DNA of 64,000 nucleotides from Antedon bifida (taxonomy: Eukaryota; Echinodermata; Crinoidea; Comatulida; Antedonidae), in contig OY727100.1 of the NCBI GenBank assembly GCA_963402885.1, positions 1,984,001-2,048,000 of the forward strand, read 5' to 3'. Under the pieces are notes generated by a model. The model did no database searches and was not told the origin of the DNA. It saw nothing but the letters and a program-made list of their open reading frames with translations. This document shows, one piece after another, positions 1 through 64,000 of this stretch (its first letter is position 1; each line of letters opens with the position of its first letter). The position numbers and the translations under genes were made by a program.

Positions 1-223
1 AATATGTGATAATGAATTATGGAGATATGATTGATAATGTGATTTCGCAAAATGGCGTATAAATGTCGTCACGGATGAGTGATCACGCTGGAAAGCTTAT
101 TAGGATTAAGTTATATTATTTGAAAGATATTCTGAAATTTTTGTAATCATTGACATTAAACTTTTTGAGATAATTGTTACACAAAATAGTGTACAGAAAC
201 AATAAAAAGAAAAACTAGAATTT

Positions 224-244
224 AATTCGTCACTTTGACGAATT
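224..244. repeat. Conserved 21-nt hairpin, array copy 1
   Basis: Perfect inverted repeat AATTCGTCA / TGACGAATT with a 3-nt loop. Identical copies lie at 1790-1810, 3365-3385 and 4967-4987. The distant family member at 62646-62666 has AACTCGTCA / TGACGAGTT, changed in both arms so that pairing is kept. Confidence 0.8.
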
Positions 245-1747
245 ATAGGTGATCATTTTTATCATTTTAATGAAATTAATTTTTTTTTTACATGCACGTA
301 CGTTAACATATGATCAGAAAATGTTGATGTATGCCATCCTATTATACGCTTATAGCGTTGAGTTGAGCCTATTATATGCCATATACAATATGTACAGTAT
401 ATAATGTATATCTATATACAGTGTAGCATAGGTGAAATTAGGAGACACACATCAAGTTCTAATTTTTTGGTATGATAGAATTATCAAAATAAACTTGAAG
501 ATGACAATTTCGAAAGATAATGAATTGAGCAAATAAATATAAGAATTGGAAGAGAATTTGGCACGTAGAAGCGCTGTGCGCGCTCTTTGAAATTTGTATA
601 ACTTTGACGAAAAAGATGAAAAAACTACTTTTAAACTTCAACTGGCCATATGTTAACGTCACAACATCCGATAGGCTTGATTTTTATATGAATTCATATC
701 TACATTTCATCAGCTTCCATAATAAATTATAATCATCAAGGTAACCTTCAATTATGAAGAGCTGTAAGATATTCAAATTTACGGCAAAGGTGAAATTACA
801 CGACCTACGTTATTCAAGTTTTTACGCGTGATGACGTCATAAAAATAAAATAGTGGGAAGTCATGAGAAAGTCAATTAATTTTGCAATCACATACTAAAA
901 TTTGAGCGAAAATCGGGCACAAAATAACAGAGATGCGTTCTATTGAATGTGATAAAATATGACGAAAGAGAAAAAAAACTTAATTTTAAATTCAAGTGGC
1001 CATTTGATGACGTCACAACATTTTGTACGGAAAATGTGTACATGAATTCATATCTACAACTCAATGGCTTCCAGAATAAGTTAAAAAAATTGGGGGTCAT
1101 CGTGCATTCTGAAGAATTATTTTCATTTTAAAAATGCCTTATTTTTCACCATTTTCAGCACTTTTATGCAATTAATGTGCGCATTTTGTCATTTTTAACC
1201 TCCTCGTATAGCGTTATTTTAAGTCGGAACGGACTCAAATTTAGTAAATGTACTAAGGATGGTGAGTAGAATGCGATTTGTACAAAAAATTCGTATTTTT
1301 TACGCTTTTTAAGTACAGCGCGCGCAAAAACGTGTTTTTGCGCAGTAATTTTTTAAAACGTGCAAATGGCCTAATTCATGCTCTAAATTAATCAAAACTT
1401 AATTTCAAGCTTTTTAAATTTTTAACGCGTGATTTCACGCGCATGACCTTGAAACGCGCAAGTTTTTATTGTCTAATATTTTTACCCTTGACCCGAAGTT
1501 TACGTGTAGTGAATTTCATTATTATGTGATGATTAATTATGGAGATATAATTGATAATGTGATTTCACAAAATGGCGTATAAATGACGTCACGGTTGAGT
1601 GATCACGCTGAAAAGCTTATTAGGATTAAGTTACAGTATTTGAAAGATATTGTGAAATTTTTGTGATCATTGACATTTAACTTTTTGAGATATTTGTTAC
1701 ACAAAATAGTGTACAGAAAGAAGAATAAAGATTTCATACAATAACAA

Positions 1748-1779
1748 TAGGTGATCATTTTATTCTAAATGATCACCTA
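1748..1779. repeat. 32-nt hairpin TAGGTGATCATTT/AAATGATCACCTA
   Basis: 13-bp perfect arms with a 6-nt loop. The same sequence is at 3323-3354, 4895-4926, 6503-6534 and 6564-6595, the last two being a local 61-bp tandem duplication. It is missing from the first unit, whose equivalent place at about 210 has only the neighbouring 21-nt hairpin, so it behaves like a separate insertion within the array unit. Confidence 0.8.
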
Positions 1780-4700
1780 ACTAGAATTTAATTCGTCACT
1801 TTGACGAATTATAGGTGATCATTTTTATCATTTTAATGAAATTAACATTTTTTAAACATGCACGTACGTTAACATACGATCGTAAAAAGCTGATGTACGC
1901 CATCCTATGACATGATGCATATACACTTATAGTGCTGAGTTGTACCTATTATGTGTCATATACAATATATACAGTATATACTGTATATCTATATACAGTG
2001 TAGCATAGGTAAAATTATGGGACCCACATCATGTTCAAATTTGTTGGTATGATGGAATTATCAAAATAAACTCGAAGATGACAATTTCGAAAGATAATGA
2101 ATTGAGCAAATAAATATAAAGATTGGAAGAGAATTTGATACGTAGAAGCGCAATGCGCGCTCATTGAAATTTGTATAACTTCGACTAAAGAAATCTAAAA
2201 ACTACGTTTTAACTTCAACTGGCCATATTATAACATCGCAACATCCGATAGGCTTAATTTTTATATGAATTCATATCTACATTTCAACAGCTTTCATAAT
2301 ATGTTATAATCTTCAAGGTCACCTTTAATTCTGAAGAGCTATTAGATATTCAAATGTATGGTGTAGCTAAAATTACACGACCTAGGTTATTCAAGTTTTT
2401 ACGCGTGATGACGTCATCAAAATAAAAATGTTTACAACCCATGAGTAAGATAATCAATTGAGCAAGCACATTCTAAAATTTTTGCGAAAATCGGGCTCAA
2501 ATAACGGAGATGCGCTCTACTGAATGTGATAACCCACACAAAAAGATAAAAATTACTAATTTTTAAATTCAAGTGGCCATTTGATGACGTCATACCATTT
2601 TGTACGTCTAATGTGTACATGAATATGTATCTACAACCCAATGGCTTCCCGAATAAGTTAAAAAAATTAGGGGTCACCTGCCATTCTGAAGATTTATATT
2701 CATTTTAAAAAGGCCTTATTTTTCACCATTTTCAGCACTTTGATGCAATTAATTTGCGCATTTTGTCATTTTTAACCTGCTCGTATAGTGTTGTTTTAAG
2801 TCGGAACTGACTCAAATTTGGTGAATGTACTAAGAATGGTGAGTAGAATGCGATTTGTAAAAAAAATTCATATTTTTTACGCTTTTTAAGTATCGCGCGC
2901 GCAAAAACGCATTTTTGCGCAGTAATTTTTTTAAACACGCAAATGGCCTAATTCATGCTCTAAATTGATCAAAACTTAATTTTGAGCGTTTTAAATTTTT
3001 AACGCGCGATATCACGCGCATGAACCTACGTGCGCGTGCGTTTTTATTTGCTAATATTTTTACCCTTGATCTGAAGTTTACGTGTAGTGAATTTCATTAA
3101 TATGTGATAATGAATTATGGAGATATGATTGATAATGTGATTTCGCAAAATGGCGTATAAATGTCGTCACGGATGAGTGATCACGCTGGAAAGCTTATTA
3201 GGATTAAGTTATATTATTTGAAAGATATTCTGAAATTTTTGTAATCATTGACATTAAACTTTTTGAGATAATTGTTACACAAAATAGTGTACAGAAACAA
3301 TAAAGATTTTATACAATAACAATAGGTGATCATTTTATTCTAAATGATCACCTAACTAGAATTTAATTCGTCACTTTGACGAATTATAGGTGATCATTTT
3401 TATCATTTTACTGAAATTAATTTTTTTAAACATGCACGTACGTTAACATACGATCGGAAAATGTTGATGTATGCCATCCTATTATATGCTTATAGTGCTG
3501 AGTTGTGCCTATATGCCATATACAATATGTACACTATATACAGTGTAGCATAGGTGAAATTACGGGACACACATGTTCTAATTTTTTGGCATGATGACGT
3601 TATCAAACTAAACTTTAAGATGACAATTTCGAAAGATAATTAATTGAGCAAAAAAATATAAGATTTGGAAAAAAATTTGGCACGTAGAAGCGCTGTGCGC
3701 GCTCTTTGAATTGTGTATAACTTCGACGAAAAATTTGAAAAAACTACTTTTTCAATTCAACTGGCCATATGTTAACGTCACAACATCCGATAGGCTTAAT
3801 TTTTATATGAATTAATATCTACATTTCATCAGCTTTCATAATAAATTATAATCATCAAGGTAACCTTCAATTCTGAAGAGCTGTAAGATATTCAAATTTA
3901 CTGCGAAGGTGAAATTACACGGCCTACGTTATTCAAGTTTTTACGCGTGATGACGTCATTAAAATGAAGATAGTGTCAACTCATGATAAAGATAATTAAT
4001 TAAGCAAGCACATACTGAAAGTTGTGCGAAATTCGAGCACACATAACCAAGATGCGCTCTGTTGAATGTGATAATCTACACAAAAAGATAACAAATCCTA
4101 ATTTTTAAATTCAAGTGGCCATTTGATGACGTCAAAACATTTTGTACGTAAAGTGTGTACATGAATTCATATCTACAACTCAATGGCTTCCAGAATAAGT
4201 TAAAAAAATCGGGGGTCATCTTGCATTCTGAAGAATTATTTTCATTTTAAAAAAGACCTATTTTTCACCATTTTCAGAACTTTTGTAAAATTAATATGCG
4301 CATTTTGTCATTTTTAACGTGCTCGTATAGCGTTATTTTAAGTCGGAACTGACTCAAATTTGGTGAATGTACTAAGGATGGTGAGTAGAATGAGATTTGT
4401 TAAAAAAATTCATATTTTTTACGTTTTTTAAGTATCGCGCGCGCAAAAACGCATTTTTGCGCAGTAATTTTTTGAAACACGCAAATGGCCTAATTCATGC
4501 TCTAAATTGATCAAAACTTAATTTTGAGCGTTTTAAATTTTTAACGCGCGATATCACGCGCATGAACCTACGTGCGCGTGCGTTTTTATTTGCTAATATT
4601 TTTACCCTTGATCTGAAGTTTACGTGTAGTGAATTTCATTAATATGTGATAATGAATTATGGAGATATGATTGATAATGTGATTTCGCAAAATGGCGTAT

Positions 4701-6597
4701 AAATGTCGTCACGGATGAGTGATCACGCTGGAAAGCTTATTAGGATTAAGTTATATTATTTGAAAGATATTCTGAAATTTTTGTAATCATTGACATTAAA
4801 CTTTTTGAGATAATTGTTACACAAAATAGTGTACAGAAACAATAAAAAGAAAAAAAAAAAGAAAAATAATAATAAAGATTTTATACAATAACAATAGGTG
4901 ATCATTTTATTCTAAATGATCACCTAAAAATAAAAAAAATAAAAAAAATAAAAAAAACTAGAATTTAATTCGTCACTTTGACGAATTATAGGTGATCATT
5001 TTTATCATTTTACTGAAATTAATTTTTTTTTAAACATGCACGTACGTTAACATACGATCGGAAAATGTTGATGTATGCCATCCTATTATATGCTTATAGT
5101 GCTGAGTTGTGCCTATATGCCATATACAATATGTACAGTATATACTGTATATCTATATACAGTGTAGCATAGGTGAAATTACGGGACACACATGTTCTAA
5201 TTTTTTGGCATGATGACGTTATCAAACTAAACTTTAAGATGACAATTTCGAAAGATAATTAATTGAGCAAAAAAATATAAGATTTGGAAAAAAATTTGGC
5301 ACGTAGAAGCGCTGTGCGCGCTCTTTGAATTGTGTATAACTTTGACGAAAAATATGAAGAAACTACTTTTTCACTTCAACTGGCCATATGTTAACGTCAC
5401 AACATCCGATAGGCTTAATTTTTATATGAATTAATATCTACATTTCATCAGCTTTCATAATAAATTATAATCATCAAGGTAACCTTCAATTCTGAAGAGC
5501 TGTAAGATATTCAAATTTACTGCGAAGGTGAAATTACACGGCCTACGTTATTCAAGTTTTTACGCGTGATGACGTCATTAAAATGAAGATAGTGTCAACT
5601 CATGATAAAGATAATTAATTAAGCAAGCACATACTGAAAGTTGTGCGAAATTCGAGCACACATAACCAAGATGCGCTCTGTTGAATGTGATAATCTACAC
5701 AAAAAGATAACAAATCCTAATTTTTAAATTCAAGTGGCCATTTGATGACGTCAAAACATTTTGTACGTAAAATGTGTACATGAATTCATATCTACAACTC
5801 AATGGCTTCCAGAATAAGTAAAAAAAATCGGGGGTCATCTTGCATTCTGAAGAATTATTTTCATTTTATTTTTCACCATTTTCAGAACTTTTGTAAAATT
5901 AATGTGCGCATTTTGTCATTTTTAACATGCTCGTATAGCGTTATTTTAAGTCGGAACTGACTCAAATTTGGTGAATGTACTAAGGATGGTGAGTAGAATG
6001 AGATTTGTAAAAAAAATTCATATTTTTTACGCTTTTTAAGTATCGCGCGCGCAAAAACGCATTTTTGCGCAGTAATTTTTTGAAACACGCAAATGGCCTA
6101 ATTCATGCTCTAAATTGATCAAAACTTAATTTTGAGCGTTTTAAATTTTTAACGCGCGATATCACGCGCATGAATCTACGTGCGCGTGCGTTTTTATTTG
6201 CTAATATTTTTACCCTTGATCTGAAGTTTACGTGTAGTGAATTTCATTAATATGTGATAATGAATTATGGAGATATGATTGATAATGTGATTTCGCAAAA
6301 TGGCGTATAAATGTCGTCACGGATGATTGATCATGCTGGAAAGCTTATTAGGATTAAGTTATATTATTTGAAAGATATTCTGAAATTTTTGTAATCATTG
6401 ACATTAAACTTTTTGAGATAATTGTTACACAAAATAGTGTACAGAAACAATAAAAAGAAAAAAAAAAAGAAAAAAAATAATAAAGATTTTATACAATAAC
6501 AATAGGTGATCATTTTATTCTAAATGATCACCTAATAATAATAAAGATTTTATACAATAACAATAGGTGATCATTTTATTCTAAATGATCACCTAAT

Positions 6598-9500
6598 AAC
6601 ATATTAAATGACATTTATTCATGATAATAATGTTAAGATTCTTAAACATCATTCGGTTTCATCTATATTTTTTAAATAACATTTTCAACCACGAATTAGG
6701 CCTACTAACTGACTAAGTAGGGATGTTATATTCTGTCAAATACACAGTAAATTAGAAAAAAAGAAAGGTAATATAGACAAAACAATATGAATTGGATGAT
6801 ATGTTTTTTTAAATTAAATTAATTATGAAAGTTAATTAAACTTAATATGATATGACATAACGCTCTAAGTAAATAGTGACGGCGAAATTGAGCATTGTCG
6901 ATGTAAACATGACGCTAATTAGATTATCTTCTACATTATTAATGTATGTTGCTATAGAAAATACATTTTACTTAAATTAGACAAAATATTCGTTATGATA
7001 AGAGCAATCTGTGGCGCAAAGTATGGCGTGTTAGTGCATCTGTTTTTGTCGCATACTGTCCACTAGATAGAGTGTACGTATGGATATGTTTGGTTAAACA
7101 GATTATTAATAATGTTTTGACAAATGTTTTAGCTTCTTTTGTTTCAGAAATGGTCACTTGTTTATGTCTCCTACTATGATGATTCTAGGTCCTATTTAAT
7201 TTACTTAATACTTTGAATAACTATATTCTTCTCGTTGAAAATAAAAATCATATCAATCATATTATTTATGTTCTAAAAACAGTTTTCCGCAATAGGAAAA
7301 CTTTAGTTTTTTATAAATCAAAATATTGACCTCAAACGTGATTGATTCCAGCGATGATACTTTTCAAACCCTGTATTTACGGTTAAACACATCAATACTT
7401 GCAATTCAATACAACGGTGAACATATCGAAATTATGATTCATACAACCAGTAATATTGTGTTTGTGAATAATCGTGAGTTCAATTTGTTACCTATTATTT
7501 TACACACTATCTTTTATTTACTACTGTATATATTTAATATTGCTAGGCATATTCTTAGTTATTAATATTGTTTTTAGGCCCATAAGTATCAACCACAATA
7601 TTAAACAAATCTCGAAATGTTTTTGTAGCATGTAGAAATTACTAGTACCAGCGGTACTGGTTAGAAAAATACCAATTGGATTTTCTAATAAAATTGTTTT
7701 AATAACAATTAATTTGCATAATCAAGAAAAAAGATCTAACATATCGGTACAAACGTTTATTACTGTTTTTCATAAGTTGGTTTTTATCTTCTTATGGCCG
7801 ATTGACTGGATATTAGAATCCTTTCCAAATAAAATAGAAGAAATACATGAACAGATATTATAGGGAATGCTTTAAAGTGTCTCAGATTGTTGTCTATTTG
7901 TCTTTTGTCCAATATAGCATGTCAATGATTAACTCTGTATACACATCGTCGTAATCATCAAGGAGGTAGCACATATCCTGATAAACATATCAACGACGTA
8001 CATGGCACAGGTATTATTAATAATAAAATTGAAAACCACAATTCATTATTGCTACATTATACTTAGTATGACACGAAGTCAAATCGTGAACATTTTTTGT
8101 GAAATATTGAACAATGTGCTGACGTCACCTAGTATTCTTTTTTCAACGAAAAATTAGGCCTAACCAACCAAAATCAAAACAAATAACAACATATTAAATG
8201 ACATTTATTCATGATAATAATGTTAAGATTCTTAAACACCTATTCGGTTTCATCTATATTTTTTAAATAACATTTTCAACCACGAATTAGGCCTACTAAC
8301 TGACTAAGTAGGGATGTTATATTCTGTCAAATACACAGTAAATTAGAAAAAAAAGAAAGGTAATATAGACAAAACAATATGAATTGGATGATATGTTTTT
8401 TTAAATTAAATTAATTATGAAAGTTAATTAAACTTAATATGATATGACATAACGCTCTAAGTAAATAGTGACGGCGAAATTGAGCATTGTCGATGTAAAC
8501 ATGACGCTAATTAGATTATCTTCTACATTATTAATGTATGTTGCTATAGAAAATACATTTTACTTAAATTAGACAAAATATTCTTTATGATAAGAGCAAT
8601 CTGTGGCGCAAAGTATGGCGTGTTAGTGCATCTGTTTTTGTCGCATACTGTCCACTAAATAGAGTGTACGTATTGATATGTTTGGTTAAACAGATTATTA
8701 ATAATGTTTTGACAAATGTTTTAGCTTGTTTGCTTTTTAACTTGTTTATGTCTCCTACTATGATGATTCTAGGTCCTGTTTAATTTACCTAATACTTTAA
8801 ATAACTATATTCTTCTCGTTGAAAATAAAAATCATATCAATCATATTATTTATGTTCTAAAAACAGTTTTCCGCAATAGGAAAACTTTAGTTTTTTATAA
8901 ATCAAAATATTGACCTCAAACGTGATGTGATTCCAGCGATGATACTTTTCAAACCCTGTATTTACGGTTAAACACATCAATACTTACAATTCAATAACAA
9001 CAGTGAACATATCGAAATTATGATTCATACAACCAGTAATATTGTGTTTGTGAATAATCGTGAGTTCAATTTGTTACCTATTATTTTACACACTATCTTT
9101 AATTTACTAGTACTAATGTATATATTTAATATTGCTAGGCATATTCTTAGTTATTAATATTGTTTTTAGGCCCATAAGTATCAACCACAATATTAAACAA
9201 ATCTCGAAATGTTTTTTATAGCATGAAGGAAGTAGTACTAATACCAGCAGTACTGGTTGGAAAAATATCAATTGGATTGTCTAATAAATTAATTTGCATA
9301 ATAAAGAAAAAAGATCTAACATATCGGTACAAACGTTTATTTAAAGGGAATGCTTTAAAGTGTCTCAGATTGTTGTCTATTTTGTCCAATATAGCATGTC
9401 AATGATTAACTCTGTATACACATCGTCGTAATCATCAAGGAGGTAGCACATATCCTGATAAACATATCAACGACGTACATGGCACAGGTATTATTAATAA

Positions 9501-9683
9501 TAAAATTGAAAACCACAATTCATTATTGCTACATTATACTTAGTATGACACGAAGTCAAATCGTGAACATTTTTTGTGAAATATTGAACAATGTGCTGAC
9601 GTCACCTAGTATTCTTTTTTCAACGAAAAATTAGGCCTAACCAACCAAAATCAAAACAAATAACAACATATTAAATGACATTT
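6598..9683. repeat. Two-copy tandem duplication, ~1.5 kb unit
   Basis: Copy A is 6598-8187 (1590 bp) and copy B 8188-9664 (1477 bp). The first 19 bp of a third copy follow at 9665-9683 before unrelated sequence starts. The copies are almost identical; copy B lacks several short segments, for example after 9330. Open frames at 7326-7565 and 9223-9405 are not preserved between copies, so I see no gene. Confidence 0.85.
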
Positions 9684-10678
9684 GGCTGTTTCGAGGGCGC
9701 TGTCTAGCTGTTGCCACTTCAACTCAACTCCTCTGTTTCTGAGTTATATTTTTCTTCTTTTTTTTTAAGTAGTTAATATCAATTCAATATTGTATCTGTT
9801 TTCTTTTTTGTCGTTTGTTCTTTCTGGTTGTCTAGTGGTTTATTGTACTTCTGTAATTGTCAGTTTTGTAAGTGTTTCGTGCTAGGCCTAGCTAGACTTT
9901 AGCCTGGTGTGTGGTGATTGTAGAGATCCAGCCCTCTGTGAGTGGGTTTTACCAACCCGAAACAGTAGGCCTAGAAACTTGTTTTGATAGCAACACTTTT
10001 AATTAGATACAAACACAATTTAAATATATAGTTATTTAAATATAACACTTTTAATGTAAATATATATATTGAATTTTTATTTTTATATTTAATAATTAGA
10101 AATTTGTAAATAAATTAATTAGTCAATTGTAAATAAATTTTATTCAAAATATTTTTAGGCCTAGACCTTTAGATGAACAAATTAGTGTATAATAGACATA
10201 TATTATTTCAGTTACGGAACAAGCGGGCCAATGGAGATGTTAGTTCTTTGTTAGTATCTTTATTAAAAACCCTTAAAATATGGAAACCAAATCGTAGCCG
10301 CCGAGCGGGTAGCCGCATTAAAAGGAAAATAATTTCAATCATATCTGGTAGATTTAAACAATGTAAACAAAAACTTAGAGAAAAGAACCTAATAAATATT
10401 CCTTGTAAGTCCATCTCTCATGCTTTACCCAGAATATTATTAACTAATGCGAGGTCACTAAATAACAAAATGGATGAGTTCCATGCTGTATTGAGCACCA
10501 ACAAAATTAGCATAGCTGCTGTAACTGAAACTTGGCTGAATCCTAATAGCCTTCAAGGTGCGAATTTATCTGATTACACCATGCACGCCAAATGCAGATC
10601 TGATAATGGACGTCGAGGTGGTGGTGTAGCCTTTTATACACATAATGAAGTTAATATTAAAGTAAGTGATGTCTCTAT
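9684..10678 (+). mobile_element. CR1/jockey-type LINE, 5' part only
   Basis: The element probably starts right after the preceding repeat at 9684, with about 490 bp of non-coding leader before the open frame at 10173. Sequence similarity to LINEs stops exactly where the next inverted repeat begins (10679). Reverse transcriptase and 3' end are missing. Keeping the 5' end and losing the 3' end is opposite to ordinary LINE truncation, so a later deletion or rearrangement at the foldback junction is likely. Confidence 0.6.
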
Positions 10679-10685
10679 ATCGTAA
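10173..10685 (+). pseudogene. LINE ORF2 N-terminus: AP-endonuclease domain fragment
   Basis: The 170-residue open frame has a basic N-terminal region (residues 1-75), then the start of an exonuclease/endonuclease/phosphatase fold: LLTNARSLNNKMDE (about 89-102), the TETW motif (about 119-122) and RRGGGVAFY near 146-154. These are the typical first motifs of the apurinic endonuclease of CR1/jockey-like retrotransposons, which nicks target DNA for reverse transcription. The later catalytic motifs and the whole reverse transcriptase are absent. The last few residues and the stop come from the adjoining foldback sequence, so this is a relic, not a working gene. Confidence 0.8.
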
Positions 10686-13600
10686 AAATGTAAACCGAAA
10701 ACTAGATAGTCAGGTTCCTCATGTATGAAAATAGCTAGGGTTCCGTAGGATTTTAATGCCCAAAGTGAGATTTCACTTGATTTTACTTTATTATAGTGCT
10801 AGGATACCAAAAATGCTAGGTAACAAATTTTCACGATCCCGTAACCATGGTAACAGCCCCAAATTCAAAATGGCGACTAAATGGCCATATCTCCATAACC
10901 CTTTGGTCTAATGACAAGATATTGGTATCAAAATACTCGGAATATATATATTTATATTCGTTGTAATAGAACATTTTTACTAAATGCAACCGGAAATGCT
11001 ATTTTTCTGTACTATTGACCCTTGACCTTGACTCGTACTGTATCTTAAAAACGGCAGGTCATAGAAATTTTAAAATGGTCTCAAATTGCTCAGACCTTAT
11101 ATATTTATATTTATTGTAATGCAATATTTTGTAAAAAAATGTCCGGAAGCAAAGTTATTGACCTTTGACATAGGGAATAGCTTACAAGGATTTTTATTCA
11201 GTAGTCTCTGGTCATATCTCCATAACCCTTTGGTCTATTGACAAGATATTGGTATCAAATAACTCGGAATCAATATATTTATATTCGTTGTAATAGAACA
11301 TTTTTACTAAATGTAACCGGTAATGTTATTTTTCTGCACTATTGACCCTTGACCTTGACTCGCACTGTATCTAAAAAACGGCTGATTATAGAAATTTAAA
11401 AATGGTCTCAAATTGCTCAGACCATACATATTTATATTTATTTTAATGTAACATTTTGTTAGAAAATGACCGGAAGTAAAGTTATTGACCATTGACCTAA
11501 TAAACATCAACTTTATGTATAAGCATTTATCTATTTGAGCATGTATCGGCAATTGTTTGTGGTAGGGATTAAAAAATGAGTTTATACGTATTATTATCAT
11601 TCGATTATTTAATTTATAATTCACATAATTAGTTTTTATATATTTTATAAATAGTAGGCCTATATACTTTATAGTGTAAGTAAGAACATTTATCTATGTA
11701 AACAACTTTGGACAATAGTAAAAATTACAGCAGAAATTCATTGCACTGTATTCATTTTCCTCCCATCCACCCTTCACTAAAATGACGTAGTCAAATTGAT
11801 TCTTCCTGCACTTTTCCTGAAATGTTAATTGCTATACTTTTACAATTTTCCTGATAAGAAACTGGAGCTCCAAAATTGGATTAAAACACCTTTAATTACA
11901 TCAATACCATGCATTTATTGTGTCAGCATCCTCGTTGCCATTAAGACAGTCAAGGAGTGAGAGTGGTTGATTCTTCAACTTTTGTACCTTTAATGCTTGT
12001 TCTTCTTGAAACATTTTCATATATGGAGGTTTTTCATACATTGAACTGCTGCCGGCCATACATTATTATGTGGTTAGACGTTCCTTGGTTCTTAGATGTT
12101 TCGCGATATGAGAAGCAAGCAACATTGACTGCCATTTTGTGAGTCATTATCGCCAAGCCAAGGAACAAAAGTGACCAAGAGGTTTTTGATGTTTACAGTA
12201 TCTTATGATTTTATCTCCTTCAAGCTACTAAATGTTTTTAGTTTCATTTTCTTTTCAGGGAGTCAAACAGACTTTGCTCACAAACTTTAAAAAGCTCGAC
12301 AACTCATTTTTTTATTATCTCTGTTAAGATATATTTCTTGACTTCTTTTGCAATTATTAAGACAATGTTAAAAAAGGTGTTTATTTTGTTATGAATGTAC
12401 AGTATTTTGATGAAATCTTGAATGATTTACTGTGTTTTGTGTTGAAGAATGAGTTTGATGGTATATCTAGTTTGATTTCCTAATTTTAAGTAATGCCAAC
12501 AAGACCACCAACCCATTTTAACTGTTTCCTTGTGTTCTAGAGCCTGATCGGGGAAGAGAGCACTATTTAAATACAGATTTTTTTTTTCTTTACATTTAAA
12601 TTAATTACAATCTTTTATTCACTGTTATTGGGTCATCTACATCAAACCAAGTTGGTTCATTTGTTGTTGATGGCAATAAGACGAGCATATAAATGAAAAC
12701 CAGTAACGGGCAAAACAAATCTGCAAGATACCTTCCTAATAATATAGGTTATAATTACCATCAAATCTCACTCTGACATTTACTATTTTTAGCCAAATCA
12801 GAAATCTTCAATTAATACGTTTATAGAGGTTCAAAGTGGCAATTGAAAACAATATTTGAAAATGTGAGTTTAGAAAAGAACTGAATGCATAACATAATTA
12901 TCCTAGTGAACGCCAGCTAGTGACCTGGAGGTTGTTGGCATCCCACATTACTTAAGTAATGATGTATTCTTATTAAAAGTGAAAATTACGTCAGAGTAGG
13001 GCCAAAACATCTGACCAATATTTATCCATCCTTGTAATGTAAAGCTATCCTCTATGTCAATGGTGAATAACTTTACTTCCGGTCATTTTCTCACAAAATA
13101 TTACATTACAATAAATATAAATATGTATGGTCTGAGCAATTTGAGACCATTTTTAAATTTCCATGACCAGCCGTTTTTTAGATACAGTGCGATTCAAGGT
13201 CAAGGGTCACTAGTAAAGAAAATAGCATTTCCGGTTACATTTAGTAAAAAGTTTCTATTACAACGAATATAAATATATTTATTCCCAGTATTTTGATACC
13301 AATATCTTGTCAATAGACCAAAGAGTTATGGAGATATGACCAGAGACTACTGAATAAAAATCCTTGTAAGCTATTCTCTGTGTCAAAGGTCAATAACTTT
13401 GCTTCCGGACATTTTTTAACAAAATATTGCATTACAATAAATATAAATATATATGGTCTGAGCAATTTGAGACCATTTTAACATTTCTATGACCTGCCGT
13501 TTTTAAGATACAGTACGAGTCAAGGTCAAGGGTCAATAGTACAGAAAAATAGCATTTCCGGTTGCATTTAGTAAAAATGTTCTATTACAACGAATATAAA

Positions 13601-13872
13601 TATATATATTCCGAGTATTTTGATACCAATATCTTGTCATTAGACCAAAGGGTTATGGAGATATGGCCATTTAGTCGCCATTTTGAATTTGGGGCTGTTA
13701 CCATGGTTACGGGATCGTGAAAATTTGTTACCTAGCATTTTTGGTATCCTAGCACTATAATAAAGTAAAATCAAGTGAAATCTCACTTTGGGCATTAAAA
13801 TCCTACGGAACCCTAGCTATTTTCATACATGAGGAACCTGACTATCTAGTTTTCGGTTTACATTTTTACGAT
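10679..13872. repeat. Full inverted-repeat extent around foldback 1
   Basis: The two ends are reverse complements from ATCGTAAAAATGTAAACCG inwards. The 30 bp outside the transposon proper match the flank of the second inverted-duplication copy at 56498-56527, and resemble the left TIR of a MITE at 57152. The foldback may therefore sit inside an older MITE. Confidence 0.7.
10709..13842. mobile_element. Foldback element 1, 3.1 kb, long inverted arms
   Basis: Ends are GTCAGGTTCCTCATG and its complement, with TA on both sides. The left arm (10709-about 11505) and the right arm (about 13050-13842) are reverse complements. Each arm holds two ~400-bp direct sub-repeats built on the words CCATATCTCCATAACC and TTGACCCTTGACCTTGAC. 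The 1.5 kb interior (11510-13045) has no convincing coding region; the 61-codon frame at 11957-12142 is unsupported. A diverged fragment of the same element is at 24079-24643. Confidence 0.8.
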
Positions 13873-16800
13873 CGGTTGACTGTTCTCTATCCATTCATCG
13901 TAGTATTCATTGGCTGTAGGGGAGGCAGCTCTCCCCGACGGGGGGCACTGGCAAACTTTTTATTTCGCGGCCTAAAATCCGGTTCATCGGATCGGATATT
14001 TGTTTACCCATGACAAGAGGTTTGTGGTGCATACGTGGAACAACAGCTAAAATGTGACGGTGAACCGAAAATATTACGATATGTGCTATTCATATAATAT
14101 ACAGTATGGTGGCGGGGGCTGAAGAGGTTACAGGGTAACATGAAGTTTGGGGTTTGGTTGTCGCCAAAGCAAGTGAACAGTAAGCATAACAATTCGGGTA
14201 GAGACATGGTTGTTCGGCTTCCGACAAAACGCATTTTGGGTAGTGAAAGTCAACTTTTTAACAGTTCTCCTACAAAGTAGTTTCAGCAGAAACGAGTCAT
14301 TGAATATTATATACCGTATATTATTACGGTAATTTTATACCGATATTGATGATATGCAGCAGAAACAGGACCAATACGGATATTAATAGGTGTACGCAAT
14401 ATGCAGCCAACACAGCTCTGCGAGTGTACAGTGGCGCCGGTAAAATCAAATAATCTTGATTGCGATAAACAAACCACAGTAGTGAATTTTAGGCTATAGG
14501 TCCATGGTTAGCTGAAGGATAAAAAGCAAAGTATATAGTTACAGTATTCAAATTGAAAAATGACACTTTTGCACGGAGACTGCTGCAATAATGAAGGAAA
14601 TTATTTCTGTAAGTTCGCATAAGACCATAATGCATTGTTAACCTGGGTCAGAACGTTCAGATATGTCCTGGTCAGCAATTAGTTTTGTGAATAGGCCTAC
14701 AAATACTATAATGAATTGTAATTAGGATACTGTACATATTTTAGCATATAACTATTGACAAAAGTAAACAATAGGCTATGAACCCGGATTGGATAGATAA
14801 CAGGATGCAAATGTCACTTTATTTTTCTGGAAATTTACGCAATCCGCCTATCTTGATCATCGATTTTATATTTGAACTGCTTAATGGATATAAACAGTTT
14901 GATTGTCATTTAGGTAAAAGGTTTTGTCAAAACTGAATTAGTACCGTGAAGATGAATTTGTAATAATACACTTTAAAACTCTAGTTTTTAGCTGGTTCGC
15001 TTCGATTTAATTGTACATGCATTTCCTTCATTTTATTTGAAAGGAAATCACTACAACGTATAAAGTAAAACGAACCTCTTGTAGAACAATAAAAAGCTGA
15101 GAAAGAAACATGCTGATTAATTTCAAATGAATTTAATTCAATCAATACGTGTTGAGTCAGTTTCTTCTAAACTAGTTTTCCATTTTAATTGTAACAAGCC
15201 CAACAATCATAATAGTAATTATGCCTACTATTAGCAAGTAAATATTTTTATGCGCGATTTGAACAATTTGTGCAATATGAAATTGCGCAATGATTTCCTT
15301 GCACAATTTTAAACTATGCAAGGTTTAGTGCAAAATGTTCTTACGCAAGTACTTTACGCTGAAATTGCGCAAGTAACATAACAACACGGTGGCATAAAAT
15401 GGGGAATCCGCCAATCACAAATTTCCTCGGCAACGGAGACTGTAATTTTAAAAGTAACAATATATATTTTAAACACTTAATACTTATCTATTTCATACCT
15501 CCATCCAGGCCCAAGTAGCTCGCTAGTTTTTATTTAGCCAAGACTACTTTTGCCGTTTCATTTCTTGTCTTTTAAAAACATTAACTTGTTGTCCTCTTTG
15601 TTTTATAACATTACATTTAAAAACATTTTTATTTTCATTTATAAACTATAAACAGGTTTATTATACAATCTTTGTTAACGCTGTCAATGTGTACGAGTAG
15701 TCAGACTTAGTTGTTGGAATACCCATTTATCTAGTCCTACTATTGTAGGCTTACTCATAATTATAATGTTTCTATATTGGTATATATTGTGTGACTCAAT
15801 TCAATCAATCAATCAATCAATCAATGCGTAAATATTATTCACACATACATAACATCCTGATATTGCTACTAATTTAAAAGCATTGTAGAATTATAAAGAT
15901 GACCTATACGCCTCTATAACTGATGAATAATAATTTCCAACAATGATGTACAGACCTTCACTTTGATGTTTTTCAACATAAGGCCTATATTTCGGAATGT
16001 ATTTTCAGAGGATAATACATTGATCTGACTCCCTTTGGGGTATATGGAATTCACCCTTCGAGTCAACATAACCTGTAACTTTTTGCGGGTTGTCTTTGTT
16101 TCCAGCCAATATATGGAATGCCGAACCACTCTCACCATACATAGATAGCTTGACGTCAGTGAAATTGGTTAATTTATCGGTCTCTAATTTGGTCATGAAC
16201 GCTTGTAGTAGTCTTCGTAGTCCAGCCTGTTCTGTTGTTTGTTCAGCGCCCTCATTTCCACAAAGTTTGAGTAAGATGTTTGCCAGTGTACGTTTGTTTA
16301 TCTTATCCGCTAGAAACTGATAAAAACATTAATCAGTAGTTATCAAAATGTAAATGTTTACTGATACGGTGATTTTATATAGGCATATCTACGCCATCTT
16401 CAACCACAGGTTACCGAAGATTATTATATATTAAACTGTTTACGTTTCATTTCATAGTAACATTTATTTCCTTCATAATATACAAAATAAATAATATAAT
16501 ACAAAATTCATGACGAGAAGAAAGATAGTTAAAACAATACAATTTTTTTCTCATCTTTAAAATGAATAAAACAATATTATGAAGGAGGCACAATTTCTAA
16601 AAAGCAAAAGCTTGTGTTGAAAGTGCCTGAACAAAAACAAAAAGTAACTAAAATCAAATTAATTAATCCCATGGATAAGGCTATTTGGACTTAGGGTTAG
16701 AAAATGAAATATTTGATTTTATTATTATACAATTACTTGCCTCACTTGTTGTATGCATTGTAAATTAATGTAAAATATAGTTTTATGGTCACTTTTGTAC

Positions 16801-18310
16801 CAGTGACACGTACGCACTGTCATTAGTGATGCAATAAACAACAAAACTCAAATCAAATTAAACCGTAAAACCGTTCGTAGATTAGCCTTTTCATTCAATT
16901 GAGTGCTATCTAGAAGTTAGGCCTATCATAGTCATTACGAATTGATACTGACATACAAAATAAAAAGTAAATTATAGACTTACCATTACTTGTTCACGGT
17001 TGTCATTTAGATGAACCATGATTTTAATTAACTTTTCACTGTTGTGTTTGAATGTAATTTGTTCGCCATTTAATCCACAAAATATCAGCTCTATGTTTGA
17101 AAACCCCTTTTGTCGAAACGAACTTGTGAAGTTTTTCCAGTGTGACAGGAGATTTCTCCAATGATCTGCAGAAGAACTCTCACGTGTGTCAAACAACGGT
17201 AATTTACCAAAAACATCAGACATCACTTTCTGACTTTCTTTGTTGGCAAACGTTGAAAATTTGTGTAGGTCTATTATCAACTATAAAAACATGATTTATG
17301 AAACAATTCATTATGAGGGAAACTTGGGACAGTTATATTGAAATTAAAACATAGTTATGGTTAGTTAATTCTATGGTAAGAAATTCGAATATAATACACC
17401 GGTTTGTATATGTATTTATTTATTTGAAAGGTGTGTAACTTTTTTGTTTACTATAAAGTATTAATTTGCTGCGGACAATACAACATTTTTTTATATAACT
17501 TTAAAATTGTTTGACATTTTCTGAAAAAAAGTTATCAGAATAAAAATAACTAATAGGTCTAGATAAAAATAAATATTGGCTTATTACATTAGTAGTTACT
17601 CGTCCTTTCATCTTCTCTACCATCAGCGTGAAATCCGCAACAGTCGCTTCACAAATGTCATCCTCTATTCTACCAACACACTCTCCAGTTTTTGATTCAA
17701 GAAATTCTACGCACTTCTTTGCAAATCGAATCGTTTTGATGCTCCTTCGAATCTTTGGTTGTTGAAATAGCTTATCTACAAACGTTTTAACTTGTCCAAT
17801 ATCTAACTCATTGGATTCCTATAGAAAAGACATAATTAAGGGGTTAGCAAAAGTACTCGACCAATTATCCAGAGAACATTTGCCACACATTAGAAATGAA
17901 ATTATGATTTTAAAAAAAATGTGACCCGATCTCGCAAAACCCTCTCTTTGTCGGCAATTCAAAATTCACGTAATCAGTCAAAATACGTCCAAATCGACTA
18001 CCCTGGCAGATTACATGTTTTTGCATTTTCGAAATATTTCACTATTAACAGTATAAAAATGAAACCTTATTACTTGGCCTGGAGACTTGCCTATGATACA
18101 CTCGGTGATTGGTAAACATGTACGTTAATTGATAAAAGTTCTTGAAATCCATTTATTTCAAAATTCTACCCTTTAATCCACAAATAGTCAGTCTCTAATC
18201 ACTAATAATTTCCTTTATGTTATAATAACCTCCAATTAAACACAAAGTGCAACAACTGATATTGCATCATTGTTTAATGTTTATTTCCAACAACAATTAA
18301 TATAACATAA
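13873..18310 (-). repeat. Inverted duplication, copy 1
   Basis: Reverse complement of about 52340-56515. The match covers three exons, their introns, the 3' flank and a conserved AATAAA (15657-15662 on the minus strand; 54671-54676 in the other copy). Exons differ by only a few codons. Copy 1 has an expanded (AATC)n tract near 15795-15825 that is short in copy 2. Outside the exons, the 3' flank 13873-16000 has no gene I can support. Confidence 0.9.
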
Positions 18311-21300
18311 CATAGGAAAGAACATATTTTTTGTAAAATATGTACGTTAATAACAATGGCGCAACGAAGGTGAATAGTTTTTTTCGGTCCAACTATTATG
18401 TGACATTAGAATGGCATTAGAATAGAAAGGATCAAAATCAAACTCATTGATAAGCGGATTAAAAATAATTGTTTAAAAAAACCCATACTATTGAGCCATT
18501 CTTACTGATAAAATTATTCTTTTAAGGGAATAGCCTACATTGACTAACCTTTTCTTCCCTCGTTTGTTGTTTTTCAACTTCATCCTTGGCTTTTTTCTCA
18601 GCGTCAGCGGCTTGTTCTTTCAAGTTTTCCTCTTTTTTCTATAGCAAAAACATGTAATTATTTATTTCAGAAACATATTAATTTAATGTTATGAGAAAAT
18701 AGTAAGAAATTAGAATAGTAAGGATCTGAACAAAAGAAAAATCTTTGATAATCGCATTAAATATAATTGTATTAAAAAACCATACCTAATATTGAGCCAT
18801 TCTTACTGATAAAATTACTCTTTTTAAGGAATACACTGACTAACCTTTTCTTTCCTCGTTTGTTGTTTTTCAACTTCATCCTTGGCTTTTTTGTCAGCGT
18901 CGGCGGCTTGTTCTTCCAAGTTTTCTTCTTTTTTCTATAGTAAAAACATGTTATTATTTATGTCAGAAACATATTAATTTAATGTTATAAGAAAACAATA
19001 AGAAATCAGAATAGTAAAGATCTGAACAAAAGAAAAATCATTGATAATCGCATTAAATATAATTGTATAAAACAAACCATACCTAATATTGAGCCATTCT
19101 TACTGATAAAATTACTCTTTTTAAGGAATACACTGACTAACCTTTTCTTCCTTCGTTTGTTGTTTTTCAACTTTATCCTTGACTTTTTTGTCAGCGTCGG
19201 CGGCTTGTTCTTCAAAGGTTTCTTCTATCTCCTATAGTAAAAACATGTCATTATTCAGGTCAGAAACATATTAATTTAATGTTATGAGAAAACAGTAAGA
19301 GATTAGAATAGTAAGGATCTGAACAAAAGAAAAACCATTGATAATCGCATTAAATATATGTTGGAAGAATTTCATCTGGTTGTGGAATAGGTATTACATA
19401 AAATTTCTTTTTGAACAACCAAAGATAGTATAAGCAAACTTACAGTACTTTTCGAAACCTATCAGGTTTCATTCTCAACTGGCGTTTCATCGTCTAGCGT
19501 TGTTAATCCCATGACGACGATGAGTTGGTATAGCGCCACCAATAGGTCCAAAAGGAATTTTATGGAATGGTTAGAGTCGGAGGCGATTGCTACAGCACCA
19601 ATGGAATTCAAACCCTCCATATGGTATCCCTATGTCGATGACATTCTTGCCAGCATTCCCTTGCATGCAGCTACTGATCTAAACACTCACTTAAACAACA
19701 TTGATACTACCCAAAACATTAAATTCACCACCGAATGCATGTCCAACAACACCATTCCTTTTTTGGACATTCTCATAACACTACAAAGCAACCGATCATT
19801 AACAACTTCAGTGTACAGAAAACCGACATACACAGATCAGTATTTAAATTTCAAGTCAAATCACCCATTACAACACAAACTCAGTGTTATTAATACGCTT
19901 GTGGACAGATGTGAAAACATAGTTTCAACACCTGAAGGACAGAAACAGGAAATGGATCACATCAGACAGGCTTTGAAGAAATGCGACTACCTAGATTGGA
20001 CATTCAAGAAGGTAGAAAAACAACGACGCCAAAAACAGCAACGACAGCTTGATCAAAATCGCAGCAAAGGTACAACATCTACTACAGATAAGTCACGTTG
20101 TAACATCGGGATCCCATATACTAAAGGTCTGTCTGAACGCATAAAAAGAGTTTTCAACCAACATCAAATTGACACCTTTTTCATCCCATCTAATAAGATC
20201 AGGCAAAACCTCGTTCATCCGAAAGACCGCATCGAAAAAGACCACGTATGCGGTTGCATCTACAAACTACAATGTTTGAACTGTCCACAAGCTTACATAG
20301 GGGAAACAGGGAGGGCTTTAATAACACGCATAAAAGAACATCGCACAGACACAGAAAACAACACGGGAGGGATTTTAACCAGGGCTCAAAGATCGTCTAC
20401 ATCATCAATCATACACAAATCCGCAATAACAGATCATGCACTACAACACAATCACCTCATTGATTGGAACGCTGCTATCCTTGAGAAAGAATGCAACACT
20501 CAAAAAAGGCAAATAAAAGAGTCGATCAACATCAGAAAACATGGAAAAATCATGAACAGAGATGAAGGAGCCCACGAATTGTCACACATTTATGATCAAC
20601 TATTGGAGAAGGGGGCACGTCCTTTTGGACCTATTGGTGGCGCTATACCAACTCATCGTCGTCATGGGATTAACAACGCTAGACGATGAAACGCCAGTTG
20701 AGAATGAAACCTGATAGGTTTCGAAACGTACTGTAAGTTCGCTTATACTATCTTTGGTTGTTCAAAAAGAAATTGTATGTAAAGCATTAAATATAATTGT
20801 TAAAAAAAACCATACGAATATTGTGTCATGAGTTTGAATTATAATCAATAGTGTACTGTCAGTACACTTTTAAATGTAAATAGGCTGGGTAATCATCAGG
20901 AATAGTTCTGAACAGGGAGATGAGCGCCCCTGCCCACCGATGAGTTTCGGGATCCCTTTGACCCGGAGGGGGAGAGTACCCGTCAGTGTTACAGGTCTCA
21001 GGTTTTTAGTTTTTTTTAAAATTAATTAGTGTTCCATGACCTTCTCGTCAAAATTAATGTCTCTCATTGTTGTGCTATGTCAACATAATGTCAATAATAG
21101 CTATGCAAACAAGTAACAAGTCAAGTTAACTATTTGAAAATAATAAAAATGATTATTTTCAGATTATCTCAGCTGTGATAGACACCTGATTTAGAGCCCC
21201 TGATTTTTAAAAGCATTTCTGTCTTTGTATTTCCGTTAATTCAGGTCATCCATGTCACAGGATTCATTGGAGTCTAATTATATATATATGGCAAACCAAT

Positions 21301-21891
21301 AGTTTACAACATAGATATTATAAGTTGACCAGAGCGCGTTGAATATAATACAGTCAATCTTTCAACTCGTGATAGTTTTAAGTAGTTAAAATAACTATTT
21401 TACGTAGTTAAATTAACAAGGTTTAGTTTATTCTAGACGGATAGTAAAATTAATTTTGAATATTTACTATTTTTAATGTAGTAGTAAAATTGGAATGCCC
21501 TTCCCATTGATTGGTTAATTTTATAGTGACTGATTTATTTGGCAAACGAAAGAATTATTCTCTCAAGATTTTTATTTTTTGAAAAAGTAAATGAACTGAA
21601 GGAAACAATTTTATGAAACTAAATAAAATTATAAATATAAAAAAAAAAACACTTGTTCGCCTTATACTTTTATCATACAAAATTTGATTCTTTTGTACTT
21701 TGATAATCTTGCGATATTCAAAAGAGACATTTTTATTTACGTCCAACTGAAAAGTGAGTTTAGTTTACCTGAGATCCGCCTTCAGAAAAGTGCTCAAAAT
21801 TTGTAATTGCAGACCGAGTGTTAACAATTTGGTCACTTAACAGATTACAAGCCTTCAACAGCCCTTCACATGCCTTCTTAAGAGTAACCAG
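16005..21891 (-). CDS. Unknown coiled-coil protein with CaaX end, distal exons
   Basis: Seven exons with GT-AG borders, all phase 0-0: 21769-21891 (41 aa helical), 19142-19231, 18845-18934, 18549-18638 (30 aa each, charged coiled coil), 17600-17818 (73 aa), 16984-17280 (99 aa) and 16005-16316 (103 aa, stop at 16005-16007). Spliced, they give 406 residues in frame without a start codon, so upstream exons are required; candidates lie at 33978-49158 on the same strand. The 73-, 99- and 103-aa exons are matched almost perfectly by the plus-strand gene at 52700-54337. The last residues are CIIL, a CaaX-type box that in known families favours geranylgeranylation and membrane attachment. I do not recognise the globular part. 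A Penelope-like element and other insertions lie in the introns. Confidence 0.65.
18549..19231 (-). repeat. Tandem exon array, three 30-residue coiled-coil exons
   Basis: Exons 18549-18638, 18845-18934 and 19142-19231 repeat every ~296 bp together with their introns. Each has acceptor CTATAG and donor GTTAGT on the minus strand and is exactly 90 nt. The peptides share the core AADADKKAKDEVEKQQT. The charged, alanine-rich pattern predicts a long helix. The third exon is the most diverged, starting EIEETFEEQ. Confidence 0.85.
19359..20783 (+). mobile_element. Penelope-like element, 5'-truncated, with inverted flanks
   Basis: The element lies in the intron upstream of the three-exon array, flanked by a 12-bp direct repeat GCATTAAATATA (19347-19358 and 20784-20795) that occurs once in the equivalent introns, so it is a clean target-site duplication. 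A 163-bp sequence is present in inverted orientation at both ends (19394-19556 and 20620-20782), as known for Penelope-like elements. Confidence 0.85.
19511..20689 (+). CDS. Penelope-like reverse transcriptase end plus GIY-YIG endonuclease
   Basis: The open frame of 392 codons encodes the last part of a Penelope-type reverse transcriptase followed by a GIY-YIG nuclease. YVDD, the catalytic motif C of the RT palm, is at residues 41-44. FLDI (about 84-87) and VYRKPTYTDQYLNF (101-114) are characteristic of this family. A basic linker (165-185) leads to the nuclease: CGCIYKLQC (247-255), AYIGETGRAL (261-270) and IKEH (274-277), with Cys/His residues typical of the Penelope zinc-binding insert. 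The first ~17 residues are only the reverse complement of the element's 3' end (inverted flank), so the true N-terminus is lost; full family members are about twice as long. The endonuclease looks intact, but reverse transcription is impossible without the fingers and motifs A-B. Confidence 0.85.
   Translation: MTTMSWYSATNRSKRNFMEWLESEAIATAPMEFKPSIWYPYVDDILASIPLHAATDLNTHLNNIDTTQNIKFTTECMSNNTIPFLDILITLQSNRSLTTSVYRKPTYTDQYLNFKSNHPLQHKLSVINTLVDRCENIVSTPEGQKQEMDHIRQALKKCDYLDWTFKKVEKQRRQKQQRQLDQNRSKGTTSTTDKSRCNIGIPYTKGLSERIKRVFNQHQIDTFFIPSNKIRQNLVHPKDRIEKDHVCGCIYKLQCLNCPQAYIGETGRALITRIKEHRTDTENNTGGILTRAQRSSTSSIIHKSAITDHALQHNHLIDWNAAILEKECNTQKRQIKESINIRKHGKIMNRDEGAHELSHIYDQLLEKGARPFGPIGGAIPTHRRHGINNARR
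20796..21768. other. Intron between helical exon and coiled-coil array
   Basis: This is homologous to 35480-36281 in the second block. Relative to that copy it has about 260 bp extra at 20850-21118, beginning with the perfect palindrome AGTGTACTGTCAGTACACT (20850-20868). No coding region is seen. Confidence 0.6.
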
Positions 21892-22462
21892 CTACAAAAA
21901 CAATGAGCCAACATGATCTACATTAACTTTCAGAAATATATACACACTTAAAAAAAAGGTACAAATCTCTACCTAAAAAGGTGCAAACCGATGCAACAAT
22001 AGCAGCTCCCTTTAAGATGCACAACTGCACCTTTGACGGAAGGTGCAATTTTGAACCCTGATAAAGGGTGCTATAATGCTCCTTTGGAGTTCATACTTGC
22101 ACCACCCTAAAAGGTGCAAACAAAATGCAACAATAGCAGCTCCCCAAAGGAGAAAAATTCAACATCTAAATAAAGGTGCAACTTTACACCCTAATAAAAG
22201 GTTCAATAATGCTCTTCTAAGGTTCAAATTTCTGTTAAAAAGGTGCACAAATAAAAATCACTAAAATACAAAAAATATTGATTAAACTTGGTATAATTTT
22301 ATTCAACTTTAAAACATTACATTTATTCAATTCAACTGCTGAATTAATGGATGGCATTTAATTTACCAGTCTCTGCACCTTAAATAGAGTGTGGCCATCT
22401 CTTCTCAAACCAACAATAGGCCTATTTCTAAAAGTACATAAATGTATTTTTGCTTCTTTTCA

Positions 22463-22570
22463 GTCGCGTGGACGCGACTCTATAGTTCACTATGTCGGTC
22501 GGTCTGTCTGTCTGTCGGTCCGGTATCACTATGCATTGTAGCACGCGACTTAATGGCTGTTGGCCTTGTT
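22463..22570 (+). repeat. Short interspersed GTCGGTC element, copy 1
   Basis: Bounded by GTCGCGTG and CACGCGAC with a hairpin GTCGCGTGGACGCGAC, an internal run of GTCG/GTCT tetramers, and GTATCACTATGCATTGTAGC. Related copies lie at 35988-36085, 37627-37745, 45830-45950 (reverse) and 46520-46632 (reverse). Confidence 0.7.
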
Positions 22571-23319
22571 TATATTCATGTCATCATCTATGCCAGCAGA
22601 CACTTTTATGCCTTCAACAACAACGCTCAGATCTTCTATCTTGCAATATGATACTGAAAAAAATATATACATTAATTAAAGTATAAGTTGTCTGTGTAAA
22701 GAGGTCAGAAGTATTTGTACACCACTAATGCATTATTATCATCAGGTAAAAATGTATGAAGAACCACTAAGATTAATTCCAACATGGCATAATTCTGGAG
22801 ACATTCACACATTAACCAACAATGACTAACGTAGCAGAAATTCATATAAATTTGGTTATTAAATTAATTACCTCTATCTCATTGTCTTGTTACTTAATGA
22901 ATGTAGATGACATCTTTGACAGTATTCTGTTCTTATCTCCATATATCTGAAACATTGTTCTTGATGTCTGGTTCACATTTTCCGAACATTTTCACCTGAT
23001 TATGTATTTTCCTAAAAAGCATGGATAGGAAGGGAAACTATTATATTAATATTATGATTATTTTGACAACATCATACAATACATTATTGTTGTGATTTTT
23101 AAAGTCAAATTACCTTGTCCAAATGCTTCACATACTTTAAAGTATGTTCTTCTCCCTTTCCTCAGCTCGTAGTATTATAGTAAGTAGGCCCTATTATAGA
23201 GTATTACGGTACATATGGTCACATTTCTTTCTCCTTTTCTGAACATCTTCATTGCTGATCAGAGCAGAGGTGCTCTTTCAGGTTTAAACTTATTTTATCC
23301 CTCCATCCATGACATCATG

Positions 23320-23745
23320 TAGGCCTATAGGCTGTAACTATAATTAAAAATAATGTGTATAAGAATGTAATGTAGGCCTATAGGTCTAATAATAAATGCC
23401 CAGCTACTGTAACTAATAATAACTAGGGCCTATAGGCCCCTAGCTTAGGCCTATTTTTAATTATAAGCCTAGCTGGCTAGGCCTGCTTTTAATTAAGTTT
23501 AAGGCCTAGGCCTACTAGCTAGGCCCAGGTAAGTAGGCTAGGCCTGGCCTAGGACTAGCCCCCGCCCGAGAGGCTATTGTAGTCAAAGTAGGCCTCTAGA
23601 CTGCCTACTTTAGGCCTATCCTAGTAGAGGCCGTCTAGAGGCTAACTAGGCTAGGCCTAGGTAGGAGGCCCCGCCTATCCTAGCCTTATTTAGGCATTTA
23701 GCTATCATTTTTAAGTTTTAGGCCTAGTCTTATAGGCCTATATAA
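23320..23745. repeat. GGCCTA/TAGGCC-rich tract
   Basis: Dozens of overlapping AGGCCTAG words make a GC-rich island in AT-rich surroundings. Smaller clusters occur at 38790-38810, 41120-41345 and 42830-43085. No coding region. Confidence 0.75.
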
Positions 23746-24078
23746 TAATTAATCTAATAAAAGGTGCAAAAATAAACCTTTTATGAACTCTGCACCATTT
23801 TATGAGAAAAAGGCGCAAATCCTTTTAGCACCCTTTTTTAGGTTTGTACCCTTTATTGCACCTTTAGTTTTAAGTGTGTATATACATAAACATAAACAAA
23901 ATGAATGTTTGTGATCGGTCTAAAAATTGTTATGCATCATGGTGTTTCAATGTCAATTTGTTTTTAGCAAGTTCTCGAAGTTTCTGATGGTCACTTCATT
24001 TCGTCAGCTTGAAGCCGCTGTTTTTAAGATCCCTCCGTAGCATTCCGAGGAGATTGGTTTTGTGACGACCACGTCTTA

Positions 24079-24643
24079 GTCAGGGTCCTCGTGTAATTCC
24101 GTAGGATTTTATGCCCAAAGTGAAATTTCACTTGATTTCACTTTATTAGCTTACAAGAACACCACAAATGTTAGGTAACACATTTTCACGACCCCCTAAC
24201 CATGGTAACAACCACATTTCAAAATGGCGCCCAAATTAATAACCCTTTGGTCTATCAACAAGATATTGGTTACAAAATACTCGGAACATTGTAATGGAAC
24301 ATTTTGACGAAATGTAATAGGAAATACTGTTTTCTGCACTATTCACCTTGACTCGTACTGTATCCAATAAACGGGTTTGTCATAGCAATTTAAAAATTGT
24401 CTTAAATTTCCCACACCATACATACATAATTATATTTATTGTAAAGAAATAGTTTGTGAACAAATGACCGGGAGTAAAGTTATTGATCTTTGACCTAATA
24501 AACATGAACTTTTTGTGGTAGGGATTGAAAAATATGTTTATACATATATTATTATCACTTTAGTTTCTTGAATATATAATTATCTAATTCGCATTTGGTT
24601 TTTATATATTTTATAAATATTATATACTTTTATAGTGTAAGCA
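24079..24643. mobile_element. Fragment of foldback-1-type element
   Basis: Starts GTCAGGGTCC after TA and follows the left half of foldback 1 (10709-about 11690) to the end of the arm and part of the interior. The interrupted host sequence is whole at 37796-37970. About 25 bp of host were lost at the right junction. Confidence 0.7.
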
Positions 24644-24644
24644 T

Positions 24645-25022
24645 GGATTAAAGAATAACAAGATACGTATCGACGGTGACATCAAACGATTTTGCAATGT
24701 ACAGTAATAAAAATTGATATTTTAAATATGAAAACTGAGGTACTAGCCTATTGAAAGGTGGTATTCCCCCCACCTCTCCCATAGGCCTATTTTGAGTAAA
24801 AGCGTCAAAACAGGGCGTTTCGCGCAAGTCAGAGTTTGCACGGCTGAAAAAGAGTGCTTGTCCAGGGCCGTAGACAGGACCTGTGGCGAAGCGATATTGG
24901 CTAATTGACGCCCCAGATGGCCGGAAATGGTACTCTCGCACATAAAAATCTTGATAAATGGCGCCTCAATCTACAGGAAAAGGCATTCTTATGTAGCATG
25001 CTACTATGAGCAAAACGATTAT
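24645..25022. other. Spacer without recognised gene
   Basis: The first ~45 bp match 37910-37955. The part around 24700-24770 resembles 58750-58810 (ATATGAAAACTGAGGTA). Short minus-strand frames here look like chance. Confidence 0.5.
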
Positions 25023-27344
25023 TAGTCAGGGAGACTATGTCGAATAATAAAGTCCCGTGCGATTTTTATGAATAGAAAATACCACCTATCTAGACATGTT
25101 GAGTACAACCCAAGTAACAAGAAAACACATGTTGACAACGTTGGAAGGGTGGCAGAGGCCCGCCATCTTGAATTTCAAAATGGCCGCCATTGAAACTCTA
25201 AGTGTTCATATCTTGGTAACCACAGACTGTAGAGACTTGCTTTTGGTCTCAAATTGTTCATAATATAAAACTTTATATCAGTTCTAATGGAACATTTATC
25301 CCCAAAATGACCGGAAATGGCTTTTCTGACCTTTAGCCCTAACTGACCGGAAGTTTTGTATCTCCTTAACTGGTGGACGTAGCGACTTGATTGTGGCCTC
25401 AAATTGTTCGTAATATAAAACTTTATATCAGCTCTAATGGCGCCTTTACCCAAAAAAGTGACAGAAATTGCTATTTCTGACCTTTGACCCTATTTGAATG
25501 GAAGTTTCATATCTCCACAACGGGTAGACATAGATACTTCATTTTGGTTCCAAAATGTTCATATCATACAACTTTCTATTTGCTCTAATGAAAACTTTCC
25601 AAAAATAATGACCGAAAATACAATTACTGACCTTTGACCCTAGTTATCTGGATTTGTTCATCTCCATACCGTACTGTTGACATAGTTACTTGATCTTGAT
25701 ATCAAACTATTTAGAGCATAGTTCTGTTGTTAATTGTCTTTTTGAGTTATTTTGCTTCAAAAGTGTAAATCAATTATTTTATGGACTAAATTGTTTTACG
25801 GTATAAGTTTAATACAGCAGTTCATCATCAGTGTCATCATAATCCTCATCATCAGTAAGACTTGCCTGCTCTTGGTTGTCACATAATTCCTAATCGTCAC
25901 AGAAACTGCAAAGGTATGTGCAGTTTAAACCGGTTTTTTTTGCACTTGGATTGGTTGGTTGTGCATCATGTTTTTGCACAGTGGCACTTCACTAGGTCGA
26001 TAACACCCTGGGGTGCTGGAGGCAAAGATGTCATAACTGCTTTATAATTGCCATCTACAATATCCCAACCAAAATCTTGAGGCTCTGGTATAGTTGGATT
26101 AGCAATGACATCGTTGTTCCATATTATAGCCTGATAGTGTGCCCTTAAAATGGCAGGCCGCAATGCACCCAGCGTTGGAGGCAAACCCTTTGATTGGTCT
26201 TGTTCCTTCTTAAAAAGCCACCACCTAACATCAGCAACATTTTTTTAATCTGTGTTTCGTATATAGAGCTTACACACAAATGATGCTTCAGATAGTTCAT
26301 TTGTTGTTCCTAATAATTTCATGGCAGTTGGATGTAGTTCCTCCAAAACCTTCCAGAATGTAGTTTTGCCTTTCCCAGAAAATCTACGAGTAATATCTGC
26401 ACCTGAGAAAACATGCAGTCCTGGAAGGACTGCTGCTTTGGACTCAAACAGTGTTCTGTGGATTGCGCTAATAGAATTGTCCTGCGGGTTTTGCCAGTGC
26501 CTGTAACAAAGTTTGTATTTTGACATATAATGGGGTATCGTCTGATGGCTAGTACAAGTACGTAAATGTCAGGTGAGTATATATCTAGTGTGGTAGCACC
26601 ATTCGTTGTTGCATCAACGGAATGCAAAATGAGTTTGGTATCAGCTTCCACCTGACTACTTGCAAGGTTGCTTACTTCCCTATGTGTAGCCTTCGCTTTG
26701 TTTCGCCAGGCAAACTACAAGATGCTTGTTTCTTCCACATGATCTAATATCTTTTCAGCTAAATACGTCGCCAGTCCATCTTTCATTGATACATAAGAAA
26801 GAAGACGTTGCCTACGGATTGTACCGGTTGAAGTTGAATCTGTAATGTGGTAAGCTACAGCTTTATTGCCACCTAGCCGTCTCGCGCGGTTTGAAGCTTT
26901 GAGTGATTCTCCAGTATCATAGCGGTCACATACCAAATGCACCTCATCACAGTTATTTTACCATACTTCTGCCAGTGTCGTTCAATTAAATGTTCTGATA
27001 GATCGAAGCATGTTTCAATATTCTCTAGTTTACTTAGTGATTGCAAATAAGCCATAGCATCGACAATACATACTTATTTATAGTTCCTGGCAACTTTTTC
27101 TTCTGTTGAGTCATTTGTTTCGTGAGCGACTTCTATCGTTTTTGGTAGCTTTTCAAGAATCGTCATCAAGTCACTCTTCGACATTGTAGGAAACAATGAA
27201 CCATCTGCTGCAAATAAAGCTCTTGGGACAACAAAAAACTGTACCAACGGCTTGTCTGAGGTCCCTCAACTTGGATACAACTAGTTAACGAGAAAACAGC
27301 TTGTTGATTGTTCATGTCAGGTCCGATTTTTGCTTGGAGATCTG

Positions 27345-28570
27345 ATTGATTGATTGATTTTATTTGATATTCATACATAAAAGTTAAAATATACAATGTA
27401 TAAAAAGAATACCTGGATAACCCATTAAGTCGACAAAAAAGTAAACTTATTTCCAATGGGGTCCAATCCGTAATGACTGAAAAGTGAGTGGTTGGGCCTA
27501 GTACAATTATCGTTAAGTATGACTCAGTAAAAATGAAAAAACAAGAAAATACATACAAGACAAGAAAACATCAAAAAAACAATATTAAAAATAGCTTAAT
27601 TAAACTGAAATACCAAGCTGTTCATTATTAAAAAATTCTTTAAGTTTTATTTTGAAGGTTGCATTATTTTGTATTGATTTGAGTGAATTGGGGAGCCTGT
27701 TCCAGTCACGGATACCTAAGAAATAAAAAGTCGTATCATTAACGCCAGTAGCCTTAGGAGTGACAAAATTAAATGTTGTACCCCTGGTGAAATGGTTGTG
27801 ATGATCAGAAATTAACAAAAAGTTATCCTTAAGGAAAGAAGGCGTATTAAAGTTATAACGAATTTTGTGAACATAATTTAATCTTAAAAACTTATTTCTG
27901 AGGCTGACATTAAGAAACCCAAGATCGGAAAGCTCTTTGGCACCTATGTGAGACCTCGGACCAACATTTAAAATGAAACGTGCCATCTTGTTTTGGGCAG
28001 TTTGTAATTTATGTTTAAGATTCTTATTGACACCGCCGTACCATGCCGAGGCAGAATAGTCAAATGTACATTGTATTAAAGCAGTGCTTAATAGTTTACG
28101 ACATTTTTTATTCAAGCACGAACTTTGCCTATGTAAAAACTTCAACCTTGACTTAACTTTACTGATAACACTAGTTGCAATGATATCACATGATACATAT
28201 TGGTCTAAATCAATACCTAAATATTTAACTTGCTTAGTACTTTTGATTCTACGGCCCATTAATTCTACAGAAAACTCTTTTACTTTGTTAAGCTTCGCTC
28301 TGCTACCAAAGATAATACTTTCGGTTTTGCCAACATGTAAAGATAATTTGTTTTCAGTTAACCAGTCCTGGCACTTAGTTAGGACAGTACTTAATTTATG
28401 AGCGATTTTGGTGGCATCGTGATGAGAATACAGAATCGTAGAATCATCAGCATAAAGCAATAATTGAACATCAGAATCAATACAAGAAGCAATATCATTG
28501 TTGTATTACAATTGATGTTGATTACAGAATCAATACAAGAAGCAATATCACTGTTGTATTACAATTATCA
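27345..28570 (-). mobile_element. CR1-like LINE 3' fragment, 5'-truncated
   Basis: It splits the older degenerate gene. The 3' end on the minus strand is a short (AATC)n tail at about 27343-27360, typical of CR1/L2-like LINEs. At the 5' side, a ~40-bp segment is repeated at 28470-28510 and 28527-28567. Confidence 0.75.
27600..28500 (-). pseudogene. LINE reverse transcriptase C-terminal part
   Basis: About 300 codons read from the palm onward: LLLYADDSTILYSH holds the catalytic YADD motif C, followed by KTESIIFGS, VKYLGIDLD and the thumb/C-terminal region ending GIRDWNRLPNSLKSI. This WNxLP ending is characteristic of CR1/jockey-like non-LTR retrotransposons. The frame is open to its stop at 27600 but lacks the endonuclease, fingers and motifs A-B, so it is a 5'-truncated, inactive copy. 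Its lack of internal stops suggests it is younger than the gene it interrupts. Confidence 0.85.
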
Positions 28571-29579
28571 TGATGCTTTGATATTGATAAATATCTACTG
28601 GGAAGAAAAGTCATTGTCTCAGCTTCTTTAGCGAGAGCAAGAGCCACTAGAAAAAACTGTGTGCGTGAAAAAGGGTTTAACGAAATACCAGTTAGCCCAC
28701 CAAGTACTTGATGAGACGTGATCTGGAACAATAGCACAAAATGGCAATGAATTTTTATCTACCACCCAGTTGCCATCGTTGAATTCTATCCATATTTCTG
28801 TATCTGATGCTCTCATGTCTGCCAGGTACGCAGGGATTAACTGAGCGTAATTTAATTTGTCATGTGCGACGAAATATGGTATAATGTTTCGGTAGCTTTA
28901 AGATGAAGAATCCAATTGGCAGTTCACACTGCTTGATGCTTGATTGTGATTGGCTAAAAGTTTAATCAACTGCCATGGTTTCCTTTTCCTTATTAGATAC
29001 AGTATAATGGATATGTATACTTGATTCATTAGCACAACTGTAAATATGCATGTTATGAACAATTTCAGACCAGGATTGTTTTATGTCAAGCAGTAATGAA
29101 AATTTGAAAAATTCCACATTAGGGTCAAAGGTCAATAATTGCATTTCCGGTTATTATTTCGAAAAATATTTCATTAGAGTAAATAGAAGGTAGTATGTTG
29201 TGAACAATTTAAGATCAAAATAAAATGTCTACGTCCATTGGTTATGGAGATATAACACTTCCGGTCAATTAGGGTCAACGGTCAGATATGGCTTTTCCGG
29301 TCATTTTGGCGGGAAATGTTCCATTAGAGCTAATATGAAGTTGTATATTATGAACAATTTGAGACCAAAAACAAGTCTCTACAGTCTGTGGTTACCAAGA
29401 TATGAACACTTTAAATTTCAATGGCGGCCATTTTGAAATTCAAGATGGCGGGCCTCTGCCACCCTTCCAACGTTGTCAACATGTTTTTTCCTGTTGTTTG
29501 GATTGTATTCAACATATCTAAATAGGTGGGATCTTCTATTCATAAAAATCCCACGGGATTACATAGTCTCCCTGACTAT

Positions 29580-30004
29580 ATACTTTTTCCCTCCAATAAC
29601 ACACGTAATAATTAAAAGACGTAACATTTTCTTGCCGATTTCATTTACTCAGTATTTTGGTTAGATTGCGTTGCATTCAAGTTCAATGCGAACGTACGTC
29701 TAGGGGAAGCCCCGAAAAAAGTGCAAAATTCAATGCTTATTATAGCTCAATATCTTTTTACATCAATTTGTTTAGGAAATTAAATAAAATAAATAGGTAT
29801 TGATACAGTTGAGTACGTATCGGTAGGTGGCCTATAAAAAAACCTGGTTGCTATAATGTACATTATAGTACACAGTACCATAGTTAGTGTACTATTATTA
29901 TTAATATATCCTCTATGATGATGATACACTATACTATATAGCCACACATACTGTAGGTAACCACGGTGTTCCATTGTTTACGTATATTCACAATATAAAG
30001 AGTC
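29580..30004. other. Spacer without recognised gene
   Basis: AT-rich sequence with TAGTACAC-type repeats near 29855-29935. I see no gene or repeat family. Confidence 0.5.
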
Positions 30005-32797
30005 CAGTAAAAATATGGTTGAACCTAGAAAAAATTGCAACATAATTTTTTTTTGTTTTATTTGGTTGATATGGTGAACATGAACATCATATCCAAAGTT
30101 TACCAAAATCGGACATCGGGAAGTGGGTTAATTAGCATAAATTCGAAATGGCCGCCATTTGCTATTTTAAAGCCCCATATCTCCTTAACGGTTGGATTTA
30201 GACCACCTAAGTGCATTACGAGTAGATATAAATGTGATAGTAAACATTCTAATTAGCATATTTAAATTTCCATATGACGTACCTATGACGTCATATGGTA
30301 GTTGTGATGTCATAAATTATGTTATAAATGCTTAAATGACATTATACTATGCGAACAATTTAGAAACTGCAGAAAAACAAGTTTCCTAACATTCTCCTTG
30401 TTGAAATGAACATAATTTCCAAAGTTTACCAAAATTGGACGTCAGGAAGTGTGTTAATTAGCATAAATTCAAAATGGCCGCTATTTACTATATCATTTTG
30501 AAGCCCTATATCTCCTTAAAAGTGCATTGCGAGTAGATATAAATATGACATTAAACTTCCCAATTAGCACATTTAAATTACCATATGACGTAAATATGAC
30601 GTCATAAGGTAGTTGTGACGTCATATATTATGTTATAACTGCTTAAATGGCATTATCCTATGCTAAAAAATGTAGAAACTGCAGGAAAACAATTTTCTAA
30701 CAATTTCCTGTTGAAATGAACATGATATCCTAAGTTCACCAAAATCAGACTTCAAGAAGGGGGTCAATTAGCATAAATTCAAAATACCATTTTGAAGCCC
30801 TGTATCTCCTTAGCGGTTGGGTTTAGACAACTTATGTGCATTACGAGTAGATATATATGTAAAAACCATTGAAATTTATCATTAAGTTTCCATTTACAAA
30901 ATCTTATGAAAATAGATATTCTACAGAACCGTATGAAAGGTGATCATCAACTGTATTTCCGAAACTGATTTGTACTCAAGCGCACATCTTGTTTTGTGTT
31001 TTCTAAAAGTACATCTTTTAGAACTTTATCTCTTTAAATTGGTAAAGGAATAACAAAATATTGTAATGAGGCGATTGTCTGTGGGTCAGGCTATTCAAAC
31101 CCATCATTCCCACAAACTCATCTCAATTCCCTAACTGGAAATTGAGATGATAAATGAAATGATAAATGTCATACTGTAGTTTTTCTGTATAGTCAGCATC
31201 TCCATTCTGCTCTTTCAAAGTTGCTATTTCATTGCATCTGTTTGGTGTCGATCATTTATGAGACAACAACTTTTTATGATGTTTTATATAATGTTTATCT
31301 TTTGAATGCTGTTTCCAAGATTCAATGAGCATATAACAAGGACACTTCATCCTAGTTAACATCAGTTAAAAGATACACATCAACGGAATCCAAAAATGGG
31401 TTGTTAAGGTAATAAAGTAATTTTCAAACTTGCCACTACTAATTACAGTATTTTATTTTTCGACAAGACAGTATTCAACTTCCTTGACAAAAAATGTCAG
31501 AAAAATGGAATAGAAACTTTGAATGCAGATGGGGATCTATTAAATATCTTACTTTGCCATAATTAAAAAAAGCGATTGCGTTTTAAGACAGAAGAAGCAA
31601 AAAATAGTGGAATAATTGGTACTTAAAAAACATCTTAAGGTCCAAATTTGCAACATCTTTGTAATGCTCTGCACTTGCAAAAGAAACAGGGGGATGTATT
31701 CTATTCTCAGCAAGAACTGTTCGGTCCAAAATTTAAAAAGACATCAGAAAAGCCAATGAAGTAGACTTGCTTTGCCTACATGCATGGTGGAAGTATTTTG
31801 ACGGCGCCAACATTACATTTTTTATGTATGTACTTTGGATTGGAAACTTACTGTGATCCAACTTCATATTTAGGATGGGGTCGAATTATTAAATCTCAGA
31901 CTCATTACAGAATTAAGAATCCTATTTCTGTAAATATATATGAGATATATGAGATATATATGCAGTTATAAAAATTTGCAGTTGCAGAAAATTAACTGGA
32001 ATGTTCTATTGCATGTTGTGAAGGGTGGCCGAATAACTTCTGATACCCATGATCTTAACCTGGATGTGGTAAATGTTCTACTATTTTCATGAGTTTAAAA
32101 ACATTTTTTCCTTTCGGTTTCTATATTTTCCCCTTAGAATAATACCAATTGAGCATTATTGTGACAAAATATATGACGTCATATGTCTTATGACATCATA
32201 GGTACGTTATATGGCAATTTAAATATGCTAAGTTTAATATCACATTTATATCTACTCGCAATGCACTTGGGTGGTCTAAAACCAAGCGTTAAGGAGATAT
32301 GGAGCTTCAAAATGGTACGATAAATAGCGGCCATTTTGAATGTATGCTAATTAACCCACTTTCCGACGTCCGATTTTGGTAAACTTTGGAAATAATGTTC
32401 ATTTCAACAAGGAGAATGTCAAGAAACATGTTTTCTTGCAGTTCCTAAATTGTTCGAATAGTATAATGTCATTTAAACAGTTATAACATAATATATGACG
32501 TCACAACTACCATATGACGTCATAAGTACGTCATATGGAAATTTAAATATGCTAATTAGAATGTTTAATATCACATTTATATCTACTCGTAATGCACTTA
32601 GGTGGTCTAAATCCAACCGTTAGAGAGATATGAGGCTTCAAAATAGCAAATGGCGGCCATTTTGAATTTATGCTAATTAACTCACTTCCCGATGTCCGAT
32701 TTTGGTAAACTTTGGATATGATATTCATTTGAACCATATATACCAGACAAAAAAAAAATTCTGTTGCAATTTGTTCTAGGTTCACCCTATTTTTGAC
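30005..32797. mobile_element. Foldback element 3, ~2.8 kb
   Basis: The left arm (about 30005-30650) and the right arm (about 32140-32797) are reverse complements beginning near AAAATATGGTTGAACCTAG. Each arm has direct sub-repeats containing ATTAGCATAAATTC, ATCTCCTTAACGG and CATATGACGT; a third degenerate sub-repeat lies at 30700-30870. The interior 30900-32100 has no supported gene. The ends are imprecise to about 10 bp. Confidence 0.75.
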
Positions 32798-32799
32798 TT

Positions 32800-33294
32800 A
32801 TCTTTACTGTTATTAGGTAACATTTACGTCTACGCGGTTGTTTGACGTTGTCCTTTGTACGAATCGTTCGTGCCCCAGCTCGTTGTATGAGTACGATACA
32901 TCCGTCAATATCATACATTCAGGGACCAAAATGTGTTTATTTTTCAGGTGAAAATAGCCAATTCATTCGCAACTCTTTATTTACAGACACGTTTCGCTCA
33001 ACGTTGATCGTTGTAACAGTAACAGTATGACTCTTCTTTTGTTTAATCTCGGCGACAATTACAACTGAATAGAAAAAACAGGAAATTTCTGGCGACGGCA
33101 AAGTTATAGCATTGCATGCGGTACGCGCATTCCAGGGGGCCGGGTGGTGCGCCCAGACCCTGGTTAGTCTGCACGCACAGATTTTTAAGTTAATATAAAT
33201 ATATACTGTAGTCCGATGACTGTTTTTTACTCCTTTTTTTGTTTAAATTCCTTTTCTTTTCCTTTCGTTTTTCTTTTTTGTTAAATCCGCCCCT
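32800..33294. other. Spacer without recognised gene
   Basis: Mixed sequence with a GC-richer piece at 33110-33175 and a T-rich stretch at 33225-33280. No gene recognised. Confidence 0.45.
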
Positions 33295-33825
33295 GTAAAG
33301 CACTGCAGCTGCCAATCAAACAAACGCGCTCTTTGAACTCCATGTCTCTAACCGCGGCCCTCTATAGAACGCTACGAATCAACTATTATATTTTTTGACA
33401 ACAAAACATACCCATGTAGAAATCGTATGCGCGGTCTGATTGTTCTATATACATGTCTGCGTCGATGATATATTGACAACAAGATATTGCTGAAAATGTG
33501 TTTTTAGTTTCATCACAATCGGACAACGAAAAGTTCACTTTCTTACGACCGTAATTTTAAGTAGGCTTAGTTGGTGATATTATTAAAATATGCAATTTTT
33601 TTATTTGAATTATCATACTGTCATGCAACCCACTTAAATTAAAAATTGCGTTAATCTATAGAATATTAAAGTATCTATGACCATGTATGTTGTTACCGTG
33701 TGTTGTGGTGTGCAGTACAATAAACGTGTTTTTAATATATGGCTAAGCAGTGGTTTTTACATGAACCTTCCTAATTATCGATGTGATTATATTTAAATAG
33801 TTTAGTCAAAGAGTTAGAGTGATTG
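33295..33825. repeat. Direct repeat flanking exon block 2, left copy
   Basis: Matches 37976-38480 in the same orientation. The two copies bracket a ~4.7 kb block with the four coiled-coil exons and one helical exon, as expected after a block-sized tandem duplication. Confidence 0.8.
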
Positions 33826-33977
33826 ATTCTTCAACTATTGAATATGTTTTGCTTTTTTTTGCTTTGCTGTAAATTCATCATGAATGGCAAATTCCATTTT
33901 ATTTCCTAACGCTTGTTCTATATCTTTAAACATTCTTACTGATAAAATTACACTTTTTAAGGAATACATTGACTAAC

Positions 33978-36413
33978 CTTTTCTTCCTTCGTTTGTTGTT
34001 TTTCAACTTCATCCTTGGCATTTTTGTCAGCGTCGGCGGCTTTTTCTTCCAAGTTTTCTTCTTTTTTCTATAGTAAAAACATGTTATTATTTATGTCAGA
34101 AACATATTAATTTAATGTTATAAGAAAACAGTAAAAATTAGAATAGTAAGGATCTGAACAAATAAAAATCATTGATAATCGCATTACAAATAATTGTTTA
34201 AAAAAACCATACTATTGAGCCATTCTAACTGATAAAATTACTCTTTTTAAGGAATACACTGACTAACCTTTTCTTCCTTCGTTTGTTGTTTTTCAACTTC
34301 ATCCTTGGCTTTTTTCTCAGCGTCGGCGGCTTGTTCTTCCAAGTTTTCTTCTTTTTTCTATAGTAAAAACATGTTATTATTTATGTCAGAAACATATTAA
34401 TTTAATGTTATAAGAAAAAAGTAAGAAATCAGAATAGTAAGGATCTGAAAAAAAGAAAAATCATTGATACTCGCATTAAATATATGTAATTGTATAAAAA
34501 AAAAACCATACCTAATATTGAGCCATTCTTACTGATAAAATTAATCTTTTTTTTTATAGTAAAAACATGTTATTACTTATGTCAGAAACATATTAATTTA
34601 ATGTTATGAGAAAACAGTAAAAATTAAAAAGTAAGGATCTGAACAAAAGAAAAATCACTGATATTTGCATTAAATATAATGTTTAAAACAAACCATACCT
34701 AATATTGAGCCATTCTTACTGATAAAATTACTCTTTTTAAGGAATACACTGACTAACCTTTTCTTCCCTCGTTTGTTGTTTTTCAACTTCATCCTTGGCT
34801 TTTTTCTCAGCATCGGCGGCTTGTTCTTCCAAGTTTTCTTCTTTTTTCTATAGTAAAAACATGTTATTATTTATGTCAGAAACATATTAATTTAATGTTA
34901 TAAGAAAAAAGTAAGAAATCAGAATAGTAAGGATCTGAACAAAAGAAAAATCATTGATACTCGCATTAAATATATGTAATTGTATAAAAAAAAAACATAC
35001 CTAATATTGAGCCATTCTTACTGATAAAATTAATCTTTTTTTTATAGTAAAAACATGTTATTACTTATGTCAGAAACATATTAATTTAATGTTATGAGAA
35101 AACAGTAAAAATTAGAATAGTAAGGATCTGAACAAAAGAAAAATCACTGATATTCGCATTAAATATAATTGTATAAAACAAACCATACCGTACCTAATAT
35201 TGAGCCATTCTTACTGATAAAATTACACTTTTTAAGGAATACATTGACTAACCTTTTCTTCCTTCGTTTGTTGTTTTTCAACTTCATCCTTGGCTTTTTT
35301 CTCAGCGTCGGCGGCTTGTTCTTCCAAGTTTTCTTCTTTTTTCTATAGTAAAAACATGTTATTATTTATGTCAGAAACATATTAATTTAATGTTATAAGA
35401 AAACAGTAAAAATTAGAATAGTAAGGATCTGAACAAATAAAAATCACTGATAATCGCATTACAAATAATTGTTTAAACAAAACCATACTAATATTGAGTA
35501 ATGAGTTTGAAGTATAATCAAATAGTCAAGTTAACGTTTTGAAAATAATAAAAAAGATTATTTCTCAGCGTACAGGCCTGTGGTAGACACCTGATTTAGA
35601 GCCCTGATTTTAAAAGCATTTCTGTGTTTGTATTTCCGTTAATTCAGGTCATCCATGTCACAGGATTCATTGGAGTTCTAATTGTAGATATGGCAAATCA
35701 ATAGTATACAACTAAATGAATATTATAAGTTGACCAGAGCGCGTTGAATATAATACAGTCAATCTTTCAACTCGTGATAGTTTTAAGTAGTTAAAATAAC
35801 TATTTACGTAGTTAAATTAACAAGGTTTAGTTTATTCTAGACGGATAGTAAAATTAATTTTGAATATTTACTATTTTTAATGTAGTAGTAAAATTTGAAT
35901 GCCCTTCTTATTGATTGGTTAATGTTTTAGTGACTGATTTATTTGGCAAACGAAAGAATTATTTTTTTTATCAAGATTGTTATTATTAGTCGCGTGCAGC
36001 TCACTATGTCGGTCGGTTGGTTGCCAACTCAACTCAAATTTGAGCACGCGACTGCAGCCATGTATATGACTTTGTTTTTGTTAATGTTAAGTCTATAAAA
36101 GTAAAAGAACTGAATGTAAACATTACGAAACTAAACAAAATGTATAAATATATTTAAAAAAACACTCGTTCGCCTTATACTTTTATCATAACAAATTTGA
36201 TTCTTTTGTATTTTGATTATCTTGCGATATTCAAAAGAGACATTTTTATTTACGTTCAACAGAAAAGTGAGTTTAGTTTACCTGAGATCCGCCTTCAGAA
36301 AAGTGCTCAAAATTTGTAATTGCAGACCGAGTGTTAACAATTTGGTCACCTAACAGATTGCAAGCCTTCAACAGCCCTTCACAGTCCTTTTTGATCTTGT
36401 TAAGAGTAACCAG
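33978..36413 (-). CDS. Exon block 2: helical exon plus four coiled-coil exons
   Basis: On the minus strand: 36282-36413 (44 aa: LVTLNKIKKDCEGLLKACN and onward), then 35253-35342, 34758-34847, 34268-34357 and 33978-34067 (30 aa each, KKEENLEEQAADA...). All have GT-AG borders and are phase 0-0, adding up to 164 residues in frame. The block is a tandem paralogue of 18549-21891. Two further exon positions, about 34541-34556 and 35028-35043, keep only acceptor-side sequence, so two exons were deleted. No terminal exons follow inside the block; it may splice on to 21769-21891 or be a non-functional duplicate. Confidence 0.55.
34268..35342 (-). repeat. Tandem exon array with two deleted exons
   Basis: Exon starts at 34268, 34758 and 35253 are spaced 490 and 495 bp apart instead of ~293, and each long gap holds a remnant reading TTTTTTTATAGTAAAAACATG. 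The original array therefore had six exon units, of which two lost their exon. Confidence 0.75.
35988..36085 (+). repeat. Short interspersed GTCGGTC element, copy 2
   Basis: From TAGTCGCGTG to CACGCGACTGCAGCC, with CACTATGTCGGTCGGTTGG inside. It is missing from the paralogous intron near 21580, so it inserted after the block duplicated. Confidence 0.65.
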
Positions 36414-36575
36414 CTGCAAAAACAACGAGCCAACATGATCTACATTCATTTTCAAAAAAATAGATACTGTTTACAAAAATATAAACAAAATTGAAGTTTG
36501 TGATCGGTCTCAAATTATTGTGCATCATAGGTTGTTAGTTATGGAACGCCTCCTCTGCCTTCAGTTCACATTTAT

Positions 36576-36890
36576 CATGCAGTACACACCAATCGTCATG
36601 CAGTACACACCAATGCTCATGGAGTACACACCAATGGTCATGCAGTACACACCAATCGTCATGCAGTACACACCAAACGTCATGCAGTACATACCAATGG
36701 TCATGCAGTACACACCAATGGTCATGCAGTACACACCAATCGTCATGCAGTACACACCAAACATCATGCAGTACACACCAAACATCATGCAGTACACACC
36801 AATCGTCATGCAGTACACACCAATCGTCATGCAGTACACACCAATGGTCATGCAGTACACACCAATGCTCATGCAGTACACACCAATCGT
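36576..36890. repeat. 21-bp minisatellite, 15 units
   Basis: Unit CATGCAGTACACACCAAT plus a variable CGT, GGT, GCT, ACG or ACA end. Because 21 is a multiple of three and no unit contains a stop, both strands stay open (repeating MQYTPIV, or MTIGVYC on the other strand). Confidence 0.9.
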
Positions 36891-37250
36891 CATTCAGTCA
36901 AATATTGCGTAATTTATACCGCCACCTATCGACAAAATCGAATATCACGTGACGTTTATTAGACGGCTGTAAAACTAAGACTATTTATTTCATTTTCTCT
37001 TCTTTTATGGAATTCAATAATTGCAATTGCCTCCTGTGTCTTGCATAATAAATTACTGTATATATATTACTATTAAAGAAATCTTGGAATCTATAGGACG
37101 TAAAGCACGTGCGGTGTAGTAGTAGACAGCGTGAGTTGCTGTAGTATAATGTTTGAATAGCCTTAGTTTTACAGCCGTCTAATAAACGTCACGTGATATT
37201 CGATTTTGTCGATAGGTGGCGGTATAAATTACGCAATATTTGACTGCATG

Positions 37251-37586
37251 ACGATTGGTGTGTACTGCATGACGATTGGTGTGTACTGCATGACGATTGG
37301 TGTGTACTGCATGACGATTGGTGTGTACTGCATGACCATTGGTGTGTACTGCATGACCATTGGTGTGTACTGCATGACGATTGGAGTGTACTGCATGACG
37401 ATTGGTGTGTACTGCATGATGTTTGGTGTGTACTGCATGACGATTGGTGTGTACTGCATGACGATTGGTGTGTACTGCATGATGTTTGGTGTGTACTGCA
37501 TGACGATTGGTGTGTACTGCATGACCATTGGTGTGTACTGCATGACGATTGGTGTGTACTGCATGACGATTGGTGTGTACTGCATG
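37251..37586. repeat. 21-bp minisatellite, 16 units, inverted
   Basis: Reverse-complement version of the left array with one more unit and a different order of variant units. The two arms have therefore changed independently since the element formed. Confidence 0.9.
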
Positions 37587-37626
37587 ATAAATGTGAACTG
37601 AAGGCAGAGGAGGCGTTCCATAGTTA

Positions 37627-37745
37627 GTCGCGTGCGTGCAACGCGTCTCTACAGCAGCTCACTATGTCGGTCGGTTGGTGGGTCGGTTGGTTGATTGGTC
37701 GGTAAACACTAACTTGAGCACGCGACTGCAGCCATGTATATGGCC
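37627..37745 (+). repeat. Short interspersed GTCGGTC element, copy 3
   Basis: Lies directly beside foldback 4: GTCGCGTG ... CACTATGTCGGTCGGTTGG ... CACGCGACTGCAGCCATGTAT. Absent from the paralogous site at 23935-23960. Confidence 0.65.
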
Positions 37746-37975
37746 TTGTTCAATGTCAGTTCGCTTATAGCAAGTTCTCGAAGTTTCTGAAGGTCACTAA
37801 ATGTCGTTAGCTTAAAGCCACCGTCGTTAGATCCCTCCGTAGCATTCCGAGAAGATTGGTTTGTGACGACCATGTCTAGTTGGCGGCATCCATCAACTGC
37901 GTACGTCCATGGATTAAAGAATAGAAGGATATGCATCGACGGTGACATCAAACGATTTTACAACGCGCTTGCCTA

Positions 37976-38480
37976 TACTAAAGCACTGCTGCCAATCAAA
38001 CAAACACGCTCATTGAACTCCGTGTCTCTAACCGCGGCCCTCTGTAAAACGCTGCGAATCAACTGTTACATTTTTTTGAGACCAAAACGTAACCATGTAG
38101 AAATCGTATGCGCAGTCTGAATGTTCTATTGACATGTCTGCGTCGATGATTAATTGACAACAAAAATATATTGCTGAACAATTCTGTTTTAGTTTCATCA
38201 CAATCGGACTACGAAAAGTTCACTTTCTTACCACTGGTAATTTTAAGTAGTTGGTAATAATAATAAAATATGCAATTTTTATATTTGAATTATCATTATT
38301 TGCCTGCCATCTTCTGTCATTAAAAATTGCGTTAATCTATAGAATATTAAATTATGCATTTGACCATGTATGTTGTTAGCGTGGCCGGTGTTCACACATA
38401 CAACAATCGTGTTTTTAATATATGGAAGCAGTGGTTTCTTCATAAATCTCCTTAATTATCGATGTGATTATATTTAAATT
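37976..38480. repeat. Direct repeat flanking exon block 2, right copy
   Basis: Partner of 33295-33825, with a few small indels. Confidence 0.8.
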
Positions 38481-38697
38481 GTAGTGCCTGGTGATTGGCT
38501 AGTGGTTATGTCATCCACATCACATCCAATCACCGGGCCTAATTGAATGAAAACAGCGATCCCTGATCCGAGATTGGCTGGCTATGTATAGTTGCGATAC
38601 GTTACCTAGCGGTCGTTTTGAAAAGTACACGCAGGGCAAACTTAATCACGAACAAACGAAGTACCTATTATTATTCACACAAGAAGTAAGACAACGG
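38480..38697 (+). promoter_or_regulatory. Possible promoter with CCAAT boxes and 5' exon
   Basis: Several GATTGG/CCAATC words lie at 38492-38570, two of them in inverted repeat, in locally GC-richer sequence. A good splice donor follows: ACAACG|GTGAGT at 38697. No coding exon could be linked, so this is a weak proposal. Confidence 0.25.
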
Positions 38698-39399
38698 TGA
38701 GTATATAGATCATGATTACACGTTGTATCTACTACACTTAAGATTAGCAGTATCAATGTCGGCAAATTATATGGTTTACTAGTAAGCCTAGAAGGCCTAG
38801 GCCTAGTATTCTTGCTGATTTTGTAATTTTACATGTAGGCTGAGACAACAAATAGTTATTGTCTCAGTGCAACAATATTTTCTATTTTCTAGATAAAAAA
38901 TAAGCAATCACCAGTTGTGTCTGCAAACGATTTGTAGGTAGCAGTAAAGTTTCTATGAAGGACCGGAAACCAAAGAACGCGCGAACGAAGCGTAGCCAAC
39001 AAGGTTAAATGTCGTTGCACAGTGTGCAGTAAACAATATATTAGGCACGCGACCGTTTCGTTGTTACCATGCGGTTAATTAAACTGTAACATTGTGGGCG
39101 GTCCGCGGTCTGTCGGCGAGAGTCAAGGAACCCTTGATCTCACGTCGATGCATATCCTTCTATTCTTTAATCCATGGTACGTCAGAGCACCAACATAAGT
39201 AATTGTACGCGTAGTATAGTAGCACTGACCATGTTATTGTTATCTATTTTTAATCTATTTTAAAATAACCGGTTAAATTGCGTTATGCAGCAGAAACAGA
39301 CCCCATGTGGCTTCATCAAACTCTATTGATCGTCTGAGGTACCGCTATTCTACAATACGGGAGTGACGATCACAAAGGATGCCGACCTGCTTAGTGGAA

Positions 39400-39446
39400 C
39401 CAGGGAGATGTAAAATAAATAATAAATTTATTTTACATCTCCCTGG
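39400..39446. mobile_element. Micro-hairpin insertion A, 47 bp
   Basis: Perfect 21-bp arms (CCAGGGAGATGTAAAATAAA...) with a 5-nt loop, flanked by TGGAA at 39395-39399 and 39447-39451. A nearby related sequence (39551-39575) reads through without the hairpin, giving an empty site. Confidence 0.7.
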
Positions 39447-39449
39447 TGG

Positions 39450-40430
39450 AACGCGACCAAGCTCACCACGTGGCTTTTATCAACTTGCTCCTTTTACACT
39501 TAATTAACTGTGACGCTAGAGATTGATAGTACACAAAGGATGTCGACGTATGCTTGGTGGAATGCGATCAAGCTGACGATGTGCTCCGACGTACTATTTT
39601 CAATATGAAAATGTGCAAACCATCGGTGATTGATGACCGTCGAAACGATACGTGTTTTTAAAATCTATTTAATTTAAAAAAATAAAAAAATCTTTAAAAA
39701 ATAGGGGGTGGAGGGAGGACGCCCCATACACCCCCGCTAGATCCGCCACTGGAATCGAATTTTTTTTCTCTATAGGCCTATGGCCGCAAAACGCATTTCC
39801 GGCTATTCTCTTTTGTTTATGAACTATAAGTTGGTGTAATTTCCAGCCCACAAATTTCAATTGCCGACCTTATATTGTCAGAGGACGGCATTCTCTTGCC
39901 GACCGAAATTATAGGCTAGATCCCTCCTCCTTTCAAGCCTCCTAGCAACAACATGGTACATTAGGGATCGTATCATTGAGACTTTAACAGGCATATTCAC
40001 CATCATGTGGTGTTTAGGTAAAAAAACATGGAATTAAGATGATCTCTGAATTCACTCAACCGTTGCATCTTGCACTTGCGTGTGAGCTGCATGCTTTCTC
40101 TATCAAGCAGCTGGCTGGGCACGTCACACGCACGCGGAGACCTGTGTAGGGGAATACCCTGTTATGTCAAGCAAACAACTATGCTCTGTGTACAGCTCGC
40201 TAGAGCTCCAGAACCACGATGTTCAGCAGTTATCAAATAGAACTTATCTTGTAAATTTTAGTTTTAGGTTTTTATATTTTAGTTAAAATATATATATATA
40301 TATATTAATTAAATTTATTAAGGCTTGACTAGGCCTGTAGTGAACAATCGTCGTGTTGTGTTAGCATGCCCAGCAAAAAAAAAGTGGGAGACCAAGCGGA
40401 ACTCGCTGTTCAGCGGGGGATCGTACGATC
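39450..40430. other. Spacer without recognised gene
   Basis: Contains an imperfect tandem copy of 39350-39420 at 39515-39600, an inverted 36-bp piece (39143-39178 region) of 37909-37944 just before, an (AT)n tract at 40290-40307 and a perfect palindrome CGGGGGATCGT/ACGATCCCCCG at 40414-40435. No gene. Confidence 0.5.
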
Positions 40431-40537
40431 CCCCCGACCCCCCCCCTGGTTACGGGCCTGTGTAAGAAAAAGACCAATATATGCGCATACTACGCGCTCC
40501 TGTCGTAAAAATAAATAAAATGTACCAGCTTGCGGAC

Positions 40538-43500
40538 CGGCTTGTCCTCAATTGATTTGGGTTTCTGGAAAAAAAAGAAAAAAAATAATCTCTTGAAACT
40601 TAACCTTAATATTACTTGTGCCTACGATATACTCGGTGATTGTTAAAAAATGTACGTTAATAGTATAATTACGGTTCTTTAAAGATGTATTGTCCCCCTG
40701 AACAAATAATTTTTAAAAATATTTTTGTTGAATAGGCCATTTTAATGATACATAAAAGTTATTCACTTTGAAATAAAATTTGATCGAAAAAAAAAATTAT
40801 TTACCTGAGAAAATCGTAATTTAAAGTAAAAAATAGTCAACCGGAAGTCGGTTGGCTGGCAGCCAGCTGGCTTCCGGTTTAATTTAACCCTTGACCTGAA
40901 TTAGCTTATGAATTATGCATATTGTATGATTCTTGCGCGTGTATGTGACCTCTAGGTCATCAGAAAAAAAATACGACGTGATATGACGAGACGACGATGT
41001 GGGAAAGTTCTGTAGTTTAACAACAAAAAAACAACTCCTACTTGAAGAAAAGACTATGGCTAGGCCCTAGCAGATTGGTAAGTAAGAACTGTAGTTTCTA
41101 TGGTGCAGCTTTGTTAGTTATAGGAAGCCTAGCTAGCCCATTACAGCTGTACTGGCTATCTAGTGTACTATCCCCTATCTATTGGCTAGGCCTAGAGTAG
41201 TAGCTAGTCTAGTAGTAGTAGTACTAGTGAGTGAGGGTTCACCCTGAGTGAGTAGCAGGCCTAGCTAATACTAATAGATACAACCTGTAAGCCTTATTAA
41301 TAGTTATTGCCAACCTAGCTTTAAATAGGATTAGGCCTATAACATTCATCTGTGAGCATGGAGTAAGGAATAAGGTTTTAGCATGGAGGTATAAAAATAA
41401 AATATTTTATACCTCCATGGTTTTATTGTGACTTGTGAATTTTGACACCACCAACTCGTCTTATTTTTAGTATAATACTATAATAATAGTCTTTATCATT
41501 ATTCATATCACTTTTCATTCATTTTAAAACATTTAATTTTCTTTTCTATGTAGAGTTTGTGATTATAAAAAATTATACATAAGAGCAGCGAAACTCAAAA
41601 AGCGAAAAACTTGTGAATGGCTGCCAAAAATAGAAAATAAGGTCACCACCAGGGCCAGGAGAGATTATGGTGCTTGGTTTTTCCTTCATGATTAATTAGA
41701 TTTTAATGCTAATATAAATTTGTGACAATTGTAACTAGGCCTATACTGTACATCCAATAATGTAATTATTTTAGAGAAAATGACCAAATAATCTAAGTTA
41801 AATATTTTTTGGAATGTGTACTTTACAGTACTTAGTACCGTTATGTTGAAAATTCTTCCAAAGCAATAACGTTCAAACCAACATTCACACAATTAAACTT
41901 TTTATGTACATATTTTAATAAAAAAAATGTCTTTCTTTTAATAGGTATTAACGCACTTGAATGAACAATATGAGCAAGTAGTGGAAAATGGTGAAGAAAT
42001 CAACACAAAATGTGGTAGCAACATTCACAATATTTATTTGAACGTTTCTTACTATGACACTTTAAAATGGATGAACAATCACAGAAGACAAGCTATTGCT
42101 GTAATGCCACAATCAACACATCAATTAATAGTTAATAAATTGTCAACAATAATGCAGAAATTCAATGAAATATACTAGTAATTAACTCATTTTTTACTGT
42201 ACTGTAAATCTTCACACATTAAAATTATAGTGATTTTATCTCATGTACTGTAGTAGTATTTTTTATTTATTTAATGCTGTATACAAATGTTATTGCTCGA
42301 ATTATGAAAACTATACAACATTTTAAAAGCTGGAAAACAACCAACACATTTGCCTAATGCTTTATGATAGTCATCCAATATTTATCTTGTGTTCCACTAC
42401 CGAGTCTACTGCCAGTTGCCTTTAAAATGCTGTATGGGTGTAACTTCTGTTCCAGTCTTCATTAGCTTAAGTCTATAAATTGAAAAACAATGATGTATAA
42501 ATACAAAAGTCAAATAGAAAAGTTAAATATTTCACAATTTATTGCATACATATAATTATTATTTCTGTACATGAATCTGAAGTTTTTAATTTGGGGTACT
42601 AATGTACAGTAAGGAATCCCTGAAAAGTGCATCTCCTCCCTCAAAAAGGCCTAGTCTAATTACTAGTGTTTTCGTTTTGGTTGCTATCAACAACAATCTA
42701 TTCTACCGTCAACTTCTTTGGTACTGTATGCTGATCATTTTCCAAATGTTCGTTTTGTGTCATCAGTTAGTCTTTTTTTAGACTTTAAAATTAATTCGAG
42801 CTCCAAATGTATATCAATGGTACATCAACATAGTAGGCCTATTTCCTGTAGCTAGTTGTGGAGTGATGGCTTAGCTAGGTGAGTACGATATATAGGACCT
42901 AGCTAGGCCTCAAAGTGGGTTCCCGTCTACTTTTCTGACCCGATTATCTGCCTGCCTACAGCTGCTGCTACACTACACTACACAGTAGTAAACTACAGTA
43001 CTAACTAGGCCTAGGCCCTACTAGATAGTAGAAGTAGGCTTATATTATAGCCCTAGCCTAGATAGCTAAGCCTATAACTATACGCCAAAAACTATTATAG
43101 GAGGATGTGTCATTCATCTAAAATAGAATTCTACTTAACCAGCAAATTAACGGCAGAGCTTTTTACATCATACGATCAGGGAAACCCCAGCACTTTCTTC
43201 TGTTCTTCGCACATGTTTATTTACGTGGTGAACAGATCGGATCTCCCCTGTTTGGATACTCATTAACATATCATGCATATTTATGAGCTGTTAGCTAACC
43301 ATCGTTATTTAGGAATTTCTGAGCTTATGAGTTCGAAAAAATGGTAAACTTATTTTGATTTTTTATAAGCGAAATCAATATTTTTTTCGGATTTTTTTTC
43401 GGCGAAAGTGAATAACTTTATTATAACTACAAAATGGTCTATTCAAAATTAGATTTTTTTCATCTTTATTTTTCATGTTTTGGGGGACAATACAATTTTA

Positions 43501-46500
43501 AGTCCATTTATTTCAAAATTCTACCACTTTAATTAATTTAATTTCCATTATGTTTTATAATAACTTCCAATTAAACACAATCTACAACAAATGATATTGC
43601 ATCATTGTATAATGTTTATTTCCAACAAAAATTAATATAAAAAAAAGAAGTACATATTTTTGATTGTCAGCGCGCATAATGTATTACGTAGGGCCATTTT
43701 TGCCCCATAGAAAGTTGACACTTGACATAATCCATTTATTTCAAAATTCTACCCTTTAATCCACAAATAGTCAGCCTCTAATCATGAATAATTTCTTTAT
43801 GTTTTATAATAACCTCCAATTAAACACAATCTACAACAAATGATATTGCATCATTGTTTAATGTTTATTTCCAAAAACAATTAATATAACATAACATAGG
43901 AAAGAACATATTTTTTGATTGGTCAAAAATGTACGTTAATAACAATGGCGTAACGAAGGTGCACATTTTTTTCGATCCAACTATAAAATTATTTTTTAAG
44001 GAATACACTGACTAACCTTTTCTTCCCTCGTTTGTTGTTTTTCAACTTCATCCTTGGCTTTTTTGTCAGCGTCGGCGGTTTGTTCTTTCATGTTTTCTTC
44101 TTTTTTCTATAGTAAAAAAACATTATTATTATTTTGTTTTATTCAATATATTACACAGAGGTGCCTCACAAGGTGGAACCACCTTATCTTCAAGGCGCCT
44201 CAGATAACAAATACAACTTTTTAATATTAAGTTAACAAGTTAATATTAAGAGGCGGACACAGGATTTTGAAATAGGTGGGTGGTGTGTGGTTACAGGAAG
44301 GGTGTTGCAAGCCGTCTAAAACATCCTAATTCTTATTAGCCGAAACGGCCCACTGTGGAAGTTAGTTTCAAAAGATGTTTAAACCAAACTAAATAATATA
44401 TTAGTCCAATTGGGATGGTATTTATTTGAATAAACGCCCAACACCTCCCCAATAAAACATCACTTAGAATAATCGACGCCCCACCCCCACCCATCTAATA
44501 AACGCCACGTTTTACACACAATATTGTATTATATTTATAACACAATTATACTATTTGTAGTATAATTTATTGGACTGTTATCTTTAATTTACCAAGCATT
44601 TGTTATTCTTTTTTACCACTTTTCATTAGAGGATTTTATTTGATTATAAATGTTACCATTATTAAAACTAAACAATTAGCCTAAACCAGGGAGTTCTAAT
44701 AACAACTCCCTGGCCTAAACGTATCCTTCGAATAAGCACCTCGCTCAAATGAACTCCGCCTCGCCACCTCCGTTCTATAACCCAAATAAACACTATACTT
44801 TAAAATGTTATTAATCATCTAATACACTGTGAAACAGAGTAGGTTTAGTTTTACGAATAATGGTAACCGACCGAAAACGTCCAAGCCAGAACCTCCTCCT
44901 AAAACCTTTTTACCCGATTATCATTCCGAAAACCATTGTCTATTCGTGAATTTGTCTGAACCAGAGGGTGAGCTCGCTTCGCTCACTCCCCCTCTAGTTC
45001 AGATAAATTCACGTGCTTAAAATTAGCAAATATAAAACATTTTAATACTATAACAAACGCTATTGATGTTAACAAATTACAAAGTTAGTGATCATAAATA
45101 GGATTCTTTTACATTTTTATAAAATGTTGTTATTATACATATAGATATATATATATTTTTCGAACAATTTCACATAAAAAAAACCTTTTACGGCCAATAG
45201 TTTTTGAGATATAGGAATGTGTACTACCAGGTACAGGTCAAATGTCAATAAAAAGATGTTTGGTCATTTTCGTGGAAAAATTCTTATTAGACTGAATAAA
45301 AACATATACCTTCAGATTAATTTGAGCCCTATTTAAAATCTGTTCAACTGCTAGTTACAGAGTTATATGGTATGTAGGTCAAAGGTCAAACCTGCCAAAA
45401 ATCATACTTTTTCATTTGAACAAATATTAACCAACATGCTTCAAATATTCATAAAACACAATGTTTACACTTTCTCCCATGATTTGCACACGAATGCACT
45501 TTTTGAAATAGGGTACACTAGATATCGGTTGAGCCAATGGCATGAATAACACTTTGTGTTTGTTTATGACCGTTTTATCGGACGCATAGCCTTATTATAA
45601 TAATAACTAATTAGAATGTACATTTTTTAGTGAGCTATTTAGCTCATGTTCGACGCACACTGTTATGTTATGTGAGGAAATTGACACGCGTGACAAACAA
45701 ACACACATCGCCACGTGAATTTTCCGGCGCACACTGTGTGTTATTCGTGTCAGTTGGCTCAGCTTAGCTTATAATAGCTATTAGCTATATACAGCGCTAG
45801 ATGATTTAGGCCACTGAAAATAAAACAAGGCCACAGCCATTAAGTCGCGTGCTACAATGCATAGTGATACCGGACCGACAGACAGACCGACAGACCGACC
45901 GACAGACCGACAGACAGACAGACAGACCGACCGACATAGTGAACTATACTGACCGAAATTACTGAACATGTTTAAAAATGTTGAAATGTTTAAAAACATT
46001 TATATTTTTTTAATTTACACGTGCGTAGCCTGTCACTTTTGACGTGCTCGTATAACGTAATTTCGAGTTGAAAAGTAAGTCAAGAAAACAGAAATCGGGC
46101 AAAAAGAGTGCGCAATAATATTTAACGCGCAGTGCGCGCGCAAAAATATGCGCACTCATGGCAATTTTGTAAACGCTTAAAATTGCCTGAAACGTACTCT
46201 TATTTCATCGAAAATAAATTTTGAAAATTTTAAGCGCGCGTACGCATGCGTTAGCGTACGCGCTACGCACGTAATTGTATTGCCATATGATGATTTATGC
46301 CCTGAAATTTATGAGTACCAAATTTTATTTAATTGTGATTCATGGTTGTGAAGATATGATTACAAACGTGATTTCGTTAAATCGTGCGTAGACCGCGTAA
46401 TTTTTTATTGCGCACCGTGAAAACTTAACCACATTGATTCCTGGCCATAAGGAATATACTGTGAAAAATTGACCTAGCTAGATTAAACTGATATCAAGAT

Positions 46501-46539
46501 AAGGTCAGAAAGCGATAAAACGCATAGTGATACCGGACC

Positions 46540-46582
<43 letters not shown>

Positions 46583-49158
46583 CAACCGACCGACCGACAT
46601 AGTGAACTATAGAGTCGCTTCCACGCGACTAAAAATTGATCCGATGGAATGATAAAAGCACGATTTTAATTTAAGGGCACAAACTAAAAAATGTAAAAAT
46701 AAATATATATGAACCTAATTGCAATATAAAAAATAAGTCGATTCTAATAATTTAAGGTGGAGCTCCACCCAGAACATTTCTATTTTCTGTTATTTAAAAA
46801 TGTCATCCCTCATACTTCATATTAAAAAAATCACGCCTTTTCATGATTTAGGGGATACCTTGTAATTCTTGTTTTTATAATAGGATGCCTGAATTGCTTT
46901 TCAGTCAGTCCTAAGCTTCCATATCGCTTGACTATTCTGTGACGTGAACAATACAATTTGTAGAGGATTTTTAAATTCTTAATGTGCGAGAAAACCCAGG
47001 AACGATAAAGCATTTTCGAACCCGCCCATGAATACACAGGCCTAAACAAGCTGAGGCTGAGTAGACGGCCTAGCTAGGCCTAGGACTAGCTTAAAATTAC
47101 AAGCAAGTTAATTAAGAATAAGATGATGCTTGCTGTTCATGATGTTATGTAAAACATACTAATATTTTTATCTCAAATATTACTTGGGCCTAAACAAATT
47201 GCATTCATTGTGTGTATAATCTATCATTTAGAATAAAATGATCACCTATTGTTAATGTATGAAATCTTTATTATTCTTTCTGTAGGGCCTAAAGATTTTG
47301 TGTAACAAATATCTCAAAAAGTTAAATGATCACAAAAATTTCACAATATCTTTCAAACAATTTAACTTAATTTTAACTCATCCGTGACGTCATTTTTACG
47401 CCATTTTGTGAAATCACATTATCAATCATATTTCTATAACAATAAAATTCACTATAAACTTCAGGTAATGGGTAAAAATATTATTATTATTCCCAAAATT
47501 AGTGCGCAAAAACACGCATACAAAATAAAATTTGTTGTACAAATCACAATTTTATTAGTACATTCACTGAATTTGAGTCCATTCCGACTTAAAATAACGC
47601 TATACGAGCTCATTAGAAATGACAAAAGTGCTGAAAATGGAAAAAAAATAAGGCATTTTTAAAGTGAATGTAATTCTTCAGAATGCATGATGACCCCCAA
47701 TTTATTCTGGAAGCCATTGAGGTGTAGATGTTAATTCTGTACACATTTGACGTAAAAAATGTTGTGACGTTATCATATGGCCACCTGAATTTAAAAATTA
47801 GGATTTTTTTTATCTTTTTTTGTAGGTTATCATATTCAACAGAGCGAATCTAGGTTATTTGAGCACAATTTTAGTTCGCTAAAATTTAGTATGTGCTTGC
47901 TAAATTAATTATCTTTTTCATGACTTGCCACAATTTTCATTTTGATGACGTCATCACGCGTAAAAACTTGAGTAACGTAGGTCGTGTATTTTCACCTTCA
48001 GCGTACATTTGAATATCTCACAGCTCTTCAGAATTAAAGCTGACCTTGATGATTACAATTTATTATGAAAGCTGATGAAATGTAGATATGAATTCATATA
48101 AAAATTAAGCCTATCGGATGTTGTGACGTTATGATATGGCCAGGTAAATTTAAAAAGTAGTTTTTTCATCTCTAGTCAAAGTTATACAATTTTCAAAGAG
48201 CGCGCACCGCGCTTCTACGTGCCATTTTTTCCCCCAAATCTTATATTTTTTTCTCAATTCATTATATTCGGAAATTGTCATCTTCAAGTTTATTTTGATA
48301 ACGTCATCATACCAAAACATTCGAAAATAATGTTGGTCCCGTAATTTCACCTATGTTACACTCTATATATAGAGTATACTATGACACATAATAGGCACCA
48401 ATCTGCACCATAAGCATATATTCATCAGGTCATAGAATTGCATAAATCAATATTTTGCAGTCATATTTAACGTACGTGCATGTTTTTTTTAAAATTAAAT
48501 AGTAAAATTATAAAAATGATCACTTATAATTCTTCAAAGTGACGAGTTAATTTAGTTTCATATAGGTTATGTGATGCACAGCGATCGTGAAGGAAAAACA
48601 AATAAAGTGCAAGCTTCAATAATAAATCCAATTCATTTTCGCGGGTCCGATCATCTTTCCTTTATTTTTAGAATGGATCGTATTTATGTTGGGCCCGGTA
48701 AAGAGCGCTATAATAAGTATTTTTATATTGCTATTATCATCTAAAATCCATCTAATTGTTGTTCAACAAATTGGACTATTTTGTACTTTGATAATCTTGC
48801 GACATTTAAGAGACAAAAGACATTTTTATTTCGTCAAACAGAAAAGTGAGATCAGCTTACCCAAGGTCCATCTTCAGCACAATGCTCAACATTTGTAATT
48901 GCAGACAGAATTTTCACAATTTGGCCAGCCTTCAGTTTGCAAGCCTTACTTAACAGCTCTTCGGAGGCCTTTTTGATCTTGTTAAGAGTAAACAGCTGTA
49001 AAAACAATGAACCAACATAATCTACTTTAATTTGTGAAAGGAAGATTGAGTAAAAACAGAACTGTTAATTCACTAACCTCTTGTTCTATTAGGACGTTTA
49101 TAGTTTTTTCCGTGACACCTTCATCTATCATTTGTTTATACAGTTTATTTTCCATTTT
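40538..49158 (-). CDS. Proximal exons of the unknown coiled-coil gene
   Basis: Minus-strand exons, all phase 0-0: 49078-49158 (27 codons, with the first ATG as codon 2: MENKLYKQMIDEGVTEKTIN...), 48861-48995 (45 aa helical, LFTLNKIKKASEEL...), 44017-44106 (30 aa coiled coil, KKEENMKEQTADADKKAKD...) and 40538-40564 (micro-exon KPKSIEDKP). They are paralogues of the 36282 and 21769 helical exons, the coiled-coil array, and the plus-strand micro-exon at 50169. Read on through blocks 2 and 1, the whole minus strand would give one 681-residue frame over 33 kb. The micro-exon donor here is GTCCGC, a poor match, so it may be skipped or dead. Separate shorter genes are equally possible. Confidence 0.5.
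41382..41419. mobile_element. Micro-hairpin insertion B
   Basis: 15-bp perfect arms CATGGAGGTATAAAA / TTTTATACCTCCATG. GTTTTA is present on both sides (41375-41380 and 41420-41425), with one extra G at 41381. Confidence 0.65.
41554..42178 (+). CDS. Possible two-exon small gene, unknown
   Basis: Exon 1 41554-41641 follows TTTCTATGTAG and ends AAG|GTCACC (weak donor). Exon 2 41945-42178 follows TTTTAATAG and ends with TAG. The frame joins exactly, giving ...CEWLPKIENK|VLTHLNEQYEQVVENGEEIN... and a C-terminus NKLSTIMQKFNEIY. ATTAAA, a possible poly(A) signal, follows near 42219. No start codon lies in exon 1, so an upstream exon is needed. I recognise no domain; the product would be small, hydrophilic and helical. 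It sits inside the intron region of the minus-strand gene, so it may equally be chance. Confidence 0.3.
42180..43480. other. Intergenic/intronic, no gene seen
   Basis: AT-rich to 42830, then a GGCCTA/TAGGCC-rich piece (42830-43085) and AT-rich again. No coding or known repeat signal. Confidence 0.5.
43499..43985. repeat. Two tandem copies of intron repeat
   Basis: 43499-43730 and 43731-43985 are related. The same family is at about 18146-18420, and at 52245-52500 in reverse. Shared words are CCATTTATTTCAAAATTCTA and GATATTGCATCATTG. It always lies beside an exon of the coiled-coil family, so it marks shared intron ancestry rather than an independent transposon. Confidence 0.75.
44686..44713. 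mobile_element. Micro-hairpin insertion C, 28 bp
   Basis: 10-bp perfect arms CCAGGGAGTT / AACTCCCTGG with an 8-nt loop, flanked by a 6-bp repeat CCTAAA at 44680-44685 and 44714-44719. It begins with the same CCAGGGAG as hairpin A. Confidence 0.7.
44946..45013. repeat. 68-nt near-perfect hairpin
   Basis: CGTGAATTTGTCTGAAC pairs with GTTCAGATAAATTCACG, and the inner parts AGAGGGTGAGC and GCTCACTCCCCCTCT also pair. No direct repeats flank it. Confidence 0.6.
45830..45950 (-). repeat. Short interspersed GTCGGTC element, copy 4
   Basis: Reverse orientation, with expanded GACAGACC tetramers and AAGTCGCGTGCTACAATGC at the edge. Confidence 0.65.
46020..46450 (+). repeat. Diverged copy of the 1.57 kb array family
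   Basis: Follows the order of the array unit: GTGCTCGTATA, GCGCGCAAAAAT, AATTTTAAGCGCGC, GAAGATATGATTACAAACGTG. Strongly diverged. It lies between GTCGGTC copies 4 and 5. Confidence 0.6.
46520..46632 (-). repeat. Short interspersed GTCGGTC element, copy 5
   Basis: Reverse orientation; starts CATAGTGATACCGGACC, with a long GACA run, and ends at GTCGCTTCCACGCGACT. Confidence 0.65.
46640..47215. other. Spacer without recognised gene
   Basis: The minus-strand frame at 46831-47049 shows no splice context or known motif. Nothing else is seen. Confidence 0.45.
47220..48560 (-). repeat. Single inverted copy of the 1.57 kb array family
   Basis: Near-complete reverse-orientation unit: it includes the AAATGATCACCTA arm (47234-47247), GATGACGTCATCACGCG (47944-47960), CGCGCTTCTACGTGCCA and the end at AATTCTTCAAAGTGACGAG (48527-48547). 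It is clearly diverged from the array at 1-6595. Confidence 0.8.
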
Positions 49159-49159
49159 C

Positions 49160-49591
49160 TATAAAGATATACAGCAGCGTTTAATGAGTGTTTACTGAAA
49201 ATATCTCAAAATGGGCAAAACCTAAATAATATGAACAGTTTCACCTTCACCAGGAATATGCTCATTAAGATTAACATTAACCAGTTACGTACCCCTTGTG
49301 TTGCTCTGAATGTCCGCCAGCACCAACTCAGCCGAACGTATCGTCGTCATTTTCGTGGTTATTATTGACATACCATAGTTTCTATGGATATACTAATCGA
49401 TTTCATTTCTGAGAAGATTGCATTATGGTTGCAATCTATAAAACTTACAGATTACACTTCCGTTGTTAACTCGTGGTAAACGCAAACATTGATAACACGG
49501 CATATGATCACCTGATCTCCAAATTTTGCCTAAAAACGAAACATCATTGAAAGCTACACACATTATTTTAGGTAAGCTGGTTTGTGTGATC
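49160..49591. promoter_or_regulatory. Head-to-head intergenic region of two paralogues
   Basis: The minus-strand ATG exon (49078-49158) and the plus-strand ATG (49592) lie ~430 bp apart. A possible minus 5' exon ends at donor GTACGT near 49290; its ATG (at about 49350, minus) is out of frame with the next exon. A shared bidirectional promoter is plausible, but no TATA or initiator is distinctive. Confidence 0.35.
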
Positions 49592-52500
49592 ATGGCAACA
49601 GACTTTTTAAGAGATTGTTTTGCTTTTTTCTTTAAAGACGAACCAGTTGAGGACAAGCCGGTAAATATAAACGTTTATTCATTTTCACAATTTTAATTGT
49701 CGCGCATGGTGTGCGCATATATCCCCTGCAGTCAATAATTAATAATATTTCTGTGTTTAATTGAATGTTATTGATAACATAAAGGAAATTCTTCTTTATT
49801 AGAAACTGACGTATATAAACTGTGGATTAAAAATTAGCATTTTGAACTAAAATGATTTCAAGAACCGTTATTAGTAATTAACCTGCCTACTTGTGGGGGA
49901 GGGGGGTGGGGGTGGGGGTGGGGGGGCTTAATTGCGCAAAGGTGTGTGGATGACACACACCAACTTTCTTCTCCCCTAATATAAGGGTTCCATCGTATCA
50001 AGTGTTGCCACCAAACGGCACTCATCAATTTGTATTGCCCTAAACGGCGTTGGCAGAGATGGACCAGAACACCCGGGTACGCCTTTACCCACCGTTACGG
50101 TATTGTTTTTAACGTACATTTTTTACCAATCATTGAGTGTATCGTAGGCATTGTTTTTCATTTTCCAGAAACTCAAACCATTTGAGGACAAACCGGTAAA
50201 TATATATTTATCAATTTTTAATAGCTGGGGGCGCATGATAATTAGTCTCTTTCTACACTTAATTTGGTTATCTGCATTTTTTAAAACTATTCTTCTTCTT
50301 TCCTTCTCTCATTTTTGTTCGAATGAACGTTTCTCCAAAACTTGTAAACAGAATATTTTGTGTATAACTTGGTCAACATTATAGAGCTTTTTTTGTCTTA
50401 CTTTATGTGGGTTCGTCCCATTTTTATTTCATCATCTTTTAAAATATTGAAATACATTGCACGTAATAAATTAGTCTGGGTTCCAGACGGAGTTTTGACT
50501 TAATATTAGTAAAAAGATATTTTGGCACGTATGGCGTTTCATTCGTATACTACTCGAGCTTGGGCAAACACGTATAATTCACGTGGTTTGAGACCAAGAA
50601 TTCTTGGTGCATACGGTTATCTGTTATAATAGTTTCAGACGCATGCAATTGGCTATACTCACTCGAAAATATTTGAATATGCATTTTGGAAGTTGAACGA
50701 CTAAGCGCTATGTTACGTTTTGACGATGTGGAGACACACATACAGTACACCCACACGTGTGTACACTTGATTTTAGTGTAAACGAACTTCATGTCGTTTC
50801 TTCGCAAAATGATGTGATGATGAAAGTTTCTGTGAATGCTAGATTGTTTTATACGCCTTGTCTGGTAAACAGTTTACAGAGTATATAATGGAATCTTATT
50901 GTTGGGTGTCTAGAAAACTAAGACCTAAGATATTAGTTTTCTAGATCTAGAAAACTAAGATATCTTAGGTCTTAGTTTTCTAGATCCGATGATGGGTGTC
51001 TAGAAAACTAAGATCTAGAAAACTAAGACCTAAGATATCTTAGTTTTCGAGATCTAGAAAACTAAGATTTTTTTTATGATGGGTTGTACCATTATATCAA
51101 GTGTAATGTATTTTTTATTGGTTGGATTATTCTATTACCACTAAAGGCGAGTTGTTTCTATGATGTGATGAGATTTTCAGTAAACAATTTTAGATTTCCT
51201 AGTGGTACATGCTATTTTTGTCTACACATAATATACATACACACAATTACAAACTAAATTTTCCCATATTTTATCACCCTATTTTAATTCCCACGCAGAT
51301 CCACCCTTCCCTGCTTGGTATTATTGTCGGTGGTGGTATGTATACCTACGCCCATATTGGCGTTTTAGTTGCCAGTTCGCTCCTACGAGTACGGCCGCTA
51401 GGCCTAGACTTGTTATTGTAACAAATAACACAAACACTGGGCAACACTCACCTGTCACGATTTATCATTCAAAATTGTTGTTTAAAAGTCTTACCCGACT
51501 CGATCGAAGTATTCTGTTTGAAACCAAAATGACATCCGTTAAATCATTTGTTGATTCAAAATCCATATACGGCCCGCCCCATATAGCCAAATACGGTGTG
51601 TTAACCTACGTCATTCTTATCTGATGTTTGCGGTCTGCAAATCGATTAGTCTCTATTTCACACAAACATCGAAAAGTCTCGAAATAACTACAGACTTGGG
51701 GCAAGTCTAGTAATGAATAAATAAATAAATAAATATAAGTAATTATTGTAATGTATAGTGCCATACAATAGAATTAACATTATTTTCCAACCTATTTTTT
51801 GTTTGTTTATCATTTCTATACCCGTTAACTAGCCTACTTTTTACTGTTCAACATTGTTTTCTGGTATCATTCATTTTGTCTACACATTAACGTACATTGT
51901 TTTTATACATATTTTCTAATTCATTTAATCATATTGACATTTTTTAAAAATCATTTTGTTCTTTCTCTTTTGAGACATCACAATAATTCATTCATTCATC
52001 AAGGGCTGGCTGCATTTTACATAAACATAAATTTGCATTTTCTTTGTTTATTAAACATTCACATTGATGGGAATTTCCAATATGAAACATACATATAGAA
52101 CTTTATTTCAAATTGTGCACCTGACCTTTTGATAATGTCAGAATTGCGCAACGTAAGTTACGCGTGATTTTATAAAATTATATGTTTGACCATAAATTAA
52201 AAATCAAAAGGCATTTTGCATTGTTACTTGGCAAAGGTTTAAATTATGTCAAGTGTCAACTTTCTATGGGGCAAAAATGGCCCTACGTAATACATTATGC
52301 GCGCTGACAATCAAAAATATGTACTTCTTTTTTTTATATTAATTTTTGTTGGAAATAAACATTAAACAATGATGCAATATCATTTGTTGTAGATTGTGTT
52401 TAATTGGAAGTTATTATAAAACATAATGGAAATTAAATTAATGATTAGAGACTGACTATTTGACGATTAAAGGGTAGAATTTTGAAATAAATGGATGTCA

Positions 52501-54337
52501 AGAACTTTTATCAATTAACGTACATGTTTACCAATTCACCGAGTGTATCATAGGCAAGTCTCCAGGCCAAGTAATAAGGTTTCATTTTTATACTGTTATT
52601 TTTTTTAAAATCATAATTTCATTTCTAATGTGTGGCAAATGTTCTCTGGATAATTGGTCGAGTACTTTTGCTAACACCTTGATCATGTCTTTTCTATAGG
52701 AATCCAATGAGTTAGATATTGGACAAGTTAAAACGTTTGTAGATAAGCTATTTCAACAACCAAAGATTCGAAGGAGCATCAAAACGATTCGATTTGCAAA
52801 GAAGTGCGTAGAATTTCTTGAATCAAAAACTGGAGAGTGTGTTGGTAGAATAGAGGATGACATTTGTGAAGCGACTGTTGCGGATTTCACGCTGATGGTA
52901 GAGAAGATGAAAGGACGAGTAACTACTAATGTAATAAGCCAATATATATTTTTATTTAGACCTATTAGTTATTTTTTTCTGATAATTTTTTTTCAGGAAA
53001 TATCAAACAATTTTAAAGTTATGTAAACAAATCTTGTATTGTCCGCAGCAAATTACGTACTTTTTACACAAATTAATACTTTATAGTAAACCAAAAAGGA
53101 ACACACATTTCAAATCGATAAATACATATACAAACCGGTGTATTGATAATGCCATCTACAAATGGCTAGATTTGAATTTCTTACCATAGAATTAACTAAC
53201 CAAAACTATATTTTCAATATAACTGCTCCCAAATTTTTCCCAAAATGAATTGTTTCATAAATCATGTTCTTATAGTTGATAGTAGACCTACACAAATTTT
53301 CAACGTTTGCCAACAAAGAAAGTCAGAAAGTGATGTCTGATGTTTTTGGTAACTTACCGTTGTTTGACACACGTGAGAGTTCTTCTGCAGATCATTGGAG
53401 AAATCTCCTGTCACACTGGAAAAACTTCACAAGTTCGTTTCGACAAAAGGGGTTTTCAAACATAGAGCTGATATTTTGTGGATTAAATGGCGAACAAATT
53501 ACATTCAAACACAACAGTGAAAAGTTAATTAAAATCATGGTTCATCTAAATAACAACCGTGAACAAGTAATGGTAAGTCTATAATTTACTTACTTTTTAT
53601 TGTGTATGTCAGTATCGATTCGTAATGACTATGATAGGCCTAACTTCTAGATAGCACCCATGTGAATGAAAAGGCTAATCTACGAACGGTTTTACGGTTT
53701 AATTTGATTTGAGTTTTGTTGTTTATTGCATCACTAATGACAGTGCGTACGTGTCACTGGTACGAAAGTGACCATAAAACTATATTTTACATTAATTTAC
53801 AATGCATACAACAAGTGAGGCAAGTAATTGTATAATAATAAAATCAAACATTTCATTTTCTAACCCTAAGTCCAAATAGCCTTATCCATAGGATTAACGT
53901 AAACCGTTTAATATATAATAATCTTCGGTAATCTTTGGTTGAAGATGGCGGAGATATGCCTATATAAAATCACCGTATCAGTAAACATTTACATTTTCAT
54001 AACTACTGATTAATGTTTTTATCAGTTTCTAGCGGATAAGATAAACAAACGTACACTGGCAAACATCTTACTCAAACTTTGTGGAAATGAGGGCGCTGAA
54101 CAAACAACAGAACAGGCTGGACTACGAAGACTACTACAAGCGTTCATGACCAAATTAGAGACCGATAAATTAACCAATTTCACTGACGTCAAGCTATCTA
54201 TGTATGGTGAGAGTGGTTCGGCATTCCATATATTGGCTGGAAACAAAGACAACCCGCAAAAAGTTACAGGTTATGTTGACTCGAAGGGTGAATTCCATAT
54301 ACCCCAAAAGGAGTCAGATCAATGTATTATCCTCTGA
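49592..54337 (+). CDS. Unknown CaaX protein, complete five-exon gene
   Basis: Exons 49592-49660 (MATDFLRDCFAFFFKDEPVE...), 50169-50195 (9-codon micro-exon KLKPFEDKP), 52700-52918 (73 aa), 53276-53572 (99 aa) and 54026-54337 (103 aa plus stop) are all GT-AG and phase 0-0, giving 307 residues. The micro-exon repeats the end of exon 1 (EPVEDKP / KPFEDKP). The three large exons differ from the minus copy at 16005-17818 by few residues (for example GNLPLF for GKLPLF). C-terminal CIIL fits a CaaX prenylation box with X = Leu; membrane attachment is inferred. No coiled-coil exons are seen between exons 2 and 3, unlike the minus-strand relative. AATAAA follows at 54671. The family is not recognised; the start has GATCATGG context. 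Confidence 0.7.
49894..49926 (+). other. G-quadruplex-prone tract in intron 1
   Basis: Consecutive G5, G6, G5, G5 and G7 runs separated by single A or T bases on the coding strand. Confidence 0.8.
50200..52140. other. Intron 2 of the plus-strand gene, proximal part
   Basis: Mostly AT-rich; holds a palindrome cluster at 50904-51067 and an (AATA)n tract near 51716. Short open frames show no splice or domain support. Confidence 0.5.
50904..51067. repeat. Cluster of CTAGAAAACTAAGA palindromes
   Basis: GGGTGTCTAGAAAACTAAGA starts two ~90-bp tandem units (50904 and 50994). Inside, direct and inverted copies of CTAGAAAACTAAG, including a hairpin at about 50945-50985, fold on each other. Confidence 0.75.
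52140..52280. repeat. Segment shared with 60830-60970
   Basis: Shared words include CGCGTGATTTTAT, AAATTAAAAATCAAAAG and AACTTTCTATGG, in the same orientation. It lies just outside the inverted duplication. Confidence 0.55.
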
Positions 54338-56515
54338 AAATACATTCCGAAATATAGGCCTTATGTTGAAAAACATCAAAGTGAAGGTCTGTAGGCCTAC
54401 ATCATTGTTGGAAATTATTATTCATCAGTTATAGAGGCGTATAGCCTAGGTCGTCTTTATAATTCTACAATGCTTTTAAATTAATAACTATATCAAGATG
54501 TTATGTATGTGTGAATAATAGTTACGCATTAATTGATTGAATTGAGTCACACAATATATACCAATATAGAAGCATTAGAAGTATGAGTAAGCCTACAATA
54601 GTAAGACTAGAGATAAATGGGTATCCCAACAAGTCTGACTACTCGTACACAGCATTAACAAAGATCGTATAATAAACCTGTTTATAGATTATATAAATGC
54701 AAATAAAAATGTTTTTAAATGTAATGTTATAATACAAAAAGTATACAACAAGTTAATGTTTTTAAAAGACAAGAAATTAAACGGCAAAAGTAGTCTTGGC
54801 TAAATAAAAACTAGCGAGCTACTTGGGCCTATAGAGCATGGATGGAGGTATAAAATAGATAAGTATTAAGTGTTTAAAAGATATATTATTACTTTTAAAA
54901 TTGCAGTCTCCGTTGCCGAGGAAATGTGTGATTGGCGGATTCCCCATTTTATGCCACCGTGTTGTTATGTTACTTGCGCAATTTCAGCGTAAAGTACTTG
55001 CGTAAGAACATTTTGCACTAAACCATGCATAGTTTAAAATTGTGCAAGGAAATCGTTGCGCAATTTCATATTGCACAAATCGTTCAAATCGCGCATAAAA
55101 ATATTTACTTGCTAATAGTAGGCACAATTACTAATCTGATTGTTATGCTTGTTACAATTAAAATGGAAAACTAGTTTAGAAGAAACTGACTCAACACGTA
55201 TTGATTGAATTAAATTCATTTGAAATTATTCAGCATGTTTCTTTCTCAGCTTTCTATTGTTCTACAAGAGGTTCGTTTTACTTTATACGTTGTAGTGATT
55301 TCCTTTCAAATAAAATGAAGGAAATGCATGTACAATTAAATCGAAGCGAACCAGCTAAAAACTAGAGTTTTAAAGTGTATTATTACAAATTCATCTTCAC
55401 GGTACTAATTCAGTTTTGACAAAACCTTTTACCTAAGTGACGATCAAACTGTTTAGGCCTATATCCATTAAGCAGTTCAAATATTTAGTGAATCCGTATT
55501 CAGCTCGTCGAAAATATAAAATCGATGATCAAGATAGGCGGATTGTGTAAATTTCCAGCAAAATAAAGTGACATTTGCATCCTGTTATCTATCCAATCCG
55601 GGTTCATAGCCTATTGTTTACTTTTGTCAATAGTTATATGCTAAAATATGTACAGTATCCTAATTACAATTCATTATAGTATTTGTAGGCCTATTCACAA
55701 AACTAATTGCTGACCAGGACATATCTGAACGTTCTGACCCAGGTTAACAATGCATTATGGTCTTATGCGAACTTACAGAAATAATTTCCTTCATTATTGC
55801 AGCAGTCTCCGTGCAAAAGTGTCATTTTTCATTTTAAATACTGTAACTATATACTTTGCTTTTTATCATTCAGCTAACCATGGACCTATAGCCTAAAATT
55901 CACTACTGTGATTTGTTTATCGCAATCAAGATTATTTGATTTTAACGGCGCCACTGTACACTCACAGAGCTGTGTTGGCTGCATATTGCGTACACCTATT
56001 GATATCCTTATCGGTCCTGTTTCTGCTGCATATCATCAATATCGGTATAAAATTACCGTAATAATATACGGTATAATTTCGATGACTCGTTTCTGCTGAA
56101 ACTACTTTGTAGGAGAACTGTTAAAAAGTTGGCTTTCACTACCCAAAATGCGTTTTGTCGGAAGCCGAACAACCCTGTCTCTACCCGAATTGTTATGCTT
56201 ACTGTTCACTTGGCGACAACCAAACCCCAAACACCATGTTACCCTGTAACCTCTCCAGCCCCCGCCACCTCACCTTCACTTCCACCATACTGTATATTAT
56301 GTGAATAGCACATATCGTAATATTCCCGGTTCACCGTCACATTTTAGCTGTTGTTCCACGTATGCACCACAAACCTCTTGTCATGGCAAACAAATATCCG
56401 ATCCGATGAACCGGATTTTAGGCCGCGAAATAAAAAATTTGCCAGTGCCCCCCGTCCGGCCAATGAATAACGATGAATGGATAGAGATCAGTCAACCGAT
56501 CGTAAAAATGTAAAC
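52340..56515 (+). repeat. Inverted duplication, copy 2
   Basis: Reverse-complement partner of 13873-18310. Here the sequence continues past 56515 without the foldback seen in copy 1, giving an approximate pre-insertion state. Confidence 0.9.
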
Positions 56516-56580
56516 CGAAAACTAGATATCTGTTGGTCAATTTTATCTTTTTAACAAGCTAAAAGTAGGAAAAATAGATA
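56475..56580 (+). mobile_element. Partial MITE related to 57152-57425
   Basis: ATGGATAGAGATC, AAACCGAAAACTAGATAT and TTGGTCAATTTTATCTTTTT parallel the left end of the intact MITE downstream. Confidence 0.5.
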
Positions 56581-57150
56581 TAAATATTATAGAAATTGAG
56601 AAAGTGCGTGGCATACCATTGTTGGTGTAAAAGTAGGCCTATACCACATTTCTTCTTGTCACCTAGAATGATATCTATAAGGGGGTTTACTATTTTGAGT
56701 CTATATTGAACACTAATAAACTGACACATTATTACGTGCTATTACAGCTATAACCCCAAATCAGGGCAACTAGTAGAGCACATACCGTACGATACTATAG
56801 TCATAAATGACCTGTGTCATCTGATACGTGAGACTATCAAATATTGATTTGACTCTATGAATTATAATTTACAAAAGGCAGACGTGAATTATCTAAAAAT
56901 TGCTATTAATAATCTATACTAGATATAATTCGCGATGACATGCCATTGCGTATTTGTGACACTTATAATCTTACAAATTAAACACTGTGTAAGATTATGG
57001 AGTACCAAAAGACATTGTCTTTAAAGCCAACCGCTCACTTTATCTATTTTAAAATTAGTAGGTTAATGTTTCGGTAATGCAAAACAAAATCTCAAATTAT
57101 GACAACAGTGATCTACAGGTAAATGACCGTAGACAATTACTATGTATTTC
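56580..57150. other. Spacer without recognised gene
   Basis: AT-rich; no gene or repeat recognised. Confidence 0.45.
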
Positions 57151-57151
57151 T

Positions 57152-57425
57152 AAAATGGATAGAGATCGGTGGACTTAAAAAGATAAACCGGACACTAAAA
57201 AATATGCTGGTCAATATTATCTTTTTTACTTGAAAGAAGAAATCAAGAGTATAACAAGTTTTAAAATTAATCACAATGATAATGGACAAAACAGACCTTA
57301 ACGGATTGAGATTGCAGAAAGACAAATACCGTGACACTTGAATAATCTTCACATTGTAATGAAAGTTCAAGATTATTCAATTGTCCGGTTTACCCTTTTT
57401 CGTCCACCGATCTTTATCTATTTCT
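57152..57425. mobile_element. MITE, ~270 bp, 43-bp TIRs
   Basis: GATAGAGATCGGTGGAC ... ATAAACCGGACA at the left faces its complement at 57380-57425. The interior has a further 12-bp stem (TTGAATAATCTT / AAGATTATTCAA). Non-coding. Confidence 0.65.
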
Positions 57426-59530
57426 AAAAATTAAGTCAATTAAAAAATGAATAATTTCTTGGTAAATTTCTAGCATTTTTGCATTGTACGAGAATCGAAT
57501 AGAATTCGTACTTGAGTTACAGTGGTACGTTGTGGCGGCGTAGAGGGCGTGTAACTTGAATGATCGGTTGATACCAAAGATACTATACGCAAGATATGGA
57601 ACTCCTATCTCTTATACACTGCGCATGAGTGAAATTCCATGGGCAGCCATTTCAGCAAGCAAGTTACGCGATCACATACCCCGGAAGTGTATAATAAACC
57701 ATTGAACCACATCCACGTGTAATGTGTTTGTGTTTGTTCGAGACGTTTTCTCGTGCTGTATCGGGTAAATTGTAGTGGAAAGTTTTTAGAATAAATATTT
57801 TTTTGTTAGTATTACAAACAAAATTATTAAATTGTTGGACAAAGGTAGTTCAGGTAGGCGTTTCTGTGCAATCCGATCTAGGGCCTTGATAGTAGTAGGC
57901 CTAGGCATATTTAATGCCGAATACTATAGTATTAATAAAAAAAAAGTCTGGGAGGATGAGAAAACTGAACCGAGATTATTAGCTTACTGATGAAAATCAA
58001 CTGAAATTATACCGTAAATTATTGTTTATATGTCAAATTTGTTATTAATGGTTTAAGAACACAGCTATTTGGTGATAGCTAAGGTTTGTTGATACGCTAC
58101 GCCGCTGTTGTTACGCGTTGTTGTGTTATGCACGTTGTACTGACTGAGATAGTAAAATAAAGTTTAAAAAAAACGTGAACAATCTAAATCGTAAAACATA
58201 GCATAAACTATAGAGTTTTAAAGATTATTACGCAATATTGACGAACAAAATCCAGAAATAGATAACCGTTCGTAATCAGTGGCCGTATAGAATACAAATA
58301 ATGTGTGAATTGAATAACCTTGCACCTAATTATTACGTGGAAGGTGTGTGCCATGATATACAGGTAGTATGTTTACCTATACGCCCGCAACAGACCTAGT
58401 GGTACTTATTAATGTATATTATTTTAATATTATTGTATTGTTTTTTTTGTTTTTGTATTGTTCTATAAGGAATATCAACCACAATAAAAACAAAACAACG
58501 TACAAGTTGTTTTTTGTGTGTGGTAAGAAAAACAGTACCCAGCAATTGAATAAAAATCAATTGAATTTCATTATTATTATCCTTGTAGTGTGTATAGATA
58601 GGCCTATTTAATTTTTAATCGTAATAATGATGTGAAAATGTCTTAAAGTGGGCGCAACTTTAGAGATTCGACACCAATTAAGCAATTTTGAAAATATAAC
58701 ACCTCTTAAATGGTCGGAAATGGCACTCGCACGTTATTATAAATGTATAGGCCTATGTAACAATTAATATTTTTAATATGAAAACTGAGGTAGAAGCCTA
58801 TTAAAAGGTGACATTTTCTCCCATATTTTGAGGATTTATTTTTAAAGGCAACATAATTAGGCATTTTAAATAGACGAAAACAACACACACAGACTAGGCC
58901 TAGAATCGGATGTTAACTGTTTCATTTTATTCACATAACACAAAAAATAATAACTTATCATCTTCGTTAATAATATTTTACGTTGATAATACACAAATGA
59001 CAAATAAAGTTAAGAAAAGATCATTTTGTTGACCCAGAATGGACATGGGGAAATTATAACGGGTAACTGTCATCCGCATTTTGTTTACCCAAAGTAGACC
59101 ATGATGGGTATAAAGACCTTGTTTAGCGTCAATCGAAGCTTCGCGCACCGAATTCGGTAGAGTTGGCCATGAATCAACTCTGTCGATTGGTTAATTTATG
59201 TTTGATGATTATGACCCATGTTGTTAATGTACTTATCAGTTTCAAATTACTGTTGACATACTTATGTTATTATATAAATATCTTGGTTTTAAACTCGCCG
59301 CCATTACAAGTAAAAACATAATATAAGTGGGGAGTGGGGGAAGAAAACACCTCTATTAGTGGACGGGGACACCTTTGAGTGTGCCTGCCAAATGGTTGAT
59401 TCAATTCTTAAGTGGAAAAATATAACAACAGAAAAACAACAAAATAATTATATTAATTTATAGATATTATAATCATTATTATGTTAACAATCTACGACCA
59501 ATTTATTATTTTGACATTTTTAAGTAAAAG
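57425..59530. other. Region without recognised gene
   Basis: 57500-57760 is GC-richer and could be a promoter or 5' exon. 58690-58830 resembles 24700-24950. The rest is AT-rich. Short open frames at 58369-58611 and 58706-58888 have no support. Confidence 0.45.
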
Positions 59531-59534
59531 CCGT

Positions 59535-59885
59535 TTAATACAAAAGAAATTGTTTTTCTTTGTCATCACCGATATGACCCATGCCTAACAATGTAACTCT
59601 GCGGGTAAACGTAAGCCTCCAAGATTTGTTAACCGTATCGCACACAGGGTTTCCGTCGTCGTTTCTAGAGATGATAAATCTATTAGTTTGTCCACCTGAA
59701 AACAGTGAGCTTTTTGGGCTTGTTGGTGTTTCTTTTATAGTAATTCTTGCACTTTTAAGAGCAGAGTATGGTAATTGGCAAATCAGATTCAAAGCATGAT
59801 CACGTAAAACCTCATCTATTTGTAGTTTGTAAACGTCATCAGGCTCAATCATACTTTTACACGGTAAATCTTTACCCTCTTTTTT
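59535..59885 (-). CDS. Terminal exon of a further unknown gene
   Basis: After acceptor TTTTAACACAG the exon reads KKEGKDLPCKSMIEPDD..., 116 residues to a stop, phase 0 at its start. The opening KKEG resembles the KKEE start of the coiled-coil exons and follows the same phase rule. The rest (DVYKLQIDEVLRDHALNLI..., later SLFSGGQTNRFIISRND) looks like a helix followed by a beta-rich part; I do not recognise a domain. The nearest upstream candidate exon on this strand is 63907-63993. It differs from the CIIL-ending exon of the other copies, so it may be an alternative C-terminus or a different gene. Confidence 0.5.
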   Translation of the reverse strand, partial: KKEGKDLPCKSMIEPDDVYKLQIDEVLRDHALNLICQLPYSALKSARITIKETPTSPKSSLFSGGQTNRFIISRNDDGNPVCDTVNKSWRLTFTRRVTLLGMGHIGDDKEKQFLLY

Positions 59886-59964
59886 CTGTGTTAAAATAAT
59901 AAAAAGTATGTTTTCAATTATTAAATTTAAAATTGATTTATTTTTCACAGGATTTCAATAATAA

Positions 59965-60830
59965 ATGTTTATGAGTTGGATGGTGAGAATATTTTATGAG
60001 TTGAAATTGACTTTTCTAGAGGCGGAGCCGAGTTCAGTCAATTTTTCATTGAATACAACGAATACAAAACATTCATTATTTGTTTTATTCAATTTATCCA
60101 TCGTATCCGACGTATCGACACAAATGTTGTATTGCGTGGGAACCGACGACGCAATAGTGCTGCAAACATCGCAGGGAAACGCAGGGAAAACACAATTATT
60201 GGAAGGGAATTTTCATACGTTGCGTAGGTTGCGTTACGTTGCGTCACTAGTGGGAACCACGCTTAAAGGGTCGCGCTGTCGGCTTCAGCCGGAAAAAACT
60301 GCGCTATGTGGCGTGTTGATAGGGAACTTATTTTTTATCATATGACCCACAATCGTTCAATCAAATGAAAAGAATATATTTACAAATCTAAAACAAATAA
60401 TTAATGTATAATAATAGTGCTAATAATAATTTTGCATTCGTTGAAAGCTGAAAGATTATATTTTCACTTGACTTCGCCTCGTAAAAATATAACCTTTCAT
60501 CTTTCACCTCATGGAATTAATTGAACCATCGCATCCACATAAACATTCATTTTGTATTATATCACAATAAACCGAGCATGTCGCATTCTTTACCCCTCGA
60601 TGGAATACTGTATGTTATTAGAATTATTGGTTATCCGCACTTGGCGGATAACCCCTTGTTATTGTCAGGATCTTTTTTTTTTTTTTTCTTTTTTTTTTTT
60701 CCATATTCTTCTTTCTTTCCACGAATTTTGTTGCATGCATATCTCTAATTCTGGCTAACATTAGATTGTATAACTTTGTCATAAGATTGACTGTAAATGT
60801 GCAAGAAACTTTGTTTTATGAATTTCGAGT
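59965..60830. other. No supported gene; poly-T tract
   Basis: The open frame 59965-60345 covers GTTGCG/CGCAGGGAAA low-complexity repeats and shows no domain. 60670-60700 is almost pure T. Otherwise nothing recognised. Confidence 0.5.
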
Positions 60831-62690
60831 CGCGCAGCGCAAGTTACGCGCGATTTTATGAATTTCAATGATTGATCGTAGATTAAAAACCAAAAGTCAT
60901 TTTGTATTGAAACTTGGTGAAAATTTAAGTCATATCAAGCGCAAATTTCTATGGATTAAAAATGGCAGGTTGCGCAGAAAGTTACGCGCGCGCGTGCGTT
61001 TAAAATTTAAAAATGCGAAAAATTAACATCTAATCAATTTTCTACGCGTTTCATGTCATTTTGAGCATTTCAAAAATTCTCACGCTGGCGCATTTTTTTA
61101 CGCGCGCGTGCGCACGTAGTGCAAAAACATCTTTCTTTTGCTTGATTTTTGTTTTTCCAGCATTTTCTAGTAAATTTATCAACTTTTCAAACAATTTCGA
61201 CTTAAAATCACGACATACGAGCACGTAGAATTAGACAATTTGCGCGCGTTTTTGATGAAAAAGTTCAAAATTTCGTGAAAATTATGCCTTTTTTTAAACT
61301 GTTATAGATTCTAAACTACGTCGTGAACTTTTTTGAAATTACAGATTCTGGAAGGTGATAAGTTGTAGATATCGAATCATGAATCAATATGGCTAACCGG
61401 ACATTGTGACGTCATCGTATGGCCAATCAAATATAAAATATAGGATTTTTGTCTCTTTCGTCATAGCGCATCACATTTAATAGAGCGCATCTACTTATCC
61501 GTATTCCATTTTCCACCATTTCTTTATATTGTCTAGGTCAATCAATTATCTTTCACATGATTTACCATTTTTTAAATAGTGATGACGTCATCATGGTCAA
61601 AAGCGTCATTAACTTTGGTCACTTATTTTCACCTATTCTGAACTGTATGTAGTACGTATACTTTGACGTGACGCAAAATAGAGAGCGCACTAACATTTTT
61701 TTCAATAGCATAATCGTTTTTCTGTGCGTAATATTCTAAAGTATGACGTGCGCGTGGCTTTTGGGCTGCGGATAACCTAACTCGTACGTAGTGACGAGTT
61801 CAAATCTAGTTATAACTTAATTTGTTCATTGTCGTTTAAAGTAGTTAACTGCTACAACATTTTTACTCAAAATATCATCTTGAAAATAAACTTTCTTCAG
61901 TTAAGTGATAAGAGTATAATTCTAATTATAGAATACATTACCGCTGATATAATGGTAGTGCATTGTAAGTAATATGCTTTGGATTGGTTTACTAATACTG
62001 AATTTATTGCACTGTGCTGTACTAAATATCTAGATGATTTGCCATAACATACATAAACTGTTTGGTTTAATTCTTGTTAATTTATTTACTTATTTTCATT
62101 TGTGGACTGTAACTATTCTGTTTGATTTACGTAACATTTTTTATTTAGATTGTTCTGTTTTGATTCTTGCTGCAGAAGTTAATAAATACGTTATCTGTAA
62201 AAGTTACTGGGTTGTTTATATCAATACTTTTTTTATCACGTCTGAGTCAAATCCCTTGGCTCGCCAGTGACGACAATATTATTTTATGTTGTTCAAAATT
62301 GTCTTTATATGATAAATAAAACTATTACTAATTATTAGTATGTTATTTTTATGAATGTAATTATTTAGATAATTATCTTCTGAAATTGTTATCTTCATGT
62401 TTCATTTTGATGACGTCATAATGTTAAAAATTGGAATAGAATATGGGTCTCGTAATTTCTTCTATGCTACACTGTATATAATATAGGCCTATGCTGTGTA
62501 TTCTGTAAAAATACTGCAAAATGTATGACACAAAATAGACACAATACATCACTGTAAACGTTTAATTTATGTCATAGGATGGCATAATCATTTTCGGCGT
62601 TCATATTTTAGCATTTGTACATATTGCGTTTGCACGGATAACCTGAACTCGTCAAAGTGACGAGTTCAACTCCAGTTTTACTATTAATAT
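60830..62690 (-). repeat. Very diverged copy of the 1.57 kb array family
   Basis: Keeps the landmarks in order on the minus strand: GCGCGC stretches, TACGAGCACGT, GTGACGTCATCGTATGGCC, GATGACGTCATCATGG. After an unrelated interval (about 61800-62380) it continues with GATGACGTCATAATG, TGCTACACTGTATATA and the terminal hairpin at 62646-62666. A related end sequence also lies at 61771-61805. Confidence 0.6.
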
Positions 62691-63337
62691 TGTAGTCCGG
62701 TACCATTACTGTAAAATATTTTAAATTAAATATAGCGAGTGAAATTTAAAGATGTATTGTCTGTCACAAGTGATTTAAAGTTTTAATCTGTTGTACCGTA
62801 TGAGTACACGAAAAGAATAGTATAAATAAGATACAATAATATAAATAGCATATTACGAGATAGAAAAAGTGTTGTAATAATTGGATCATAAGGAGGGTAA
62901 AAGGTTAATTCGGGATTTATATGACGAAATTAATTGAATACTATTGAACAGTGTAGCGATGATGCAAATATAGTGTAGGGTAGGAGAGTGATTTTGGGAT
63001 AGAAGGGTAGTCTTGTGGAGTAATTATTTATTTATTTGTTGTATTCATTTATTTGTTTATTGTTGTATTTAATTGGGGGTTTGATTATAATGGGATGTGT
63101 AAGATTATTGAAGGTCATCATTTGGTTCAACTTTAAGGTAGTTTGTGCTATTTAACTGTTTTTATTGTTCTTGTTTTGATTTGCTGAGCGTTAACTTTGA
63201 TGTGTAAGTTGTTATATATATTTTAATCTTATATATTTATATTTATATATATTCAGGTTGAAATTATCAGACCGTTAGGATAGAGTGCTCAATACCAAGG
63301 TAGAGCATAAATAAATACATTTAATAACAGCAGAAAA

Positions 63338-63368
<31 letters not shown>

Positions 63369-63900
63369 CGCTGATGGATGTATGTGAAATAAAATAAGAT
63401 AAAATAAAAAAATAAATTTAATATCTAGAGATAATTGAGGTAGTAAAGTGAACTTGTAAGATATTTATTTATTCGTTTATTGTTACCGGTTATTTATTTA
63501 AATTATATATTATTGGATGGTTAAATGTGAAACTTTATTGGAATGCTCGCTTGAGCGTGAGGTATAAATGTTGAAAACAAAAGAAAAAAAACGACAGGAG
63601 CTCACATTATTTTTCTGTACGAGTGTAAATTAAATTGTCGAGGTTTCGTGACATTTTCTCTCAAAAATATAAAGATTTGAATAGAATAGGCCATTTTGTA
63701 GTTTGAACTACTTCCGAGAAAAAATGTTTTTGCTTATACAGTAAAAATGAACAGTTAAATTAAACCAAAAACAAGCTAATTTGACTATTTTGTGTTTTGA
63801 CACATTTTTTTAGAAAAATCTTTTTTTTTTCGGTTCAACTATTATGTGACATTAAAAATGCATATTAAAAAAAAAATCTAATATTTTTAGGAATACATTA
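62690..63900. other. AT-rich region without recognised gene
   Basis: Simple-sequence tracts (TTTATT repeats near 63030-63065, (AT)n at 63337-63352). 63820-63870 is related to the intron repeat at 18390-18420 (CGGTTCAACTATTATGTGAC). Confidence 0.5.
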
Positions 63901-63906
63901 ACCAAC

Positions 63907-63993
63907 CATTTTTTCACGATTGTGTCGTGATGCATCTAAGTCCAATCCTGTCCTGTAAGCGAAGGCGGCTTGTTCTTCCAAATTGTCTTCTAT
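63907..63993 (-). CDS. Diverged coiled-coil exon at window end
   Basis: Minus strand: acceptor CTATAG, 87-nt open exon (IEDNLEEQAAFAYRTGLDLD...), donor GTTGGT. The first half matches the array exons (NLEEQAA). The second half has drifted but stays open and in phase 0-0, 29 codons instead of 30. It suggests another gene of the family entering from beyond 64000, possibly joined to 59535-59885. Confidence 0.45.
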
Positions 63994-64000
63994 CTATAGT

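Follow-up and report, generated by a model that had tools for sequence, protein, structure and literature searches.

A 64,000-nucleotide stretch of the Antedon bifida genome (hereafter the window; G+C 33%) holds three very short perfect hairpins, each bracketed by a direct repeat, which raises the question of whether such hairpins are themselves mobile or are what a larger mobile element left behind. The first-pass annotation had placed them at 39400-39446, 41382-41419 and 44686-44713, where all three are present with perfect arms, and had given their flanking repeats as TGGAA, GTTTTA and CCTAAA. The repeats are real, but the register in which they were read is too short: when each hairpin is taken to start with CA and end with TG, the register used here for all hairpin coordinates and arms, the repeats reach 7, 7 and 8 bp (Table 1). 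The hairpins are referred to as H1, H2 and H3. Pairing extends into the flanking bases by two positions in H1 and by one in H3, and the H2 flanks, which agree at 6 of 7 positions, become two copies of GGTTTTA when shifted by one base. Predicted DNA folding energies were -23, -14.6 and -10.2 kcal/mol for H1, H2 and H3 (z -11.75, -8.20 and -5.57). We propose that the hairpins are probably excision scars of cut-and-paste DNA transposons belonging to the P superfamily or to a close mechanistic analogue of it, where the superfamily assignment is one that we infer.

Table 1 Hairpins, target duplications and related features, in window coordinates
Feature	Position	Strand	Description
H1	39401..39445	.	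45 bp; 20-nt perfect arms starting CAGGGAGATGTAAAATA; 5-nt loop
H1 target duplications	left 39394..39400, right 39446..39452	.	GTGGAAC, 7 bp
H2	41382..41419	.	38 bp; 15-nt perfect arms starting CATGGAGG; 8-nt loop; right end read inward is CATGGAGGTATAAAATA
H2 left target duplication	41375..41381	.	GTTTTAG
H2 right target duplication	41420..41426	.	GTTTTAT, 1 mismatch to left copy
H3	44687..44712	.	26 bp; 9-nt perfect arms starting CAGGGAG; 8-nt loop
H3 target duplications	left 44679..44686, right 44713..44720	.	GCCTAAAC, 8 bp
Empty site, diverged tandem relative of H1 flank without hairpin	39532..39583	+	found by alignment
1,269-bp element	37908..39176	.	34-bp perfect terminal inverted repeats starting CATGGATTAAAG (CATGGA)
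1,269-bp element target duplications	left 37901..37907, right 39177..39183	.	GTACGTC, exact 7 bp
56-bp fragment	24642..24697	+	89% identity to left end of 1,269-bp element

Whether the combination of hairpin and flanking repeat exceeds chance depends on the stringency of the rule, and both rules used here were devised after the hairpins had been seen. A strict scan of the 64 kb, limited to spans of 15-120 bp with CA...TG ends, allowed one mismatch at most in the 10-nt arms and one at most in the flanking repeats of 7 or 8 bp. It found exactly three spans, namely H1, H2 and H3, compared with a mean of 0.075 and a maximum of 1 in 200 order-2 resamples. Allowing 2 arm mismatches returned the same three only, and 40 resamples then averaged 1.0 with a maximum of 4, so that three is unremarkable under the laxer rule. 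Also on the unfavourable side, across all 48 perfect hairpins in the window (arm at least 9, loop 3-20), flanking repeats of at least 7 bp accompany four, as against 0.41% of random spans; these four are H2, H3 and two that lie inside tandem or palindromic arrays (6564 and 51018). H1 has a repeat score of only 5 in this table, a value found in 2.3% of random spans, because its arms run into the repeat.

The three hairpins have related ends and unrelated middles. The 17-nt tips of H1 (CAGGGAGATGTAAAATA) and of the H2 right end (CATGGAGGTATAAAATA) are identical at 14 of 17 positions, and among the 8,176 17-mers of the window that start with CA on either strand, the four that score 14/17 against the H2 right end are the four tips of H1 and H2. 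CAGGGAG is common to both ends of H1 and H3, which overall agree at 11-12 of 17 positions. The interiors of H1, H2 and H3 are all unlike, and no two hairpins are copies of one another: AATAATAAATT separates the two 17-nt tips of H1, and the 6 extra bases of H2, ATAAAA, repeat an adjoining ATAAAA. At each hairpin both 7-8 bp target copies are present around an inverted pair of tips, with one mismatch at H2. Exact scans of viral_contigs gave no match to the first 20 nt of H1; a 16-nt piece of the H2 tip had matches in 30 viral contigs, which by estimate we judged to be at chance level.

Looking beyond CA-initial 17-mers, we found one at 54841 that differs from the H2 tip at a single position (16 of 17 identical), a closer match than that of H1, with no hairpin at that place. 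The 21-mer CATGGATGGAGGTATAAAATA at 54837-54857 (+) holds the last 16 bases of the H2 tip, and near copies with 1-2 mismatches occur at 23291-23311 (-) and 15489-15509 (-), three in total compared with 0.02 expected; the places at 15489 and 54837 are duplicates of each other. A hairpin was looked for at the places of this 21-mer and none was seen. They could represent single ends that have decayed, or else a TATA-like motif unrelated to the hairpins, and if the latter, part of the likeness between H1 and H2 could share that cause.

For H1, the first-pass annotation had pointed to a related sequence downstream that lacks the hairpin, and alignment confirmed it: the H1 flank scored 31 against 39532-39583 when the hairpin and one repeat copy were deleted and 21 when they were kept in, while 977 other tiles across the window and 300 shuffles gave no score above 14. 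As the relative has neither the hairpin nor the second repeat copy, H1 is an insertion relative to it, with the target duplicated. No empty relatives of H2 or H3 were found within the 64-kb window.

A longer element with CATGGA ends sits 0.2 kb upstream of the hairpins. Searching the window for elements of 121-5,000 bp with CA...TG termini and exact repeats of 7 or 8 bp gave two candidates, one of which is the 1,269-bp element at 37908-39176. The other, 30257-32551, was given no weight, as its repeat is self-complementary and lies within a large inverted repeat. With the CA...TG rule dropped, the scan gave 15 rows for 7-bp and 18 for 8-bp repeats, mostly tandem arrays, inverted duplicates and self-complementary repeats. 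The end of the 1,269-bp element has only CATGGA in common with H2 and matches the hairpin tips at no more than 7-10 of 17 positions; we regard the element as a candidate non-autonomous P-like relative. No transposase was recognised in the six ORFs scanned among its 12 of at least 40 aa, and a Pfam search of 29 distinct ORFs (172 ORFs in the window reach 60 aa or more) gave no transposase domain of the THAP, RNase H or GTP-binding type; a transposase could be encoded outside the window, at another place in the genome. Exact scans gave no match to its 34-nt end in viral_contigs or to its first 27 nt in genome_contigs. A diverged copy of its interior (84%), without terminal repeats, lies at 33296-33801. 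Just upstream of the element is an inverted pair of 21-bp minisatellites of 15.4 and 16.4 units (36540-36985 and 37156-37622).

Cut-and-paste transposons usually leave no bases, or only a few, when they depart (PMC3878927). The P transposase, as described in PMC7776569, makes a 17-nt staggered cut inside 31-bp terminal repeats and duplicates 8 bp of target; the elements also carry internal 10-bp binding sites for it that lie further in than the terminal repeats. After excision a 17-nt 3' tail is kept on each donor end (PMC2895639). A similar course of events would account for the hairpins. An element with CA[T/G]GGAG terminal repeats would have inserted and duplicated 7-8 bp of its target; duplications are seen at all three hairpins, and a relative of the unoccupied site is seen at H1. 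The transposase would then have made its two strand cuts about 17 nt apart, one at the tip and one within the element, as others have shown for Drosophila P, and would have left about 17 nt of terminal repeat on each donor flank as a 3' tail. Finally, the tails would have been filled and joined, the junction losing a few bases or gaining a few templated ones. Because both tails have the same sequence and face each other, joining them would give a duplication, a near-perfect palindrome and a second duplication. The lengths of 26, 38 and 45 bp would correspond to a loss, a small insertion and a larger insertion at the junction. The arms of H1 pair over 20 nt, more than 17, so either the stagger of this family would be longer or three bases would have been added. 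The scars would be inert and their parent elements departed. That all of them lie within one 7-kb stretch, next to a 1.27-kb element still in place, would be consistent with repeated activity in the neighbourhood. The best-fitting account joins the two origins offered earlier, smallest transposase products or end-joining artefacts with templated foldback: a transposase cut followed by end joining, which leaves such a structure in Drosophila (PMC2895639).

One close comparison is with the P{wa} junctions listed in Table 1 of PMC2895639, which come from repair-mutant flies lacking Rad51. In many of these joined products, two copies of the 8-bp target enclose a piece of terminal repeat and its inverted counterpart, with filler between them in some cases. 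Both target copies are retained in 44 of the 66 isolates tabulated (23 junction types), with lengths of 7-44 bp (median 30) and arms that pair perfectly over 2-18 nt; a length of at least 26 bp together with an arm of at least 9 nt is found in 34 of the 44. The remaining 22 of the 66 had a target copy lost or shortened, 20 of them via long microhomology, so scars of this form are only part of the outcomes in that table. H2 and H3 fall inside the range of the 44 isolates in both length and arm, and one fly junction equals H3 in size (26 bp, arm 9), whereas H1 exceeds the longest of them by 1 bp, and its arm exceeds their longest arm by 2 nt. The likeness extends to the order of parts, a direct target repeat, inverted terminal-repeat tips with occasional AT-rich filler, and a direct target repeat; several of the tabulated fly junctions have AT-rich middles (TTATTATTATA, GAAATAATAAC) like the AATAATAAATT of H1. 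The fly products differ in being laboratory excisions of one known element in a Rad51-deficient background, whereas the hairpins here are natural and their parent elements were not seen. The duplications here are 7, 7 and 8 bp as against 8 bp in the fly, and the tips are identical at 6-12 of 17 positions.

At the level of the terminal sequence, similarity between the hairpin tips and the Drosophila P terminal repeat is weak. Against the 17-nt Drosophila P tail, the H2 right end matches at 12 of 17 positions (reached by 21 of the 8,176 CA-initial 17-mers) and H1 at 11 (132 of 8,176), followed by 10 for the H2 left end, 8 and 6 for the left and right ends of H3, and 7 for the 1,269-bp element. 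The gapped score of the 1,269-bp element end against the Drosophila P end was reached at 2,934 of 127,956 positions and is not significant. Galileo, a P-superfamily element, is described as having 7-bp target duplications, 8 bp in three copies, with the motif GTANTAC, while P and 1360 targets tend to ANAGT...ACTNT (PMC4168063); the sizes of 7, 7 and 8 bp found here fit the P superfamily, in which P itself gives 8 bp. Read inward, GT occupies five of the eight outer dinucleotides of GTGGAAC, GTTTTAG/T, GCCTAAAC and GTACGTC, a count that is itself favoured by a register picked to maximise the duplications, and on these sequences the duplications appear to lean toward the GT...AC form of PMC4168063. 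Galileo is otherwise described with long foldback-like terminal repeats (PMC3573991, PMC3688188), in contrast to the 34 bp of the 1,269-bp element. Outside insects, the zebrafish P-like elements Pdre2/THAP9 are reported to have 13-bp terminal repeats beginning with CAT and 8-bp duplications, with excision shown in cell assays (PMC10983969). Short CAT-initial terminal repeats and 8-bp duplications in a non-insect animal are points of likeness, but the reported Pdre2 terminal sequence, CATACCTGTCAAC, is unlike the ends here beyond CAT. Excision of fly P elements by the zebrafish enzyme in S2 cells is reported to have led to larger deletions in the flanks (PMC10983969). Counting against the excision-scar reading, besides the weak similarity to the fly tail and the absence of a recognised transposase among the ORFs scanned, are the mismatch in the H2 duplication and the difference between the 8 bp of H3 and the 7 bp of H1.

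The hairpins could instead be mobile in their own right, as ultra-short MITEs (26-45 bp) mobilised in trans by a transposase for which some 10-17 terminal bases suffice for recognition. Terminal repeats, target duplications and the empty relative of H1 together make a classical insertion signature, CAGGGAG stands at both ends of H1 and H3, and MITEs likewise combine terminal inverted repeats and target duplications with no coding capacity. Unlike MITEs, however, the hairpins form no repeated family in the window, where no further copies were found, and at 26-45 bp they are hardly more than ends. Their interiors all differ, and they leave no room for internal transposase-binding sites such as P elements have (PMC7776569). 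Bringing two ends that lie 26 bp apart into one complex would also be physically hard. The mobility that had been suggested for the hairpins themselves is thus unsupported, and we consider it unlikely; that they are the smallest known cut-and-paste elements, really moved by a transposase of this animal that recognises little beyond CA[T/G]GGAG and about ten further bases, is decidedly improbable. The different interiors and the lack of identical copies in the window are better fitted by separate excisions than by copies of one mobile hairpin. The excision-scar account requires no mobile 26-bp element, and from it follow common ends with differing interiors, AT-rich filler-like interiors and the survival of both target copies.

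Other origins were weighed against the same observations. Retro-inserted small RNAs were rejected on the unrelated interiors, Helitron 3' hairpins on the presence of target duplications, and introner elements were also considered and rejected; we know of no sequencing adapters that the hairpins resemble. Foldback (snap-back) repair or template switching during replication at an ordinary break, with no transposon involved, can yield perfect hairpins flanked by small duplications. What is copied in such events, however, is a neighbouring arm, and neither arm is present in the empty relative of H1; nor would such events be expected to give H1, H2 and H3 common ends, which makes this origin highly improbable. 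A hAT-superfamily origin, whether as footprints or as tiny elements, we regard as very unlikely, even though hAT elements have 8-bp duplications and CAGGG-like ends and H3 joins CAGGGAG ends to an exact 8-bp duplication. At 39741 and 40445 there are also sequences resembling transposon ends of the hAT type. Against the hAT target form NTNNNNAN given in PMC3878927, the H3 duplication GCCTAAAC has C at position 2 and the H1 duplication is 7 bp, and in the excision described there hairpins form on the flanks and not on retained element tips. A further alternative is interrupted gap repair, in which, once a TIR transposon of whatever superfamily had departed, repair synthesis off a sister copy was aborted and the ends were joined with only the element tips remaining. 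Most products of the wild-type fly assay in PMC2895639 arose by incomplete repair synthesis and end joining, and the outcome would look identical if synthesis halted after about 10-20 nt. Three independent events would each have to stop 13-23 nt from the end, though, whereas a 17-nt stagger yields that length directly, and we hold gap repair to be quite unlikely as the source of these hairpins.

If the excision-scar reading is true, a short palindrome enclosed by direct repeats of 7-8 bp would be a readable fossil of a departed P-type transposon, and past P activity could be searched for in genomes after the elements themselves are gone. The bases at the join would record germ-line break repair, as loss, microhomology or templated filler. 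It would also predict longer parent elements with the hairpin ends (CAGGGAGATGTAAAATA, CATGGAGGTATAAAATA, CATGGATTAAAGAATAG) elsewhere in the genome. Calls of a hairpin plus duplication may be misfiled as MITEs. Fly junctions of this type are already known from laboratory crosses; a mostly superficial search of the literature, which is no proof of absence, turned up no survey of a genome for naturally occurring scars of this type.

The window also contains repeats of other kinds. Some of its ORFs match reverse transcriptase, with endonuclease matches below the curated cut-off, and a tRNA scan and an Rfam scan at the gathering threshold returned nothing. Together with the base composition and the repeats, the reverse-transcriptase ORFs give the window the look of animal nuclear DNA. 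A large inverted duplicate of about 92-93% identity occupies 13843-18331 and 52313-56528; three ORFs of the first copy had no Pfam match. A filled/empty comparison of these inverted duplicates (13.8-18.4 kb against 52.25-56.6 kb) gave 10 gaps of at least 12 bp, of which six were checked for palindromes; the other four were a terminal gap, a TCAA repeat, and gaps of 126 bp and 218 bp. At a 20-bp gap near 13917 (13900-13940), the longer copy holds the hairpin GGGGAG-GCAGCT-CTCCCC with 6-nt arms, which was not counted since it has no CA...TG tips and no flanking repeat was seen. Positions 1-6600 form a long direct-repeat array with copies about 1.6 kb apart and recurrent hairpins (TAGGTGATCA..., TAATTCGTCA...), a diverged inverted relative lies near 48 kb (47223-48558), and 50909-51071 is a nested palindromic array of TCTAGAAAACTAAGA units.
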